Of a stretch of DNA of 64,000 bases, positions 1 to 64,000 are shown one piece after another; position 1 is the stretch's first letter, and each line of letters begins with the position of its first letter. The translations under genes were made by a program, and so were the position numbers. The DNA comes from Marinicella litoralis (GTDB taxonomy: Bacteria > Pseudomonadota > Gammaproteobacteria > Xanthomonadales > Marinicellaceae). The notes beneath the pieces were generated by a model. That model did not search any database, was not told the DNA's origin, and worked only from the letters and a program-made list of their open reading frames with translations. The stretch lies in assembly GCF_002591915.1 (NCBI RefSeq), contig NZ_NIHB01000004.1, positions 80,459 to 144,458 of the forward strand. Reading direction: 5' to 3'.

Positions 1-943
1 TTTGAATGCTTGCGATACTGCAATTACTCCAGAAACTTTAGGTCCAGATTTGGATACCAGTAACCCAGACAATCCGAACAATGATTTTGGTTTTGATGAT
101 TTATTAGCACTTGGAGATTATGTTTGGTATGACAACAATCAAAATGGCCTACAAGATGCAGGAGAGCCAGGAGTTAATGGGGTAACTGTAAACTTGTATG
201 ACAACGCGACTTGTACTGCCCCTGTGCTTGATTCTGAAATTACTGCCAATGGTGGAGTGCCTGCTACAGATGGTTATTATTACTTTCCTGATTTAGATGC
301 TGGAAGTTATTGCGTCGAATTTATGGATTTACCAGTCGACTTTGTCATCACGGATCAAAATGTATCAGGTGACGATTCAGTGGATTCTGATGGTGATCCG
401 GTAACAGGCCAAGTACAAAACATCAATCTGACGGCTGTCGATCCAACCATTGATTTAGGTGTTTATGCGCCTATTGGCTCGGTATCTGGACAAATATTTT
501 GTGATGACAATCCTCAGAATGGGGTAAATGATGCTGGTGAAGAAATATCAGGTGTTTTGATTAGTTTGTACCGTGACATGACTTGTGATGGTAATGGACT
601 TCAATTGATTGACTCTCAAAATACAGGTTTGGCTGGGGATTTCTTATTTGGGAATTTGCCGGTGGCATTGTCGCCAGCACCACCCAACCCTGAAGTATGT
701 TACGTTATGGATTTTGATTCTAACGACCCAGCTTTGGGAGAATGTAACATCCCAATTACGCCTGATTCTGAAACAGTAATGTTAGATACTGATAATCCAG
801 ATGCACCGCCAGTTGAATTTGGTGTAATTCCTCCAGCAGAACCAATTCCAGTACCGCTCAATTCAAATTTAGCCTTATTGATATTACTGGCCATTTTAGG
901 TGGAGTGGGATTGTATTCGAGAAGGCGAAAACTTTTGTCATAG
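1..943 (+). CDS. SdrD B-like repeat surface protein, C-terminal part
   Basis: The reading frame is open to the window edge, so the true start lies upstream and only about 313 residues are seen. Two copies of an SdrD-B-type beta-sandwich are visible. The first begins GDYVWYDNNQNGLQDAGEPG and the second GQIFCDDNPQNGVNDAGEE; each has the Asn/Asp-rich calcium-loop pattern followed by a VTVNLYDN-like strand. The last 30 residues are a proline-rich spacer, one hydrophobic helix (ALLILLAILGGVGLYS) and a basic SRRRK tail. That layout is typical of the short C-terminal sorting or anchoring tails of Gram-negative surface proteins. Presumably it is an exported structural or adhesive protein; no enzymatic domain is visible. 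A strong terminator follows 30 bases downstream. Confidence 0.75.
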   Translation, partial: LNACDTAITPETLGPDLDTSNPDNPNNDFGFDDLLALGDYVWYDNNQNGLQDAGEPGVNGVTVNLYDNATCTAPVLDSEITANGGVPATDGYYYFPDLDAGSYCVEFMDLPVDFVITDQNVSGDDSVDSDGDPVTGQVQNINLTAVDPTIDLGVYAPIGSVSGQIFCDDNPQNGVNDAGEEISGVLISLYRDMTCDGNGLQLIDSQNTGLAGDFLFGNLPVALSPAPPNPEVCYVMDFDSNDPALGECNIPITPDSETVMLDTDNPDAPPVEFGVIPPAEPIPVPLNSNLALLILLAILGGVGLYSRRRKLLS

Positions 944-973
944 TTGTCACTTAGGCAAAAGTAAGTCTTGAAG

Positions 974-1003
974 CCATTGATTGTGAAATCAATGGTTTTT
1001 TTT
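974..1003 (+). terminator. Rho-independent terminator
   Basis: A perfect 9-bp stem (CCATTGATT / AATCAATGG) with a GTGA tetraloop is followed directly by eight T. It lies 30 bases after the stop of the SdrD-like gene and separates it from the met operon. Confidence 0.9.
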
Positions 1004-1023
1004 GTTATATCAATAAGTAATAT

Positions 1024-1092
1024 AGACGGCTAAACGTCTTGACTTCTTAAAATTTACAACTAGTATATAGCCATTTAGACGGCTATATACTG
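1024..1092 (+). promoter_or_regulatory. MetJ-type operator boxes upstream of metX
   Basis: The 16 bases at 1024-1039 (AGACGGCTAAACGTCT) match two tandem met boxes (consensus AGACGTCT) at 14 of 16 positions. A second tandem at 1069-1084 (AGCCATTT, AGACGGCT) matches at 12 of 16. The first pair overlaps a possible -35 and the second overlaps the -10/start region, a position suited to repression by MetJ with S-adenosylmethionine. The boxes are read directly from sequence; binding by a MetJ homologue is inferred, and no metJ gene is present in this window. Confidence 0.65.
1039..1069 (+). promoter_or_regulatory. Possible sigma-70 promoter of the metX-metB-thrA operon
   Basis: A TTGACT hexamer at 1039-1044 is followed after 16 bases by TAGTAT (1061-1066); an alternative TATATA lies at 1064-1069. 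The resulting leader before the GTG at 1095 would be only about 20 bases. Both elements overlap the met boxes. Confidence 0.5.
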
Positions 1093-1094
1093 CA

Positions 1095-2099
1095 GTGATT
1101 GAAGTAATCAACAAAACCATATCCATTAAGTCATTCACTTTGTCCTGTGGTGAAGCGTCGGGTGACTTGGCAGTTGAGTGTTGCCTGTGGGGCGATGCAA
1201 ACAAACCTTTGTTGGTTATCATGGGAGGGATTTCAGCCAATCGTTGGGCATTGGACTGCGGCCATCAGGTTGGTTGGTGGAACCAAGTCATTCAAAGCAA
1301 CAAACATTTAAATTACAAAGATTACCAATACCTGACATTTGAATATTTTTGTTTTGCTGATCGAGTCACCAATCCACCAGTGATCACTACCACAGACCAA
1401 GCTTACTTGTTACAAAGGATTAAAGAAGCATGTTCATTACCTCAATTCCATGCTGTTATTGGTTCATCTTATGGTGGCATGGTTTCTTTGGCATTCGCGG
1501 CTAATTATCCACATTCTCTTGATCGTTTGATTTGTATAGCAGCCGCAGATAAGAATTCTGTTAAAAGCCAAGCCTTGCGTCAGATACAGCGACAGATCAT
1601 GGCTTTGGGTGAACAATTTGCCCATGATTCAAACGAGCACAAAAGTTTTATTTCATTGGCACGAGCATTGGCCATGGTTGGTTACCGAGGAGAGGAGGAA
1701 TGGGAACAACGGTTCCAAAACAGGTCACCTGGACTGACGCTTACTGCGGTGACTTCATACTTAACATATCAGGGTGATCGTTTTGCTGAAAAATTTTCAT
1801 CTTCAAGGTATTGCCAATTGTCCCAATCGATCGATTTTCATCAGGTTGATGTAAGTACCATAGAAGCAGACACTTTACTGATAGGCGTGACATCGGATCA
1901 GATGGTCCCTGTAGATTATATTCAAAAAATGAGTAAAAAATTTACAAGTGCTTGTCAAACACATTTCATAGATTCGATCCATGGACACGATGGCTTTCTG
2001 TTGGAAGCCGAACAAATCGATGCCATTTTCCAGACATTTTTTAGAGAGTACAAACATGACAATATTCAACGAAACAGCCGCAGTGCGAGCCGGAATTGA
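1095..2099 (+). CDS. metX: Homoserine O-acyltransferase (MetX family)
   Basis: A 334-residue alpha/beta-hydrolase-fold enzyme that acylates the hydroxyl of homoserine, the first committed step of methionine synthesis. The nucleophile elbow GSSYGGM places Ser at about 125, the acid is Asp 268 (GVTSDQM) and the His is 298 (HGHDGFL); all three are in the family order. Relatives in this clade are mostly succinyltransferases, but acetyl versus succinyl specificity cannot be settled by eye. The start is a GTG with no clear Shine-Dalgarno sequence, lying three bases after an 11-bp inverted repeat; an in-frame stop at 1068 rules out a longer start. The 3' end overlaps metB by 44 bases, and metB encodes the next pathway enzyme. 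Confidence 0.85.
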   Translation: MIEVINKTISIKSFTLSCGEASGDLAVECCLWGDANKPLLVIMGGISANRWALDCGHQVGWWNQVIQSNKHLNYKDYQYLTFEYFCFADRVTNPPVITTTDQAYLLQRIKEACSLPQFHAVIGSSYGGMVSLAFAANYPHSLDRLICIAAADKNSVKSQALRQIQRQIMALGEQFAHDSNEHKSFISLARALAMVGYRGEEEWEQRFQNRSPGLTLTAVTSYLTYQGDRFAEKFSSSRYCQLSQSIDFHQVDVSTIEADTLLIGVTSDQMVPVDYIQKMSKKFTSACQTHFIDSIHGHDGFLLEAEQIDAIFQTFFREYKHDNIQRNSRSASRN

Positions 2100-3249
2100 T
2101 TGTGACCAACAACACGGTGCCGTAACCCCTCCTTTGTATTTATCGAGCAATTATGCCTTTGCTGATTTAAATCAACCCAGGAAATATGACTACTCAAGGT
2201 CGGGCAACCCAACCCGAGACATCTTGGCTGAGGCCCTGGCAGAATTAGAGCAAGCTGCGGGGGGCGTGGTGACTTCAACAGGTATGTCTGCGGTACTGTT
2301 GGTAATGCAATTGTTGCCTAAAGAAGCTTTGGTGATCGCGCCGCATGATTGTTATGGAGGCACATTTAGGTTGTTATCCACCTTTCATGAAAAAGGCTTG
2401 TTGCAGGTTGAGTTTGTGGATCAATCAAATCTATCAGACATTCAACGGTCACTGAAAAAGAAACCAGCATTGCTGTGGATAGAAACACCCAGCAATCCAT
2501 TGTTACGAGTGGTTGATGTCCATGCTTTGTGCGAATTGGCAGGGCCGGAAGTATTGAAAGTGGTGGATAACACCTTTTTATCACCAGCCCTGCAGCAACC
2601 AATCACTTTGGGCGCTGATTTGGTGGTGCATTCAACCACCAAATACATCAATGGTCACAGTGATGTGGTGGGTGGTGCGGTGTTGGCAAAAACCGCTGAA
2701 TTGACTGAACAAATTACCTGGTGGGCCAATTGTATTGGAATTACAGCTTCTCCTTTTGACAGTTTGTTGACCATACGCGGTTTGCGTACTTTACATGTGA
2801 GGATGAAACAACATCTGGCAAATACAGAACAAATATTGGCATTTTTACAAAAACACCCCGCGATAGAAAAAATCCATTATCCTGGTTTGAACAATCATCC
2901 CGGTCACGCAATAGCCAAGAAACAGCAACAACATTATGGAGCCATGCTCTCCTTTGAAATCAAAGGAGGTTTTGATGAAGTCAAGTCCTTGGTCAATAAC
3001 CTGAAGTACTTTACTTTGGCAGAATCACTGGGTGGCGTTGAGTCATTGGTCTGTCATCCTGCCACCATGACACATGCTGCCATGGCAGCAGAAGCACAAG
3101 CCAAGGCTGGCATCAAAGCCAATTTAATACGCCTGTCCGTGGGCATTGAACAAGTGGATGATTTGATTGCCGATTTGGAATATGGTTTGAACCGTTGTCA
3201 GATCAGGCCAATTAAGAAATCAGTGATAAAGGACCGGTCACATGGCTGA
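2056..3249 (+). CDS. metB: Cystathionine gamma-synthase
   Basis: A 397-residue PLP enzyme of the Cys/Met metabolism family that condenses the acylated homoserine made by MetX with cysteine to give cystathionine. The N-terminal YDYSRSGNPTRD motif and the PLP lysine in STTKYINGHSD (Lys 196) are both present. The ATG at 2056 was chosen because it starts MTIFNETAAVRAG, the normal family beginning, and has an AGAG Shine-Dalgarno-like run 7-12 bases upstream. An in-frame ATG at 1981 would only add residues encoded inside metX. It overlaps metX by 44 bases and the following thrA by 8. O-succinylhomoserine sulfhydrylase is the main alternative; cystathionine gamma-synthase is favoured by family resemblance and operon. 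Confidence 0.88.
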   Translation: MTIFNETAAVRAGIDCDQQHGAVTPPLYLSSNYAFADLNQPRKYDYSRSGNPTRDILAEALAELEQAAGGVVTSTGMSAVLLVMQLLPKEALVIAPHDCYGGTFRLLSTFHEKGLLQVEFVDQSNLSDIQRSLKKKPALLWIETPSNPLLRVVDVHALCELAGPEVLKVVDNTFLSPALQQPITLGADLVVHSTTKYINGHSDVVGGAVLAKTAELTEQITWWANCIGITASPFDSLLTIRGLRTLHVRMKQHLANTEQILAFLQKHPAIEKIHYPGLNNHPGHAIAKKQQQHYGAMLSFEIKGGFDEVKSLVNNLKYFTLAESLGGVESLVCHPATMTHAAMAAEAQAKAGIKANLIRLSVGIEQVDDLIADLEYGLNRCQIRPIKKSVIKDRSHG

Positions 3250-5638
3250 TTTACAAGTGAACCAAAAATACAGTCATTCACCTGATGTCCATAAATTTGG
3301 TGGGACGAGTTTACAAGATTCGTCACACATATTAAAAGTGATTGAAAAGATCCAAAGCAAAGTTAAAAAAGGCGATTTTGTGGTGGTTTCTGCCAATGGT
3401 CAAGTCACCGATTATTTACTGGCATTTATTCATGGTAAAAAGCAGGCTTGGCATGATTTGAATACATACCTGAAACAATTGATTGGGTCAGTTCTCAAGC
3501 AACCTGATTTATTGATGGCAAAAGTAGAGCGTGAATTGAACCAGTTGATTGATGATGTACAGCAAGCAAGTAGCCATCAAGATGAGATTTTGGCTTTAGG
3601 TGAATTGTGGTCAGCTCAATTGTTGTCAGCAAAATTGAATGAACTTGACCTTTCCAACAACTGGCTTGATGCCAGGGAATTTTTAGTTTTGGACGAGCAA
3701 AATGATTTGGTCAATAAAACCGCAGTCAGAAGTTTGCTGTTAGAGACTGCTGAACAATGCAGTCATGAACTTGGCGGCCTATTGATTAATGTGGTAACTG
3801 GATACATCGCCAGAGATCTACAGGGTAACAGCATCACACTGGGCAGAAATGGCAGTGACTACACGGCCACATTGATTGCCGAATTGGTTCAGTCAGAAAC
3901 TGTCTATTTATGGACTGATGTTGATGGGGTTTACAGTGCAGATCCCAAGGTGGTTCAATCGGCTCGTTGCATAGACCATTTAACCATCGGCGAAGCCCAA
4001 GCGTTGTCTGAATTAGGTTCCAATGTATTGCATCAAAAAACCATCACGCCGATTTTGCAACAAGCCACAAAGTTAGTGATAAATTCGTGTTCATCCACAT
4101 CAGTTGGGACTGTTGTTGACCACTTGGCTGTGAGTCAACCCAAAACGGCTACCAGCCATTCAGCTGGAAAGATTAAAACTTTGGCGCACAAACAACATTT
4201 GGTATACCTTTCAATCAGCCATATTAAAGAACTCAAAGCGCGTCAACTCCAAACTCAACTCACTGCAGCTCAAGTTAATAACTATGCCAATCATTTTGAC
4301 AAAACTGAAAACACCTTGAGTTTTTATGTGGAAAGCCGGGATTTATTTAAAACCACGAAACTGATGGCAGAAGAGGACTTGGCCTTGAACACACAATTGA
4401 CAAATGTCAGTATGGTCAGTGCAGTTGGGTGTAACATCAGGCAAAACCATTTTGTGATCAGCAAGCTATTGAACCGTTCTGCCAAATTTAAAATTCATCA
4501 AATTCATTACCCCGCCAATGACCACACTTTGAGTATATTCCTGAGTGATGGACCAGCTGTACAATTGCTTGATGACTTGCATCAAACGTTTTTTGGTTTA
4601 GAGCCCTCAACACCGATTGTCATATTGGGTTATGGCAACATTGGCCAGCAACTAGTTAAAATTCTTAAAGCAAATAAAACGAAGACAGAAAAAGCCATCA
4701 AGCAATCTTTGTTGGTGGTGGCGGTGGCCAACAGTCAATCTTTCCAGTTCAACCAACGCGGATTGTTAGATCAAACCATTGAATTGAACCAATCTAATAA
4801 AAATGGAGCTGTGTTGCAAGCGATACAGTCCTATGCAGGACAACCTTTGATAATCATAGATTTAACGGCCAGTGAGTGGGTGGCCAAGCAGTATTTGGGA
4901 TTTGCGCAAAATGGTTGGCATTTGATTTCAGCCAATAAAGTGGCTGCTGCTAACCCAAGTTATGCACAATCCATCGAACATGTGCTGAAAAAGAATCAAC
5001 GTCAATGGCTTAAAAATACCACAGCAGGTGCTGCTTTACCTATTCAGAAATCAATCAAAAGGCTGAAACAAAGTGGTGATCAAATTCGGTCTGTAACCGG
5101 GGTGTTCTCGGGCTCATTGTCTTGGTTGTTCGGTCAATATGATGGTCAAACTGATTTTATGCATTGGGTCAAACAAGCCCAAGAAAATGGTTTCACAGAG
5201 CCCGATCCCAGAGCAGACTTGTCCGGTCAAGATGTTTACAGGAAGGCAATTATTTTGGCCCAAGAGCTGGGTTTTGAACCGACAAAAATAAATTTCAAAC
5301 CGGTTCTATCCAAGGAATTGTTGTCAGGATCGATTGATGATTTTTGGCAAAACGAAGTAACTATTAACAGTTACATCAAAACGATGTGGCACAAAGCCAG
5401 TCTACAAGGCCAACAATTACGTTATTTGGCCTCAGTCAGCGCCGATGAGTTGAAGGTGGAGCTGGTGGCTGTTGAGCTTGGTCATCCAGCAGCAGGACTG
5501 AAGCCAGGAGATAATATATTCATCATTGAATCAGACTGGTACCGCGATAATCCATTGGTGATTCAAGGGCCCGGTGCTGGACGTGAAGTCACCGCAGCAG
5601 GGGTGTTGAATGATTTGATTGAGGTTTTGAGGTTATAA
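3242..5638 (+). CDS. thrA: Bifunctional aspartokinase / homoserine dehydrogenase
   Basis: A 798-residue fusion. The aspartate kinase (about 15-300) begins with the HKFGGTSL ATP-binding motif and contains TDVDGVYSADP. A regulatory ACT-like region follows (about 310-440). The C-terminal homoserine dehydrogenase starts with the NAD(P) loop VILGYGNIGQQ near 460 and has the catalytic-lysine segment SANKVAAANP. It supplies aspartyl phosphate and homoserine to methionine and threonine synthesis, so it feeds MetX directly. The overlap with metB implies one transcript, probably under the MetJ-type operators. ThrA and MetL share this architecture; thrA is used by family convention, and feedback specificity cannot be read by eye. 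Confidence 0.88.
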   Translation: MADLQVNQKYSHSPDVHKFGGTSLQDSSHILKVIEKIQSKVKKGDFVVVSANGQVTDYLLAFIHGKKQAWHDLNTYLKQLIGSVLKQPDLLMAKVERELNQLIDDVQQASSHQDEILALGELWSAQLLSAKLNELDLSNNWLDAREFLVLDEQNDLVNKTAVRSLLLETAEQCSHELGGLLINVVTGYIARDLQGNSITLGRNGSDYTATLIAELVQSETVYLWTDVDGVYSADPKVVQSARCIDHLTIGEAQALSELGSNVLHQKTITPILQQATKLVINSCSSTSVGTVVDHLAVSQPKTATSHSAGKIKTLAHKQHLVYLSISHIKELKARQLQTQLTAAQVNNYANHFDKTENTLSFYVESRDLFKTTKLMAEEDLALNTQLTNVSMVSAVGCNIRQNHFVISKLLNRSAKFKIHQIHYPANDHTLSIFLSDGPAVQLLDDLHQTFFGLEPSTPIVILGYGNIGQQLVKILKANKTKTEKAIKQSLLVVAVANSQSFQFNQRGLLDQTIELNQSNKNGAVLQAIQSYAGQPLIIIDLTASEWVAKQYLGFAQNGWHLISANKVAAANPSYAQSIEHVLKKNQRQWLKNTTAGAALPIQKSIKRLKQSGDQIRSVTGVFSGSLSWLFGQYDGQTDFMHWVKQAQENGFTEPDPRADLSGQDVYRKAIILAQELGFEPTKINFKPVLSKELLSGSIDDFWQNEVTINSYIKTMWHKASLQGQQLRYLASVSADELKVELVAVELGHPAAGLKPGDNIFIIESDWYRDNPLVIQGPGAGREVTAAGVLNDLIEVLRL

Positions 5639-5646
5639 AATTGAAA

Positions 5647-6189
5647 TTACCAGCCAATGAGTTTTAAGTCGAACTTGATTAACATATTTTGCCAACTTAG
5701 TTCATCAACTTCAAAGCATCCATATGTTTGGTTATATTTTATGATTTGACTTTCGAATGAAAAAAGTAAACCATCAAGGTAGTTATCAAAGTGATTAGCA
5801 ATTTTTGTTACTGTGCTACCTTCTAAATCAATCGCCCACATCGAATGATCATTAAAGTCAATACAGATTTGAATGTCTGAGTTAATGTCCAAAATGGGAA
5901 CCATACTTTTCTCCCATGGAAAGTTTGGAAAATCTTGCTTTAAATTTAAATTAATTCGATAAATTAGATTTATTCTTTCTAAACTATTTAGATGGAAAAA
6001 AGCATTCAAATTATCAATACCATTAAATTGGAGATATATTTGAGTAATAACTTCCGGCTGGGTTAAGTTCAAATTACTAAAAAATGCATTGATGCTATCA
6101 ATATCGGTTTCAGCTCCTAATTGAGTTTCATTGTTTAGATTGAGCACGTATGAAATAACTTTGTTTATTTTTTCTAAACCTTTCATCAT
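5647..6189 (-). CDS. SUKH (SMI1/KNR4)-like hypothetical protein
   Basis: A 180-residue protein with no signal peptide or membrane segment. Its pattern of a helix ending in IYLQFNGID, a central PILDINSDIQICIDF stretch and an acidic-aromatic C-terminal part (LDGLLFSFESQI) resembles the SMI1/KNR4 (SUKH) fold. Members of that fold include many toxin-immunity proteins, but the similarity was judged by eye. The coding sequence is visibly richer in A and T than its neighbours, which may indicate recent acquisition. Its ATG overlaps the stop codon of the upstream sulfotransferase-like gene by four bases, so it is probably translated from that transcript. No cognate toxin gene is visible nearby. Confidence 0.55.
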   Translation of the reverse strand: MMKGLEKINKVISYVLNLNNETQLGAETDIDSINAFFSNLNLTQPEVITQIYLQFNGIDNLNAFFHLNSLERINLIYRINLNLKQDFPNFPWEKSMVPILDINSDIQICIDFNDHSMWAIDLEGSTVTKIANHFDNYLDGLLFSFESQIIKYNQTYGCFEVDELSWQNMLIKFDLKLIGW

Positions 6190-6935
6190 GAAATTTTATG
6201 TTCTGCCAAAGTTTCAAAGTAGGGCAAACATTCATCAGCAATGCGCTGTTCCTCTAGGCTCAGCTTATTCTCTTTGGGTTTGTACTCAGAAAACCCAGTG
6301 GATTCAATCACCCGGTTGTACCAGTGTTCTGCCCAAATACCGTCCGAATCACGGTACCCTTTGGGCCAGGAGAGCATGGCGGTATCAAAAGGCACTTCTA
6401 AGGCTGTACATAGCTTGATTAGCATTCCTTTCGGATCCATCAGGATGTCTTTGGATTCCAAGATGGGTGGTGTTTTACCAGTGCGTTGTTTGATCCAATT
6501 GAATAATTTAACCTGTTGTGGAAAGCCCAGATCCGCTGGGGTGGCACGGTGGTGTTTGCGCAAATATGAGGCCAGTACATCATTGGGGTGACGAATTAAA
6601 AAGCCATTGCGTAAATGATCAACAAAGTCAAGTTCAAGATCATCGGTTAAATGGTGGCTCATGTGTTTTTGGTAGTAAATATGGGTCAACTCGGTGGCAT
6701 CTTCAGGCATTTTTTCGGTCAAGTTTTTGACGATTGGGCGCCAATCATTGCCTTGGACCAGTCTGATGGCTTCATAAGCCGCGTGTTTTTTTCCGGTTGT
6801 TGCAAGATAGGGTCCATATAAGGGTTCATCAACCACCACGGTGTCTTGCCGATTTTCCCAAGCTCGCATCATCGCTGTTGAAATGTTGCGTGGCCCAGAC
6901 CACATGGCAATGCGGATCAATTGATCTGGTTTCAT
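6186..6935 (-). CDS. Sulfotransferase-like P-loop protein
   Basis: A 249-residue cytosolic protein of the P-loop sulfotransferase-like superfamily. The N-terminal strand-loop IAMWSGPRNISTAMMRAW occupies the place of the PAPS 5'-phosphosulfate loop, and VVDEPLYGPYL follows as in the family. RHPNDVLASYLR matches the 3'-phosphate-binding region of PAPS enzymes. The substrate is unknown. It overlaps the upstream class IV aminotransferase by four bases and has a GAGG Shine-Dalgarno sequence, so the two are translationally coupled. From memory, this subfamily is repeatedly found beside branched-chain-aminotransferase-like genes, which suggests that both act on a common metabolite. Confidence 0.75.
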   Translation of the reverse strand: MKPDQLIRIAMWSGPRNISTAMMRAWENRQDTVVVDEPLYGPYLATTGKKHAAYEAIRLVQGNDWRPIVKNLTEKMPEDATELTHIYYQKHMSHHLTDDLELDFVDHLRNGFLIRHPNDVLASYLRKHHRATPADLGFPQQVKLFNWIKQRTGKTPPILESKDILMDPKGMLIKLCTALEVPFDTAMLSWPKGYRDSDGIWAEHWYNRVIESTGFSEYKPKENKLSLEEQRIADECLPYFETLAEHKIS

Positions 6936-7846
6936 GCCGGTGCCTCGCTTTTGATCAAGTCCAGGTACAGGTCTTGCAGTTTTTTGATCATATCGCGGGT
7001 TTGCCCATCACCAATCAAGCGACCATCGACTTCATTGACCGGTGTGATGCCTGCAAAGGTACCCGTAACAAAAGCTTCATCAGCGCCGTAAACATCAAAC
7101 AATGAAAAGTTCTTTTGTTTGACTGGAATGTCATTGGTCTCACACAGCTGGATAATTTTCGAACGGGTGATACCACCCAAACAATAATCGCCGGTTGAGG
7201 TCCATACCTCGCCTTGTGTGACGATGAAGAAATGGGTTGAATTACAAGTAGCAACAAAACCATGCGGGTCCAGCATCAAGGCTTCATCAGCACCGGCTTT
7301 GGCGGCTTGAATACAGCCCTGGATGCAATTGATTTTTGAGTGCGAATTCATCTTCTGGTCTTGCACATCGGGATAGCCACGCCTGACATGAGTGGTGAAC
7401 AGTTTTATGCCGCCTGCAATTTTACGAGGTGATGGGTTTTTGTATTCAGCAATGATGACTATGGTACTGCCAGGAATGGTGCATCTGGGATCTTGGTATG
7501 GGGTGATTTTTTCACCACGGGTGACCATCAACCTGATGTGTACACCGTCATGCATGTCATTGGCTTTAAGCGTTGCCATTATTCGATCAGTCATTTCTGT
7601 AGGGCTCAGGCCAATGTCTAAATCCAATGATTTGGCTCCTTGATATAATCGCCTTAAGTGGTCTTTGAGAAATACCACCACGCCGTGGTGTAGACGCAAG
7701 CCCTCCCATACACCGTCACCAAGAATAAAGCCACTGTCGAAAACCGAAACTACGGCTTTTTCACGAGGCAACAACAGGCCATTGACGTTGATTAAAATCG
7801 AACGATTGCGTACATCTTCTATGTATTCGTGTGTGCCTTTGCTCAT
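6932..7846 (-). CDS. Class IV (branched-chain-like) aminotransferase
   Basis: A 304-residue PLP enzyme of fold type IV. The N-terminal block SVFDSGFILGDGVWEGLRLH, the PLP-lysine region QKMNSHSKINCIQ and the cofactor-anchoring GGITRSKIIQLCE / EAFVTGTFAGITPV blocks are all present. The usual reaction is amino-group transfer between 2-oxoglutarate and a branched-chain or D-amino acid; exact specificity is unknown. The ATG at 7846 is preceded by an AGGAAG Shine-Dalgarno sequence. A longer in-frame start at 7912 would add 22 hydrophobic residues with no better signal. It is first of three overlapping minus-strand genes. Because it travels with a sulfotransferase-like gene, a dedicated pathway other than bulk leucine/isoleucine/valine synthesis is possible. 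Confidence 0.8.
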   Translation of the reverse strand: MSKGTHEYIEDVRNRSILINVNGLLLPREKAVVSVFDSGFILGDGVWEGLRLHHGVVVFLKDHLRRLYQGAKSLDLDIGLSPTEMTDRIMATLKANDMHDGVHIRLMVTRGEKITPYQDPRCTIPGSTIVIIAEYKNPSPRKIAGGIKLFTTHVRRGYPDVQDQKMNSHSKINCIQGCIQAAKAGADEALMLDPHGFVATCNSTHFFIVTQGEVWTSTGDYCLGGITRSKIIQLCETNDIPVKQKNFSLFDVYGADEAFVTGTFAGITPVNEVDGRLIGDGQTRDMIKKLQDLYLDLIKSEAPA

Positions 7847-7997
7847 AAATAACTTCCTGAATAATTGGCCAAAACTTGATAGTAACAGAAAATAAAAGCT
7901 GTTTTGAATCATTTAATCAACAGCGGTTAGTAAAAAGTTGTCTGTCTTTAAATGAATTAAGGGACTTGTTTTCACCGGTCACATGTATTTAAAAATA

Positions 7998-8008
7998 GGG
8001 GTTTTCCC
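7998..8008. promoter_or_regulatory. GGGG-TTTT-CCC inverted repeat upstream of the first S8 protease
   Basis: The element GGGGTTTTCCC lies 98 bases before the protease start codon and just upstream of a TATTATAAA stretch that could serve as a -10. A near-identical element precedes the paralogous protease (17324-17336). It is a candidate activator or repressor site; the regulator is unproven. Confidence 0.45.
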
Positions 8009-8105
8009 TGGCTTATTATAAAGGCCTTTCCTGATGGTCATTAGTAATGCAAAACTCGAAGATAGGGTACTCAATTTATTTCAATCTTTAGAGCGGAGAA
8101 AACCA

Positions 8106-10574
8106 ATGAAAAATTATCTACTTAAAAGTGCTGTGATGGCATCTTTGGCTGGGTATACTTTAAATGCAAATGCTGCAGTTATCGGTACTCAATTAGAAGC
8201 AAGGTTAAATACCTTGGGGGCTTTAGAAAACACCATGGTAGTGGTTACATATAACCAGTTAGACTCAGTTGATTCTAACCAAGTACAAAGTTTAATGAAC
8301 TTGGGTATTACTGAAGGTGTTCAGTTCCAATCTTTGCCAAGTATTGGCGTGTTGGCAAACCCATCGCAGATTAATGAAATTGCGGCCATGAGTGAAGTGA
8401 AATCCGTTTTCTTAAACAGAGAGCTGGAATACTTTAATGATGAGTCAAGAAAAGTAACCAGTGTTGACGAAATCCAAAATGATGAGTTTTACCAAGAAAA
8501 TGGCATTAGATTTACTGGTGAAGGTGTTACCGTCATCGTTAATGATTCAGGCATAGATGCCACTTTGGATGATTTGGCATTTGGCGATAAAGTGGTTGAA
8601 AATGTACAAGGCATTACCCATGCCAGTGTGCTGTCATTAACACCGTTTCCTGGTATGTGGATAGAAGGTCAGTTGAACAGTGATTTGAATGTGGGTCATG
8701 GAACTCATTGTGCTGGAACAGTGGGTGGTACAGGCGCTCATTCGGATGGTAAATACGCAGGTGTTGCAACCGGAGCGGATCTGATTGGCTATGGTTCAGG
8801 TGCGGGTTTATCAATTTTAGATGCTTTGGGCGGTTATGATTATGCCATCACCCATATTTGGGATTTTAATTCACCGATTCGTGTGATGAGTAATTCATGG
8901 GGTTCAAGTGGTCAATATGAGCCAGACGGTCCCATTTCTGTGGCCTCATACAAAGCCTATAAATTAGGCATGATTTCTGTGTTTGCCGCTGGCAATGATG
9001 GCCCAGGTGAAGACACCCATAACCCCTACGCTCAAATTCCATGGGGAATGTCTGTTGGCGCAGGTACCAAACATGGTACCTTGGTTGATTTTTCTTCTCG
9101 TGGCAAACGATTTGAGTCGGGTGATTTCAGTATGCCTGATGGTACTGAATGGACTTACCACAATGAAGTGAGTATTGTGGCTCCAGGGCAAGACATCATA
9201 TCTACCAGGGCAAAAACCAACATAGCTTCCAATGGTGGCGATGCGGACATTGATGCGATTGAAACTGAATACCTGCCTTATTACACCATGATATCTGGAA
9301 CTTCAATGGCCACGCCTCATGTGGCAGGCATCATTGCATTGATGTTGGAAGCCAACCCTGATTTATCCCCCTTAGAAGTTAAAACCATCTTGCAAGAAAC
9401 AGCGACCAACATTCCTGGTTATGAAAAATGGGAAGTGGGCGGCGGTTATGTGAATGCCAAAGCTGCTGTTGCTGGTGCATTGGATTACAACACCGACTAT
9501 GCAAAAACAGTTAATAACCTCAATGAGTTTAATGCCAATGCTTTGATTATTCCACCTAATGGATCTGAGGCCTTTGAAGTATTTTATTCTCCGGTGGGTG
9601 AACCCGAAGTTTATGAATTTGAAGTCGATGAAGATGCGGCCTTTGTTTCTGCCTCAGCTGAACCTTTAGCCAACACTGTAAAGTTGAAATTAGAAGCACC
9701 GGATGGAACCGAATATTTGGGCAACTTAACCTTGCCGGTATTATCATGGTCAACTAAAGTTTCAGCGCCAGCGCAAGTGGGTACTTGGAAACTGTCGGTT
9801 TTTGGTTTAACTTCATTGTCAGGTGTTCAAGCAGATCCAACAGGCGTAACCAATGGACCAGGTGTGCCAGAATTTATTTCCGGTGAAATTGAAATATTTG
9901 GTAACGGTGGTTATGAAGGATTAAATGACATTGCAGGACACCCTGCCGAAAATGCCATTACATTTGCTGTGGCAAATAGATTGGTCGATAGTCTGAATGA
10001 TTCAAACTTCTATCCAGATAGAAAGTTAAAAAGAAAACATTTGGCAAAATACTTGGTCATGGGTGCAGCAGTTCGTCAACAAAGAGATTTGCTGAACAGT
10101 GCCATGACAGTATACAGCGATGTCAGCTCAACGGATGCGGCATTCATCAATGCAGTGACTCAAACGGGTTCAGCACTTAAAGATCCAGAGCATCAACAAG
10201 CACCTATTATGTTGGCTAAAACCGGCGCATTTAAACCCAATGATAAAGTTTCAAGAGAAGAGTTGGGTTACTCTATGGTGCAATCCTTAGGACTGGAGTC
10301 AGACGCTGCGTTGTTTGCTGGCACCGATAGCTTGAAGGTTGAATACAATGGTCAGGAAGTCCCTGTCAGAGACAGTGATCTGGTATCAGCCGAATATTTG
10401 GCTCATATGCAAGTGGCTTTGAACCTGAGTTTGTTGAATGTGCAATTTGCCATTGAACAAGGGCCTTATGACTTACAGCCTACTTTGGTCGCTTATTTGA
10501 AACCAAATGAAATGATAAAAAGAGGAGAGTATGCTGTAGCCATAGGCAGAATGTTTGAAAATTATTACAGATAA
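8106..10574 (+). CDS. Secreted S8 subtilisin-like protease with SLH-like C-terminus
   Basis: An 822-residue exported serine protease. A signal peptide (residues 1-22, ending NANA-A) is followed by an inhibitor-like propeptide (about 24-110). The peptidase S8 domain has catalytic Asp 147 (VNDSGID), His 198 (GHGTHCAG) and Ser 400 (SGTSMATPHVAG). A beta-rich region (about 465-620) precedes a C-terminal region with SLH-like repeats (YSDVSSTDAAFINAV, FKPNDKVSREELGYSMV). The start at 8106 has a GGAG Shine-Dalgarno sequence seven bases upstream and yields a clean signal peptide; an in-frame start at 8034 would bury it. A strong terminator follows. A full-length paralogue lies at 17398-19860. Type II secretion is a plausible exit route, but no signal for it can be read. 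Confidence 0.9.
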   Translation: MKNYLLKSAVMASLAGYTLNANAAVIGTQLEARLNTLGALENTMVVVTYNQLDSVDSNQVQSLMNLGITEGVQFQSLPSIGVLANPSQINEIAAMSEVKSVFLNRELEYFNDESRKVTSVDEIQNDEFYQENGIRFTGEGVTVIVNDSGIDATLDDLAFGDKVVENVQGITHASVLSLTPFPGMWIEGQLNSDLNVGHGTHCAGTVGGTGAHSDGKYAGVATGADLIGYGSGAGLSILDALGGYDYAITHIWDFNSPIRVMSNSWGSSGQYEPDGPISVASYKAYKLGMISVFAAGNDGPGEDTHNPYAQIPWGMSVGAGTKHGTLVDFSSRGKRFESGDFSMPDGTEWTYHNEVSIVAPGQDIISTRAKTNIASNGGDADIDAIETEYLPYYTMISGTSMATPHVAGIIALMLEANPDLSPLEVKTILQETATNIPGYEKWEVGGGYVNAKAAVAGALDYNTDYAKTVNNLNEFNANALIIPPNGSEAFEVFYSPVGEPEVYEFEVDEDAAFVSASAEPLANTVKLKLEAPDGTEYLGNLTLPVLSWSTKVSAPAQVGTWKLSVFGLTSLSGVQADPTGVTNGPGVPEFISGEIEIFGNGGYEGLNDIAGHPAENAITFAVANRLVDSLNDSNFYPDRKLKRKHLAKYLVMGAAVRQQRDLLNSAMTVYSDVSSTDAAFINAVTQTGSALKDPEHQQAPIMLAKTGAFKPNDKVSREELGYSMVQSLGLESDAALFAGTDSLKVEYNGQEVPVRDSDLVSAEYLAHMQVALNLSLLNVQFAIEQGPYDLQPTLVAYLKPNEMIKRGEYAVAIGRMFENYYR

Positions 10575-10594
10575 TTGCATGTAAAAGATGAATG

Positions 10595-10618
10595 GGGCTG
10601 TATTAATACAGCCCTTTT
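10595..10618 (+). terminator. Rho-independent terminator
   Basis: The perfect palindrome GGGCTGTATTAATACAGCCC is followed by TTTT. It lies 21 bases after the protease stop codon, so that gene is probably monocistronic. Confidence 0.88.
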
Positions 10619-10710
10619 CTTGTTCATTGAGCAATTCAATTGAAACCAAAACATAAGTCAGTTAATATGGATAGTAACTACTATAACTTTGACCAGATAA
10701 GAGGTGCGTA

Positions 10711-11532
10711 ATGATGAGATATAAGTTTGGATTGTTTGTGTCTTTAACCCTGTTGTTGCTGCAAGTTAATGCCCAGTCTATATCAACCAACATTAATGGT
10801 AATTCAGCAGAGTTGCTTGTTTCATTGCCAGGTGGCATTGCTGCTGATTTTACAATAACTTTTGAGAATGTGGTTGGGCTTACAGAAGAAAACTTGGGTC
10901 TTGCTGTTGACCTGATTGACTTGAATGACATCAATGTACTCAATCGCTTGCCATCAGGTATTTTAACCTCCATTCCTGTGGCATTCCCTATGATGATCAC
11001 TGTTGAACCTGCTTATGACAGTGGGCTCAGCTTTGAAGGATTGGTGACCATTGATATTCACACCCACAACTTAGCATATACAGAGAATACTCCGCTGCGC
11101 TTATTCAAAGCACCATTGGGTGGTACATTCAGAGACATCACCGATACCACTTCATCAGGCAGTTATCGCGCCAGAAGTACTACAGGTACTTTTTCACAGT
11201 TTATCATCGTGGCAGATAACCGAGCAGCGAGTCAAATCAGTACTGAAAAACTGAATCAGCTGCAAAGTGAATTGGCTGGCTGGCAAAATGTTATTGAGCC
11301 TGCTGTTTTTCTACAGTTAAACAATAAATCAATGGACATAGCTGCGGACATTAACCAGGCAAATTATGCAGCTGCGGATATAAAAATCACCGAGTTTTCA
11401 TACTTGGTTTCGCAATATGCTGGCACAGGCATTCCTAACGTTTGGCGTGCGAGCAAAGACATTGATAATGTGGCAGGTGAGCTGATAGCTCATGCAAAAA
11501 CTTTGAAATTCAGTGTTCGACTGATTGATTAA
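10711..11532 (+). CDS. Exported protein of unknown function
   Basis: Not recognised. The 273 residues begin with a signal peptide (MMRYKFGLFVSLTLLLLQVNA, cut before QS). The remainder is a beta-rich region of about 140 residues with alternating hydrophobic strands (AELLVSLPG, TITFENVVG), then a Ser/Thr-rich link and a helical C-terminal region (TEKLNQLQSELAGWQNVI). There is one possible Shine-Dalgarno sequence (AGAGGTG) before the ATG. The gene lies between the first protease and the FHA/kinase operon, only 18 bases before the FHA gene, so it may be the first gene of that operon. That makes it a candidate periplasmic or surface partner of the signalling system; this is inference from position only. 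Confidence 0.7.
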   Translation: MMRYKFGLFVSLTLLLLQVNAQSISTNINGNSAELLVSLPGGIAADFTITFENVVGLTEENLGLAVDLIDLNDINVLNRLPSGILTSIPVAFPMMITVEPAYDSGLSFEGLVTIDIHTHNLAYTENTPLRLFKAPLGGTFRDITDTTSSGSYRARSTTGTFSQFIIVADNRAASQISTEKLNQLQSELAGWQNVIEPAVFLQLNNKSMDIAADINQANYAAADIKITEFSYLVSQYAGTGIPNVWRASKDIDNVAGELIAHAKTLKFSVRLID

Positions 11533-11550
11533 GGGGGACAGAAGAGTCAC

Positions 11551-12459
11551 ATGCCCGCAATCATTACAGCTTGTTTCAAAGACAGACCTGCAGTAGAAGC
11601 AGTTCTGAAAGAACGAGGGCAGTACAGTATTGGACGAGATAACCAGTGTGATGTGATACTCCATCATCCCACCGTTTCTAAAGTACACGCTTTACTCAGT
11701 CATGATGATAATCCGTGGAGATTAAGAGATTCTTCCAGCAGTAACGGCATTCAAATCAACGGTGACTTTATTTCAAATTTTGAATTGCTTGGCAATGAGC
11801 TGATCACAATTGGTGAGATTGAGTGTTTGTTTGAAGTACAAAGTGATGTCCAAAGGTTAGCGATTGAAAACCACAATCAGTGGCGTTTGTCACAAGCAAA
11901 ATCTTTCAGCTCATCGCAAAATCACAGTGACTGTCTGGCTCAGGGTATGGAGCAAAGGTTGTTTTCTATGTTGTCATTAACTGGACTACAAAGAGGCATG
12001 ATTTTATTGGGCCAGTCAATGGATGAATTGGTGGTCTGCTCAGCCAAAGGTATTCGCTTTCAGGATTTTACTGTTGAAGAGTTTGAAGGCAGTATTGGGG
12101 CCATTCAAGCATGCTTTAATTCTGGTGAAAACGTCATAGCGATGGACACCAGGAAAGATACTATGTTTTGTAAAAGAAGCAGTATACAGCAGAAAAATAT
12201 AGCTGCTTTGTGTTGTTTGCCTATCATTGAGAAAACCAATCAACGGATTATTGGGTTGATATATTTAGACAGTAAAATGTCGTCAAAGATATTGTCTGAA
12301 TTGGACTTGGAAATACTTAACACCATAAATGAACAAGTGTTACTCAATCTTCAAGTCATTAACCTAGAAAGTCAATTGAGTGATTTGGTAATGCAAATTT
12401 CACAAAATCATTCGGAATCTTCAGTCATCAATAAACCCATCTTATCTTTGGTTAGGTGA
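11551..12459 (+). CDS. FHA-GAF domain signalling protein
   Basis: A 302-residue cytosolic protein. The N-terminal FHA domain (about 25-98) carries the phosphothreonine-binding signature YSIGRDNQCDVIL...HPTVSKVHALL...SSSNGIQING. A GAF-like sensory domain (about 135-275) follows, with the segment ALCCLPIIEKTNQRIIGLIYLDSK. FHA domains bind phosphothreonine peptides, so the protein is a likely substrate reader or partner of the Ser/Thr kinase encoded 15 bases downstream. The GAF domain might bind a small ligand, which is not predictable. The protein has no transmembrane segment and no output domain, so it probably acts as an adaptor. Confidence 0.85.
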   Translation: MPAIITACFKDRPAVEAVLKERGQYSIGRDNQCDVILHHPTVSKVHALLSHDDNPWRLRDSSSSNGIQINGDFISNFELLGNELITIGEIECLFEVQSDVQRLAIENHNQWRLSQAKSFSSSQNHSDCLAQGMEQRLFSMLSLTGLQRGMILLGQSMDELVVCSAKGIRFQDFTVEEFEGSIGAIQACFNSGENVIAMDTRKDTMFCKRSSIQQKNIAALCCLPIIEKTNQRIIGLIYLDSKMSSKILSELDLEILNTINEQVLLNLQVINLESQLSDLVMQISQNHSESSVINKPILSLVR

Positions 12460-12474
12460 TCCCAGAGAATATAA

Positions 12475-15400
12475 ATGGCCGCCGACTCTGATAAATCAAT
12501 CAATATTGGCGACGGTCAAACTCAAATAATTGAACCCACAGGCAAAATGCTAAAAATAGGCACCACCTTAATTGGACGGTTTCTGATTGAAGCACAAATT
12601 GGCGAAGGTGGGTTTGGGCAAGTGTATAAAGCCACAGATTTGCATTTGAATGCTTCAGTGGCTATCAAATTATTACACAACAAGTTTATCAGTGATGAAG
12701 CTGCACTTAATCAATTTAAAAATGAAATACTGATTCTACGACAATTGTCACATCAAAATATCTTACGTGTGTATGAGTATTATCAAGAGTCGTCTCATTG
12801 CTTTATTACCATGGACTGGATTGACGGTGAGCTGTTGTCTGAAAAAATCGAGCAAGGCTCCATTTCTTTTACACAAGTTAAACAATACAGTGAACAAATA
12901 ATGGATGCACTGGATTATGCCCAGATGCATGAAGTATGTCACCGTGACTTGAAGCCAGAAAATATACTGATAGATGGACAAGGGCGATTGTACATACTCG
13001 ACTTTGGTATGGCTGTTTTTACTGAGTCCTCTGCAGTCAAATCATTTGGTGGGACGCCCTTTTATTGTGCGCCTGAGTACTTGCAGGACAATGTGATTAA
13101 TAACAGCACAGACTTTTATTCAGTGGGCCTTATTATTTACGAAATGTGTTGTCGAAAACTGCCGTACAAAGCTTCAGATATGGCAACTTTGATTGTTGAA
13201 AAGCAACAGCCAATTAAAAAATTCCCGTGCACTGATAAATCATTAAAGGCTTTCAAGCAGGTGGTTTTACAATTAACCACACCATTGGCAAGACCAAGAA
13301 CAGAGCTGTTGGACAGTACTGAAATAAGCCATGCCTGTTTATTGCCTGAAAATGGTCATAAATCCAAAACAACTTTTTGGATACTCATTCTGGCAACGGT
13401 CTTGATGTTCTGCGCTACATTGATTTGGATTGTATTCAAAGGGGATGCTGTGGATGAAAACTTGCTGCCTGACAGCAGCAGTTATCAGTCTATCATTTTG
13501 TTGCCCTTTTCTGGGTCTGACTCAGGTGATGGACAATTCTCCTGGGTGAACAGAGTGGCACCTGAAATTTTAAGTAACCAATTGAGTTTACAACCTACGA
13601 TACGGTTGGTTCCAGTTGATAGAATTAACGAAGTCATTCAATCGCTTGGCTTCAAACAACCTTTGAATCAGAAACAGCAGCAAGTGTTAAGCGAATTACT
13701 TAAAGCTGAATATTTGGTCAAAGGTAAGTACGCTGGGGCGGGTCAAAATCAAATATTACTCAATGTTGATTTGGTTCATATTGTTGGGTCTCAACTGTTA
13801 AATCAAAACCTGATTGATGCTGTCATCTCGGATGCTGAAGTATATGAAAGCTTGGTTGGCACATCTGAAAAGTTACTTGAAATGTTTGAGATTAAGGAGA
13901 ACCAAGAATCTGAATATGTATTAACCCAAAAAGATTTGAATTTACTGGCAAAAATTAAAGTACTCAGAGCTGAGGGCAACAATGAAGCCATAGAGTCTGC
14001 ATTATTAGCGTTGCTCTCAAACCAATCGGGTTATGTGCCAAGTTGGGATCATTTGTATCAATTCTACCTAGATAATGGACAGTTTAACAAAGCCGAAGAG
14101 GTTTTGACTCAGGTGATAACAATTACCCAGCCTGGACAATACTACCATAATTTATTCAGAGCAAGGCTCAACGATTTAAACGGAAATCCAGAAGAAGCCG
14201 AAAAAATTTATCAATCTGTCTTGTTACAAAAGTCGCGAGATGAAAGCTTGCTGTTTGAAGTAGCGCAATTTTATATCAGAAATGAAGACTATGAATCAGC
14301 ACAAAATAAATTGAAGCAATTACTTGAGTTGGCACCAAATCATGTGGCTGGATTATATGAGTTGTCTAAAATATCCATTCGAATAGGTGACATTCAAAAA
14401 GCCATAGATGATTATTTGGTACGGTCTTTGGTGAGTGCCAATAAACTCAATGATGCCAGATATAAGGGATTGATTTACAATGCTTTTGGAGTTGCTTATC
14501 AACGCTTGGGTGAAATTGATTTGGCCATTGATAACTACAACAATGGTTTGGAAATCAGATTAAAGATTGATGATGTTAAAGGCGCAGTAACTAGTATGTC
14601 AAATTTAGCGGCCCTGTATGCTGTCAAAGGGGAATATGCCAAAGCTGAAGCCTTGCTGCAACAGGGAGTGGCCATGTTGGATGATTCGGGCAATGACCTT
14701 GATACGTCTATCATGATAAATAAGCTCGGTGTACTGGCAGAGGAGCAAGGGCTGTATAAAGAGGCTTTGACACATTACCAAAACGCCTTAAATTTAAGGC
14801 TTAACTTGGATGAAAAATGGTTGCAAGCTGAGAGTATGAATAATGTTGGATTTATATTTTTTTTAATGACGCAATTAGATCATGCAGTGATTTATTGGCA
14901 GCAAGCGGAAAAAATATATACAGAAATTGGTGATATGGTTGGTCTGCTACAAGTGAATCAAAATATGGCCCAATTACAATTAAGGAAAGGTTCCCTTAAC
15001 GAAGCATTTCAGTCTTTTGAAAGTTCATTGCATGAAGCGCTTAACTTAAAAGTCAAAGAAGAACAATTTGTTGCGAAGGCCAATCTGGCAAAAATTTCAT
15101 TTTTACAAGGTAATTTTAGACACGCCATCAGTGAATTGCTTACTGTATTAGAAGACTTAAAATCAAGAGATGATGTGCGTGGACAAATTGAATATGGTCT
15201 TTTGCTCTCAGAATGGTATTTTATTATAGGTGACATTGAACAAGCTGAAAACACGCTGCTTAAGCTCGAAACATTTACTGCCTCCTCAATGAGCTTGGTA
15301 CAACAGCAAAAATTTAAATTGTTACTGTTGTCATTAACCGGCGAGTTGAATACTTTGGATCTTGATGAATTATTAAGTCATCATGGATTACCTGAATATG

Positions 15401-15807
15401 AAGTCATTCAAAATTACTTATTTATAACCCGTCAATTTTTGTCAATTGATATTGATAAGGCCAAACAACTGCTGACTTATATCAGCACCATCAATGTGAA
15501 GCTATATAAACTCGCTTACTTGGAACTTTTAGAGCTGAAAGTGTTGTATTCTGGATTGGTTAAAGATCGGAAAAATTATTCAACTTATTTGGATGAGGCA
15601 ACTAAGCTATCGAAAGACTTTCCAATCTATTGGAGAAATTACCATCTTGAGGTGCTTAAAAAAATGCAAAATTCTGGCAGTAAGTTGACAGATGACCAAC
15701 GACAACAAATTTTGTTGCATGGCTGGGAAGTTCTCATTAAGGAAATACCTGTATCGGCAAGGCAACAATTTACTCAACAACAGCAAGGAATTTATCTGGG
15801 ATTGTAA
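12475..15807 (+). CDS. Membrane Ser/Thr protein kinase with FlgO-like and TPR domains
   Basis: An 1110-residue, probably inner-membrane, kinase. The eukaryotic-like kinase domain (about 35-285) has the glycine loop IGEGGFGQV (42-50), the ATP lysine 65 (VAIK), the catalytic loop HRDLKPEN (His 156, Asp 158) and DFG. One transmembrane helix spans about 300-322. Next comes a region (about 335-465) reminiscent of FlgO/TolB-N modules (IILLPFSGS, EYLVKGKYAG), and then a long helical array with tetratricopeptide repeats (about 535-1000; for example AFGVAYQRLGEIDLAIDNYNNGLEI). With one helix after the kinase, the FlgO-like/TPR part would be periplasmic and could sense a protein ligand. The stop overlaps the histidine kinase start (TAATG), so translation is coupled. 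Confidence 0.88.
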   Translation: MAADSDKSINIGDGQTQIIEPTGKMLKIGTTLIGRFLIEAQIGEGGFGQVYKATDLHLNASVAIKLLHNKFISDEAALNQFKNEILILRQLSHQNILRVYEYYQESSHCFITMDWIDGELLSEKIEQGSISFTQVKQYSEQIMDALDYAQMHEVCHRDLKPENILIDGQGRLYILDFGMAVFTESSAVKSFGGTPFYCAPEYLQDNVINNSTDFYSVGLIIYEMCCRKLPYKASDMATLIVEKQQPIKKFPCTDKSLKAFKQVVLQLTTPLARPRTELLDSTEISHACLLPENGHKSKTTFWILILATVLMFCATLIWIVFKGDAVDENLLPDSSSYQSIILLPFSGSDSGDGQFSWVNRVAPEILSNQLSLQPTIRLVPVDRINEVIQSLGFKQPLNQKQQQVLSELLKAEYLVKGKYAGAGQNQILLNVDLVHIVGSQLLNQNLIDAVISDAEVYESLVGTSEKLLEMFEIKENQESEYVLTQKDLNLLAKIKVLRAEGNNEAIESALLALLSNQSGYVPSWDHLYQFYLDNGQFNKAEEVLTQVITITQPGQYYHNLFRARLNDLNGNPEEAEKIYQSVLLQKSRDESLLFEVAQFYIRNEDYESAQNKLKQLLELAPNHVAGLYELSKISIRIGDIQKAIDDYLVRSLVSANKLNDARYKGLIYNAFGVAYQRLGEIDLAIDNYNNGLEIRLKIDDVKGAVTSMSNLAALYAVKGEYAKAEALLQQGVAMLDDSGNDLDTSIMINKLGVLAEEQGLYKEALTHYQNALNLRLNLDEKWLQAESMNNVGFIFFLMTQLDHAVIYWQQAEKIYTEIGDMVGLLQVNQNMAQLQLRKGSLNEAFQSFESSLHEALNLKVKEEQFVAKANLAKISFLQGNFRHAISELLTVLEDLKSRDDVRGQIEYGLLLSEWYFIIGDIEQAENTLLKLETFTASSMSLVQQQKFKLLLLSLTGELNTLDLDELLSHHGLPEYEVIQNYLFITRQFLSIDIDKAKQLLTYISTINVKLYKLAYLELLELKVLYSGLVKDRKNYSTYLDEATKLSKDFPIYWRNYHLEVLKKMQNSGSKLTDDQRQQILLHGWEVLIKEIPVSARQQFTQQQQGIYLGL

Positions 15808-16523
15808 TGAAAGAGGATGCCAATAAGTTATTAAAAGAAGTTGATTCAATCAGCCAGATTCAAAAGAAAATTGTACATGATTTGGTTAGCAATCAACAAC
15901 AAATGAAGCAATTAGCCAAACGAATTTTAAAAGTTCAAGAAGACGAGAGAAAGCATATCGCACAAGAGTTACATGACAGTGTAGGGCAATTATTAACTGC
16001 GGTTATTAATCAGCTTGAGTCCTGTAAACAAGATATAAATAACTCAGGATTGGGTCCAGTTTTAGACTTAACCAGACAGGCTTTACTTGAAACCAGAGAG
16101 TTGTCGCGATTAATGCGGCCAAGAATATTGGATGATTTAGGGCTGGTGCCTGCGCTCTGTTGGTTAACTCGAATTATGTCGGAAAAAAATGGTGTTCAGA
16201 TCAGTTTGGATCATGAAATCAAAGCTCAATTAGATCCTGAAATTCAAACCTTGGTTTTCAGGGTGGTGCAAGAATCTTTAACTAACGCATTGAAGCATGC
16301 CCAAGCCAAGAGCATACAAATTATTGTTAAATCTTCAGCCAACGTGCTGGTTCTAAAAATAATTGATGATGGAATAGGTATGGACAATCAAGACCAAGAC
16401 GGTTTTGGTATGGCCACAATTCAGGACCGGGTCTTTTCCTTTGATGGTCAACTGATCATCACCTCTGCCTTGGGTCAGGGAACAGAAATCAAAGTTATCT
16501 TGACTTCTTTGGGTCATAATTAA
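15807..16523 (+). CDS. Cytosolic NarX-type histidine kinase without a sensor domain
   Basis: The 238-residue protein contains only a short coiled-coil lead (about 1-40), a HisKA_3 dimerisation/phosphoacceptor domain (VQEDERKHIAQELHDSVGQ, His 56) and a HATPase_c domain with the N-box SLTNALKHAQ and the G-box DDGIGM / GFGMATIQDR. No transmembrane segment or sensory module precedes it. The input probably comes from another protein, most plausibly the Ser/Thr kinase whose stop codon it overlaps. Its cognate partner should be the NarL-type regulator that starts after one untranslated base. The coupled order kinase - histidine kinase - regulator argues for one signalling chain. Confidence 0.9.
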   Translation: MKEDANKLLKEVDSISQIQKKIVHDLVSNQQQMKQLAKRILKVQEDERKHIAQELHDSVGQLLTAVINQLESCKQDINNSGLGPVLDLTRQALLETRELSRLMRPRILDDLGLVPALCWLTRIMSEKNGVQISLDHEIKAQLDPEIQTLVFRVVQESLTNALKHAQAKSIQIIVKSSANVLVLKIIDDGIGMDNQDQDGFGMATIQDRVFSFDGQLIITSALGQGTEIKVILTSLGHN

Positions 16524-16524
16524 A

Positions 16525-17163
16525 ATGATTACAGTTTATTTAGCAGATGATCACAACATAGTTAGACAAGGTTTAGTGAGTCTTCTGAAGTCTTATGCAA
16601 ATTGTCAAATTGTTGGTGAAGCCGCTGATGGATTGAAGGCGCTTAAAGACATCGTTGAATTAAAACCTGATGTGGCCATAGTGGACATCACGATGCCCAA
16701 GATGAACGGAATGGAGCTGGTAAAACAAGTTCATACCAAATGCCCTGAAACAAAATTATTGGTACTTACCATGCATGAGGAGGAGGAGTATGTTATCCAC
16801 ATGGTTAAAGCAGGCGCGTCTGGCTATTTACTTAAAGACAGTGCAGGGGAAGAGTTGATTGACGCAGTCAAAACATTGGCACAAGGAAAATCATATTTCA
16901 GTCAATATGCTGCTCAGGTTTTGGCATCGCAATACAGCAACCCTCAACAAGCCTGGGATGATCCTTACAAGGGATTGACCAAAAGAGAAAGGCAAATTTT
17001 TCATTTAGTCATTGATGGAATTACCACCAAAAAAATTGCTGAAATGTTATATATCAGTGCCAAAACTGTGGAAAACCATCGCGGTAAAATTTTAGACAAA
17101 TTGAAGGTGTCTAATACCGCTGAATTGGTAAAGTACGCAGCCAAAAACAACCTGTTGATTTAG
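16525..17163 (+). CDS. NarL/FixJ-type response regulator
   Basis: The 212-residue protein has a receiver domain (1-120) with acidic pocket residues in YLADDHNIVRQGL, phosphoacceptor Asp 54 (AIVDITMPKMNG) and Lys in LLKDS. The LuxR-type helix-turn-helix output domain (about 148-210) shows TKRERQIFHLVIDGITTKKIAEML and SAKTVENHRGKIL. It is the DNA-binding output of the operon and is partnered with the preceding histidine kinase. Likely targets are the two flanking protease genes, both of which carry a GGGG-TTTT-CCC(C) palindrome upstream. NarL-family dimers read inverted repeats, so the proposal is reasonable but untested. Confidence 0.92.
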   Translation: MITVYLADDHNIVRQGLVSLLKSYANCQIVGEAADGLKALKDIVELKPDVAIVDITMPKMNGMELVKQVHTKCPETKLLVLTMHEEEEYVIHMVKAGASGYLLKDSAGEELIDAVKTLAQGKSYFSQYAAQVLASQYSNPQQAWDDPYKGLTKRERQIFHLVIDGITTKKIAEMLYISAKTVENHRGKILDKLKVSNTAELVKYAAKNNLLI

Positions 17164-17323
17164 TTTGGCTGTGTGCCATTTATGACAAGACAGCAACAAT
17201 GATATCAGACCGATGATTAAGCCCTAGGCAAAATAATTTAATCCATGTTTAATATCGATATGGCTGTATATTAAATGAATTCCAGACAAGACCTTTGAAA
17301 TAAGTGATTTTTAGTTTTTTTAT

Positions 17324-17336
17324 GGGGGTTTTCCCC
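17324..17336. promoter_or_regulatory. GGGGG-TTTT-CCCC inverted repeat upstream of the second S8 protease
   Basis: GGGGGTTTTCCCC lies 61 bases before the ATG of the second protease and matches the element at 7998-8008. The rest of 17164-17397 shows no other gene and no terminator after the response regulator. Confidence 0.45.
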
Positions 17337-17397
17337 AATATTTATTTGCATTGAAATCTCCTAATCTATCGTTGTACTTTTAATTTTGGAGACAATA

Positions 17398-19860
17398 ATG
17401 GTGAAAAACAGCTGTAAATCTGGGTATATGAAGTTATTGATTGGAGGTTTTCTCTTGTCAACTTTGTCAATCCATGCAAAATCATTTGATCCGGTTTTAG
17501 CCTCGCTATTAAGTGAAGTGACCGAAAATGAATTGATAGAAGTTATTGTGACTTATGAGAACCAAGGTCCTGTAACATTGAGTGATTTAAATACATTGGA
17601 TGATATTGGCATCAATACCGGTGTAGTGATGGAGAATTTGCCAATAGTAGGTGTCTTGGCCACTCACAATCAAATCAATGACATCTATTCACAAGCCAAT
17701 GTTCGATCAATCTGGCACAATCAACAATTAAGTTTAGAAAATGATGGTTCGACTGAAATCACTGGAGTGGATCGTTTGCGCAATGACCCAAATATGCGTA
17801 ACATGGGTATGCCATTTTCAGGCAGGGGAATCGGGGTAGTGATCAATGATTCTGGTGTTGACGGTACCCACAATGACATTAAATTTCCGAACCACACTGT
17901 GCAGAATGTGTTGGCGCAAACTAACTTGAGATCTTTCTCAGATTTAGCGCCTATCACCTACCAGGAAGACATTCCCAATACAGACATTGCCGGTGGTCAT
18001 GGTTCGCATGTTGCAGGCATCATTGGCGGAAATGGCGCAATGTCTAGCGGTCGTTATGCAGGGGTGGCACCTGGTGCCAAATTAATTGGTTATGGTTCTG
18101 GAGCTGGTTTATTTATACTGGACACCATAGGTGGATTTGATTATACCCTCACTCACCAATTTGATTACAACATCCGAGTCATTTCAAATTCATTTGGTAG
18201 TACCAGTGACACAGGAACAGACTTCAATCCAGATCATCCCACCAATGTAGCGACCAAAGCCTTGGCTGACAGGGGTGTCATTGTCGTATTTTCAGCTGGG
18301 AATTCAGGCAGCGGAGAAGCGACCATTACCGGTAACTTCAAAAAAGCACCTTGGGTTGTCACAGTGGCTGCAGGAGATAAAAATGGTGAACTGGCAGACT
18401 TTAGCTCGAGAGGAGTAAAAGGTCATGGTGGTAATGTTGTGGTAAGTGGTGAAATTTTTGAATGGGTTGATCGACCAACTGTTACGGCGCCGGGTGTTGA
18501 TGTCATATCAGTCAGAGATTCATTATCAAGTTTGGGCGCATTGAGCTTTCAAGATGATGCAGATCAGTTAGAACCTGCCCATTTACCTTATTACACCATA
18601 AGCAGTGGTACATCCATGTCAGCTCCACATGTGTCTGGTATTGTGGCTTTGATGTTAGAAGCTGATCCCACCTTAAATTGGCGAGCAGTGAAACAAATTT
18701 TACAAGATACTGCCACAAATATGCCTGGCCGAGAAGCTTGGGAAGCTGGTGCGGGTTATGTGAATGCGTATGCAGCGGTGCAATCGGTTCTAGACCGACA
18801 AAGAAATTTCGGAGAAACGGTTAAAATTAACCGCAACTTTAATGCCATGGCTTTGACATCAGTTGCCGGTGAATTTGCGGTTGATGTACCATTCAGTCCA
18901 GTGGGTGAGAATGAGGGCATCACTTTTGAAGTGAGCGAAGACATTTCATTGATATTTGTGCGGGCCAACGTAAGTGATAATACGGTTGCATTGTCTTTGT
19001 ACAGCCCATCAGGCAAACGCTATGGTTCAAGTATAGCCTTACCAGTCATAGGGCAAAACATTGCTGTGACTGCGCCAGCAGAGCCTGGTACATGGACTTT
19101 AAAAGCCGGTGGCATTGGTGGCGTTTCTGGGGTTGATGTTGACCCTACAGGACAAACCAACGGCTATGCAGCTCCAGGAGATGTAGCAGCGTATGTGAAA
19201 TTCATCAGAACAGATGGGTTTTCAGGAATTTCCGACGTAAGCTTTAATCATCCTGCCAGAAGCTTTGTAGAATTTGTTGTGTCTAAGCAGTTGATGGATG
19301 CTACCTTATATGGTTTTGAACCAGATGCTTTGCTTTCAAGAGGAGAATTGGCTGATTATTTGACTTTAACCGTCGGTGTTCGCCAATCAAATTCAGCTGC
19401 TGAAGGCGTTTATTCAGATGTGCCAAGTTCAATAGTTGCTGCAGTTAATTCAGTGACTGAATTAGGTGCATCATTATCAGACCGAGCTCAGACTCAAGAT
19501 TCTTTGATGATGCCAGTTAATAATGACTTGTTTAACCCATTTGGAAAAGTTAACAAGCAGGAATTGGCTTATTCACTTATTCAGGGTAAAGGACTGGAGT
19601 CTGAGGCCAGAAATTTTGATAGTGATATCGTCGTTGTTTATAATGGTGAATCAATCAGCATTGAAGATCAAGATTTAATTGCTGAAGAGTATAAAGGTTA
19701 TGTTCAATTTGCAATTTCCATGGGTATTTTGCCTGTTGAGTTTACCTTGGAACAAGGTCAGTTTGATTTCAATCCAGTTATTAAGGCATATTTTAAGCCA
19801 AATAAAACAATGACCAGAGCAGATTTTGCTGCTGCAGCAACTCGATACTATATTAATTAA
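17398..19860 (+). CDS. Secreted S8 subtilisin-like protease, paralogue 2
   Basis: The 820-residue protein is closely similar in layout to the protease at 8106-10574. A signal peptide of about 31 residues ends SIHAKS. An inhibitor-like propeptide follows, with the same VTY-N / LPxxGVLAxxxQIN pattern. The S8 domain has Asp 151 (INDSGVD), His 201 (GGHGSHVAG) and Ser 406 (SGTSMSAPHVSG). The C-terminal half ends with SLH-like repeats (YSDVPSSIVAAVNSV, FNPFGKVNKQELAYSLI). The ATG at 17398 was chosen over a TTG at 17386 because GGAG lies six bases upstream. The two proteases are too diverged in DNA to be a recent duplication. A terminator follows at once. Confidence 0.9.
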   Translation: MVKNSCKSGYMKLLIGGFLLSTLSIHAKSFDPVLASLLSEVTENELIEVIVTYENQGPVTLSDLNTLDDIGINTGVVMENLPIVGVLATHNQINDIYSQANVRSIWHNQQLSLENDGSTEITGVDRLRNDPNMRNMGMPFSGRGIGVVINDSGVDGTHNDIKFPNHTVQNVLAQTNLRSFSDLAPITYQEDIPNTDIAGGHGSHVAGIIGGNGAMSSGRYAGVAPGAKLIGYGSGAGLFILDTIGGFDYTLTHQFDYNIRVISNSFGSTSDTGTDFNPDHPTNVATKALADRGVIVVFSAGNSGSGEATITGNFKKAPWVVTVAAGDKNGELADFSSRGVKGHGGNVVVSGEIFEWVDRPTVTAPGVDVISVRDSLSSLGALSFQDDADQLEPAHLPYYTISSGTSMSAPHVSGIVALMLEADPTLNWRAVKQILQDTATNMPGREAWEAGAGYVNAYAAVQSVLDRQRNFGETVKINRNFNAMALTSVAGEFAVDVPFSPVGENEGITFEVSEDISLIFVRANVSDNTVALSLYSPSGKRYGSSIALPVIGQNIAVTAPAEPGTWTLKAGGIGGVSGVDVDPTGQTNGYAAPGDVAAYVKFIRTDGFSGISDVSFNHPARSFVEFVVSKQLMDATLYGFEPDALLSRGELADYLTLTVGVRQSNSAAEGVYSDVPSSIVAAVNSVTELGASLSDRAQTQDSLMMPVNNDLFNPFGKVNKQELAYSLIQGKGLESEARNFDSDIVVVYNGESISIEDQDLIAEEYKGYVQFAISMGILPVEFTLEQGQFDFNPVIKAYFKPNKTMTRADFAAAATRYYIN

Positions 19861-19876
19861 AGCAGTGCGATTTTAA

Positions 19877-19913
19877 CAACAGCAATTGTGTTTAAATTGC
19901 TGTTGTTTTTTTT
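19877..19913 (+). terminator. Rho-independent terminator
   Basis: An 11-bp perfect stem (CAACAGCAATT / AATTGCTGTTG) with a 7-base loop is followed by eight T. It lies 16 bases after the second protease stop. Confidence 0.92.
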
Positions 19914-20070
19914 GTCAGTAATTTAAGGCAAAAATTGTAAATAGCCGCCTATCCCTTAATGATCCATTGTTATTAGCCTAAGTTTAATTAATTAAACAAG
20001 TGTTTGTAGCTAAAATACAATTGAAATTATTCTTTTATAAGTACAGAATGATGTATTTAATAAGGATTGA

Positions 20071-20664
20071 ATGATGAAATTTATCGCAATGGTCCTGATG
20101 TTTTTTGGTTTTAGTCAAAGTGAGCAATCCTTAGCTGAGGATTTGTCAATCAGATTGGTGGCTGGTGAATTTGTTAGGGGGCTGTACCAGGATGAAAATA
20201 TTGAATTATTTGTTTTGAACCTACCAGCCAATGCCATTTTGCCTGATCATCAAACCGGTCCAAGGATAGTTATTCTAATGTCTGACTTATCAGGTAAGCG
20301 ATTGGCGGACGGCAGTGAATTCAGCGTTGAGCAAGATCAGGTTTTGTATCTACAGAATACTTATTCGCAAGGCTTTCAAAACTCAACGACACCAGCTACA
20401 TACTTGGTTTTGGACTTAAAAGGAGTGGTTTTGGATAATAAATTATCACATCCATGCGAACAACCATCCATGCTACAATTATTTGCTCAAGATGATTTTA
20501 CTGTTTGTAAAAATGTAACGAAGCAGGAAATTGATTTCCATGTGACAACTATGGTGTATCGCGATGACCATCATCAATTCTTTCTGCAGCACAGATCAAA
20601 CAAAATGACAATCATACCAGGAGATGTTTTGATAGAGTTTCATGGTCAATTGACAGTTGAGTAA
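20071..20664 (+). CDS. Exported cupin-like protein, function unknown
   Basis: The 197-residue protein has an N-terminal signal peptide (MMKFIAMVLMFFGFSQSEQSLA). The mature part resembles a cupin barrel, with LPANAILPDHQTGPRIVILMS, then DGSEFSVEQDQVLYLQ and NSTTPATYLVLDLKG. These parallel the two cupin motifs (H.H....G / G..H...N), but most metal-binding histidines are missing, so catalysis is doubtful. The C-terminal third repeats a similar strand pattern (HQFFLQHRSNKMTIIPGDVLIEF). An AAGGA Shine-Dalgarno sequence precedes the tandem ATG. It stands alone between terminators, downstream of the second protease. The family was not recognised with certainty. Confidence 0.6.
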   Translation: MMKFIAMVLMFFGFSQSEQSLAEDLSIRLVAGEFVRGLYQDENIELFVLNLPANAILPDHQTGPRIVILMSDLSGKRLADGSEFSVEQDQVLYLQNTYSQGFQNSTTPATYLVLDLKGVVLDNKLSHPCEQPSMLQLFAQDDFTVCKNVTKQEIDFHVTTMVYRDDHHQFFLQHRSNKMTIIPGDVLIEFHGQLTVE

Positions 20665-20702
20665 AAAACCTGCAAGTATGACTTGAATTTTTACGGTTTT
20701 TT
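20663..20702 (+). terminator. Possible terminator
   Basis: An outer 8-bp stem AAAAAACC / GGTTTTTT encloses an inner CAAGT / ACTTG hairpin and ends in a T run. It starts at the stop codon of the cupin-like gene. The interrupted stem makes this weaker than the other terminators in the window. Confidence 0.4.
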
Positions 20703-20795
20703 GTGGTTGTCAGCAGCCATCTTTGAGATTAATGACATGCTGAAACTTTTGCTATTTAGAATAAGTTGTAGAAATTTGTATGGAGGAAATGGTTG

Positions 20796-21413
20796 ATGAA
20801 AAATTTAGGACTCAGTATTTGGGTTGTGGTATTTATGCTGGTGTTTACTTGGTCTGCCATTGAACCATACGACTATTTAACTTGGGGATTAGAGGTTTTG
20901 CCAGCTGTCATTGGCGCATTGGTGTTGTTGTATTTGGTGGTTAAAAAGGTTGAAATAACACCTGTTGTGGTGGTATTGATTTTATTGCATTGCATCATTC
21001 TGATAGTTGGCGGTCACTATACCTATGCTTTGGTTCCAGGATTTGAAAATTTCATGTCAACTATCTGGCCTGAAAGAAATAATTATGACAAGTTAGGACA
21101 TTTTGTCCAAGGCTTTGTGCCGGCGATGATTTGCCGGGAAGTTGTGATCAGACATGCGGTGATTCAAGCAATCAGCTGGCGCCGCTTTTTTATTGTTTGT
21201 TTTTGCTTGGCTTTATCGGCTTTTTATGAATTGATAGAATGGTGGGTGGCTTTATTAAGTGGAGAAGGTGCTGATTCATTTTTGGGTGCCCAAGGCTATG
21301 TATGGGACACCCAATCAGACATGTTTTTGGCCTTGATTGGTAGCGTTTGCGCCTTGCTGTTTTTGAGCCAATGGCATGACAAACAATTAACTCAGTTACA
21401 GGAGACATCATGA
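20796..21413 (+). CDS. YjdF-like (DUF2238) inner membrane protein
   Basis: The 205-residue protein has six or so hydrophobic helices and little soluble sequence. The conserved acidic-aromatic blocks WPERNNYDKLGHFVQGFVPA, FYELIEWWVALLSGEGADSFLG and GYVWDTQSDMFLALIG are characteristic of the DUF2238 (YjdF) family. The function of that family is not established. The ATG at 20796 sits nine bases after a GGAGG Shine-Dalgarno sequence; a TTG immediately upstream is unlikely to be used. The stop overlaps the start of the MAPEG gene by four bases (ATGA), so the two are co-translated. Confidence 0.82.
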   Translation: MKNLGLSIWVVVFMLVFTWSAIEPYDYLTWGLEVLPAVIGALVLLYLVVKKVEITPVVVVLILLHCIILIVGGHYTYALVPGFENFMSTIWPERNNYDKLGHFVQGFVPAMICREVVIRHAVIQAISWRRFFIVCFCLALSAFYELIEWWVALLSGEGADSFLGAQGYVWDTQSDMFLALIGSVCALLFLSQWHDKQLTQLQETS

Positions 21414-21832
21414 ATCAAATCATCATTCCCGTTTTTTTACAAGTAGTGCTGACTTTCGGTATTTTGTTTACCGTGGGATTTCTGCGATTCCGCAGTGTTT
21501 CTCAGCGAACGGTTCATCCAAAAGATTATGTGTTGATGACTGGTCAAGACCAGTGGCCAGTCATGATTCAACGCTTGGGTCGAGCCTTCCATAATCAACT
21601 AGAAATGCCGATGCTGTTTTATGTTTTGACGATACTTATTTTACTGACTGAAGTGCAGGCACAGATTTTATTGAATATGGCATGGCTTTACGTGGGTTTG
21701 CGTTATTTTCATGCATTGATACATATTTTTTATAATAAAGTCCTCTATAGATTTACCGTGTTTTTGATCTCGAGTTTGGTGTTGTTGGCCATGTGGGTGT
21801 TGTTTATTTTTGAAATCAATTCACGTTTGTGA
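21410..21832 (+). CDS. MAPEG family membrane protein
   Basis: The 140-residue protein has four predicted transmembrane helices. The MAPEG signature includes RLGRAFHNQLEMPMLFYVLTI and the later YVGLRYFHALIHIFYNKVLYRF, with an Arg-rich FHALIH segment. MAPEG proteins include microsomal glutathione transferases and eicosanoid-type enzymes; bacterial members are largely uncharacterised, so no substrate is claimed. A glutathione synthetase gene lies 3 kb away, but on the other strand and in a different operon. It overlaps the DUF2238 gene and ends seven bases before the convergent pyrB. Confidence 0.8.
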   Translation: MNQIIIPVFLQVVLTFGILFTVGFLRFRSVSQRTVHPKDYVLMTGQDQWPVMIQRLGRAFHNQLEMPMLFYVLTILILLTEVQAQILLNMAWLYVGLRYFHALIHIFYNKVLYRFTVFLISSLVLLAMWVLFIFEINSRL

Positions 21833-21839
21833 CCACTTT

Positions 21840-22745
21840 TTATTGTGATGATTCTAAAATACGATGTATCAGGGCTTGGCGCATCAGGACTCCATTACTG
21901 ACCTGTTGTAAAATAACCGACTGATGGCCATCGGCCACTGAAGCAGAAATTTCGACGCCTCGATTCATTGGGCCTGGGTGCATAACAATCGCCTCCTTTT
22001 TGGCCAGTTGTAAACGTTGTTGATTCAATCCAAAATGTTGGTGCCAATCGTCAAATTGGATCAGATCAGAAGAGGTAAAACGTTCTTTTTGAATTCTGAG
22101 CATGACCACCACATCAGCATCTGCCAATGCTTGGTTTATTGTGGGTGCTGCCAAATGTGTTTTATCGGCAGGAATCAAGGCGTCAGGGGCAAATAAACTG
22201 ATTGCACCCACTTGCATGATGTTCAAGCCATCAATCAATGAATTGGCAACACGTGAATGTTTGATGTCACCAATGATGCAGACTTTCAGTGGTTCAAAGT
22301 GCTTTTTGTGTTGGTGGATGGTGAATAAATCTAACAAGCCTTGAGTGGGATGTTGGTTGGTGCCATCACCCGCATTGATGATGCTGGTTGAATCTTTTAG
22401 CCAGTGGACCATCTCTTGTTGGATGTGGTTTTGTTGGTGCCGTACAATGAGTAAATCAGGCTGCATGGCATTCAAAGTTAAAACGGTGTCCTTAATTGTT
22501 TCGCCCTTACTGGTTGATGAATGGGCAATGTTCAATGCAGTGATGTCGACGCCCAATCGCTGACATGCCAATTGAAATGAAGTCAAAGTTCGGGTGGAAT
22601 TTTCAAAAAACAGTGCCATGGCAGAGCGACCATCATGCAGTTTTTTGGTTGCGCTTATTTTGGCGTGTTTGAATTGATTGGCTTGATCAAATAATTGTTC
22701 GATTTCAAGTTTAGATAAAGATTTGATGTCAATGAGGTGATTCAT
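21840..22745 (-). CDS. pyrB: Aspartate carbamoyltransferase catalytic subunit
   Basis: The 301-residue enzyme makes N-carbamoyl-L-aspartate in pyrimidine synthesis. The carbamoyl-phosphate loop FFENSTRTLTSFQ, the second binding motif NAGDGTNQHPTQGLLD and the C-terminal MHPGPMNRGVE are all present. The ATG at 22745 gives a normal N-terminus (MNHLIDIKSLSKLEIEQLF); a GTG seven codons upstream lies inside ruvX and is less likely. It is the last gene of the minus-strand run gshB-tonB-algH-ruvX-pyrB. Compared with the pseudomonad order, as recalled, pyrR between ruvX and pyrB and the pyrC-like gene after it are missing. Confidence 0.92.
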   Translation of the reverse strand: MNHLIDIKSLSKLEIEQLFDQANQFKHAKISATKKLHDGRSAMALFFENSTRTLTSFQLACQRLGVDITALNIAHSSTSKGETIKDTVLTLNAMQPDLLIVRHQQNHIQQEMVHWLKDSTSIINAGDGTNQHPTQGLLDLFTIHQHKKHFEPLKVCIIGDIKHSRVANSLIDGLNIMQVGAISLFAPDALIPADKTHLAAPTINQALADADVVVMLRIQKERFTSSDLIQFDDWHQHFGLNQQRLQLAKKEAIVMHPGPMNRGVEISASVADGHQSVILQQVSNGVLMRQALIHRILESSQ

Positions 22746-22752
22746 GAATTTA

Positions 22753-23175
22753 TTAGCTCGGGTCACTGTCTAACCAAGATTGTAATATGATTTGTGCTGC
22801 GATGGCATCTATTTTAGATTTGTCTTTTGCTTTGCTCAGTTGTCCCGCCCTTTGATTTTGAAATTGTCGTTCAGCGGCATAGGAAGTGAGCCTTTCATCG
22901 ATATATTCAACGGTCACTTGGGTTTGTTTTTTAACCTTTTTGCCAAAGTTCCTAACTTGTCTGGTGATTTCCTGTTCCTCACCATCCATGTTTAAGGGAA
23001 GGCCTATGACGATGCGACTTATTTGCCATTCATCAATGATTTTATTTAACGCGGGCCAAAAGGCTTTGTCGTTAGGTAAAGTGGTTAAAGCCGATGCTGA
23101 ACGGGAAAAAGATTGTGCCAGCGCCAAGCCAATTCTTTTTTGACCAAAATCTATGCCCAGCAGGTATTCAAGCAT
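22753..23175 (-). CDS. ruvX: Holliday junction resolvase-like YqgF/RuvX
   Basis: The 140-residue RNase H-fold protein has the first catalytic strand LLGIDFGQKRIGLAL, the middle IVIGLPLNMDGEEQEIT and the late acidic residue in the KSKIDAIAAQIIL helix. Members act as putative Holliday junction resolvases and in pre-16S rRNA 5' maturation. The ATG at 23175 gives a family-like start. A GTG at 23190 is possible, adding five residues. The start region overlaps the 3' end of algH. The partnership with algH is widely conserved in gammaproteobacteria. Confidence 0.9.
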   Translation of the reverse strand: MLEYLLGIDFGQKRIGLALAQSFSRSASALTTLPNDKAFWPALNKIIDEWQISRIVIGLPLNMDGEEQEITRQVRNFGKKVKKQTQVTVEYIDERLTSYAAERQFQNQRAGQLSKAKDKSKIDAIAAQIILQSWLDSDPS

Positions 23176-23722
23176 GTCCAATGTCACCACTTAATTGGTG
23201 CGGCTTAACGCCAATGATGTCCAGTGCCTGTTCCCATTTGTCATGTTTTTCTAATGTGTTTTTAAAAATCAGTTTTTCATCACTGGCACAGGTTAACCAA
23301 GCATTGTCTGCGATCTCTTGTTCTAATTGCCCTTCGTGCCATGTGGCGCATCCCAAAGCCATTAACCAATCACCATTCATGGTGTCTTGTGCGATGGCTT
23401 TGATAATGTCTTTTGAGGTGGTCAGCGATATGTTTTTGGCAATTTGAATCGAGCTGTCATAGTCATACAGGTTTTGATGCAAAATAAAACCACATTGGGT
23501 GTTCACGGGTCCGCCCTCATAAATAATGGATTCGGCCTTATGACTGTTCATCGGAATGGCCAAGCTTTCAAGTATTTCTTCAAAAGTGATGTCACTTGGC
23601 ATATTAATATTGATACCCAGTGCACCGTGCTCATTGTGTTCACAGATTAAAATGACGGCTTTAAAGAATCGCTCGTCTGCCATCTCAGGGGTGGCAATTA
23701 ATAATTGATTGGTCAAATTCAT
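23168..23722 (-). CDS. algH: YqgE/AlgH family protein (UPF0301)
   Basis: The 184-residue protein shows the family signatures NQLLIATPEMADERFFKAVILICEHNEHGALGININ, VYEGGPV-like IIYEGGPVNTQCGFILH, and ALGCATWHEGQLEQEIADNAWL, which is close to the conserved GYAGWGPGQLE region. The molecular function is not settled; pseudomonad AlgH has been linked to gene regulation. The ATG overlaps the stop of the preceding tonB-like gene (TAATG), and its 3' end overlaps ruvX, consistent with one transcript. Confidence 0.93.
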   Translation of the reverse strand: MNLTNQLLIATPEMADERFFKAVILICEHNEHGALGININMPSDITFEEILESLAIPMNSHKAESIIYEGGPVNTQCGFILHQNLYDYDSSIQIAKNISLTTSKDIIKAIAQDTMNGDWLMALGCATWHEGQLEQEIADNAWLTCASDEKLIFKNTLEKHDKWEQALDIIGVKPHQLSGDIGHA

Positions 23723-24573
23723 TATTTTTGTCTTAGCAAATGTCCTGGCAGGAATTGCCAGGTTCTGGTGATGTAAAGAATGTCTACCCGTTCATTTGAT
23801 TCAGGCAGTGGATCAAAGGGCTGTGCTAATTTTACTATGTGTTTGGCTGCTTCATCCAGAAAATTGTAATCTGATGATTTGATGACTTTGATTTCATGGA
23901 TGCTACCGTCTTTGTTGATGCCGACAGTCAACATCACATTGCCAATGAATGATTTGTTTTTGGCTTGCTCAGGGTAGTTTAAGTCACCGGTGCGTTCTAC
24001 TTTTCTGACCCAATTATTGATGTAGGGAGCGAATTCATAGGCTTTGGTACTGCTTGATACGTATTTACTTCTTGGTTTTTTGGCGTAATTTTCAATCTTG
24101 CGTGCAATTTCATCTTTGATTTTCGCTAACCGTTGTTCTTTGGTTTCATTCAACTTGTTCGCGACTTGATCGTTTTTATCCTTATTTGGCTGGTTTGATT
24201 TGATTTTAAGAGCGGATTGTTGCGCAGTGATTAATTGTGTTTCATATTGTTTGGTTTGTTGTTTTTGTTGTTTGTGTGTTTCTTGCTTGGCTTGTCCTTC
24301 TGCCACCATTGATGTGGCACTGAATAGATTGGTGGGACGAGATTTTTTGTCTTTGGTGCCTCCGCCAATTTGATTGTTTTGCGCCAAGTACTCTGCATCA
24401 TCTGGTGCTTCTGGATTTGATTTTTTTGAAAGTATCACATCCATGCTGTGTATCACTTCTGGTTGGGTTTGTTTGTGGCGAAAGGAGACCCCTAAAATAA
24501 TCAAAGACAAGGTGAGTAATGCCAGAGTCAATGTCATGACATTTTTGTCCTTGCTTGTTATTTTAGGTTTCAT
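23722..24573 (-). CDS. TonB-like energy transducer protein
   Basis: The 283-residue protein has an N-terminal membrane anchor (about 14-32, LTLALLTLSLIILGVSF) and a long Gln/Lys-rich linker (about 90-170, with QKQQTKQYETQL). The C-terminal TonB domain (about 195-280) shows NYPEQAKNKSFIGNVMLTVGINKDGSIHEIKVIKSS. It would transmit proton-motive energy to outer membrane receptors, or have a structural role in this orphan setting. Its place between gshB and algH matches the pseudomonad locus (PA0406 type, from memory). No ExbB/ExbD genes are nearby. It overlaps gshB by four bases. Confidence 0.85.
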   Translation of the reverse strand: MKPKITSKDKNVMTLTLALLTLSLIILGVSFRHKQTQPEVIHSMDVILSKKSNPEAPDDAEYLAQNNQIGGGTKDKKSRPTNLFSATSMVAEGQAKQETHKQQKQQTKQYETQLITAQQSALKIKSNQPNKDKNDQVANKLNETKEQRLAKIKDEIARKIENYAKKPRSKYVSSSTKAYEFAPYINNWVRKVERTGDLNYPEQAKNKSFIGNVMLTVGINKDGSIHEIKVIKSSDYNFLDEAAKHIVKLAQPFDPLPESNERVDILYITRTWQFLPGHLLRQK

Positions 24574-25511
24574 AGAATGTCTTGTTCGATACAGTCAAAT
24601 AATTCGCCAGCTATGTTCAAGTCAAATATTTTATCTAATTCTCTGATGCAGGTAGGACTGGTTACATTGACTTCAGTTAAGTATTCGCCAATAACGTCAA
24701 TGCCAGCAAACACAATACCCATCTCTTTCAATTTGGGGCCCACAATTTCGCATATTTTATAATCAGATTTTGACAGCGGCAAACCCTTGCCGGTTCCCCC
24801 TTTGGCTAAGTTGCCCCTAAAGTCTTCAGCGGAAGGAATTCGAGCCAAGGCATAAGGAACAGCTTCGCCATTAATCATGAGGATTCTTTTATCGCCTTGG
24901 CTGATGGCAGGGATGAATTTTTGGATCATTGTGGTTTTAGTGCCATTTTGTGTCACTGTCTCTAAAATCACATTCAAGTTTTTATCATTTTTATGGGTCT
25001 TAAAAATGGAGTCACCGCCCATACCGTCCATTGGTTTGACGATGGCATCACCTAAATCCATAATGGCGGATTTTAGGATATTGACGTCTCTACTGATGAC
25101 GTTGTCTGGTGTACATTCTGGAAAAGTTTCGGTAAAAAACTTTTCATTGGCATCTCTTAAGGCTTGGGGTTTGTTGATGACATGAGTGTTTGGTTTGGTC
25201 TGATCCAAAACATAAGTATCCATGATGTATTCCATGTTAAACGGTGGATCCTTGCGCATTAAGATGATTTGAAACTCATTCAAGGCGGTGTGGTTATGGG
25301 GTTTCAGTTTGTACCAATCTGTGGCAGAATCAGTCACTGATATATGCTGGGTTTTGGCCATGGCCTTGCCATGTTTGCAGTATAAATGGTTGGCCGTGAT
25401 GTAGTGTATTTCATAGCCTCGTTTTTGAGCTTCTAACATCATCGCAAAACTGGAATCCTTGATTGGATTGATGTTTTCGATGGGATCCATAACTACAGCA
25501 ATTTTAATCAT
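24570..25511 (-). CDS. gshB: Glutathione synthetase
   Basis: The 313-residue ATP-grasp enzyme joins gamma-glutamylcysteine and glycine to make glutathione. It has the N-terminal family block KIAVVMDPIENINPIKDSSFAMMLEAQKRG. The ATP-grasp segments include IVKPMDGMGGDSIF, DKRILMINGEAVPYALARIP and FAGIDVIGEYLTEVNVTSPTCIRE, and the length is normal. It is the first gene of the minus-strand operon. A sigma-70-like promoter lies 34 bases upstream on the same strand (25545-25572). The five-gene order is shared with Pseudomonas, including the diverging pil-chp operon on the other side. Confidence 0.95.
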   Translation of the reverse strand: MIKIAVVMDPIENINPIKDSSFAMMLEAQKRGYEIHYITANHLYCKHGKAMAKTQHISVTDSATDWYKLKPHNHTALNEFQIILMRKDPPFNMEYIMDTYVLDQTKPNTHVINKPQALRDANEKFFTETFPECTPDNVISRDVNILKSAIMDLGDAIVKPMDGMGGDSIFKTHKNDKNLNVILETVTQNGTKTTMIQKFIPAISQGDKRILMINGEAVPYALARIPSAEDFRGNLAKGGTGKGLPLSKSDYKICEIVGPKLKEMGIVFAGIDVIGEYLTEVNVTSPTCIRELDKIFDLNIAGELFDCIEQDIL

Positions 25512-25863
25512 TTCTATTAACGCAATGTTTGTGAATTATTATGAATTATAATAAGCTAATGGGAAGTGTTAAATAGCGTGGGTCAAAATAAAAATAAATA
25601 AAACCAAGTTTAACGACCTGGTTGGCTCAACTTTGACTGCCGTGAACGACCTGAGCTGGTTGACAGGCCATGGTTTGACAGGTGTTTATCACACAAGGAA
25701 AATAATTGGGCCTGGTAAATAAATCAGTGTTTATCTTAAAATTGTTTTGTAATCAGTTGTAAAATGAGTTATTTTCTTGTGAATGACATACTTACGAGAT
25801 TATCTTCATGAATGTTGTGAATAGTAAATTAGAACTAATGCGAGAAAAAAGTTTGGAGAAATT
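25512..25863. other. Intergenic region between divergent gshB and pilG
   Basis: These 352 bases lie between divergent operons. They hold the gshB promoter (see separate entry). The octamer ACGACCTG occurs twice in the right-facing half (about 25612 and 25647), and an A/T-rich stretch runs up to the pilG Shine-Dalgarno sequence (GGAG at about 25855). No open reading frame, tRNA or stable hairpin was found. A confident -10/-35 pair for pilG was not identified. Confidence 0.6.
25545..25572 (-). promoter_or_regulatory. Sigma-70 promoter of the gshB operon
   Basis: Read on the minus strand, TTAACA (25572-25567) and a perfect TATAAT (25550-25545) are separated by 16 bases. They lie about 34 bases before the gshB start codon. 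Confidence 0.65.
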
Positions 25864-26244
25864 ATGAATTTAGAAGGTTTAAAAGTGATGGTGATTGATG
25901 ACAGTAAAACCATTCGCAGAACCGCTGAAACTTTATTAAAAAAAGAAGGTTGTGAAGTTATCACTGTAGACAATGGTTATGAAGCGTTGTCTCAGATATC
26001 AGATCTAGAACCCAACATTATTTTTGTTGATATCATGATGCCTCGACTCGATGGGTATAAAACCTGCGCTTTAATAAAAATGAACAGTGAACACAAATCC
26101 ACTCCTGTAATCATGCTCTCAAGTAAAGATGGCTTATTTGATAAAGCCAAAGGTAGGGTGGTTGGTGCGGAAGAGTATTTGACCAAACCATTTACTAAAG
26201 AGGAGCTGATTGAAGCCATTGAAAAACACGTTAAAAGGGATTGA
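25864..26244 (+). CDS. pilG: Type IV pilus response regulator PilG
   Basis: A 126-residue single-domain receiver. The acidic pair is in VMVIDDSKTIRR, the phosphoacceptor is Asp 56 (FVDIMMPRLDG), the Thr/Ser is in IMLSSKDG and the Lys in YLTKPFTKEEL. These match PilG, the CheY-like output of the Pil-Chp pathway that promotes pilus extension. It opens the operon pilG-pilI-pilJ-pilK-chpA-chpB-chpC, and its stop codon is two bases from the pilI start. The usual neighbour pilH, a second CheY-like protein, is absent between pilG and pilI. The start has a GGAG Shine-Dalgarno sequence. Confidence 0.93.
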   Translation: MNLEGLKVMVIDDSKTIRRTAETLLKKEGCEVITVDNGYEALSQISDLEPNIIFVDIMMPRLDGYKTCALIKMNSEHKSTPVIMLSSKDGLFDKAKGRVVGAEEYLTKPFTKEELIEAIEKHVKRD

Positions 26245-26246
26245 GA

Positions 26247-26792
26247 ATGAGTAAACACATAATCAAACCATTTGAGTTGCTCCTTGAATATGAGAAAAGA
26301 AGTGTTTCTCATGCTTTAGGTAGTTCAACTGATGAAGGGGAGTTGGGTGATTGGTCAGGAATCGGTTTTAAAATTGGTGATATGTATTTAGTGACACAGG
26401 TTGATGACATCAATGAGGTGGTCATTTTACCTGAGTTGGTCAGAATTCCAGGCATCGATAATTGGGTTTTGGGTTTGGTGAATATCAGAAGCAATTTGAT
26501 TCCAGCTATTGACTTAAGGGCTTATTTAACCGGTGAATCTTCAAAGCTCACCAAACACACAAGGATGTTGGTAATCAATCAACCCGGTGGTCATGCCGGC
26601 TTGGTGGTTGACGAAGTATTTGGTCAGCGACATTTTAAACACAGTGAGGGTATAGACATCGAAGGTGATGATGCGTCACGTGTTTATTCTTATTGTGATA
26701 AATTTTTCAGCCATGATGATGTGAATTGGAATGTGTTTGTGATGGACCAATTGGTTCAGGACACCAATTTCCAAAATGCATCAATTAAATAA
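26247..26792 (+). CDS. pilI: CheW-like adaptor PilI
   Basis: The 181-residue CheW-domain protein has the core GFKIGDMYLVTQVDDINEVVILPELVRIPGIDNWVLGLVNIRSNLIPAIDLRAYL. It couples the PilJ receptor to the ChpA kinase. The ATG at 26247 follows a purine-rich AAAGGGA sequence at about ten bases; the TTG at 26241 overlaps pilG and is less likely. The order between pilG and pilJ is as in other Pil-Chp operons apart from the missing pilH. Confidence 0.93.
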   Translation: MSKHIIKPFELLLEYEKRSVSHALGSSTDEGELGDWSGIGFKIGDMYLVTQVDDINEVVILPELVRIPGIDNWVLGLVNIRSNLIPAIDLRAYLTGESSKLTKHTRMLVINQPGGHAGLVVDEVFGQRHFKHSEGIDIEGDDASRVYSYCDKFFSHDDVNWNVFVMDQLVQDTNFQNASIK

Positions 26793-26810
26793 CAACAGAG
26801 GTAGAAGTAT

Positions 26811-28829
26811 ATGAGCAGTTCAGCTGTAGATATGGACCAAAGAACCCGTACGTTGCCTTTATGGCAATTGATGGTATTGGTTATTTTGGTGTTGTCGTTC
26901 TTTGGTCACTCCTATTGGTTAGCCACCATCGAACAAGACAGAACGTCACATTTGTCAGAAACTGACAAAGTTCAGATTAAGGCTCAACAATTGGCTCAGT
27001 ATGCCAAACAAGCGTCGTCGGGCGATATTGACGCGTTTGAAGAATTGATTACTGATCGAAGAATTATCGATGACACGATTAAGTCGTTAAAAAATGGTAA
27101 TTCAAATTACCCGGCACTGCCATCAGATGTGAATCCCAGATTGGGTTCATTGGCAGATCGTTGGGAAAAAATGAACAACGATGCATTAACGATTATTGAA
27201 CAACGTGATCGAATTGAAGAATTAAGTGATATTTCTGATAAATTTGCTTCAGAAATTCCAATCTTACAAGCCAGTTCTGATGCTGTTGTAAAAAGATTGG
27301 TTGCGATCAGAGAAGACCGTGGTCTTATTTACTTGGCATCACAACAACTGGTATTGGCTGACAGAATGTTGCGTCGCATGAGTGAAATATTAAAAGGGGG
27401 CGCTGCTTCTATCCAAGCCAGTGACAGTTTAGACAGGGATGCCAGAAAATTCAATGAAGTGATGACCGGCATGTTTAATGGCAATGACACCATTAAAGCC
27501 GTTACTGATGACCAAGCAGTTGAATCTTTGGGCCGAGTTTATGCTGCTTTTGACAGTGTCCAAGCAGACATTGGTACAGTCAGGGGTGCCATGGAATTAT
27601 TCGATGCACAGATTGCAGCGGCTGACATTGAAGTTGATGTTGATTCATTTGTGGAAGATGCCGAACAATTAAGAAACCAAATTTCAGAGCGTACTCAATT
27701 GGTACCATCAGAAAGAATGGGTTGGGTCATTGCAGGCCTGTCATTTTTATGGTTGTTATGGATTTTCAGAACTTTATCTAAAAATGACCGTGTAAGGGCT
27801 GCCGTTGCACAGGATCAAAATGAAAGAAATCAACAAGCGATTCTTCGGTTGCTTGATGAAATGGGCTCATTGGCTGATGGTGATTTGACCGTGAATGCAA
27901 CTGTATCGGAAGACATTACCGGCGCGATTGCCGACTCTGTTAACTTCGCGATTGAAGCCTTGAGGTCATTGGTGAAAACCATTAATGACGCTTCAGTGGG
28001 TGTGGCATCTGCGGCTCAAGAAGCACAGGCCACGGCGATGCATTTGGCTGAAGCCTCAGAGCATCAAGCCACACAGATCACCAACGCATCGGCAGCCATT
28101 AATGAAATTGCAGTTTCTATTGATGAAGTATCGAAGAATTCATTGGAGTCAGCCGATGTAGCACAACGATCGGTATTGATTGCGCATAATGGTGCAGAGG
28201 TTGTGCGAGACACCATTAAAGGCATGAACAACATTCGAACACAGATTCAAGACACCTCTAAGAGGATTAAACGCTTGGGTGAAAGTTCACAAGAAATTGG
28301 AAACATCGTTGAATTGATTAATGACATTGCCGAACAAACGAACATTTTGGCATTGAATGCTGCGATTCAAGCGGCGTCTTCTGGCGAGTCTGGTCGAGGT
28401 TTTGCGGTTGTTGCCGATGAGGTACAACAGTTGGCAGAACGTGCATCCAGCGCGACACGTCAGATTGAGGGCATTGTAAAAACCATTCAAACGGATACCA
28501 ATGAGGCCGTACGTTCAATGGAGCAAACGACATCAGAAGTGGTGGGTGGAGCTCGAAAAGCCGAGGATGCGGGTGAAGCCTTGACTGAAATTGAAACAGT
28601 ATCGAACGATTTGGCTGAATTGATTCAAAACATATCCGAGGCGGCCAGACAACAATCGGTAGCTGCCACCAATATTTCTGGAACCATGAACGTGATTCAA
28701 GAGATTACCACCCAGACATCAGCCGGTACACAACAAACAGCAGAGTCGATTGGTAACTTGGTGGAGTTGGCGACAGAATTACGTAAATCAGTAGAAGACT
28801 TTAAGTTGCCAGATGACGAGTTCTTCTGA
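26811..28829 (+). CDS. pilJ: Pilus chemoreceptor PilJ (methyl-accepting protein)
   Basis: The 672-residue inner-membrane receptor has a first transmembrane helix at about 16-37 (LWQLMVLVILVLSFFGHSYW), a helical periplasmic domain (about 40-300) and a second helix at about 304-322. A HAMP-like/linker region and a long coiled-coil signalling domain follow. The hairpin tip reads DIAEQTNILALNAAIQAASSGESGRGFAVVADEVQQLAERAS. The Gln in AAIQAA, where classical receptors have Glu, is a PilJ-type trait as recalled. It senses surface contact through pili in Pseudomonas. Methylation is by PilK and demethylation by ChpB, both encoded downstream. Confidence 0.94.
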   Translation: MSSSAVDMDQRTRTLPLWQLMVLVILVLSFFGHSYWLATIEQDRTSHLSETDKVQIKAQQLAQYAKQASSGDIDAFEELITDRRIIDDTIKSLKNGNSNYPALPSDVNPRLGSLADRWEKMNNDALTIIEQRDRIEELSDISDKFASEIPILQASSDAVVKRLVAIREDRGLIYLASQQLVLADRMLRRMSEILKGGAASIQASDSLDRDARKFNEVMTGMFNGNDTIKAVTDDQAVESLGRVYAAFDSVQADIGTVRGAMELFDAQIAAADIEVDVDSFVEDAEQLRNQISERTQLVPSERMGWVIAGLSFLWLLWIFRTLSKNDRVRAAVAQDQNERNQQAILRLLDEMGSLADGDLTVNATVSEDITGAIADSVNFAIEALRSLVKTINDASVGVASAAQEAQATAMHLAEASEHQATQITNASAAINEIAVSIDEVSKNSLESADVAQRSVLIAHNGAEVVRDTIKGMNNIRTQIQDTSKRIKRLGESSQEIGNIVELINDIAEQTNILALNAAIQAASSGESGRGFAVVADEVQQLAERASSATRQIEGIVKTIQTDTNEAVRSMEQTTSEVVGGARKAEDAGEALTEIETVSNDLAELIQNISEAARQQSVAATNISGTMNVIQEITTQTSAGTQQTAESIGNLVELATELRKSVEDFKLPDDEFF

Positions 28830-28852
28830 AAATAAGCGAATTAAGCTAAACA

Positions 28853-29713
28853 ATGTACAAAATGTATAGCAACAAACCAATCATACAAATATCTCCTTTA
28901 ACGGAGGTCGAATACTTACGCTGGTCAGGTTTGTTGGCTGAACGTCTGGGCATCATTGTTCCCAAAGAAAGGAAGATGTTTTTGCAGTCGAAAATATGGT
29001 CCAGAATGAGGGAAATTGGTTACACGGCGTATGACAAATATTGGGAATACATCAACTCTGGGATTGAAGGTAATCTTGAATGGTCCCAATTGGTCGATCG
29101 CTTGACAGTCCATGAAACTTCTTTCTTTAGACATAAACCTTCGTTTGAGTTGGTGAAGGAAGACATGCTAAGAAAAATACACCTCAGTGATGAAACATTG
29201 AAATACAAAATGTGGAGCGTCAGTTGTGCCACCGGTGAAGAAGCCTATTCATTGGCTATGCTGGCATCCAATGCATGTCAAAACACCGACATTAAAACAT
29301 ATTTCGGAGTCACCGCTACCGATGTGAGTAGTCCCGCAGTGGCTTTGGCAAAACAGGCCATTTATTCTGCTGAAAAAATGGCTAACATTGATGAAGAATA
29401 CCGCAACAATTTAGTCCAACTCAATGATGAGATGTTTACTGTTAAAGATTCCATAAAGAAAAGAATGGCTTTTGGAGTGTTTAATTTACTGGATGTGAAC
29501 CGGCCCTCAAATATTAAATACGATGTGATTTATTGTCAAAACGTATTGATGTATTTTGAGAAGAAGGTGAGGGAGCACATTCTCAACGGCTTAGTTGCCT
29601 ATTTAAATCGTGATGGGTTGTTGGTTTTAGGACAAACTGAAATCAACGCATGGTCCCATCCTAAAATGAACCGCGTCAACAAAAACAGAACTTTGGCATT
29701 CAGATTGAAATAA
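28853..29713 (+). CDS. pilK: CheR-type receptor methyltransferase PilK
   Basis: The 286-residue S-adenosylmethionine-dependent methyltransferase modifies glutamates of the PilJ receptor. A helical N-terminal domain of about 75 residues carries RLTVHETSFFRHKPSFELV. The Rossmann domain shows the SAM loop KMWSVSCATGEEAYSLAMLA, the acidic position in TATDVSSPAVALAKQAIYS and DVIYCQNVLMYF. The start is the first ATG, which has only a weak Shine-Dalgarno sequence; a second ATG lies three codons on. It ends two bases before chpA. As recalled, the plant-pathogen Xylella operon lacks a reported pilK, so its retention here is notable. Confidence 0.9.
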   Translation: MYKMYSNKPIIQISPLTEVEYLRWSGLLAERLGIIVPKERKMFLQSKIWSRMREIGYTAYDKYWEYINSGIEGNLEWSQLVDRLTVHETSFFRHKPSFELVKEDMLRKIHLSDETLKYKMWSVSCATGEEAYSLAMLASNACQNTDIKTYFGVTATDVSSPAVALAKQAIYSAEKMANIDEEYRNNLVQLNDEMFTVKDSIKKRMAFGVFNLLDVNRPSNIKYDVIYCQNVLMYFEKKVREHILNGLVAYLNRDGLLVLGQTEINAWSHPKMNRVNKNRTLAFRLK

Positions 29714-29714
29714 T

Positions 29715-32700
29715 ATGAGCAATATAGAACAAATAGATTTTTCAACTTTAACATGGGTTAAAACCGAGCTTGATGAAACTTTAAATCGGGCAAAGGAAGC
29801 TTTGAAAACCTTCGTTGAAGACACCGATGATACCAATCAACTTCAATTTTGCATCACTTATCTTCATCAGATTCAAGGTACCTTGAAAATGGTAGAACTT
29901 TATGGTGCTGCTATGGTTGCTGAAGAAATGGAGTCTGTTGCTAAAGATTTAATGAATGGCACCATCAAAGACGAAGATTCAGCCTACGATGTATTGATGC
30001 AAAGTATTTTGCAATTACCGGATTATTTAGAACGAATTGAATTGGGTCATAAAGATGTCCCCATAGTCTTGTTGCCATTGGTCAATGATTTGCGAGCGGT
30101 TCGCAGTCAAAAATTACTTTCTGAAAGTGCATTGTTTAACCCCAATTTGGATCTGGGCGTACCGGATAGAATTGGTGACAATGATGTGTCTTTAAAAGGC
30201 AATCAGTTGAAAACGGCACTTTTGAAAATCAGGTCGGTTTATCAGGTTTCATTGTTGAATTGGATCAAACAAAACGACACTGAAAAGGCGATCAATAACA
30301 TAAAACTGGTGGTGTCAAAATTGCAAATGATATTGTCACCAGTGTATTTAAAGCAGTTGTTTTGGACCTATTCTGGCTTGTTGGAAGCTTTACAAGAAGG
30401 TCATATTGAAGACAATGTTTCCATTAAACAAATAGCTGGTAAAGTCGATTTGCTGATTAAGGAATTAGGCAACAACAGTCCTCAAACAAAATCGACAAGT
30501 CGCACCATTACAAGAAATATTCTTTATTATATTGCAATCAGTGAGGGTGACAGTCGTCTGGTTTCTGAAATCAGCCAGTATTTCAATTTGGCACAATTTA
30601 TCCCTGATGAAGACGAAATCAAGCATGCTGAAGGCAGCTTGTCAGGCAAAAATAAAGAGCTGTTACAAACAGTATCCGATGCGATCAAAGATGATGTCTT
30701 GGTGGTTCAAGAGTCATTGGATTTGTACATCAGAAACAAAACGGCCAGTGTCGATCAACTGTCACCGATTCTAGATAATTTACATAATATATCAGACACC
30801 TTGGGTATTCTTGGCTTAGGTGTGGCGCGTGATTCGGTTAAATCACATACTGCTGAGTTGAATACCATGATTGAGGCTGACCAACGGCCCTCTGATGATA
30901 ATTTATTGGAAGTGGCTAAAACACTGTTGAAAATTGAATCACAATTAGGTGATCACATTCAGTCACTTGGCATACATGAAGAATTGGGTGGCGAAGAAGA
31001 AAATGCCATTCCTAAATCTGAAAAAAGGGCTATTTTGCAGCAATTGGCTAAAGAATCAATCATTAACTTACAGCAGATTAAAACCAATTTTGTGGCCTTT
31101 ATTGAGTCACCTTGGGATAAAAATCAAGTCAAAGACAATCCCAGGTTGTTGAATGACATCGCGGGTGCATTAAAAATTCTGAATTTAAGTGAAGCTGGTG
31201 AACATTTAGAATCAATCATTGAATATGTAAATACCGATATTCTGGCCAGTGACTCAAAACCATCTGCCATGGAATTAGAGCAGTTAGCGACCGTGATTTC
31301 TTCATTGGAATATTATTTAGAGAATCTAGACCAAGGCCAGCGCATTCGTGACAGCTTGTTGAGTGAAGTTAAAACTCAAATTGAGCACTTACAACAACAT
31401 GTGGCCAACGATTCCGAACTCCGGAAATCAGCCACCATGGAAGAAGATGCTTCTGAAGCTGGCTCAGATAATGATGCGCGAAATGAAAGTGTTACAGCAT
31501 CGGATGAGGTAGCAGAATCAGCAGTGTCAGAAACTGAAACAGTGGCTTCTGAAGACAGCGAAGAACAATCTGACAGTGAAATCAATCAAGTGGAAACTGC
31601 TGTTGAACAAACAGCAGTGGAAGTAGCTGAAAGAATGACCGTTATTTTTGGCGATGATGTTGATGATGAAATCAAAGAAGTATTCCTTGAAGAATTTGAA
31701 GAAGAATTGGCAAATATGCAGGAAAAGCATGCCATTTGGAAAGAGGATCCTGAAACCAATGTTGGTGAATTGTCTGAAATAAGAAGGATATTCCACACCC
31801 TCAAAGGCAGTGGTCGTTTGGTTGGTGCTGAAGCAATTGGCGAGTTTGGTTGGCAATTGGAAAATATGTGTAATCGCAAGTTAGACAATGCCATCAATAG
31901 TTTGAGTGACTTCAGAACAGTATTGGCTGAAGGTGTAGAAATGGCGGCAGGACTGTTTGCTGCGCTACAAACTCAGGATGTGGTCCCCAATGGGTACAAT
32001 TTATTGTTGCAAAATGCTGAAAATGTGACCAATGGTGATGAATTAGAGGTTGCGCCAGAAGTGGTTGAGGCGGTTGTTGAAGAGTCAGAATCTGATGAGT
32101 CAACTGACGCGGATGCTGTCATCATGGAAGAGACTGGTGAAGACACCATTGAAGCTGTTGATGATGACACTGTCGGTGATGATTCGGTTGGTGCTGCTTC
32201 AGATGAATCTGAACTGGGTGAAATTGAGTTTGAATTAGAAGACATTGATTTAGATGACGATGTCGAATTAGACGAAATTGCATTGGATGATGTTGAATCT
32301 GTAAACAGTGAAGAAGAATCTGTGCATGAAGCTGAAAATACAGATGATGACGATTTTGTGTTTGAGTTTGATTTAGATTCTGAAGATTCAATCAGCGAAG
32401 ACGAATCAGATGAAGTTATTGCAGAGAACACCCTGTTAGATACAGAAGGTGAAATAACTGAAGAAGACAGTATTGATTTGGAATTGTCTGAATCAGATGA
32501 GTTTGATTTGGAACAAGAATTGGCAGAATTGGATTTGGATGATGATTCAGCTGTGTTTGGTTCAGACGATGAAATGTCAGATGATGAAGAGAATGAGACT
32601 GAACTTACTCATGAGCTGGAGGAAGATTTAGACACGTCCGAGTTGGCATCAGAATTGGATGATGAATTGGATGATGAATTGGATCTTGAACTTGATGAAG

Positions 32701-35700
32701 TTGATTCAGAAGTAACCGATATGGCATTGGATGAGTCGGTTGAAGATGACAGTGAGGATTCCGAAGAATCAATTTCAGACCAGTTAGATGTTGACCCAGT
32801 CTTTATTGAAATCCTACAAAAAGAAGTGGGCGGCCATTTGAACGAAATGAATGTGTTTGTTTCAGCTGCCATGGAACAGGAAGAGCCAAAAATCAGTGAT
32901 GATTTTATCCGGGTGGTTCATACACTGAATGGCGCTGCCAGTATGGCTTCGGTTAAAGGCATCACACAGATGACTACTCCATTGGAGAAAATGTCTATCA
33001 TGATGTTAGACAGGAACCAGCCATTGAGTAGTGAAGATGTTAAATCGATTGAGCAAGTAATACACCATGCCAAGACACAAATGAACTTACTTGGAACGGG
33101 TGAAACACCTGTTGATGAAAGCATTGGTGATTATTTCAGAAACAGAATTCAAGAATTGTACACCACTGAAGCAGCGGGTGAATCACTTGAAGATGTTGAT
33201 GAGGACTTGGCATTAGAAGACTTGTTGTCAGAAGACCTTGAAAATGAAGAGGTCGAAACAATTGATGAAAGTAATCTGAATGAAGCAGCGGAAGATTCTG
33301 AAGCCGATGAAGTTGAGTCAGAACCAACGTCAGATGAAATGGCAGCTGAAAACGAAGTGACTGAAGCAGATGACGATGAACCAGTTGACGAAAGCGAGGC
33401 TGAAGAAGTAGAAGATGTTTCAGATGAAACAGAACCTGTAGCGGATATTGAAGAATCAGCAAAAGCAGAAGACAAATCTTATAATTTGTTCGATGATGAG
33501 GGTAAAGTAGATGAAACAGAAGACGAGGAATTAAACGCCACATATGAGTCAGAAGTCGATGATGAATTGTTGGAAATTTTTAGTGAAGAAGCTTCAGAGA
33601 TATTCGATCGGGCTGATCACCTGTTGGCTGAGTTAGAAGAAAAGCCGGACAGCCCCAATATCATTCAAGCTTTGCAACGTGATTTACATACCCTGAAGGG
33701 TGGGGCACGTATGGCAGGACTGAATCAAATTGGTGACTTATCGCATCAGCTTGAATCATTGTTTGAATCTATCGCTGAAAAAAATCTTGAGGTTAATCCA
33801 GAACAGCATGAGTTGATGTCACAGGTGATGCATAAATTACATGGAATGGTAAATGCAGACGATTTTGGTCAGTTATCGAGTATAGAAACTGAAACCGCAC
33901 AACTTGAACAAATCTTGTCCTCAGAAGGTGGTGAGATTAAAGAAAAATCTAAACTTGATGAAGAGTTCTTTGATCCTTTGGCTCGAGTTGAGACACCCAT
34001 AGATGAATCTCAAGTTGATGACGTAGAAGCCTTGGTTCCTAAAAAGAAAGCCAATGTATTGTCGGGTGGACAAATTAAGGTTAACTCAGAACTGCTGGAC
34101 AAATTGGTGAACTTTGCTGGTGAGGTCAGTATTTACCGATCAAGGATGGAACAACAATCTGCAGAATTGAAACTGAACATTGACGAGTTAGAGAATACAG
34201 TTGAAAGGGTGAGAAGGCAGTTGCGTGAGCTTGAGCATGAAACAGAAGCTCAAATTATTTCCAACTACCAAGCAGAAGGGGATGAGTTAGAGGAGGATTT
34301 CGATCCATTGGAGCTTGATCAATTTTCTACCATACAACAATTGTCTCGTTCATTGTCAGAATCAGTTTCGGATTTAACCAACATTCAATCTTACCTCCAG
34401 GAGTCAGCTCGATCTTCGGAAACATTGTTGATCCAACAATCACGGGTAAATACAGAATTGCAAGAAGGTTTGATGGAAACCAGGCTGGTTACATTCAACT
34501 CATTGATTCCTCGATTAAGGCGAGTTTTGCGAACAGCAGGTCAAGAGCTCGATAAAAATGCTAAATTAGTGGTCAAAGGTGCTGAAGGCGAAATGGATAA
34601 AACTGTTCTTGAGGGCATTCAAGCGCCCTTGGAGCACATGATAAGAAACGCCATGGTTCATGGATTGGAGGCAGACAGAAAAGCTGCCGGCAAACCTGAC
34701 CAAGGACACGTTGTCATAGAGTTAAGTCGTGAAGCGACAGAGGTTGTGATCACGGTGAAGGATGATGGGGCCGGTATCAATACCGACATCTTGAGGAAAA
34801 AAGCGATTGAAAGAGGCATCATTGGTAAAGACACCGAATTAACTGATGGTGAAATTGCACAATTAATCACCCATTCTGGACTTTCTGCGGCCGATGAAGT
34901 GACTAAATTGGCTGGTCGTGGTGTTGGTATGGATGTGGTCAACAATGAAATTAAACGGTTGGGTGGAAGTATTGAAATCATTTCTGAAACCGGCGCCGGA
35001 ACTACATTTGTCATTCGCCTGCCTTATACGTTGGCGCTTACTCAGGCCATTATTGTTCAAGTGGCTGATCACAGGTATGCCATTCCAGCATCTGGTGTAG
35101 AAGGATTGATCAGGATGAGTATTGATGAATTCCGCAGGCGTATATTAGAGAATGACCTGAGTTACGATTATGCTGGTGAAGAATACAACATCCAAGAGTT
35201 GAATAAATTATTGAGTGTAGACTCGGAAGCATTGGTTGAAGGCAATCAAGTTCCTCTGGTTATGATTAAATCAGGTGACCAAGGTGTCGCATTGCGCGTA
35301 GATCAAACATTTGGAGGCCGCGAGATCGTAGTTAAATCTGTGGGAACCCAGGTGGCTTCTGTTCCTGGTATTTTCGGAGCGACTATTTTAGGTGATGGTG
35401 CGGTGGTTTTGATTTTAGACATCATTCCTATGCATCGTGCTTACATGCAGAAACTTGAAAAACTTGAAATGGAAGGTGTTCAGGTTGTGGAAGAGGTCGA
35501 AGATGATCGCGTTACTACCATTATGGTGGTGGATGATTCAATCACCATGCGTCGAGCAGGTGAAAGGATGTTGGCCAGAAATGATTTTGAAGTGATGACT
35601 GCCAAAGACGGCCTTGACGCGCTGAATAAACTACAAGAACAAAAACCAGACCTGATGCTGTTAGATATCGAAATGCCACGCATGGATGGATTCGAATTAG

Positions 35701-35885
35701 CAACAGCGATGAAGCAATCTGAACGGTTTGCAGACATTCCAATCATCATGATTACGTCAAGAACAGGGCAAAAACATAAGGACCGTGCCAAAGAAATTGG
35801 TGTGGAGCGGTATTTAGGTAAACCTTATCAAGAACTGGAGTTATTAGATAATATCAATGATTTATTACAATTAGAAGATGCCTAG
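29715..35885 (+). CDS. chpA: Hybrid chemotaxis histidine kinase ChpA/PilL
   Basis: The 2056-residue CheA-like kinase drives type IV pilus control. Four His-bearing four-helix segments are visible: His 51 (LHQIQGTLKM, a divergent N-terminal one), His 694 (FHTLKGSGRLVGA), His 1069 (VHTLNGAASMAS) and His 1325 (LHTLKGGARMAG). Between them lie very acidic linkers (about 590-640, 780-1030 and 1165-1275). A dimerisation domain (about 1455-1590), HATPase (N-box HMIRNAMVHGLE, G-box AGRGVGMDVV), CheW-like domain (about 1775-1910) and C-terminal receiver (about 1930-2056; Asp 1984 in LLDIEMPRMDG) follow. P. aeruginosa ChpA is larger, with more phosphotransfer domains. The stop overlaps the chpB start by 8 bases. 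Confidence 0.94.
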   Translation: MSNIEQIDFSTLTWVKTELDETLNRAKEALKTFVEDTDDTNQLQFCITYLHQIQGTLKMVELYGAAMVAEEMESVAKDLMNGTIKDEDSAYDVLMQSILQLPDYLERIELGHKDVPIVLLPLVNDLRAVRSQKLLSESALFNPNLDLGVPDRIGDNDVSLKGNQLKTALLKIRSVYQVSLLNWIKQNDTEKAINNIKLVVSKLQMILSPVYLKQLFWTYSGLLEALQEGHIEDNVSIKQIAGKVDLLIKELGNNSPQTKSTSRTITRNILYYIAISEGDSRLVSEISQYFNLAQFIPDEDEIKHAEGSLSGKNKELLQTVSDAIKDDVLVVQESLDLYIRNKTASVDQLSPILDNLHNISDTLGILGLGVARDSVKSHTAELNTMIEADQRPSDDNLLEVAKTLLKIESQLGDHIQSLGIHEELGGEEENAIPKSEKRAILQQLAKESIINLQQIKTNFVAFIESPWDKNQVKDNPRLLNDIAGALKILNLSEAGEHLESIIEYVNTDILASDSKPSAMELEQLATVISSLEYYLENLDQGQRIRDSLLSEVKTQIEHLQQHVANDSELRKSATMEEDASEAGSDNDARNESVTASDEVAESAVSETETVASEDSEEQSDSEINQVETAVEQTAVEVAERMTVIFGDDVDDEIKEVFLEEFEEELANMQEKHAIWKEDPETNVGELSEIRRIFHTLKGSGRLVGAEAIGEFGWQLENMCNRKLDNAINSLSDFRTVLAEGVEMAAGLFAALQTQDVVPNGYNLLLQNAENVTNGDELEVAPEVVEAVVEESESDESTDADAVIMEETGEDTIEAVDDDTVGDDSVGAASDESELGEIEFELEDIDLDDDVELDEIALDDVESVNSEEESVHEAENTDDDDFVFEFDLDSEDSISEDESDEVIAENTLLDTEGEITEEDSIDLELSESDEFDLEQELAELDLDDDSAVFGSDDEMSDDEENETELTHELEEDLDTSELASELDDELDDELDLELDEVDSEVTDMALDESVEDDSEDSEESISDQLDVDPVFIEILQKEVGGHLNEMNVFVSAAMEQEEPKISDDFIRVVHTLNGAASMASVKGITQMTTPLEKMSIMMLDRNQPLSSEDVKSIEQVIHHAKTQMNLLGTGETPVDESIGDYFRNRIQELYTTEAAGESLEDVDEDLALEDLLSEDLENEEVETIDESNLNEAAEDSEADEVESEPTSDEMAAENEVTEADDDEPVDESEAEEVEDVSDETEPVADIEESAKAEDKSYNLFDDEGKVDETEDEELNATYESEVDDELLEIFSEEASEIFDRADHLLAELEEKPDSPNIIQALQRDLHTLKGGARMAGLNQIGDLSHQLESLFESIAEKNLEVNPEQHELMSQVMHKLHGMVNADDFGQLSSIETETAQLEQILSSEGGEIKEKSKLDEEFFDPLARVETPIDESQVDDVEALVPKKKANVLSGGQIKVNSELLDKLVNFAGEVSIYRSRMEQQSAELKLNIDELENTVERVRRQLRELEHETEAQIISNYQAEGDELEEDFDPLELDQFSTIQQLSRSLSESVSDLTNIQSYLQESARSSETLLIQQSRVNTELQEGLMETRLVTFNSLIPRLRRVLRTAGQELDKNAKLVVKGAEGEMDKTVLEGIQAPLEHMIRNAMVHGLEADRKAAGKPDQGHVVIELSREATEVVITVKDDGAGINTDILRKKAIERGIIGKDTELTDGEIAQLITHSGLSAADEVTKLAGRGVGMDVVNNEIKRLGGSIEIISETGAGTTFVIRLPYTLALTQAIIVQVADHRYAIPASGVEGLIRMSIDEFRRRILENDLSYDYAGEEYNIQELNKLLSVDSEALVEGNQVPLVMIKSGDQGVALRVDQTFGGREIVVKSVGTQVASVPGIFGATILGDGAVVLILDIIPMHRAYMQKLEKLEMEGVQVVEEVEDDRVTTIMVVDDSITMRRAGERMLARNDFEVMTAKDGLDALNKLQEQKPDLMLLDIEMPRMDGFELATAMKQSERFADIPIIMITSRTGQKHKDRAKEIGVERYLGKPYQELELLDNINDLLQLEDA

Positions 35886-36825
35886 TGAGCAAGTTGTAGG
35901 ACTGATTCATATCGGGTCCCAGCAACCTTCAGCACAGTTTTTGATTAATCAATTGAAATTGTCTGGTTATGGTATTCAACAATATGATCAATCTCAGCTG
36001 GATGAGGTTGATCATGAGATCAAAACGTTTATTGTCAATTTATTTGACAATGAGGTTAATATTGATGAAATCATAGTTCGACTTTCTGAGCACAAGGCCA
36101 AAGTAATCTTTAATGATGCACAGATATCGAATGAATTGGTCGGATGGAATAAAAACAGGTGGTTGCGACATGTGTTGCATAAAATAGATGCCTCTCATGA
36201 CATATTGCCTGAAGTTAAACCTGAAGTTAACTCCAATGATGGATTAGATTTGAAATCAATGGGCATTGAGTCCGTTTGGGTGTTGGCGGCATCTATTGGT
36301 GGTCCTGAATCATTGATTAAGTTTTTTAAAGAGTTTGAAGGTGATGAGCCGATTTTGTTTATTATAGTTCAGCACATGGACAGTGAATTTTCATCAATGA
36401 TGGAAAAGCAACTCAATAAAAATAAGTCTATACCTGTTAAATTAGCAGAAGCTGGCGTTAAAATCTTGCCAAGCCAGGCATTGTTGATTCCTGTGGATGA
36501 AGACATCAACATAAAGTCAGATGGCACCATTGCGGTTAAAGATGTCAACCACCATAGGATATCAACGCCTTGTATTGATGATGTTTGTTCTGACATGATT
36601 GAAAATTTAGAACAAATCAATATGGCTATTTTCAGTGGGATGGCCAAAGATGGCGTCAAAGGTGCGATCAATGTATTTGAAAATGGTGGCAAGGTCATTA
36701 CCCAGTCAGCTGAAAGCTGCGTAGTTTCGGCCATTGCAGAGGAAGTCAGGAAATTGAGCATGTCATTGTTTGACGGTGATCCAGTCTCCATGGCACAATA
36801 TATTAAAGAATCGATAACGAAATAG
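35878..36825 (+). CDS. chpB: Receptor methylesterase ChpB (CheB-like)
   Basis: The 315-residue CheB-type protein has the catalytic Ser in VLAASIGGPESL, His in FIIVQHMDSEF and Asp in FSGMAKDGVKGA. The N-terminal 100 residues take the position of a receiver domain. They keep only a loose alpha/beta pattern (VGLIHIGSQQPSAQFLINQLK), with no acidic pocket or recognisable phosphoacceptor Asp, so phosphorylation control is doubtful. It would remove methyl groups placed by PilK on PilJ. It overlaps chpA by 8 bases and chpC starts 11 bases later. Confidence 0.88.
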   Translation: MPSEQVVGLIHIGSQQPSAQFLINQLKLSGYGIQQYDQSQLDEVDHEIKTFIVNLFDNEVNIDEIIVRLSEHKAKVIFNDAQISNELVGWNKNRWLRHVLHKIDASHDILPEVKPEVNSNDGLDLKSMGIESVWVLAASIGGPESLIKFFKEFEGDEPILFIIVQHMDSEFSSMMEKQLNKNKSIPVKLAEAGVKILPSQALLIPVDEDINIKSDGTIAVKDVNHHRISTPCIDDVCSDMIENLEQINMAIFSGMAKDGVKGAINVFENGGKVITQSAESCVVSAIAEEVRKLSMSLFDGDPVSMAQYIKESITK

Positions 36826-36836
36826 GTAGATACAAA

Positions 36837-37304
36837 ATGTCCAATGAAATTCGAGCAGTATTGATACCCATAGAAGATGACAGAAAATTGTTACTTCCGA
36901 ATGCCATGGTTGCAGAGGTTCTCGGAATGAGAAGTATTGAAGACATAGCTGTCAGTGAGCAATGGATATTAGGCACGGTGTCTTGGCGTGGTTGGGATAT
37001 TCCCTTGATTGATTTTGCTGTATTGACAGGGTCAGAAAGTGATAACAGCATCAGCAGTACCTATAACTTGGCAGTATTAAAAAGTATTAATCATCCAGAA
37101 GACATGCCTTATTTTGCCGTTCTGTCTAGAGGCATTCCTAAGCTACAATTGGTTTCTCGTGGTGACATGCAATTGCATGAAGAGAAAAACATCAATCACA
37201 ATGCGATTGCTTCCTTGGTATCCATTCAAGATGAGATGGCAGATATTCCAAATATGAATTACCTAGAAAGTAATTTGATTGCGGTTATTCAACCAGCGGC
37301 TTAA
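36837..37304 (+). CDS. chpC: CheW-like protein ChpC
   Basis: The 155-residue CheW-fold protein has the pattern IRAVLIPIEDDRKLLLPNAMVAEVLGM, then WILGTVSWRGWDIPLIDFAVLTG and a final strand set with FAVLSRGIPKLQLVSRGDM. In Pseudomonas, ChpC may link other receptors to ChpA. It is the last gene of the Pil-Chp operon. Its 3' end overlaps the convergent rsmE by 20 bases, so there is no room for an intergenic terminator. Confidence 0.88.
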   Translation: MSNEIRAVLIPIEDDRKLLLPNAMVAEVLGMRSIEDIAVSEQWILGTVSWRGWDIPLIDFAVLTGSESDNSISSTYNLAVLKSINHPEDMPYFAVLSRGIPKLQLVSRGDMQLHEEKNINHNAIASLVSIQDEMADIPNMNYLESNLIAVIQPAA

Positions 37305-38031
37305 AGTCTCCATACAATGCATGCATGGCACCCATGATGACCGGTGCCACTGTTTCTGTTCGTAAAACACGTTGACCCAGTTGCACGCCAAGATAATTGG
37401 CTTTTTCAAATGCATCCAACTCTTCCGGCGAAAAACCACCCTCAGGCCCAATAAAAAATGTGTGTGCTTGTTGTAAGGATTTAGGCAAGTTGTATAGAAA
37501 ATGGTCGGCAGTTGGATCTAAGTATATTCCATTGTCAATTTCTTTGACTAGGGGGGAGAATTCAATGATGGGTGTTATTTCCATGACAGAAGACCTGCCA
37601 GATTGCTCGCAAGCACTGATGGCAACGGCCTGCCAATGATTCAGTTTTTTTTCAAATTTGTGTACAGGTATTTTCTGAGAACAAAAGTCTGAAATGAAAG
37701 GAATTATTCGAGAACACCCCAATTCAGCGGCTTTTTGAATGCTGTAGTCCATCCTGTCTGAACTGCTGATACCTTGGGCTAAGGTGGTCTTTAAACTTGA
37801 ATTTTTCGGCTGTATTTCTGTCAAACTGATGTCCACAAGTTCTACTTGGTGTTTGCTGATGTGACCCACTTTGGCTTGGTATTGATTGCCGTTTGGAGTG
37901 AAAAAATGCAAGGTGAAACCCACCTTCAATCGCAATACATTTCTGATGTAATGGGCTTTGTCACCTGCAATATTGATGGTGTTATCTATGTCAGGTGTTT
38001 CTATGGGTAAATAGATTCTTGAAATTCTCAT
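37285..38031 (-). CDS. rsmE: 16S rRNA m3U1498 methyltransferase
   Basis: The 248-residue SPOUT-family methyltransferase N3-methylates U1498 of 16S rRNA. An N-terminal PUA-like domain (about 1-75; DKAHYIRNVLRLKVG) precedes the trefoil-knot domain. The SAM-binding knot is FFIGPEGGFSPEELDAFEKAN followed by LGQRVLRTETVAPV. The middle has the family segments AQGISSSDRMDYSIQKAAELGC and EQSGRS. It stands as a single minus-strand gene between chpC and gspG, diverging from gspG across 76 bases. Confidence 0.93.
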   Translation of the reverse strand: MRISRIYLPIETPDIDNTINIAGDKAHYIRNVLRLKVGFTLHFFTPNGNQYQAKVGHISKHQVELVDISLTEIQPKNSSLKTTLAQGISSSDRMDYSIQKAAELGCSRIIPFISDFCSQKIPVHKFEKKLNHWQAVAISACEQSGRSSVMEITPIIEFSPLVKEIDNGIYLDPTADHFLYNLPKSLQQAHTFFIGPEGGFSPEELDAFEKANYLGVQLGQRVLRTETVAPVIMGAMHALYGDFKPLVE

Positions 38032-38053
38032 ATGGCAAACTGAACTGATGTAC

Positions 38054-38082
38054 TTACAGCAACGAATAAAATGGCATATAAT
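38054..38082 (+). promoter_or_regulatory. Sigma-70 promoter of gspG operon
   Basis: TTACAG (38054-38059) and a perfect TATAAT (38077-38082) are separated by 17 bases. They lie 25 bases before the gspG start. Confidence 0.7.
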
Positions 38083-38107
38083 CTTAACTCAAAACGAAAT
38101 GAAGTAA

Positions 38108-38554
38108 ATGATGAAAAACACAAGTCTTAAACAAAACTTACACCGCCAAGGCGGTTTCACATTAATGGAAATACTCATCGTAGTGGTGATTATCAGCATA
38201 CTGGCTATTTCAGTTGTGCCACAATTTCTGGACCAACCTGACAATGCCCGCATTGCTGCTACCAAAGCTGATATCAGAAATCTTGAAACCTCTTTGAGTA
38301 TGTATAAATTGGATAATTTTCATTACCCTTCGACTTCACAGGGATTGCAGGCACTGGTGCAAAAACCGTCAGGTTCACCAGAGGCGAAGAATTGGAAGCC
38401 AAGTGGTTACATCAATAAATTACAGAATGACCAATGGGGTAATCCTTACCAATATTTAAACCCTGGCAATCACGGCGAGATTGATATCTATTCATTTGGT
38501 GCGGATGGACAACCTGGCGGTGATGGGGTCAATGCTGACATAGGCAATTGGTGA
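38108..38554 (+). CDS. gspG: Type II secretion major pseudopilin GspG
   Basis: The 148-residue prepilin-like protein has a 15-residue basic leader ending in GG, with cleavage before FTLMEILIVVVIISILAIS and Glu at +5. The C-terminal globular part has the GspG-typical YPSTSQGLQALVQKP, KNDPWGNPYQY-like LQNDQWGNPYQYLNPG, and the calcium-loop GADGQPGGDGVNADIGNW. It polymerises into the pseudopilus that pushes folded exoproteins through the outer-membrane secretin. Tandem ATG codons start the frame. It leads gspG-H-I-J-K, and the secretin and ATPase genes (gspD, gspE, gspF) are not in this window. Confidence 0.95.
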   Translation: MMKNTSLKQNLHRQGGFTLMEILIVVVIISILAISVVPQFLDQPDNARIAATKADIRNLETSLSMYKLDNFHYPSTSQGLQALVQKPSGSPEAKNWKPSGYINKLQNDQWGNPYQYLNPGNHGEIDIYSFGADGQPGGDGVNADIGNW

Positions 38555-38602
38555 ATCTTTATTTACCCATTCATTTGAATCAGCTTTATAGGTGATTTAT
38601 TG

Positions 38603-39088
38603 ATGAAAATTTCAGGTTTTACACTGATGGAAATCTTATTGGTGGTCGTGATTATCGGCATCATGTCAGTGATGGGTGTCAACTTGATTAACAGCCAATC
38701 AATTGAGCGACAAATCTTAAATGAAGCAGCCATGCTCGAAGCCCAAGTCAATTTTATCTGTGATCAATCAATATTAGAAAACAGAGCCCATGGTATTGAG
38801 TGGACTGAAAATGATCAGTGGGTGTTGAAACACCAATCAGGGGATTGGTCCCTAGTAGAAACAACAAAATCATCATTCACAATGGATCGCATGATTCTGT
38901 TGAATGGACTCGAACAAATACTGTTACCTGATCCAGAAGAATTACCTCACGTTATTTGTCAAACGGATGGTTCTTTCAATCCTTTTGAAGTCAAATGGCC
39001 GGTGTTTAAGGGTCAAAAAGTGGAATCTTTTTATTCCCTGAAGAGTGAAACACCCTATCAATTGACTGGAGCCTGGGTTGAAAAATAA
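38603..39088 (+). CDS. gspH: Type II secretion minor pseudopilin GspH
   Basis: The 161-residue prepilin-like protein has a very short leader (MKISG) before FTLMEILLVVVIIGIMSVMG with Glu at +5. The remainder is a beta-rich minor-pseudopilin domain containing ENRAHGIEWTENDQWVL. It belongs to the tip complex and initiation of the pseudopilus. The ATG at 38603 is preferred over the adjacent TTG, and an AGGTGA Shine-Dalgarno sequence lies upstream. Its 3' end overlaps gspI by 11 bases. Confidence 0.88.
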   Translation: MKISGFTLMEILLVVVIIGIMSVMGVNLINSQSIERQILNEAAMLEAQVNFICDQSILENRAHGIEWTENDQWVLKHQSGDWSLVETTKSSFTMDRMILLNGLEQILLPDPEELPHVICQTDGSFNPFEVKWPVFKGQKVESFYSLKSETPYQLTGAWVEK

Positions 39089-39440
39089 ATCGACAGGATT
39101 TACTTTGTTGGAAGTGTTGATGGCATTGATTGTTATCAGTGTTGGTTTAGTGGCTTTGGTTCAATCAAGCCAACACAGTGCATTTGTTTTAGAAGAAGCT
39201 AAAAGCAAAACAGCTGCTTACCATGTGGCGGATCAAGTGATGTTGAAGATGTATCAGGTCTCCGGGCTCAGCTTGGGTACTCACCAAGGACAGCAGCAAT
39301 TCAATGGTGTGACATATTTTTGGCAAGTTAATTTATCAAGCACTGATAATGAAGGCATCAACCGGATGGAAGTCGTGGTGTCAATGGATCGTAAATTTGA
39401 TTATGCCGAAGCTCATTTAACCGGTTTCAAAAAATCGTGA
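39078..39440 (+). CDS. gspI: Type II secretion minor pseudopilin GspI
   Basis: The 120-residue prepilin-like protein has a leader (MKNKSTG) followed by FTLLEVLMALIVISVGLVALVQ. The small domain with GVTYFWQVNLSSTDNEGINRMEVVV is typical of GspI, which nucleates the GspI-J-K tip. No ATG exists before the cleavage site, so a TTG start inside gspH (11-base overlap) is the best choice and suggests low, coupled translation. It overlaps gspJ by four bases. Confidence 0.88.
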   Translation: MKNKSTGFTLLEVLMALIVISVGLVALVQSSQHSAFVLEEAKSKTAAYHVADQVMLKMYQVSGLSLGTHQGQQQFNGVTYFWQVNLSSTDNEGINRMEVVVSMDRKFDYAEAHLTGFKKS

Positions 39441-40057
39441 AGCACAGGTCATATAAAAGGCAAAGTGGCATGACACTGCTGGAGGTGTTGGTTGCAACTG
39501 GAATTTTGGCTGTGATCTCAACCATGGCATTCATCAGTATTGACAATATGGTGAGATCAAAAGCCACCCTCAGTGAACACACCAAGCAATTGAACCAAAC
39601 TAATTTGGCTTATTATTTGTTACAGAATGATTTACAGTTTGCGGTAAGTAGCCAACAATTAAGCCTCCAGGCAGCAGAATTTAAGGGCACTGCACAAAGT
39701 TTCAGTTTATTGAAATTTAAAGATCAAATAGCCACTTCACCACGAATTGAACAAACGCATTCAGGCGTTTCACAACCTATTCAGCGAGTAAGGTGGTACC
39801 TAAGAGACCAATATTTGTTCAGGGCGGTGCAGCCAGCTCATGCATCCCATCAAATCGGTCATTGGCAAGAAAGGCAGGTGTTAGCCATTGAATCCTTCAA
39901 TTGCAGTTATAGGAATGTTGTGGGGGTTGATTTAAACAGCTGGCCAAACACCGCAAATGAAAACAGTCAATTGCCGCAATCCATTCAATGCTTAATTGTG
40001 TCATCTGATGGACTTGAAACTGAGCTACAGGTGTCTCCATGGCAATCCATATGGTGA
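39437..40057 (+). CDS. gspJ: Type II secretion minor pseudopilin GspJ
   Basis: The 206-residue prepilin-like protein starts at a GTG that overlaps the gspI stop. The leader MKHRSYKRQSG is cleaved before MTLLEVLVATGILAVISTMAF, with Glu at +5. The conserved GspJ segment RVRWYLRDQYLFRAVQPA is present, as is the late NCSYRNVVGVDLNSWP beta region. It forms the tip complex with GspI and GspK. The TTG/GTG/ATG series of overlapping starts across gspI-J-K implies translational coupling. Confidence 0.88.
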   Translation: MKHRSYKRQSGMTLLEVLVATGILAVISTMAFISIDNMVRSKATLSEHTKQLNQTNLAYYLLQNDLQFAVSSQQLSLQAAEFKGTAQSFSLLKFKDQIATSPRIEQTHSGVSQPIQRVRWYLRDQYLFRAVQPAHASHQIGHWQERQVLAIESFNCSYRNVVGVDLNSWPNTANENSQLPQSIQCLIVSSDGLETELQVSPWQSIW

Positions 40058-41031
40058 TTCGAAATAAAAATCAAGGCATGGCGATGTTAATGGCTTTGGT
40101 CATGTTGGCGATTGCTTCCAGCCTGGCAGCCTATATTTGGTATGACAGTCAACTCAGCCTGGCACGCATACATAACTTGAAACAAGCCTACCAAGCCAAA
40201 CACTACAGCCAAGGTATGATGTTGTGGGCCAGTGATATATTGCGTGAAGATTATGCCCAGGATGAAACTCAACATGACAGTTTAAGTGACCCATGGTTAC
40301 AAGGTATTCAAGGTATGGTGGTTGAAGATGCCATACTTTCTGGCTCATTAAACGGAATGAACAGTCGATTTAATGTCAATAATTTGGTTGTCAATGGTGA
40401 AGTTTCTGAATTGCATTTGACCTATTTAAGGCGCCTGTTAAGCACCTTGGAATTGGATCTTGGGATTGCTGAAAAAATGATCGATTGGATTGATGCTGAC
40501 CAAATTCCAATGGCTGATGGTGCTGAGGATTTTATATATTTAGCCAAGTCTCCGAGTTATCAAACCGGTTCTAAATATTTTCAACACGTGGGTGAGTTGG
40601 CATTATTGGATGGCTTGAGTCCAAGTGATTATCGGCGTTTGCTGCCTTATGTGACCACTTTACCTATTCGAGGAAACCAGCCGACTAAAATGAATGTGAA
40701 TACCATTTCGCCACCTCTGATTAAGTCATTGAGTCTAAACATTAACAATGAGATGGCCGTAAGGCTCAATCAAAATAACCAGGCCAACTTTACCAGCATG
40801 AATGATTTTTTCCAACACAACAGCATTCGCTATGTTGTGACCAATACAGAAGAGCGAAATAACATTGAAATGTTGGCAGGGGTGCAGACATTAGACTTGC
40901 AAGCCAGTTCAACCATTCAAATGGAAGGTCAGGTACACCAAATGTATGCCCTGATGCGCAGACAGAACAATGGAAGTGCTCGTGTGCTCGTTCGATCAAT
41001 GGCACCATTTATCCCTACAGATTTGTTATGA
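40039..41031 (+). CDS. gspK: Type II secretion minor pseudopilin GspK
   Basis: The 330-residue protein is the largest minor pseudopilin. The leader ends in NKNQG before MAMLMALVMLAIASSLAAYIWYD; as usual for GspK there is no Glu at +5. The body has SLNGMNSRFNVNNLV, LGIAEKMIDWIDADQIPMADGAED and YQTGSKYFQHVGELALLDGL, all matching the family. The ATG at 40039 has an AGGTG element upstream; an internal ATG at 40051 is an alternative. It overlaps gspJ by 19 bases. The nadK start codon lies one base after its stop. Confidence 0.93.
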   Translation: MAIHMVIRNKNQGMAMLMALVMLAIASSLAAYIWYDSQLSLARIHNLKQAYQAKHYSQGMMLWASDILREDYAQDETQHDSLSDPWLQGIQGMVVEDAILSGSLNGMNSRFNVNNLVVNGEVSELHLTYLRRLLSTLELDLGIAEKMIDWIDADQIPMADGAEDFIYLAKSPSYQTGSKYFQHVGELALLDGLSPSDYRRLLPYVTTLPIRGNQPTKMNVNTISPPLIKSLSLNINNEMAVRLNQNNQANFTSMNDFFQHNSIRYVVTNTEERNNIEMLAGVQTLDLQASSTIQMEGQVHQMYALMRRQNNGSARVLVRSMAPFIPTDLL

Positions 41032-41032
41032 T

Positions 41033-41794
41033 ATGAACATGAAATTAGCATTCCTTGCGAGTCAAGCACCTAAGTCACAAAACTCATTGAAACAACTGGT
41101 CAAAACCTATGGCCAATGCGATGCCGACTCTGCCGATGTGATTGTGGTTCTCGGCGGCGATGGTTTCATGTTGCAATGTTTGCATCAATACATGCACCAT
41201 GAGACACCAGTGTTTGGTTTGCGCAGAGGGACTGTAGGCTTTTTGATGAATGACTTTTCAGTTAAAAATTTGCCTGATCGGATCAATCAAGCCAAAAATA
41301 CTGTATTACATCCCTTGTCAATGCAGGCAGAAACAATCAGTGGTGAACGGGTCAGTTCTTTGGCGATTAATGAAGTTTCATTATTACGACAAACCAAACA
41401 ATCTGCTCACATTGAAATACAAATCAATGGCCAAAGTAAAATAGATAACTTGGTAGGGGATGGTGTCATGGTGGCAACACCTGCAGGCAGCACAGCCTAT
41501 AATTTATCAGCCCATGGGCCAGTCATACCATTGGGCAGTGATATTTTGGCACTAACACCCATCAGCCCATTCAGACCCAGGCGCTGGCGAGGAGCCATTA
41601 TCCCTTCTCATGCAGAAGTCACTTTTGTGATTAAGAGCCATGAAAAGAGACCGGTTTCTGCGACTGCTGATAACACCGAGGTGAGGGATGTGATGCAAGT
41701 CGAAATAAAAGAAGCCAAAAACATTAAAATAAACGCTTTGTATGACGCCAAACATAATTTGGAAGATCGAATTATCAATGAACAATTTTCATAA
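41033..41794 (+). CDS. nadK: NAD kinase
   Basis: The 253-residue enzyme phosphorylates NAD to NADP. The catalytic GGDG motif is in VIVVLGGDGFMLQ, and FGLRRGTVGFLMND, NEVSLLR and DGVMVATPAGSTAYNLSAHGP are the other family blocks. ATG at 41033 or 41039 gives a normal N-terminus; an ATG at 40970 inside gspK would add 21 unlikely residues. The one-base gap from gspK means it is probably expressed as the last gene of the secretion operon or together with the following nucleotidase gene. Confidence 0.92.
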   Translation: MNMKLAFLASQAPKSQNSLKQLVKTYGQCDADSADVIVVLGGDGFMLQCLHQYMHHETPVFGLRRGTVGFLMNDFSVKNLPDRINQAKNTVLHPLSMQAETISGERVSSLAINEVSLLRQTKQSAHIEIQINGQSKIDNLVGDGVMVATPAGSTAYNLSAHGPVIPLGSDILALTPISPFRPRRWRGAIIPSHAEVTFVIKSHEKRPVSATADNTEVRDVMQVEIKEAKNIKINALYDAKHNLEDRIINEQFS

Positions 41795-41806
41795 GTTGAT
41801 TAATCA

Positions 41807-42697
41807 ATGCTGACTTTAGCCATTTCTTCAAGGACCTTGTTTGACTTGAATGATTCGCATCAAATTTTTCTTGAAGAAGGTATTGAAGCTTATCGCAAAT
41901 ACCAGTTAGAACGAGAAGATGAGCCATTGAATCCAGGAGTGGCTTTTCCATTGGTAAAAAAACTCTTGAATATACTGCACCCAGAAACTAAACAGCCCTT
42001 AGTTGAAGTGGTTTTGGTTTCACGGAACAATGGTGATACGGGGCTGCGAATTTTTAATTCGATTGAGCACCATGGTTTGAATATTACTCGTGCGGTGTTC
42101 AGCAATGGTGGTTCACCCTATGATTACTTGTCCGCGCTTGGTGTTGAATTGTTTTTGTCTGCACATCATGCTGATGTGATCAGTGCCATTGAAGCAGGTT
42201 ATGCGGCAGCTCATTTGATGACCAGACGATCTTCTGGTTTGATAGATGGTCAAGTCAGGGTGGCTTTTGATGGGGATGCAGTGCTGTTCTCTGATGAATC
42301 AGAACAGATCTACCAAGCAGATGGACTGGAAGCTTTCAGACAAAATGAACACGATAAATGCAATGAACCGCTCAACCCTGGGCCTTTCAGTGCATTTCTT
42401 AAAAAACTGCATGATTTACAACGTATTTTCCCCAGTGGCACTTCGCCAATCAGGACAGCATTGGTCACTGCGCGGTCAGCGCCTTCGCACAAAAGGGTGA
42501 TATTGACTTTGCGTCAATGGGGCATTCGAATTGATGAAGCTTTGTTCCTGGGTGGACAAGACAAAGCAGAATTTTTAAAATCATTCAAAGCTGATATTTT
42601 CTTTGAAGATCAGTTAACCTATGTTAAAACTGCATCCGAACACACCGCCACTGGGCATGTTCCATATGGTGTAACCAATCAACAACCAAAAAAATAA
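41807..42697 (+). CDS. 5'-nucleotidase (PF06189-type, cytosolic)
   Basis: The 296-residue protein matches the bacterial 5'-nucleotidase family of HAD-like fold. Visible blocks are LAISSRTLFDLNDSH, VVLVSRNNGDTGLRIFNSIEHHGL and RAVFSNGGSPYDYLSALGVELFLSA. Later come VRVAFDGDAVLFSDESE with the acidic DGDAVLF, ALVTARSAPSHKRVILTLRQWGI and DIFFEDQ. It is expected to dephosphorylate nucleoside monophosphates in the cytosol. It lies 12 bases after nadK, which may link it to nucleotide/NAD balance, and six bases before the cyclophilin gene. Confidence 0.88.
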   Translation: MLTLAISSRTLFDLNDSHQIFLEEGIEAYRKYQLEREDEPLNPGVAFPLVKKLLNILHPETKQPLVEVVLVSRNNGDTGLRIFNSIEHHGLNITRAVFSNGGSPYDYLSALGVELFLSAHHADVISAIEAGYAAAHLMTRRSSGLIDGQVRVAFDGDAVLFSDESEQIYQADGLEAFRQNEHDKCNEPLNPGPFSAFLKKLHDLQRIFPSGTSPIRTALVTARSAPSHKRVILTLRQWGIRIDEALFLGGQDKAEFLKSFKADIFFEDQLTYVKTASEHTATGHVPYGVTNQQPKK

Positions 42698-42703
42698 AAT
42701 ATT

Positions 42704-43735
42704 ATGAAAAGATTTAAAACTAAACTGATTTCTGTGCTGGCTTTATTGCTTGTGACTTTGTTTGTGCAAGCCACTGTGGTTCGTTTTGAAACCAATTTTG
42801 GCAATATAGACATTGAATTGTTTGAAGAAGAGACACCTTTGACAGTTGAAAATTTTTTACAGTATGTCAATGCTGGTGATTATGACAATTCAATCATTCA
42901 TCGTTCAGTGCCTGGATTTGTGATACAAGGTGGACAATTTTATTCGACGGGAACGCAGTTGGCTTCCATTCCTGCCAACCCTTCAGTGATGAATGAACCT
43001 GGTATCTCAAATACCAGGGGTACAATTGCATTGGCAAAAATACCAGGAAGCCCTAACAGTGGAACCAATAACTTCTTTTTTAATGTTACTGATAACGTCA
43101 GTTTGGATACATCAGAACAGGGCTTTACTGTTTTTGGTGAAGTGATTGATGGTCTTGAAATCATCGACTTAATTTCATCGCTGCAAACTTTCAGTGAACG
43201 CCCATATTTTGCTTTGTATACCAATACGATACAACTGAGTAATTATGTCTACATCAATAAAGCCTTTGTGTTGTCTGAAGAATTTCATATCAATGCCGGC
43301 TTATCTGGTGCATGGTTCAATCCAGCCACAGATGGACAAGGTATTTACCTTGAAGTGTTGCCAGACATCCAAACAGTCATCATGGCATGGTTTACCTTTG
43401 ATACCACTGATCCAGACACTGCGACTCCTTCAGAAGTGGGGTATGCCGGTGGTCGCTGGGTAACGGCCGTGGGAAATTTTCAAGGCAATGAATTCAATGG
43501 TACGGTTTATCAAACCAGCAATGGGTTGTTTGAAAACTCAGCCGCCACCGTTTCAAATATGGCGATAGGAACCGTACGCCTTGTATTCAACAGTTGTGGC
43601 GAGTTGGTTATGAGTTATTCATTGTATGATGGTTTATTAAATGGCTCTACAGAATTAGTGAAAATCGCGACTTCTAACATCGCATTGTGCGAACAATTGG
43701 CTTCAGACAATAATCCGGGTATTGTCGTTCAATAA
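42704..43735 (+). CDS. Secreted cyclophilin-type prolyl isomerase with C-terminal beta domain
   Basis: The 343-residue protein starts with a signal peptide (residues 1-24, LISVLALLLVTLFVQA). The cyclophilin domain (about 25-175) contains FETNFGNIDIELFEEETPLTVENFLQYV, IIHRSVPGFVIQGGQF and SGTNNFFFNVTDN; the usual FF.N pattern remains. The C-terminal part (about 195-335) carries a different domain: GLSGAWFNPATDGQGIYLEVLP, then IMAWFTFDT, GGRWVTAVGNFQGNEF and a late GTVRLVFNSCGELVMSYSL. That Gly/Trp-rich block is recalled as common in secreted proteins of Lysobacterales and Marinicella-like genomes. The periplasmic isomerase is presumably tied to surface-protein folding. Its 3' end overlaps gluQRS by seven bases. 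Confidence 0.88.
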   Translation: MKRFKTKLISVLALLLVTLFVQATVVRFETNFGNIDIELFEEETPLTVENFLQYVNAGDYDNSIIHRSVPGFVIQGGQFYSTGTQLASIPANPSVMNEPGISNTRGTIALAKIPGSPNSGTNNFFFNVTDNVSLDTSEQGFTVFGEVIDGLEIIDLISSLQTFSERPYFALYTNTIQLSNYVYINKAFVLSEEFHINAGLSGAWFNPATDGQGIYLEVLPDIQTVIMAWFTFDTTDPDTATPSEVGYAGGRWVTAVGNFQGNEFNGTVYQTSNGLFENSAATVSNMAIGTVRLVFNSCGELVMSYSLYDGLLNGSTELVKIATSNIALCEQLASDNNPGIVVQ

Positions 43736-44610
43736 ACAATCGATTCTATTCCTTTTAGTTTTTGCGGTTGCCAATGGGTAACCGCAAATGCCATCAACTC
43801 AGCTTGTGAAGGCCTGTTTAACACGGGAACCTCTTGTTGCAGTAATTTTAAAGCCATTTTTGTGGTATTGAATGGGTCTTCAGAGGTAATGGCCTTGGCA
43901 TGATTTTGTTTGCTTAGTTTATTATTGAGCACATTGGTAATCACTGGAAAATGTGCATATTGAGGTTGTGGTAAGTTTAAAACCTGGTTTAAATACATCT
44001 GTCTGCCCGTTGAATCCATGATGTCGATACCCCTGACCACTTCTGTTATACCTTGATCTGCATCATCCACCACTACAGCCAGTTGATAGCAGAATAAGCC
44101 ATCTTTGCGTTTGATGTTAAAATCGCCACATTGTTGTTGAATGTTTTGCGACTGATGACCTTGGAACAAGTCTGCAAAACGAAAGCTTTCCCCACTGACT
44201 TTTAACCTCACAGAATGAGGCAGTTCTAAATCTACCTGCGTTTCTTTGCAGGTTCCTGGGTAGCTGTCAGTACCTTTCAGAATGGCCCGCGTACAAACAC
44301 AAGGGTAGGTTAAGTTCATTTGTTCCAAGTTTTTGAAGGCAGACGCATAGGCCGCTTTTCGGTCCGGATCTGTTTGGTAAATAATGGGTAAGTCAGATTC
44401 CATGCCAAAGCGTCGCAGGGTTTTTATAATCTGTTTATCCGCCCCCTCGACCACCCTGGTTTCATCCACATCTTCAATCCGAACCAACCATTGACCATTG
44501 TTTGCTTTGGCTTGACAGTAACTGACAATGGCAGCCACCAAGGAGCCAAAATGCAAATCACCAGTAGGTGATGGGGCAAATCGCCCCCGATAGTGATTGG
44601 CATCAAACAT
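43729..44610 (-). CDS. gluQRS: Glutamyl-Q tRNA(Asp) synthetase
   Basis: The 293-residue protein resembles the catalytic half of glutamyl-tRNA synthetase and lacks the anticodon-binding domain. It attaches glutamate to queuosine in tRNA(Asp). The HIGH-like site is RFAPSPTGDLHFGSLVAA. The zinc-site cysteines lie in PCVCTRAILKGTDSYPGTCKE, and the KMSKS counterpart is NKLSKQNHAKAI. The length is normal. The gene is convergent with the cyclophilin gene and follows fimX on the same strand after 204 bases that hold no recognisable gene. Confidence 0.93.
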   Translation of the reverse strand: MFDANHYRGRFAPSPTGDLHFGSLVAAIVSYCQAKANNGQWLVRIEDVDETRVVEGADKQIIKTLRRFGMESDLPIIYQTDPDRKAAYASAFKNLEQMNLTYPCVCTRAILKGTDSYPGTCKETQVDLELPHSVRLKVSGESFRFADLFQGHQSQNIQQQCGDFNIKRKDGLFCYQLAVVVDDADQGITEVVRGIDIMDSTGRQMYLNQVLNLPQPQYAHFPVITNVLNNKLSKQNHAKAITSEDPFNTTKMALKLLQQEVPVLNRPSQAELMAFAVTHWQPQKLKGIESIVY

Positions 44611-44814
44611 GGGGAAGCAGCCAGTTAGGTTTGTAATGCGGTGGCCAAATTATTGTATACATTAAAGTTTCAAGCAGCGCTCAGATTCGTTTGTGATAAA
44701 CAACTCCTGACCACTAGAAAGGGCGTCATCAGAAACGGGGTTCATGTAATACAGCTTCGAGGCACTGCTGGGTTTTATACCAAAAGCATGGCCTATGAAG
44801 TCAAGCATTTTTAT

Positions 44815-46869
44815 TTACTCGACTTGTGCCATTTGGTCACTGGGTTCGGCAATGAAATTACCTTGAACAAAGTTCACTGACATTTTCCACATGATACTCA
44901 TTGTGGTGGCATCTTCAATAAACTCACAAATGACCTGTTTGCCTTGGTTGTGTGCTTTGTCAACAATGTCTTTGACTTTGGCTTCGTTTTCAGGGTTTGA
45001 GCCTAAGTCTTGCATGAAGCTGGAATCAATTTTCAGCATGTCAGCTGGAAAATGTTTGAGGATACTGAAAGAATTCAGACCAGAGCCGAATTTTTCAACC
45101 ACAATTAAGCAGTGTGTGGCTTTGATTGATTTAATGATGGGTTTCATTTGTGATGCGTAAGTGACTAATTCGCTTTCACGCACTTCAAAAGCCAATTTGT
45201 CACCAGAAACACCACTGGATTTTAACTGACTGGCCAACCAACTGGGGAAGGATGGGTCGGTTAAGGTGTGGTGTGAGAGTTTAACAAACAACATCACAGG
45301 GTTGGTGGCATTTTTAATTGATTGCAATGACTTACTGATTACCCAGTGATCGATTTCAGTGATGAAACCATATTTTGTTGCCACTGGAATAAACTGTTGA
45401 GGATAGATTAATTGGTCGTCTTCTGCACGGAGTCTAATCAACACTTCGTAATGCTCTTTTTCATCACCATCGATGTTAACAATCGGTTGGTAATGCAATA
45501 CAAATTTGTCTTGTTCTAAACCATCAGTGATGCGGTCTATCCATGCTTTAGACGCTGCCCTGGCTTGTTTTTCTTCCTCAGCAGGGTCAAACACTTTGAT
45601 TTGGTTGCCACCATTTTCCATGATCTCATTGAGGTTGTCTGTCAAAGTTTTGATCACTTCTGAAACGGATTCAGATTGTGGTGTCAGCTGAGTCACTGAA
45701 ATACTGGCTGAGCAATTGACTGATGTGCTGCCTGCATTGAATATTTGGTCGGTGAATAAATTTTTCAATTTTTCAGCCACTTGTTCTGCTTTTTCGATGG
45801 ATGTTTTAATGCGCAATACAAATGAGGTGTCTGCGTACCTACAATAAGTCACGTCTTTGCCCAATTTGTTTTCAAGGAATTCGGCAACGCTGACGATAAA
45901 CAAATCCAAGTTACCTATGCCCAATTCTTTTTCGTGTTTGTCGGCATCATCGATGCCAATCATGATAATGCTGTCCCCAGGTTTGTTACTGGCTTCATCC
46001 AATGCTTTTGATAACACTTCATGGAAGTAACTGCGGTTATAGAACTTAGTCAGTAAATCTTTGTTCTTGATTTCAAACAGTTCTTTTTCAACCTCAGGGT
46101 CTACTGAAGGGATGTTGATGATAAATTGGACGCATTTTTCACCATTGATGGTGGCTTTAGATACATTGATTAAGCCATCAAACTTTTCACCACCAGAAGT
46201 CACCATTTTGAATTCTAAATCGGATTTTGGCAGTATGTTTTTATTGATGTCACGTAAAGTTTGTTTGGCTCTGGCAATGTCATCTTTGGCGATCATGTTT
46301 AAAAATGGAGTGACTTCCAACTCTTCAAAGTCATGATATTTAAAAAGTTCTTGATAGGATTGGTTTGAATAAACATGCATGCCATCATGAATGTACGCAA
46401 TGGCTTGTTTGGATGAATCCAATAACAAGTTACATCTTCGTTCTGTGTTCTTTAGTTCAACGGATAGAAATGCATTGTTGCGTCGTTCGCGAAGTGCTTT
46501 CATTTCTTTTTGAATCACATGCTTCATGTGTTCTGGTAACAACGGCGTGCAAAAAGAGCCCGCACCATTTTCAATCGCTTCTTGAATTAAATCAGGGTCA
46601 AAATTTTCAATCAATGCCACCACGGGTAAATCCAAACCCATGCGCTTCAAGTGATCGACCACAGTTTGACAAGGTAAGTCTGTTTGCAGTTGTTGGCACA
46701 ACACCATGTCAATTGGTTTGCGTTCCAAAATTCCGGCCAATTCTTCTTCTTCGGTACAGCGTGTTGGTCTGACAGCAATTTGATAATTCCTGAGCAATGA
46801 CAAGATGCGCTCAGCTTCTTCTTCTGATTGGTGAATGATTAATAAATTGATGGAATTTTCTGTTGCCAA
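44815..46869 (-). CDS. fimX: Type IV pilus c-di-GMP effector FimX
   Basis: The 684-residue protein has the domain order receiver-like (about 8-125), PAS (145-255), GGDEF-like (265-420) and EAL-like (430-680). The GGDEF motif is degenerate (RYADTSFVL) and the EAL motif reads EVL (HYEVLIRL), as in FimX, which binds c-di-GMP without turnover. The N-terminal receiver lacks the phosphoacceptor site. The TTG at 46869 is preferred: AAGGAG lies seven bases upstream, and the resulting start aligns with the recalled PaFimX N-terminus. An ATG at 46890 would add seven residues and lacks a Shine-Dalgarno sequence. FimX controls pilus assembly together with the Pil-Chp pathway encoded 8 kb away. Confidence 0.88.
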   Translation of the reverse strand: MATENSINLLIIHQSEEEAERILSLLRNYQIAVRPTRCTEEEELAGILERKPIDMVLCQQLQTDLPCQTVVDHLKRMGLDLPVVALIENFDPDLIQEAIENGAGSFCTPLLPEHMKHVIQKEMKALRERRNNAFLSVELKNTERRCNLLLDSSKQAIAYIHDGMHVYSNQSYQELFKYHDFEELEVTPFLNMIAKDDIARAKQTLRDINKNILPKSDLEFKMVTSGGEKFDGLINVSKATINGEKCVQFIINIPSVDPEVEKELFEIKNKDLLTKFYNRSYFHEVLSKALDEASNKPGDSIIMIGIDDADKHEKELGIGNLDLFIVSVAEFLENKLGKDVTYCRYADTSFVLRIKTSIEKAEQVAEKLKNLFTDQIFNAGSTSVNCSASISVTQLTPQSESVSEVIKTLTDNLNEIMENGGNQIKVFDPAEEEKQARAASKAWIDRITDGLEQDKFVLHYQPIVNIDGDEKEHYEVLIRLRAEDDQLIYPQQFIPVATKYGFITEIDHWVISKSLQSIKNATNPVMLFVKLSHHTLTDPSFPSWLASQLKSSGVSGDKLAFEVRESELVTYASQMKPIIKSIKATHCLIVVEKFGSGLNSFSILKHFPADMLKIDSSFMQDLGSNPENEAKVKDIVDKAHNQGKQVICEFIEDATTMSIMWKMSVNFVQGNFIAEPSDQMAQVE

Positions 46870-47051
46870 TTCAGTGCTCCTTGTCGTCATGAATTACGTG
46901 TGTTATGTGTGTTTAAAACGGTCTCTTGGTTGACTTATTATATAACTTATTGAGTGGATTAAAACGACAAATTTTATTGTGTGACCATTATTCATGCGTT
47001 AAAGCTTCACTTTTTCTGGTGAAAGTGTATTGGAATTTGCTGTTTTGATGA

Positions 47052-48023
47052 TTATTTGATGTTGATCAGCGATTTGGATGGTTCACCTGCCTCCTCCCTG
47101 ACCAATCTAGGTAAAAGGTAGCCAGGCAGATGTTTTTTCATCTGTTGGTATATTTCAATGGCATGAGATTCAGGCAGGTCAAAGTGACTGGCATTTTGCA
47201 CTTTATCAAATAAGTGTAAATAATAAGGCAAAACGCCATGCTTAAACAAATGATGTGAAAGCTCAATCAGTACTGCTGCTGAATCGTTGACGTTTTTCAA
47301 TAAAACGCTTTGATTCAATAAAGTGAAACCAAGTGATTTCAGCTTTTGTATCGCTTTGATGGCATCATTGCTTAACTCGTTTGAATGATTAACGTGCAAA
47401 ACCATGACTTTATTCAAGCCAAATGATTCGCTCCAAATGGCAAAAGAATTACCAATCCTGGTTGGCAGCACTGTGGGTATGCGGCTGTGTATTCTCAGTG
47501 TTTTTACCTGTTGGATGGTCAGTAACTGATCTGTTAATGACTTGAGGGTTTTGTCACTTAAGGTCAAGGGATCACCGCCACTGAGAATGACTTCGTGAAT
47601 TTCTTGGTGCTGTTTGATGTATTCGATGGCGGCTTGCCAATGATTCCTCGGGGCGTAACTTTGTCCATAAGGAAAATGTCGCCTAAAACAATACCGACAG
47701 TTCACTGCGCAACTGCCACTGGCTATTAACAGGACGCGTCCATGGTATTTATGGATTAAGCCTGGAACGACAGTGGACAGGTGGTCGCCTACAGGGTCTG
47801 AATGGAAGTCGGCAGCTTCTGTTAATTCGTCGACATGTGGTAAGAATTGAAGCAACAATGGGTCTTGGTCATCGAGCCAATTGATTTGTTTGTTGACAGA
47901 ACTGGTAACCACTGGTGCAAACAGCTGCCCTGCTTGAGGTGAAAAGTCAGCATGCGCACGCATCGCGTTTTGGTTGTTACCTTTCAGTGCTGTTTTGAGT
48001 GAGTCTTGCCAGGTTTTTGTCAT
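47052..48023 (-). CDS. epmB: EF-P (R)-beta-lysine formation radical SAM aminomutase
   Basis: The 323-residue radical S-adenosylmethionine enzyme belongs to the lysine 2,3-aminomutase family. The CxxxCxxC cluster is in SGSCAVNCRYCFRRHFPYG, and the downstream VILSGGDPLTLSD and RIHSRIPTVLP blocks fit. It converts (S)-alpha-lysine to (R)-beta-lysine for modification of elongation factor P. It lacks the long C-terminal region of catabolic aminomutases. It is divergent from efp, which begins 174 bases away, and epmA follows efp, so the modification set is complete apart from the hydroxylase EpmC. Confidence 0.94.
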   Translation of the reverse strand: MTKTWQDSLKTALKGNNQNAMRAHADFSPQAGQLFAPVVTSSVNKQINWLDDQDPLLLQFLPHVDELTEAADFHSDPVGDHLSTVVPGLIHKYHGRVLLIASGSCAVNCRYCFRRHFPYGQSYAPRNHWQAAIEYIKQHQEIHEVILSGGDPLTLSDKTLKSLTDQLLTIQQVKTLRIHSRIPTVLPTRIGNSFAIWSESFGLNKVMVLHVNHSNELSNDAIKAIQKLKSLGFTLLNQSVLLKNVNDSAAVLIELSHHLFKHGVLPYYLHLFDKVQNASHFDLPESHAIEIYQQMKKHLPGYLLPRLVREEAGEPSKSLINIK

Positions 48024-48197
48024 TTGTTAAGGGGTGTGGATATAAACACGGGCATTCTATCATGTGACTGAAAACAGTGTCACCAAGCTCAATTGAAGTT
48101 GTGGTGAATGTTCAAGCTTTGGTACAGTTGCAATGGTTTTTTGTGGCATGGCATTGTGATACAATTGCCGGCTTTATTTATTCTGTCAGGAGACGTT

Positions 48198-48767
48198 ATG
48201 TCGGTTTATAACACCAGCCAATTTAAAAATGGTTTGAAAATTATATTTAATGGTGATCCACACAACATTGTTGATAACCAAGAAGTTAAGCCAGGGAAGG
48301 GTCAGGCTTTCAATCGAGTTAAAATGAAAAACTTGATCACTGGACGGTCAATTGAAAAAACCTTTAAATCTGGTGAAAAAGTAGATGCGGCCGATGTGAT
48401 GGAAATGAGTATGCAATACCTGTATACCGATGGTGAATTTTACCATTTTATGGATCCTGACTCATACGAACAATATGAAGCATCACCAGAAGCGGTTGCT
48501 GACTGTATCAAATGGTTGAAAGAAGAAGACATTTGTACGGTGATTTTATGGGACAACTCACCGATTTCGGTAGAACCGGCCAACTTTGTTGAATTGAAAA
48601 TTACCGAAACAGATCCGGGCTTGCGCGGTGATACTTCTGGTGGCGGCGGCAAACCGGCAACCTTGGAAACAGGTGCTGTGGTCCAGGTGCCTTTGTTCGT
48701 GCCTGAGGGTGAAATCATTAAGGTTGACACGCGATCTGGCGAATACGTAGGTCGGGTTAAAAAGTAA
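48198..48767 (+). CDS. efp: Elongation factor P
   Basis: The 189-residue three-domain translation factor relieves ribosome stalling at proline runs. Lys 34 in [16 protein letters not shown] is the modification site, and the neighbouring sequence is of the lysylated type. The C-terminal motif [11 protein letters not shown] is present. The ATG at 48198 has an AGGAG Shine-Dalgarno sequence seven bases upstream. An in-frame ATG at 48108 would add a hydrophobic run of 30 residues that EF-P does not have. epmA starts 13 bases after its stop, and epmB diverges upstream. Confidence 0.97.
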
Positions 48768-48780
48768 ATACCTAACGCCC

Positions 48781-49755
48781 ATGTCAAAAAACACAGATTG
48801 GCAAATCAGTAGCCCGTTGCAAGTCATTCAGCAACGGGCTTTTTTATTGGCTGAAATCAGGTCTTATTTTGCTGATAAAAAAGTGATGGAGGTTGAAACC
48901 CCAGTACTTTCTTCAGCGTCCAACACCGACTTGCAAATTGAAGTGTTCAACACCCAAGCGCTTGTAGCTCATAATAAAAGTTCTTTTCTAAGGACCTCAC
49001 CTGAATTTTTTCACAAACGATTGTTGGCCAGTGGCAGTGGCGATATTTTTGAATTGGCTAAGGTGTTTCGACTGGGAGAATCCACGCGTTTACACAACCC
49101 AGAATTTACCTTGTTGGAATGGTATCGGTTAAATTTTGATATGAAACATTTGATGCAAGAGGTGGTTGAATTAATCCAGCTTCTGAGGGGTCAGTTTGGT
49201 TTGAATGAAATGCCGGTGTCAGTCATCAGCTACCAAGAATTGTTCAGCAATCATCTAAACTTTGATCCATTTGATGTCAGTGATGAGCACCTGAGCCGCT
49301 TGGCACAAGATGCCGGATACCATGGTCCTTTATTGAGCAGAACAGCGGCATTGGACTTTATGTTTGGGGTACAAATTGAACCCTTATTAAATGATGAGGT
49401 CGGTTATTTGATTCATGATTTTCCGATTGAGCAAGCGGCCTTGGCAAAACCTCATCAACTGTATGCGGACCGTTGTTTGCGATTTGAGTTTCTCTGGGGT
49501 GGTGTTGAGTTGGCCAATGGGTACCAAGAGCTGACTGATGCAGATGAACAACTGCGTCGGTTCGAAGATGATAATTTAAATCGAAAATTAATGGACAAAC
49601 CGGTGTTACCCATAGACACAAGGTTGATAGCTGCTATGGCCAATGGTTTGCCTGAATGTTCTGGGGTGGCTCTGGGAATTGATCGATTATTGATGTGTTT
49701 ATTGAACAAACAATCGATCAGCGAAGTGATGCCGTTCCAAGCATCCAACAGCTGA
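48781..49755 (+). CDS. epmA: EF-P--(R)-beta-lysine ligase
   Basis: The 324-residue class II lysyl-tRNA-synthetase-like enzyme has no anticodon-binding domain. Motif 1/2 regions LVEVETPVLSSASNTD-like VMEVETPVLSSASNTD and LRTSPEFFHKRLLASGSGDIFELAKVFR are present, with RLHNPEFTLLEWYR next. Motif 3 is SGVALGIDRLLMCL. It attaches beta-lysine made by EpmB to EF-P Lys 34. The short gap from efp implies one transcript. Confidence 0.95.
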   Translation: MSKNTDWQISSPLQVIQQRAFLLAEIRSYFADKKVMEVETPVLSSASNTDLQIEVFNTQALVAHNKSSFLRTSPEFFHKRLLASGSGDIFELAKVFRLGESTRLHNPEFTLLEWYRLNFDMKHLMQEVVELIQLLRGQFGLNEMPVSVISYQELFSNHLNFDPFDVSDEHLSRLAQDAGYHGPLLSRTAALDFMFGVQIEPLLNDEVGYLIHDFPIEQAALAKPHQLYADRCLRFEFLWGGVELANGYQELTDADEQLRRFEDDNLNRKLMDKPVLPIDTRLIAAMANGLPECSGVALGIDRLLMCLLNKQSISEVMPFQASNS

Positions 49756-49796
49756 TACTTTTATGGCTCAGAAAATGCTTAAAGGTTGGTTTTGTA

Positions 49797-51170
49797 TCAT
49801 AACCACCATGTGGCTATTGATGAAATGACCACTGCACCAACCACATTTAATTTAAAACCTTGTTTTATCATGCTTTTAATTGGAATCCTTTCAGCGCCAT
49901 AAACGATGGCATTTGGAGCTGTGGCAACTGGTAGCATAAAGGCACAACTGGCACTGATGGCAGCAGGAATCATGATTTTCAATGGGTCAATGCCGATGGC
50001 GCCAGATACGGAAAACAAGATGGGCATGATGATGGCAGTGGTGGCCATATTGCTGGTGATCTCAGTTAAGAAAGTGATGGCAAAACAGATGGCAAAGATG
50101 ATAAAAAACAAATGGACATCTTGCAAAAAAATCAATTGATCTGCCAACAACACACTTAAACCGGTGGATTTAAAAGCCGATGCGATGACCATCCCACCAG
50201 CAAATAAGAGCAAAACACCCCATGGAATGGTGTTGGCCGTTTTCCAATTCAACAACTTGCCTCCCTTGCCGTCAGAAATCATGAACATCAACAGCACACC
50301 AATCAAAGCCACTGATGCATCGTTGGCAAAAGGTAAGTCAAAATAAGTTTTCCAACCACCCATAGGGGCGGTTCTGCTGACCCACAAAAACGCAGTGAGG
50401 GCAAACACCCACAAGGTTCTTTTTTGTGCTGTGTTCATGGGATTGTTGGCAACGGTGATTTTGTGTTTAAAAGCTTGTTGGTTGTTAATTTGTCTCAATA
50501 AAATAAACAACATCAATGGAAAAAACACCATGACCATGGGTGCCACTTGACACATCCAATCAATAAAGCCAATTTCTAGCTGTGTGCCTTGTTGGTAATT
50601 TTGAATCATAATCAAATTGGGAGGCGTCCCAATTGGGGTCATGGTTCCGCCTATACTGGCAGCATAAGCAATGCCCAATAACAGAATGACTGCAAATTTT
50701 TTGTCTTTGTTTAAATCAATAACAGCCAAGGCAATGGGTAATAACAATAAGGTGGTGGCCGTATTGGAAATCCACATGCTCAGTAAAAAAGATGTCAGCA
50801 TAAAACCCAAAATTACCCTCCTTGGGCTGTCTGTTCCAATTTTTAGCAAAATGCTGTTTGCCAGGTATTGGTGGGTTTTGCTGTGAGCCATGGCGGTAGA
50901 CAATAAAAAACCTCCCAATAACAAAATAATCAATGGGCTGCCATAAGCTTGTGCCACTTCAGTCGGGCTGATGATGTTCAATAAAGGAAAGAATGCGACG
51001 GGTATCAGCGAGGCTACGGGTATGGGCAGCCATTCGGTGACCCATAGGATTGCCGTGTAACTGGTGATGAGCAGCGTAAGCGCTTGAACAAGGTTAAGGA
51101 TTGACAGCGATTTAAGCAAAAAAACAAGTAATGAAATCACCAAAAATGGAATTATTTTTTTTGTAACCAT
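49797..51170 (-). CDS. DASS/SLC13-family anion transporter
   Basis: The 457-residue inner-membrane protein has about 11-12 hydrophobic segments. The two DASS-family motifs are visible: SNTATTLLLLPIAL in the first half and TEITSNMATTAIIMPILF in the second, each forming part of the sodium and carboxylate site. The GTPPNLIM loop is typical of the divalent anion:Na+ symporter group. Likely cargo is a dicarboxylate or a related anion such as sulfate; this is not predictable here. It is a single gene that diverges from the lipase/DUF1302 locus. Confidence 0.87.
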   Translation of the reverse strand: MVTKKIIPFLVISLLVFLLKSLSILNLVQALTLLITSYTAILWVTEWLPIPVASLIPVAFFPLLNIISPTEVAQAYGSPLIILLLGGFLLSTAMAHSKTHQYLANSILLKIGTDSPRRVILGFMLTSFLLSMWISNTATTLLLLPIALAVIDLNKDKKFAVILLLGIAYAASIGGTMTPIGTPPNLIMIQNYQQGTQLEIGFIDWMCQVAPMVMVFFPLMLFILLRQINNQQAFKHKITVANNPMNTAQKRTLWVFALTAFLWVSRTAPMGGWKTYFDLPFANDASVALIGVLLMFMISDGKGGKLLNWKTANTIPWGVLLLFAGGMVIASAFKSTGLSVLLADQLIFLQDVHLFFIIFAICFAITFLTEITSNMATTAIIMPILFSVSGAIGIDPLKIMIPAAISASCAFMLPVATAPNAIVYGAERIPIKSMIKQGFKLNVVGAVVISSIATWWL

Positions 51171-51288
51171 GGAATAGATACTGTTGCGTATGTTTTGAGG
51201 AAAATATTAATGAATTTTTAATAATTCAGCTTGTAATTTTACCTCAATAAAATTTATGATGTTAGGGTTTATTAATTTGGGGACACAA

Positions 51289-53397
51289 ATGAAACTAAAA
51301 CCAATCCTACTTACTTTAACATCAATTGTTTTGTTGCAAGCATGTAGCAGCAGCAATAACTCACCGAGGGCAGTCGATGCACCGCCCGCCACCAATCCTG
51401 GTGGAGACGTGGTTACTGGTGTTATTGAAGCCACTTTTAATCCTGCTTCAGGAGACCCGACCCAGGTACCCATCCCGACCAACTTATTTTTGTCGGGCAC
51501 AACAGACTTGACCTTGAACATTCCTGTGGCCGATCCAACAGATTCTTCTGACCCATTGGTGGCACTCAATGCCCTTGATGGTTTCAGTACAGTGGCTCCA
51601 TGGTCAACTAACTTTTCAGTGCCAGTGGCTGCTGGATCAGTAGGACCCGGCAGTGTCAAAGTTTACGAAGTGACCTTGAGTGGCCCTGGTGGTGCCGTGA
51701 TAGCAGTGAACAGCGAATTGACATTTGGCGTTGACTTTGTGGCTGCAGCCAATGGCAGCAGTGTGGCCATTGTCCCCATCAAACCATTGAAACAACTGAC
51801 TTCTTATATGGCAGTTATCACCAATGGTATACAAGATACTTCAGGCAATGCAGCTACACCTTCACAAACTTACTTTTTAAGTAAGCGCACATCGCCTTTG
51901 GTTGATGGCAGTGGAAACAGCACAGACCCATTGTTGGATAATGCAACAGCCAATGCACTTGAGCCATTGAGACAACTGACCAACTTCCAAGAAGCTGCGG
52001 CAGCGTCACAAGGCGTTGACCCAAGCACCATTGTTTTGTCATGGACGTTGAGTACCCAATCGATCACTCCTGTTTTGTCAGCGGTTAAAGCCATTTCTGG
52101 TCCAGGCGCTTCTACCATCGTGCCCAGTGGCTTAACAACAGCAGCAGCGGGTGGGTTTGGCTTGGCCGATATTTACATCGGTACCATGGCGTCACCTTAC
52201 TATTTGACTGCACCCAGTGCGTCAAACCCAGTGGCACCGCTGAATGAATCTTGGAAGGCAGCGCCTGGTGCTTATGTGGCTCCATTCAATGCATTTGGTT
52301 TAGACCCAACATCTACCAACTTGACTTTGGCAAACCCGATACCGGTTGCGACCAGTACACAAAACCTACCTGTTTTGATGACTGTTCCTAATGCGGCCTC
52401 TGGCCACACCAAGCCGGATGCGGGTTGGCCCATCATGATATTCCAACATGGCATTACCCGTAACAGAACCGATATGTTGGCTGTCGCTGACACCATGGCT
52501 TCTGTCGGATTTGCTGTGGTTGCCATTGACTTGGCTTTGCATGGAATTACAGACACCACCAATCCATTTTATATCGGCAACACGCCATTTGGTGCTGCAG
52601 CCACTGAACGAACATTCAATGTGGATTATGTAAATAACACCACAGGGGCACCTGGCCCAGATGGTGTGATTGACTCGTCAGCCGCTCATTTTATTAACTT
52701 GGCCAATTTGTTGGTTTCACGAGACAACACCAGACAAGGTGTGGCTGATTTATTCACTTTGACGGCGACCATTCCAATGATGGACATCGATGGTGATTCA
52801 GCGGGCGACTTCAATGAAGGCAACATTACTTTTGCTGGTCAATCTTTGGGCGCCATTACTGGAACCAGTTATTTGGCCTTTGCGCCGAATGTACAAAGTG
52901 CGGTACTGTCTGCTCCTGGTGGCGGAATTGCTGGATTATTGATCGGTTCTCCTACTTTTGGTCCTAGAATCATTGGCGGCTTGGCCGCAGCGGGTGTTGA
53001 ACAGGGTACAACTGAATTCAATTTATTCGTATTAGCCACTCAGACTGCAGTAGACGCAGCTGATCCAATTAACTTGGCTGGGTTCGCTTCCTTACAAAAT
53101 AATATTTTGGTGCATGAAATCATAGGTGACATTGTTGTGACCAATACTGTTCCCGGAGCACCGTTGTCAGGCACAGAGCCTTTGATTGCTGCGTTGGGAT
53201 TAACTTCCTATTCCGAGTCTGCGTTCAACCCAAGTGGTTTAGATGCAGTGGTCCGGTTTGTTGCTGGAGATCATGGCAGTTTATTGAGCCCAGCCGCTTC
53301 ACCTGAAGCCACGGTCGAGATGCAAGGTCAGCTGGCAGCTTTCCAAGCAACTTCTGGTACGACATTGAATGTCGTTAACCCTGATGTGGTTCAATAA
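51289..53397 (+). CDS. VolA-like surface lipoprotein lipase
   Basis: The 702-residue protein has a lipoprotein signal peptide (IVLLQACSSSNN, lipobox LQAC; Cys 18). The N-terminal region (about 25-200) is a bacterial Ig/virulence-factor-lipase N-like domain. The alpha/beta-hydrolase part carries the nucleophile elbow TFAGQSLGAITG (Ser 519), MIFQHGITRNRTDM before it, and a possible His in VAGDHGSLL. Vibrio VolA, a surface-exposed lysophospholipase, has this layout. The ATG at 51289 has a GGGGA Shine-Dalgarno sequence and starts right at the signal peptide. It opens the operon with DUF1302 and DUF1329 genes, suggesting hydrolysis and uptake or export of a lipid-type substrate at the surface. Confidence 0.82.
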   Translation: MKLKPILLTLTSIVLLQACSSSNNSPRAVDAPPATNPGGDVVTGVIEATFNPASGDPTQVPIPTNLFLSGTTDLTLNIPVADPTDSSDPLVALNALDGFSTVAPWSTNFSVPVAAGSVGPGSVKVYEVTLSGPGGAVIAVNSELTFGVDFVAAANGSSVAIVPIKPLKQLTSYMAVITNGIQDTSGNAATPSQTYFLSKRTSPLVDGSGNSTDPLLDNATANALEPLRQLTNFQEAAAASQGVDPSTIVLSWTLSTQSITPVLSAVKAISGPGASTIVPSGLTTAAAGGFGLADIYIGTMASPYYLTAPSASNPVAPLNESWKAAPGAYVAPFNAFGLDPTSTNLTLANPIPVATSTQNLPVLMTVPNAASGHTKPDAGWPIMIFQHGITRNRTDMLAVADTMASVGFAVVAIDLALHGITDTTNPFYIGNTPFGAAATERTFNVDYVNNTTGAPGPDGVIDSSAAHFINLANLLVSRDNTRQGVADLFTLTATIPMMDIDGDSAGDFNEGNITFAGQSLGAITGTSYLAFAPNVQSAVLSAPGGGIAGLLIGSPTFGPRIIGGLAAAGVEQGTTEFNLFVLATQTAVDAADPINLAGFASLQNNILVHEIIGDIVVTNTVPGAPLSGTEPLIAALGLTSYSESAFNPSGLDAVVRFVAGDHGSLLSPAASPEATVEMQGQLAAFQATSGTTLNVVNPDVVQ

Positions 53398-53407
53398 GGA
53401 GATGACT

Positions 53408-55345
53408 ATGAGAAATACAATTAAAAAGCGTGGAGTACAAGAGATGGCTCAAAATAACACAAGGTTTCAATTAAAACCATTGAAGTTGGCCATGATGGCA
53501 GCTGCACTCGGCATGACTGGTTCTGCCATGTCAGCTGAAATATTCAACAATGGAGATTATTCCTTCAATATCGACACAACCGTATCGATGGGCGCTTCAT
53601 GGCGTGTGGCAGATCGCGATGATCGCTTGATCGGTAAAGCCAACATCAATCCATTTGTTGGCGTTGATTTGAGCACCGGCGCGGCTTCTTCCTTGGCTCA
53701 ACGCATTGCGGCACCCGGTCGTTGGTCGATCAACTCCGATGATGGTAATTTGAACTATGATCAAGGTGATTTGATTTCAAATGCACTCAAATTCACTTCT
53801 GATCTATCTTTTGCTGGCCCTACTTGGGGTGCATTCATGCGAGTGACAGGATTTTATGATTTTGAAAATGCAGACAATGACAACTTAAGCAGAACAGCGA
53901 AAGAGTTTGTGGGTGAAGATTACCGCCTGCTCGATGCCTATGTTTATAAAGATTTTGACATTGGCAACCAAATTGCATCTGTTCGATTAGGTCGTCAAGT
54001 GGTCAGTTGGGGTGAATCAACATTCATTCAACAAGGCATCAACATCATCAACCCTGTGGATGTTTCAAAAATCCGCGTGGCGGGTGCTGAGCTGAAAGAA
54101 GCCTTTTTGCCGATTGATATGATTTCATTCTCTACCAGCATCACGGATAATTTATCTTTAGAAGCGGTCTACATGTTTGAGTTTGAACAAATAGACCCTG
54201 ACCCAGCCGGTACTTATTTCTCAACCAACGATTTCGCCACACCAGGTGGTGAATATGTGGCTCTGGGTTTTGGTATTGTTCCTGAACTTTCAGATGTGGG
54301 CCAAATCTCACAATTGCCAGTTCCTCCTGGATTGATTGCAGCCACTGTTGGCAACATCAACAATTTTTCAATCCTCAGGAAACCCACTCCAGCAACCAGT
54401 GATGACGGCCAATACGGCATCGCATTGCGTTACTATGCTGAACAATTAAATAACACCGAGTTTGGTTTGTACTACTTGAACTATCACTCAAGGTTGCCTT
54501 TGATCAGTGGTTATGCTTTGGGTCAGCCAGGTGTTGGCTTGGGAGTGACTTCACCAAGCTCAGGTTCATATTTCACTGAGTTCCCTGAAGACATTAATTT
54601 GTTTGGTTTGAGTTTCAATACCACCATTAATTCACTGGGTATTTCATTGCAGGGTGAGTTGTCTTATCGTGACAATGTGCCGTTACAAATTGATGATGTG
54701 GAAGTGTTGTTTGGTGCTTTGTCACCATTGAATGTGGCCATACCAGCAGAATATGATCGTTTTGTTTCACAATTGGGCGAATTTTCTCCAGGTGAATACA
54801 TCCAAGGTTGGGAACGACATGAGGTTTCACAATTGCAGTTCACTGCAACCAAGTTGTTTGGCCCTAATGAGTTCTTCGGTACCGATCAAATTGTCTTATT
54901 GGGTGAAGTTGGTTTTACCAATGTATGGGACTTACCTGCGCAAAGTGATTTGCGTTACAACGGCCCTGGTACTGACACCGGCGGTGGACCAAGTACTTTG
55001 ACTGGCGGAACCAGCAGAAATCCTGTCACAGAAGGTTCTGACTTTTTTGCCACACCTTTCTCATGGGGTTATCGTTTGGTAACACGACTTGATTACAATT
55101 CAGTGTTCGGCTCATCTTGGAATTTATCACCAAGATTGGCATTCAATCATGATGTCAATGGAACCACACCAGGACCTGGTGGGAACTTTATTGAAGGGCG
55201 TAAGTCTTATACCATCGGAGTCAATGGCATATATCTTGAGAAATGGAGTGCAGATTTAAGCTATACTGGTTATTCAGGTGCTGGTATCCACAATCAAATC
55301 TTTGACCGAGATTTTGTGGCTTTCAACGTTAAATACTCGTTTTAA
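53408..55345 (+). CDS. DUF1302 outer membrane beta-barrel protein
   Basis: The 645-residue protein has a long signal region (about 1-50; LKLAMMAAALGMTGSAMSA). The mature start FNIDTTVSMGASWRVADRDDRLIGKAN and the LRLGRQVVSWGES-like VRLGRQVVSWGESTFIQQGINIINPVDVSK block are DUF1302 hallmarks. Alternating strands continue to the C-terminal aromatic FNVKYSF, as in outer membrane barrels. The ATG at 53408 follows an AAGGAG Shine-Dalgarno sequence. It is likely a pore or receptor that works with the DUF1329 protein and the RND permease downstream. The gap to the lipase gene is ten bases. Confidence 0.85.
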   Translation: MRNTIKKRGVQEMAQNNTRFQLKPLKLAMMAAALGMTGSAMSAEIFNNGDYSFNIDTTVSMGASWRVADRDDRLIGKANINPFVGVDLSTGAASSLAQRIAAPGRWSINSDDGNLNYDQGDLISNALKFTSDLSFAGPTWGAFMRVTGFYDFENADNDNLSRTAKEFVGEDYRLLDAYVYKDFDIGNQIASVRLGRQVVSWGESTFIQQGINIINPVDVSKIRVAGAELKEAFLPIDMISFSTSITDNLSLEAVYMFEFEQIDPDPAGTYFSTNDFATPGGEYVALGFGIVPELSDVGQISQLPVPPGLIAATVGNINNFSILRKPTPATSDDGQYGIALRYYAEQLNNTEFGLYYLNYHSRLPLISGYALGQPGVGLGVTSPSSGSYFTEFPEDINLFGLSFNTTINSLGISLQGELSYRDNVPLQIDDVEVLFGALSPLNVAIPAEYDRFVSQLGEFSPGEYIQGWERHEVSQLQFTATKLFGPNEFFGTDQIVLLGEVGFTNVWDLPAQSDLRYNGPGTDTGGGPSTLTGGTSRNPVTEGSDFFATPFSWGYRLVTRLDYNSVFGSSWNLSPRLAFNHDVNGTTPGPGGNFIEGRKSYTIGVNGIYLEKWSADLSYTGYSGAGIHNQIFDRDFVAFNVKYSF

Positions 55346-55361
55346 TACAGAGGGACAATAC

Positions 55362-56726
55362 ATGAAATTATTTAAGAAAACAGTTATTTCAACTTTAATA
55401 GGATTGACAGTTGTGGCTGCTTCAGCGCAAGCAGGTCCTAAACCAAGTGAAATAAACAGGCTGTCAACTGATTTAACACCGGTTGGTGCAATCAGAGCAG
55501 GTAATTCAGACGGCACCATTCCTGCATGGACTGGTGGCATCACATCACCACCAGCTGGTTATCAGGTTGGTGATCATCATCCTGATCCATTTGCAGATGA
55601 TAAAGTCAAGATGACCATTGATGCCAGTAATTATAAGGACCATGCTGATAAATTGTCTGTGGGACAAATGGCGATGTTTGAGCGATACCCTGAAACCTAT
55701 AAAATGGCTATCTATCCAACTCGCAGGTCAGCTTCTTTCCCTGAAAGAATCTATGAGAAAACCATAGAAAATGGTAAAACAGGCACATTGGTTGCTGACG
55801 GTGAAGGTGTTGCCAATGTGGCCGAAGGCTTTCCATTTCCTTTTCCTGAAAACGCTTATGAATTGATTTTGAATCACAAGTTGAAGTACAAAGGCTCCGG
55901 TGGGGTAAGGTATAACAATCAAGTGGCTCCTAATAACAGCGGTAATTACACATTGGTTCGACTCAGAGAAGAACTGTACGGTAAATACTATGTTCCAGGT
56001 AACACCATCAATGACATCGATAACATCTTGTTGTATTTTTATCAAGTGGTCGAGTCACCAGCACGCCTAGCCGGTCGGGTGTTATTGGTTCATGAAACCA
56101 TGAATCAAAAAGAAACGCCGCGTCAAGCATGGATTTATAATCCAGGCCAAAGACGTGTTCGTCGTGCGCCCAATGTGGCTTATGACAACCCAGGAACGGC
56201 ATCTGATGGTTTAAGAACCAATGACATGACCGATATGTTTAATGGTGCGATGGATCGTTTTTCTTGGAAATGGACTGGCACCAAAGAAATGTATGTACCT
56301 TACAATTCTTATAAAGCCCATAGTTTTGATTCAAAAGTTGATGACATGGTTATGCCTGGACATTTAGACCCCAGTTACATGAGGTATGAATTACATCGTG
56401 TACATGTTGTAGAAGCCAACTTAAGAGATGGATTCAGACACATCAACAGCAAGCGAACTTTTTATATTGATGAGGACAGTTATCAAATCTTATTGACTGA
56501 CCACTATGACAGACGTGGAGAACTGTGGCGTTTTTCTGAAGCTCACAGCATCAATTATTATGAAGTTCCAACGTTTTGGTCGACCATAGAGTCGCATCAT
56601 GATCTGCAGTCAGGTCGTTATGTGGCAGTTGGCTTGGACAACCAAGATCAAGTTAACACATTTAATACGCCATTGAGCGAGAATAATTACACACCAAGTG
56701 CACTGCGAAAACGTGGTAGACGCTAA
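55362..56726 (+). CDS. DUF1329 periplasmic/outer-membrane lipoprotein-like protein
   Basis: The 454-residue exported protein has a signal peptide (LIGLTVVAASAQA). Family blocks are ELTPVGAIRAGNxDGTIPAW-like TDLTPVGAIRAGNSDGTIPAW, MAIYPTRRSASFPERIYE, and PRQAWIYNPGQRRVRRAPNVAYD followed by MYVPYNSYKAHS and YELHRVHVVEANLRDGFRH. The fold resembles LolA/LolB-type lipid-binding cups, which fits transfer of a hydrophobic molecule between the RND permease and the DUF1302 barrel. The ATG at 55362 with AGAGGGA upstream is chosen; a longer start would lie inside the preceding gene. A hairpin with a T run follows. Confidence 0.85.
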   Translation: MKLFKKTVISTLIGLTVVAASAQAGPKPSEINRLSTDLTPVGAIRAGNSDGTIPAWTGGITSPPAGYQVGDHHPDPFADDKVKMTIDASNYKDHADKLSVGQMAMFERYPETYKMAIYPTRRSASFPERIYEKTIENGKTGTLVADGEGVANVAEGFPFPFPENAYELILNHKLKYKGSGGVRYNNQVAPNNSGNYTLVRLREELYGKYYVPGNTINDIDNILLYFYQVVESPARLAGRVLLVHETMNQKETPRQAWIYNPGQRRVRRAPNVAYDNPGTASDGLRTNDMTDMFNGAMDRFSWKWTGTKEMYVPYNSYKAHSFDSKVDDMVMPGHLDPSYMRYELHRVHVVEANLRDGFRHINSKRTFYIDEDSYQILLTDHYDRRGELWRFSEAHSINYYEVPTFWSTIESHHDLQSGRYVAVGLDNQDQVNTFNTPLSENNYTPSALRKRGRR

Positions 56727-56756
56727 TCTGTGATATTCGATTAATGTTTTAATTCA

Positions 56757-56796
56757 ATGGCCGTGAATGTATTAATGTTCATGGCCATTTTTATTT
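56757..56796 (+). terminator. Terminator-like hairpin within the locus
   Basis: ATGGCCGTGAA pairs with TTCATGGCCAT (one G-U pair) around a 10-base loop, and T-rich sequence follows. It lies between the DUF1329 and YCF48-like genes and may reduce read-through. Confidence 0.65.
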
Positions 56797-56811
56797 TCAG
56801 GTGTAAATTTT

Positions 56812-57744
56812 ATGTATAAAATGATTTTAAAAGTCAGTTTGGGTTTAATGTTATTAAGCGCTTCTTGGGTTGTTTATTCACAACAACCAGCTGAAATTAT
56901 GCCTTTGGCAGATAAAGCATTGACCCTATCAATCACCAAAGTGGGTACTTCATTGGTCATGGTTGGTGAAAGAGGGCATGTATTAAAAAGTAAAGATGAG
57001 GGAAAATCCTGGCATCAAATTGAAAATATTCCAGTCAATGTGACACTCACCAAAGTGGTTTCTTATAACAACCATGTTTGGGCAGTTGGTCACGATGCCA
57101 CCATCATACACAGCAATGACGGCGGTGATACCTGGGAGTTACAGTTCAATGATGCCGATCGTGAAGTGCCCTTTTTGTCTGCATATTTTGACAGCGAAAC
57201 CGATGGCATTGTCATTGGAGCTTATGGTTCTATTATGTATACCGAAGATGGTGGTGAGACATGGGATGACAGTTTGATTGATGATGAACTCGATTATCAC
57301 TTGAATGACATCACCAAGGGCTATGATGGCAATTATTATATAGCTGCAGAAGCTGGCTATGCCTTTAAGAGTGAGGATCAAGGAGAAAGTTGGCAAGCAA
57401 TCGAATTACCCTACATGGGATCTATGTTTGGCGTTGTCAGTTTATCTGATGAAATCGTGTTGTTTGGACTAAGGGGCAATATTTTAACTTCTAAGGACCA
57501 TGGGGAAACATGGGAAGAAGTGTATACAGACATTTTGAATAACTTGTTTGGCTCATCCAAGATATCAGAGGACAGTGTGTTAATAGTTGGCGCCAATGGA
57601 ACTCGATTGATTTATCAAAAAGGAAGTTTGAAAATAATGGAAGCTGAAGACACAGGAGATGATTATTCAGATGTTGTGGTGAATGGTAACGATGCCGTTT
57701 TGGTTGGTGAAACTGGTTACATTAACTTACCCATTGAAAAATAA
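56812..57744 (+). CDS. YCF48-like beta-propeller protein
   Basis: The 310-residue exported protein has a signal peptide of about 24 residues ending VVYSQQ. It contains at least five Asp-box repeats: SKDEGKSWHQIE, SNDGGDTWELQF, TEDGGETWDDSL, SEDQGESWQAIEL and SKDHGETWEEVY. These build a YCF48/BNR-type propeller. In plants and cyanobacteria YCF48 assists photosystem assembly; here it is more likely a periplasmic scaffold for the adjoining RND permease. The following RND gene starts 11 bases later. Confidence 0.85.
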   Translation: MYKMILKVSLGLMLLSASWVVYSQQPAEIMPLADKALTLSITKVGTSLVMVGERGHVLKSKDEGKSWHQIENIPVNVTLTKVVSYNNHVWAVGHDATIIHSNDGGDTWELQFNDADREVPFLSAYFDSETDGIVIGAYGSIMYTEDGGETWDDSLIDDELDYHLNDITKGYDGNYYIAAEAGYAFKSEDQGESWQAIELPYMGSMFGVVSLSDEIVLFGLRGNILTSKDHGETWEEVYTDILNNLFGSSKISEDSVLIVGANGTRLIYQKGSLKIMEAEDTGDDYSDVVVNGNDAVLVGETGYINLPIEK

Positions 57745-57755
57745 AGGAATCAATT

Positions 57756-60137
57756 ATGACTACAAATGAAGAAAAAGGTAAATTTGCATCAGCTTGTGAA
57801 GCTATATTGTTTGCCAATAAAAAGATTATTTTATTTTTGCTGTTGGTAATGACCTTTGTCATGGCATTTTTTGCCAGCCAACTCAAAGTGGATGCTGGAT
57901 TCGAAAAACAACTGCCATTGGATCATGAATACATGAAAACATTCATGGAGCATGAGAAATTTCGAGGAGCCAACAGAATACTGGTTTCGCTGATTGATGA
58001 AAGTGGTGACATGTTCAATGAACAGTTTTTTGCAAAACTAGAAAAAGTCACGGATGCTGTCATTTTTATTCCTGGCGTCAATAGGGCCAGTGTCAAATCA
58101 ATTTTTACCCCGAATGTCAGGTTTGTAGAAGTGGTTGAAGATGGATTCGCTGGTGGTAATGTCATACCTGCTGATTTCAGACCGACACAAGACATGTTTG
58201 AAAGGGTTCGAGGAAATATTGTCAAAGCAGGTGTGTTGGGTCGACTGGTGGCAGAGGACTTTAATGGTGCCATGGTTTGGGCTGATTTGCAGGAGCGTGA
58301 TCCTCAGACCGGGGAAAAAGTTGACTACCAAAAAATAGCCGCACAATTAGAAGCAATTCGAACTGAATTTGAATCAGATGGGCAAACCGTACACATCATT
58401 GGTTTTGCCAAAATCATTGGTGATGTGGCTGAAGGTGCTAAGTCTGTATTGTATTTCTTTGCCTTGGCTATTTTTATCACAGCCGTACTTTTATTCTGGT
58501 ATTCGAAAAATTGGAAGTTAACTTTATTTCCAATTTTATGTTCATTGGTGGCTGTCATTTGGCAGATGGGCTCATTAAAATTAATGGGGATGGGCATAGA
58601 TCCGATGAATATTTTAACCCCGTTTCTGGTGTTTGCGATTGGGGTCAGTCATGGCGTACAAATGATTTCTGGGTGGACTGATCAATATGTCAAACAGCCC
58701 AAAGACAATAAGAGCTCTGAGTCAGCTGCTCAAGGTGCTTTTTGTGCTTTGTTGTCTCCAGGTGTTATAGCCTTGTTGTCTGACACCATTGGATTTGCAA
58801 CCATCTATTTCATCAACATTGAAATCATTCAAGAGCTAGCGATTACTGCAACAGTAGGTGTTGCTTTGATTATCATCACCAATTTGATACTTTTGCCTTT
58901 GTTGTTATCTGGTTTAAAAATGTCAAATTCAGCTGGATTCTGTCAAAAGTTCACGGAAAAGAAACAATCTGGTGGTATTTGGAAGGGTATTGCGGGTTTC
59001 GCCAAAAACCCATTGGCTTCGGTGGCTATCGTAGTGACCATTGCCTTGTTTACTTTTGGATACTTCAAGAGCCAAGAAATGCAAATTGGCGACTCACAGG
59101 CAGGTGTTCCAGAGCTACGACCTGAATCTCGTTATAATCAAGATGCGATAACCATCAGTTCAGAATTTTCATTGGGTGTCGACATGATTAATATCATTGC
59201 CGAAACTTCACCGAATGCTTGTACTGAAAGTTTTAAAGCGATGCATAACATCGATCGATTTGCTTGGCACATGACCAATGTTGAAGGTGTGCAAAAAGTA
59301 ATTACCTTGCCCCAATTTGCAAAAATCATCACCGCAGGTTGGAACGAAGGTAATATCAAATGGCGTGAATTGTCGCGAAACAATTATGTGATGAGGCAAT
59401 CCTTATCTGGAATTGAAACCGATACAGGCTTGTTGAATCAAGATTGTAGTGTGATGCCAATTACCATATTTACTGAAGACCACAAAGCCACGACCATCAA
59501 TACGGTCATTGCTGCGGTCAAAGCCTATCAAAAAGACAATCAACCCGCCATGGATGATACTGGCGAACTGGTTGAAGGTGAGGTTAAATTCAGGTTGGCT
59601 ACTGGTAATGCTGGTGTAATGGCCTCTACCAATGATGTGGTTAAAGGCGCACAAATGCCCATGTTGATCATGGTCTATGGTGCCATAATCTTACTCTGCT
59701 TGATTACTTTTAGATCAATCACCGGAACCATCAGTATCGTCTTACCGTTGGCATTGGTTTCACTGTTGGCTTATGCATTGATGGCTTATTTAGGCATTGG
59801 ATTGAAAGTCAATACCCTACCAGTGGTGGCCTTGGGCGTTGGTATTGGGGTTGATTATGGCATTTATATCTTCAGTAGAATGCAGACCTTATTCAAATCA
59901 GGTCTGGGATTGTATGATGCTTATCAGGAAACACTCCGGTTAACGGGTAAAGCAGTGTTGTTCACAGCATTGACTCTTGGCATCGGTGTGGGTACATGGA
60001 TATTCAGTGATTTACAGTTCCAAGCTGACATGGGAATCTTATTGGCATTCATGTTTATTTTAAATATGATAGGCGCTTTGTTGTTATTACCCGCTTTGGC
60101 TTATTGGCTGATGCCTAAGTACAGAAAAGGTATATAA
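57756..60137 (+). CDS. RND/MMPL-family exporter
   Basis: The 793-residue membrane protein has a first helix at about 26-46 and a periplasmic loop (about 48-225). A cluster of five helices (about 230-385) includes LLSDTIGFATIYFINIEI. A second loop (about 430-620) and a second helix cluster (about 625-785) follow, with GVGIGVDYGIYIFSRM and GKAVLFTALTLGIGVGTWIFSDLQFQADMG. The doubled helix arrangement and the DYGIY segment are characteristic of the MMPL/RND superfamily, which moves lipids and hydrophobic compounds. No membrane fusion protein or TolC gene is nearby; the YCF48, DUF1329 and DUF1302 proteins probably replace them. Confidence 0.88.
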   Translation: MTTNEEKGKFASACEAILFANKKIILFLLLVMTFVMAFFASQLKVDAGFEKQLPLDHEYMKTFMEHEKFRGANRILVSLIDESGDMFNEQFFAKLEKVTDAVIFIPGVNRASVKSIFTPNVRFVEVVEDGFAGGNVIPADFRPTQDMFERVRGNIVKAGVLGRLVAEDFNGAMVWADLQERDPQTGEKVDYQKIAAQLEAIRTEFESDGQTVHIIGFAKIIGDVAEGAKSVLYFFALAIFITAVLLFWYSKNWKLTLFPILCSLVAVIWQMGSLKLMGMGIDPMNILTPFLVFAIGVSHGVQMISGWTDQYVKQPKDNKSSESAAQGAFCALLSPGVIALLSDTIGFATIYFINIEIIQELAITATVGVALIIITNLILLPLLLSGLKMSNSAGFCQKFTEKKQSGGIWKGIAGFAKNPLASVAIVVTIALFTFGYFKSQEMQIGDSQAGVPELRPESRYNQDAITISSEFSLGVDMINIIAETSPNACTESFKAMHNIDRFAWHMTNVEGVQKVITLPQFAKIITAGWNEGNIKWRELSRNNYVMRQSLSGIETDTGLLNQDCSVMPITIFTEDHKATTINTVIAAVKAYQKDNQPAMDDTGELVEGEVKFRLATGNAGVMASTNDVVKGAQMPMLIMVYGAIILLCLITFRSITGTISIVLPLALVSLLAYALMAYLGIGLKVNTLPVVALGVGIGVDYGIYIFSRMQTLFKSGLGLYDAYQETLRLTGKAVLFTALTLGIGVGTWIFSDLQFQADMGILLAFMFILNMIGALLLLPALAYWLMPKYRKGI

Positions 60138-60163
60138 TATCAGGTTTGAATAGACCTTAATTT

Positions 60164-61336
60164 ATGTCCGATCAATATATATTGCGCATCGGAAACGATG
60201 GCAAACCCATCAGTTTGTTGAGTTTTGATGCGCAATCATCTTGTCAAAAACATGTCGTCACACAATGGTCCGATGTTGCACTGAAAGCAAAGCCATTGAC
60301 TTTGTTGTTGCCTGGAAATTGGTTGTATCTCACAAAAACCAACATACCTTCAAAAAGTTCAGATGTACTCGAAAAGTCTATTCCATTTGCCATTGAAGAA
60401 GAACTCAGCAATGAAGTAGAAGACAATTATTTTGCTTTTCGACAAACTGCTGATGGCCAGCAAGATGTGATTGCAATTGAAAAGCCTCAGTTGAATAACA
60501 TTGGAGCTGCGATCAGAGATCATCAGCTTCATGTCACAGCCATATATTCAGAATTTGACTGGTTACCAAAACCGACGAATGCCATCGTTCTGTGGTTTGA
60601 AGAAACATATGCGCTGCTCAGATTTGGTTCGGATGAGGTGATGCGGGTCTCTCATCAACAAGTCAACCAATTGATTCCAATTTTTAAAGGCGACATCAAG
60701 CACATATTAACCAATCATCCGGGTGATTTTGAATTGAATGACTTAGCAGTCGATAACAGTTTAGATGAAGTTAAATGCAAAGAACATTTACTTACTCACC
60801 ACGCAATAGATTTATACTTAGAAGAAATCAAAGAAGGCAATGAGCACAAACAAACAGACTCGTGGCAAAAAGTTGTTGTACTTGGCTTGGTAGTGGTATT
60901 CAGCTGGTTAGGTATTCAGTTGTATCAAATGTCACAATTAAGCAGTCAAATTGATGGGCTCAAACAACAACAACAACAAATCTTTAGCCGCGCATTTACT
61001 GATGCAGCTCCTTCTGAACTGATTGATCCCTATGCAGCCATAAAATCACGAATGCAATTACAAAACAATCAATCGTCTGACAATCAATCCATTCTACAAG
61101 ACATTGTGCAGTCTATTGGTTCGGTTGCGCAATCAATTAAATCAATTCAAGTTAATGGAATCAGATTGGTAAACCAACAAATGGAAATTCAAGTATCAGC
61201 ACCTAATATAACCACGGTCAACGACTTTCATCAACAACTCCAATTATCAGCCAATGATTATAGGGTACAAATTGGTGTGAACGAATTGAGTGAGGATAAT
61301 TTGTATAATTCCATAATAACAGTGGTGCCAAGATGA
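60164..61336 (+). CDS. gspL: Type II secretion assembly platform protein GspL
   Basis: The 390-residue protein has a cytosolic actin-like domain (about 1-215) with TLLLPGNWLYLTKTNIPSKSSDVLEKSIPFAIEEELSNEVEDNYFAF, the GspL hallmark. A single transmembrane helix lies at about 244-262 (KVVVLGLVVVFSWLGIQLYQM), and a periplasmic ferredoxin-like part follows. It recruits the GspE ATPase to the inner membrane. The gene sits 26 bases after the RND exporter and may share its transcript, although a TATAAT-like sequence overlaps the end of that gene. gspM overlaps its 3' end by four bases. Confidence 0.9.
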   Translation: MSDQYILRIGNDGKPISLLSFDAQSSCQKHVVTQWSDVALKAKPLTLLLPGNWLYLTKTNIPSKSSDVLEKSIPFAIEEELSNEVEDNYFAFRQTADGQQDVIAIEKPQLNNIGAAIRDHQLHVTAIYSEFDWLPKPTNAIVLWFEETYALLRFGSDEVMRVSHQQVNQLIPIFKGDIKHILTNHPGDFELNDLAVDNSLDEVKCKEHLLTHHAIDLYLEEIKEGNEHKQTDSWQKVVVLGLVVVFSWLGIQLYQMSQLSSQIDGLKQQQQQIFSRAFTDAAPSELIDPYAAIKSRMQLQNNQSSDNQSILQDIVQSIGSVAQSIKSIQVNGIRLVNQQMEIQVSAPNITTVNDFHQQLQLSANDYRVQIGVNELSEDNLYNSIITVVPR

Positions 61337-61812
61337 AACAGTGGTATACAAATTTAACCCACAGTGAACGAAGGTTAATAATTGTTGGATCTATTACAGT
61401 GATGCTGGCATTGTTTTGGACATTGATTTATTTACCCATTAATCAAAAAATTGACAGTCAAGTAGAAATCAGGAACAGGCTCAATGACCAATTAATTGAA
61501 ATGCAAGGTTTAGGGCAACTGTCAGCTTCCCAGTTAAGGAATATAATATCTATCCCGCAAAACATGACTTTTTCATCCTGGGTAGATCTACAGCTGAGTC
61601 AGTTGGGTTTACAAGAGTTGGTTAACAGGACTGAACCCATAGACTCTAAAACTTTGACAGTTTGGTTAAGCAATGCGCCCTTTGACCAAGTGATAGATTG
61701 GTTACAGCGTATCCATTTGAGTCATGGAATTAAAGTAGATCAGATTGATGTGAATGTTACGGACAGGTCACTGGGTTATACAAACATAAGAATGAGGTTG
61801 GTGTCACCATGA
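61333..61812 (+). CDS. gspM: Type II secretion assembly platform protein GspM
   Basis: The 159-residue bitopic protein has a transmembrane helix at about 19-37 (IIVGSITVMLALFWTLIYLPI) after LTHSERRL. The periplasmic domain has a helix (SQVEIRNRLNDQLIEM) and ends in the ferredoxin-like strands (SSWVDLQLSQLGLQEL, SLGYTNIRMRLVSP). It partners GspL in the assembly platform. ATG overlaps gspL, and its stop overlaps gspN by four bases. Confidence 0.88.
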   Translation: MKQWYTNLTHSERRLIIVGSITVMLALFWTLIYLPINQKIDSQVEIRNRLNDQLIEMQGLGQLSASQLRNIISIPQNMTFSSWVDLQLSQLGLQELVNRTEPIDSKTLTVWLSNAPFDQVIDWLQRIHLSHGIKVDQIDVNVTDRSLGYTNIRMRLVSP

Positions 61813-62570
61813 GAAGTGCAGGTAGTCGTTTTGGAACTTTAATTAAGTGGGTTTTTGTCTTGTTGGTCATTGCGGTCATTGCATTGGCAGTCACCCCATT
61901 GAGCTTATACTACAAGCATGTAAGTTCACAGGTTAAACACATTAAACTAACGGGTATCAATGGTAGCCTTGTCAAAGGCAGTGCTGAAGAAATGAAATAC
62001 ATGACCATGCCATTGGGCCGTGCAGAATGGTTGTTGTATCCCAAGTCGCACAAAAGTATTGGAGGCCAACTCAAAGTAGCTAAAGACTTTTACGACCTGA
62101 CATTTAATGTTAAAAAGCTAGAAAAGGATTTGTTGTGGGCGGAGTCAGTGCGTGGCTATATTGATTGGCAATTTTTTAAACAATTCCTGAATCTAAAGTA
62201 TGGACAATTGACTGGTTATGCTGAATTGAATTTAAACAATATCCAGTACAATCAAAATTCAGGCCTGGCCAGATTAGATGGTGATGTGACTTTAAAAGAC
62301 TTTAAACTGACTCAACCCGTACTCAAAGATTTAGGCTTGGTTAAAGTGGTTTTTGAAACGCAAACTGAAGGCATGATTGTTGGACAATTCAGCAGTGATT
62401 CTCAGGTCATTCATGTTTCAGGTGCCTTGTTTTTACACCCTCACAGGTGGCAATTGAACTTGGACATTATTCCCAAAGCAGGCAATTTTGAATTGGATGC
62501 CATTTTCAATTCAGTGGGTCAAGCTCGGCGGGGCGGCGGTCGAAAATTGAATTTAGCTGGTTTTTATTGA
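61809..62570 (+). CDS. gspN: Type II secretion protein GspN
   Basis: The 253-residue protein has an N-terminal transmembrane anchor at about 12-33 (IKWVFVLLVIAVIALAVTPLSLYYKHV). The periplasmic part shows the family pattern INGSLVKGSAEEMKYMTMPLGRAEWLLYPKS and a beta-rich repeat with LDGDVTLKDFKLTQPVLKDLGLVKVVFETQTEGMIVGQF. Its role in the machine is poorly defined and it is absent from many systems. It ends 18 bases inside the convergent lgt gene. Confidence 0.85.
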   Translation: MRSAGSRFGTLIKWVFVLLVIAVIALAVTPLSLYYKHVSSQVKHIKLTGINGSLVKGSAEEMKYMTMPLGRAEWLLYPKSHKSIGGQLKVAKDFYDLTFNVKKLEKDLLWAESVRGYIDWQFFKQFLNLKYGQLTGYAELNLNNIQYNQNSGLARLDGDVTLKDFKLTQPVLKDLGLVKVVFETQTEGMIVGQFSSDSQVIHVSGALFLHPHRWQLNLDIIPKAGNFELDAIFNSVGQARRGGGRKLNLAGFY

Positions 62571-63473
62571 AGGTCTATTTTGGGTCAATATCCAAAGTCC
62601 AAAGCCGAGAATAGGTAAGGTCAATAAATGACCCATGGTCATCCAATCAAAGGCAATAAATCCACGGTTCACATCAGGTTCTCTGAAAAATTCGACCACA
62701 AAGCGGGCTGATCCATAACACAACAGGAAAGTCGCGGTAACGGTGCCTCTGGTTTTGGCAAAATGGGCCACCGTCCAAACAACAATAAAAGTCAAAAACC
62801 CTTCACCAAATGCTTCATATAAGGTGGAAGGGTGTCTGGCAAATACATTTAATTGACCTTCTTGGTACATGGTTTGCCATGCGCCTTCAGACATGTTGTT
62901 GGCTTGTAAATGAAAGGGCAGTGAATCCGGGAAAATCATTCCCCATGGTTTATCCGTTATGCGGCCCCAAAGTTCACCATTGAGAAAGTTACCAATGCGT
63001 ACCGACAAAATGCCTGTTGGTACCAGTGGAGCAATAAAATCACTGATTTCATAAAATGATTTATTGCTTTTGTTTTTAAAATAGAACATGGCAATTAAGA
63101 CACCCATTAATCCACCATGAAATGACATGCCGCCTTCCCAAATTCTAAAGGGTAATGTTGGGTCAGTGATCAGTGAAGTATCATTATAAAACAGAATCCA
63201 ACCCAGTCTTCCACCCGCAATGATTCCAATGGCGCCATAGAATAAAAAGTCTGATAATTGTTCTTGGTTCCAAGAAGAGGGGTATTTTTTTAAGCGGTAT
63301 TTACCCAAGAGAAAATAACAGGCAAAACCAATTAAATAGGTCACACCATACCAGTGAATTGAGAGCGGTCCGACGGTCCCTAGCCAGGGCAGGTCAAACG
63401 GTCCAATGGCCAGAAACACTGGGTCAAAATCAATTACTGGGTGCTGTTCAAACATGTTATTGGGTTTAATCAT
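62553..63473 (-). CDS. lgt: Prolipoprotein diacylglyceryl transferase
   Basis: The 306-residue inner-membrane enzyme has about seven helices and adds diacylglycerol to the lipobox cysteine of prolipoproteins, such as the lipase encoded at 51289. The signature RIGNFLNGELWGRITDKPWGMIFPDS and the RHPSTLYEAFGEGF block are present, with GGMSFHGGLMGV upstream. The N-terminal ATG at 63473 is used; a second ATG six codons later is possible, and neither has a clear Shine-Dalgarno sequence. The gene diverges from hppA. Confidence 0.93.
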   Translation of the reverse strand: MIKPNNMFEQHPVIDFDPVFLAIGPFDLPWLGTVGPLSIHWYGVTYLIGFACYFLLGKYRLKKYPSSWNQEQLSDFLFYGAIGIIAGGRLGWILFYNDTSLITDPTLPFRIWEGGMSFHGGLMGVLIAMFYFKNKSNKSFYEISDFIAPLVPTGILSVRIGNFLNGELWGRITDKPWGMIFPDSLPFHLQANNMSEGAWQTMYQEGQLNVFARHPSTLYEAFGEGFLTFIVVWTVAHFAKTRGTVTATFLLCYGSARFVVEFFREPDVNRGFIAFDWMTMGHLLTLPILGFGLWILTQNRPSIKTS

Positions 63474-63617
63474 GGAAAGAATTTTTAAAGAGGTATTATA
63501 AGCAATTGTGAATTTATATATTGAAATTATTTAATCCCGTTGTGCCTTGATAGCTATGGGGATTTGTTGAATTTCCAGTCTCAATCCTGAGTGCCAATAT
63601 GATATGATAAATGGAGG

Positions 63618-63646
63618 TTGTCTGACGACAAGTCTTGCACGATAAT
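63618..63646 (+). promoter_or_regulatory. Promoter of hppA
   Basis: TTGTCT (63618-63623) and GATAAT (63641-63646) are spaced by 17 bases, 24 bases before the hppA start codon. Confidence 0.55.
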
Positions 63647-63670
63647 AATTATTAAAAAAGAGGAAATTTT

Positions 63671-64000
63671 ATGAATCAAGAGTTAATCCCATTGGTTGTG
63701 GGCGGTTTAGGGCTGCTCATGGCACTGATTATTTTTATGGTGGTCAATAAAATGCCAGCCGGTGAAGGCAAGGTTAAAGAGATTGCCCAACAAATTCACG
63801 AAGGCGCCATGGTATTTATGCGTCGTGAATATACTTTGTTACTGATTTTTGTGGTGGTCATCGTCATCGGATTGTATTTAGGCTTTGGTGATTGGCACAC
63901 GCCTTTTGCCTTTGTATTGGGGGCATTTTGTTCTGGTATTGCAGGGTATTTTGGCATGTTCGCGGCCACCAAAGCCAATGTAAGAACCACCGTAGCTGCC
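63671..64000 (+). CDS. hppA: Membrane-bound proton/sodium-translocating pyrophosphatase, 5' part
   Basis: A reading frame of 110 codons is open to the window end. The translation MNQELIPLVVGGLGLLMALIIFMVVNKMPAGEGKVKEIAQQIHEGAMVFMRREY is the N-terminal region of membrane pyrophosphatases, with the two first helices. GYFGMFAATKANVRTT corresponds to the conserved GM..A..AN.RT block. The enzyme couples pyrophosphate hydrolysis to proton or sodium pumping; the determining residues lie beyond the window. A GAGGAAA Shine-Dalgarno sequence lies 5 bases before the ATG. Confidence 0.9.
   Translation, partial: MNQELIPLVVGGLGLLMALIIFMVVNKMPAGEGKVKEIAQQIHEGAMVFMRREYTLLLIFVVVIVIGLYLGFGDWHTPFAFVLGAFCSGIAGYFGMFAATKANVRTTVAA

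Follow-up and report, generated by a model that had tools for sequence, protein, structure and literature searches.

A conserved five-gene cassette that may join Ser/Thr and His/Asp signalling to secreted proteases in Marinicella litoralis and its relatives

In the examples known to us, the Ser/Thr kinases that communicate with two-component systems are general kinases, and the systems are encoded separately. The DegS/DegU system has a LuxR-type regulator and controls exoproteases, and the genes of the Hanks kinases that phosphorylate DegS are not known to be linked to it. An FHA domain is contained in EspA of Myxococcus xanthus. In the mycobacterial PknB-GarA pair, which has no two-component partner that we know of, an FHA protein docks on its own kinase, and the output of GarA is metabolic. 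In Bacillus subtilis, phosphorylation on Ser stimulates the cytosolic histidine kinase DegS, on which at least two Hanks kinases act in vitro (PMC3033389). Cyanobacterial HstK carries a Ser/Thr kinase and a histidine kinase in one chain (PMC1262709). In the EspA/PktA5/EspB system of M. xanthus, a Ser/Thr kinase is reported to work within a complex for which contact with a histidine kinase is considered possible (PMC4320627). Finally, the transmembrane Hanks kinase of PknS-EcfK in Xanthomonas citri controls transcription with an ECF sigma factor as output (PMC13147305).

The window analysed here, a stretch of 64,000 nucleotides from Marinicella litoralis, belongs to a genome of the same order as X. 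citri. The initial annotation described an operon of four genes, encoding an FHA-GAF protein, a Ser/Thr kinase (STK), a histidine kinase (HK) and a response regulator (RR). Their order, their common plus strand and the gaps of 15, -1 and 1 bases between the open reading frames were confirmed; overlooked was a gene for a DUF6689 protein 18 bases upstream of the FHA-GAF gene, which makes the cassette one of five genes (Table 1). As in HstK, both kinase types are combined (PMC1262709). In contrast to that single fused protein, however, they occupy separate open reading frames in 49 of 49 complete loci, with the FHA-GAF protein predicted to stand functionally between them. The HK also differs from EspA, a hybrid histidine kinase with MrpC turnover as its output, and the passages on EspA name no DUF6689 protein, standalone FHA-GAF protein or adjacent NarL-type regulator (PMC4320627). 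Likewise, those on DegS/DegU name no FHA adaptor (PMC3033389). Unlike PknS-EcfK, the locus has no ECF sigma gene among the eight proteins of positions 8034-20664, as judged by Pfam.

Table 1. Coordinates of the cassette, the adjoining proteases and the proposed regulatory elements within the window
Feature	Position	Strand	Basis
Proposed regulator box before upstream protease, ATAGGGGTTTTCCCTGGC	7995..8012	.	matrix score 5.1
Upstream S8-SLH protease, probably starting at 8106	8034..10574	+	Pfam
Hairpin resembling a terminator, after the upstream protease and before the cassette	10594..10615	+	consensus match only
First cassette gene: DUF6689 protein of 273 aa, predicted secreted/periplasmic	10711..11532	+	PF20396 E 1.8e-105
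FHA-GAF protein, 302 aa, no TM	11551..12459	+	Pfam FHA E 4e-15, GAF E 2e-9
Predicted single-pass STK, 1110 aa: T16 tail, kinase, TM 303-321, periplasmic TPR	12475..15807	+	Pkinase E 1e-55, TPRs
STK Thr16 codon, candidate site for FHA docking	12520..12522	+	T in 49/50
STK transmembrane segment	13381..13437	+	hydrophobicity
Soluble HisKA_3 histidine kinase, 238 aa, phospho-acceptor His56	15807..16523	+	HisKA_3 E 2e-11 + HATPase_c
NarL-type RR, 212 aa, phospho-acceptor Asp54	16525..17163	+	Response_reg E 1e-27 + GerE E 2e-18
Proposed regulator box before downstream protease, ATGGGGGTTTTCCCCAAT	17322..17339	.	matrix score 7.7
Downstream S8-SLH protease, probably starting at 17398	17386..19860	+	Pfam

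The five-gene arrangement is more than chance, as a complete cassette with the same order and strand and with separate open reading frames recurs in 49 of the 54 stretches fetched. The neighbourhood is thus conserved in relatives. Since 45 of these stretches were fetched via DUF6689, the presence of that gene in them is by construction, which does not apply to the other four genes; in all six relatives retrieved via FHA-GAF alone, DUF6689 again lies upstream of FHA-GAF. A named collection that includes Lysobacter, Arenimonas, Rhodanobacter and Xanthomonas holds all five genes in 28 of its 33 loci. (The tree was built with rows L105, L065, L066, L117, L144, L149 and L150 left out.) Among 398 genomes of the order, DUF6689 and FHA-GAF were found together in 48 and one without the other in three; only the best six first-look candidates per genome were scored in each search, so absence is not certain. 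P-values for this co-occurrence disregard shared descent and were set aside. S8 proteases accompany the cassette as well: one S8 family has a member next to it in 30 of the 49 complete loci, and 32 of the 35 genomes (of 398) in which this family was found are DUF6689-positive, with a profile built mostly from cassette-linked copies and the best two candidates per genome scored, so that absence is again not certain.

The first protein of the cassette has an N-terminus that resembles a signal peptide by eye. Its AF2 model (pLDDT 93) has no confident fold in the PDB, and the top match, to ankyrin ZU5 domains (E 5e-3), was not used to assign a function. Within the open-licence PMC literature, no paper on DUF6689 or on the five-gene set was found.

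At the other end of the cassette, the HK, with HisKA_3 and HATPase_c domains, adjoins a REC-GerE regulator, and the phospho-acceptor His and Asp are each kept in 48 of 48 proteins, as expected for a HisKA_3/NarL two-component pair. Neither a transmembrane-like segment nor a sensor or further Pfam domain was found in the 238 residues of the HK, in agreement with its original description as sensorless. Both proteins score below the curated NCBIfam cut-offs for MctS/MctR (138.7 vs 700 for the HK and 195.4 vs 300 for the RR).

The STK likely has its kinase domain inside and its TPR part outside the membrane, because it contains one strongly hydrophobic segment, at residues 303-321 (score 2.78; best window elsewhere 1.12). 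Across its homologues the aligned window scores from 1.03 to 2.80, being weak in a few and lowest in L106, and a cut-off of 2.0 gave a transmembrane segment in only 15 of 50 kinases. Catalytic residues K65, D158, N163 and D176 are present in all 51 rows, the kinase of the window being counted twice. This complete set, together with a transmembrane helix that is weak in a few homologues, is that of a Hanks-type receptor kinase. The match to the PASTA receptor kinase model NF033483 (193, cut-off 450) is confined to the kinase domain, and the ectodomain is of the TPR type. While the initial annotation of a membrane Ser/Thr kinase with TPRs holds, its FlgO ectodomain does not, as Pfam gave nothing relevant at E<=10 for residues 331-492 and 306-542. 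In the N-terminal tail, a T.TG motif is found in 43 of 48 module kinases and in one of 14 others (L086, from a DUF6689 locus cut short). The STK of the window has T16 and lacks the common TxTG form.

In the FHA domain, the predicted phosphothreonine-binding residues follow the GR, SxxH and NG pattern, with G28, R29, S43 and H46 kept in 48 of 48 proteins, N65 in 47 and G66 in 46, which favours its earlier reading as a phosphothreonine reader. The AF2 model (pLDDT 91) places a helix at residues 250-290 after the GAF domain, and GarA chains rank highest in the fold search with the FHA part. One genome, G485, the sole weak FHA-GAF outlier in the order, has FHA-GAF fused in a single chain to an output domain, so FHA-GAF can serve as an input module. 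This C-terminal domain we take to be a SpoIIE-type phosphatase, not a histidine kinase, and the fusion was therefore discarded as Rosetta-stone proof of an FHA-GAF-HK pair. Relatives of 530-540 aa occur in other families.

From the phosphothreonine-binding residues (46-48 of 48) and the tail threonine (49 of 50), we infer that the STK is coupled to the HK through the FHA-GAF protein. With its periplasmic TPR part, the STK would sense a cue in the periplasm, which the secreted DUF6689 protein probably presents, and would autophosphorylate, the conserved tail T16 included. The FHA domain would then dock on phosphorylated T16, much as GarA docks on PknB, and the FHA-GAF protein, via its GAF domain and long C-terminal helix, would serve the soluble HK as a sensor subunit on a separate chain. 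From the HK the phosphoryl group would pass to Asp54 of the RR, and an RR dimer would bind an 18-bp palindrome and, by activation rather than repression, switch on the secreted S8 proteases or, in one clade, an FG-GAP-repeat protein, and in many lineages also the cassette itself.

Alternatively, the STK might phosphorylate the HK or the RR directly and leave FHA-GAF as merely a scaffold or a separate ligand sensor. Such a route has reported precedents in the Hanks kinases acting on DegS (PMC3033389) and in StkP with ComE (PMC6010298), and the HK and RR genes immediately follow that of the STK. However, FHA-GAF is kept as strictly as the rest of the cassette, phosphothreonine-binding residues included, and the best-conserved tail threonine sits on the STK itself, which makes the direct route unlikely in our view. 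It could also be that FHA-GAF and the HK together sense a cytoplasmic GAF ligand, with the STK as a parallel branch tuning, or tuned by, envelope state via FHA-GAF. GAF domains are known as a family to bind small ligands commonly, and in the chain of G485 FHA-GAF precedes a phosphatase-like output domain; yet none of the 49 complete cassettes lacks the STK or its catalytic residues, and the STK ectodomain shows fair conservation (block means mostly 0.38-0.66), so we regard this as decidedly improbable.

As for the last steps of the relay through FHA-GAF, control of secreted proteases by the RR is well supported, at the level of sequence, by a promoter palindrome that tracks the cassette: it stands before linked and other-contig proteases and FG-GAP genes and is absent before the two testable proteases of cassette-free genomes. 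What the initial annotation had proposed for the flanking proteases thereby gains independent sequence support. Residues D148, H199 and S401 of the upstream protease, presumably the S8 catalytic triad, are invariant in 15 of 15 proteases, and the downstream protease of the window has a syntenic partial copy, 68% identical, in G015. The 18-bp box, about cTGGGKGaaWtCMCCCAg, was learned from 11 divergent promoters with an EM log-likelihood of 98.6 vs a maximum of 31.3 in six shuffled sets, which had 25 starts vs 60 for the real set, the common ancestry of the promoters being uncorrected. Outside the training loci, 27 of the 28 linked proteases have a box scoring at least 6 in front of them, as do 28 of the 39 cassettes; many of the proteases come from training genera, and the two counts overlap because 12 of the 28 proteases share their box with the cassette promoter. 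The promoter table omits L105, L066, L144, L149 and L150, so the boxes of L149 (15.8) and L144 (10.2) are not in the 39.

Boxes also precede five of five proteases on other contigs, including that of L105. For the protease on contig C169 of G576, the best box scores 7.4 and is separated from the match by about 165 bases, and in the 5.2 Mb of G046 a stricter box occurs at two places only, the cassette promoter and a distant protease. All ten FG-GAP genes that directly follow the RR gene have a box, and the FG-GAP copy of G046 9.9 kb from the cassette has none. No box was found before the two testable proteases of cassette-free genomes; a third, from the 65% complete genome G592, is truncated by the end of its contig and lies outside this count. 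Cassette promoters without a box are those of G015, G405, both f11 loci, four of five f9 loci, two f12 loci and the window itself (score -2.5). An FG-GAP-repeat gene directly after the RR gene would be an alternative target in one clade; neither this target nor the box figures in the initial annotation. G631 has two extra boxes, one just before an open reading frame that resembles, by eye, a secreted aminopeptidase.

Before both proteases of the window the box recurs in weaker form. The upstream one is among three exact TRGGGGWWWWCCCY matches in the 3.35 Mb genome; a third own-genome box lies inside an open reading frame and was set aside as chance, not a regulon member. With the GC-rich matrix the boxes of the window come no higher than 4th and 9th in the 64 kb, and out of 484 background windows at that locus 13 and 21 score as high. 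A different regulator might instead recognise the palindrome, or it might form an RNA hairpin or terminator, with the cassette and proteases as mere neighbours. This would fit the terminator-like hairpin scores of both window boxes, but is very improbable given that box sequence and not pairing alone is conserved, that a single box serves divergent promoters, and that in cassette genomes boxes stand before other-contig proteases and FG-GAP genes, while the two testable proteases of cassette-free genomes have none.

On this sequence evidence, it seems rather probable that the five genes are a conserved signalling line in which an STK, a phosphothreonine reader and a sensorless HK feed one regulator of box-bearing proteases. 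We suggest more tentatively, as a possibility somewhat short of an even chance, that the sensor role of the HK has been handed to the STK, DUF6689 and a detachable FHA-GAF protein, giving a fixed Ser/Thr-His/Asp relay kept as one unit with its box while the secreted effector, S8 protease or FG-GAP protein, was exchanged in evolution. The Ser/Thr and His/Asp chemistries appear hard-wired here, in one conserved unit whose box is defined and whose regulon seems to be very small, and the coupling step could be studied with four purified proteins and one DNA fragment. For DUF6689, a family without assigned function, the cassette also supplies a context.

The initial annotation had read four ORFs as one operon, encoding an FHA-GAF protein, a membrane Ser/Thr kinase (STK) with TPRs, a histidine kinase (HK) and a NarL-type regulator (RR). 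Its coordinates and gaps agree with the ORF listing and its domains with Pfam, and its FlgO label for the STK ectodomain finds no support. The unit starts one gene earlier, with a gene for a DUF6689 protein (PF20396). Because a terminator-like hairpin separates the upstream S8 protease from it, this five-gene cassette is probably its own transcript. About 220 bases lie between the end of the RR gene and the start of the downstream protease.

Features of the window and of related loci (genomes G, loci L)
Feature	Positions	Strand	Remark
Box, upstream copy	7995-8012		18 bp
Upstream S8-SLH protease	8034-10574	+	
Terminator-like hairpin	10594-10615		consensus match; between upstream protease and cassette
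DUF6689 gene	10711-11532		first gene of unit
Box, downstream copy	17322-17339		18 bp
Downstream S8-SLH protease	17386-19860	+	
Secreted-looking ORF past downstream protease	20071-20664		197 aa; no Pfam match
Type IV pilus chemotaxis-like cluster	25864-35885		CheY-like protein, PilJ-like MCP, CheR, 2056-aa Hpt/HATPase/CheW/REC kinase
GspL-like type II secretion protein	60164-61336		may be an export route for the proteases
Further FHA and Ser/Thr kinase cluster, window's genome	G000:C12:43000-49000		
FHA-GAF, then domain read as SpoIIE-type phosphatase	L190:7959-9632		one chain
ORF resembling secreted tripeptidyl aminopeptidase (by eye)	L199:1501-3015		extra G631 box immediately ahead

Among 61 genomes searched, the window's own included, a full-length FHA-GAF relative was found in six others. 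These six were picked without use of DUF6689, and in all of them (6/6) STK adjoins FHA-GAF and the genes run DUF6689, FHA-GAF, STK, HK, RR, in one case split over two contigs. Since the relative, and with it the cassette, is present in two of 18 genomes of the window's genus, its distribution there is patchy. PF20396 was detected in 50 of the 398 genomes of the order, spread over 27 of 98 genera; a draw of 369 genomes from the class gave 3 positives, and 14 control genomes gave none. The initial annotation would have been refuted by a neighbourhood not conserved in relatives. Of 54 stretches (45 for the order matches to DUF6689, eight earlier ones and the window), 49 have all five genes complete, and in 49/49 these are distinct ORFs with gene order and strand unchanged. 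The other five are the two halves of G055, two stretches that end early (L117, L144) and a lone DUF6689 fragment (L150). An independent FHA-GAF search was positive in 49 of the 398 genomes, 48 of them also DUF6689-positive; in the sole remaining genome, G485, the match is a different protein. In a named collection that partly overlaps the other genome set, 28 of 33 DUF6689 loci have all five genes and the other five, in shorter stretches, are without HK and RR; Lysobacter, Arenimonas, Luteimonas, Pseudoxanthomonas, Xanthomonas, Rhodanobacter, Vulcaniibacterium and Silanimonas are represented.

Pairwise identities correlate between the five proteins (r 0.71-0.96), as expected if they were co-inherited. 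A tree built on all five from 48 cassettes, rooted at its midpoint, does not track families, and two genomes hold two cassettes each (G644 and G490; pairs L132/L138 and L133/L139), with an FG-GAP gene at one of each pair.

In 30 of 49 complete loci, a member of one S8 family is found no more than 500 bases from DUF6689 or RR. The protease is often divergent from DUF6689, or follows RR, or has copies on either flank, an arrangement seen in the window and in G405, a member of another order within the class. SLH is present in both window copies according to Pfam. The S8 profile A5 (E<=1e-100) matches 35 of 398 genomes, 32 of which hold DUF6689; the three others are G549, G662 and G592 (65% complete). 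This association is descriptive, because cassette-linked copies supplied most of the A5 profile, scoring covered two candidates per genome and kinship was not corrected for. Short S8 proteases beside the cassette in two genera (L112, L113, L116, L120, L123-L126) have open frames of about 480-500 aa and cover only the first ~457 of 811 profile positions.

Eleven divergent protease/DUF6689 regions, one per genus, yielded an 18-bp palindrome, the proposed RR site, with a log-likelihood of 98.6, where six shuffled sets reached no more than 31.3. Scores of at least 6 were reached by 14/17 proteases and 11/11 cassettes in training loci, and outside training by 27/28 linked proteases (12 of them sharing one box with the cassette) and 28/39 cassettes, many of these loci being from training genera. 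The rest (families f1 and f9, and G405) supply 14 proteases, 13 of which score at least 6; the upstream protease of the window falls below, at 5.1. In ten of the 14 the box outscores all background windows at its locus. The window's two protease boxes are not among these ten (13 and 21 of 484 windows score as high). By a GC-rich matrix they rank fourth and ninth, and, as all higher-ranked sites fall inside ORFs, they are the two best intergenic sites in the window. Five proteases on non-cassette contigs have a box (G046 15.9, G454 12.4, G635 11.6, G734 11.1, G576 7.4); those of two cassette-free genomes have none (best scores 0.2 and 0.7).

Boxes are scarce elsewhere. A pattern tightened to fit the window boxes has three matches in the 3.35 Mb window genome, at both protease promoters and one ORF-internal site; a pattern for G046, picked after its sites had been seen, has two in 5.2 Mb, at the cassette and a distant protease. 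Both patterns were derived from sites already known, so it is the fewness of other matches that is informative. A looser pattern has three matches in G631, one at the promoter common to protease and cassette, and two in cassette-free G549, neither at its protease. Loci without a protease have recurrent boxes 1.3-1.5 kb past RR, ahead of a gene that runs convergently and encodes a secreted-looking FG-GAP-repeat protein (PF14312 in both proteins tested). This gene directly follows RR in 10 loci, with a box of at least 7.2 in all ten; an eleventh copy, 9.9 kb from the G046 cassette, is without one. All nine FG-GAP loci in the tree fall into a single clade, together with two loci that have neither a protease nor an FG-GAP target.

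Mixed signalling is already known from EspA/PktA5 (PMC4320627), HstK (in a title cited by PMC1262709), DegS (PMC3033389) and StkP-ComE (PMC6010298), and PknS-EcfK acts in Xanthomonas (PMC13147305); no open paper was found with this five-gene set. The catalytic K, D, N and D of STK are intact in 51/51 rows, the HK His and RR Asp are kept in 48/48, and the FHA pThr-binding residues in 46 to 48 of 48. The STK tail ahead of the kinase domain is variable, with the chief exception of a threonine, T16, in 49/50, usually followed by x-T-G. This T.TG form is found in 43/48 module kinases versus 1/14 other kinases, the one adjoining FHA-GAF and DUF6689 in a locus that ends early. The motif is a predicted FHA docking site; the window's tail reads TQII, which would presumably fit an FHA ligand of the pT-x-x-I type.

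FHA-GAF relatives of 530-540 aa occur in other families. In a structure model of FHA-GAF (pLDDT 91), GAF has helices on either side, one of them 41 residues long, an arrangement that, as modelled, recalls sensor parts of histidine kinases; a fold search matched GarA's FHA domain and the photosensory modules of phytochromes. We infer an STK-switched step from FHA-GAF to HK, and likewise what DUF6689 does and which way control runs. From the conserved residues, T16, the model and the fold matches, we propose that the sensorless HK has in FHA-GAF a detachable sensor subunit, which phosphorylation by STK would switch.
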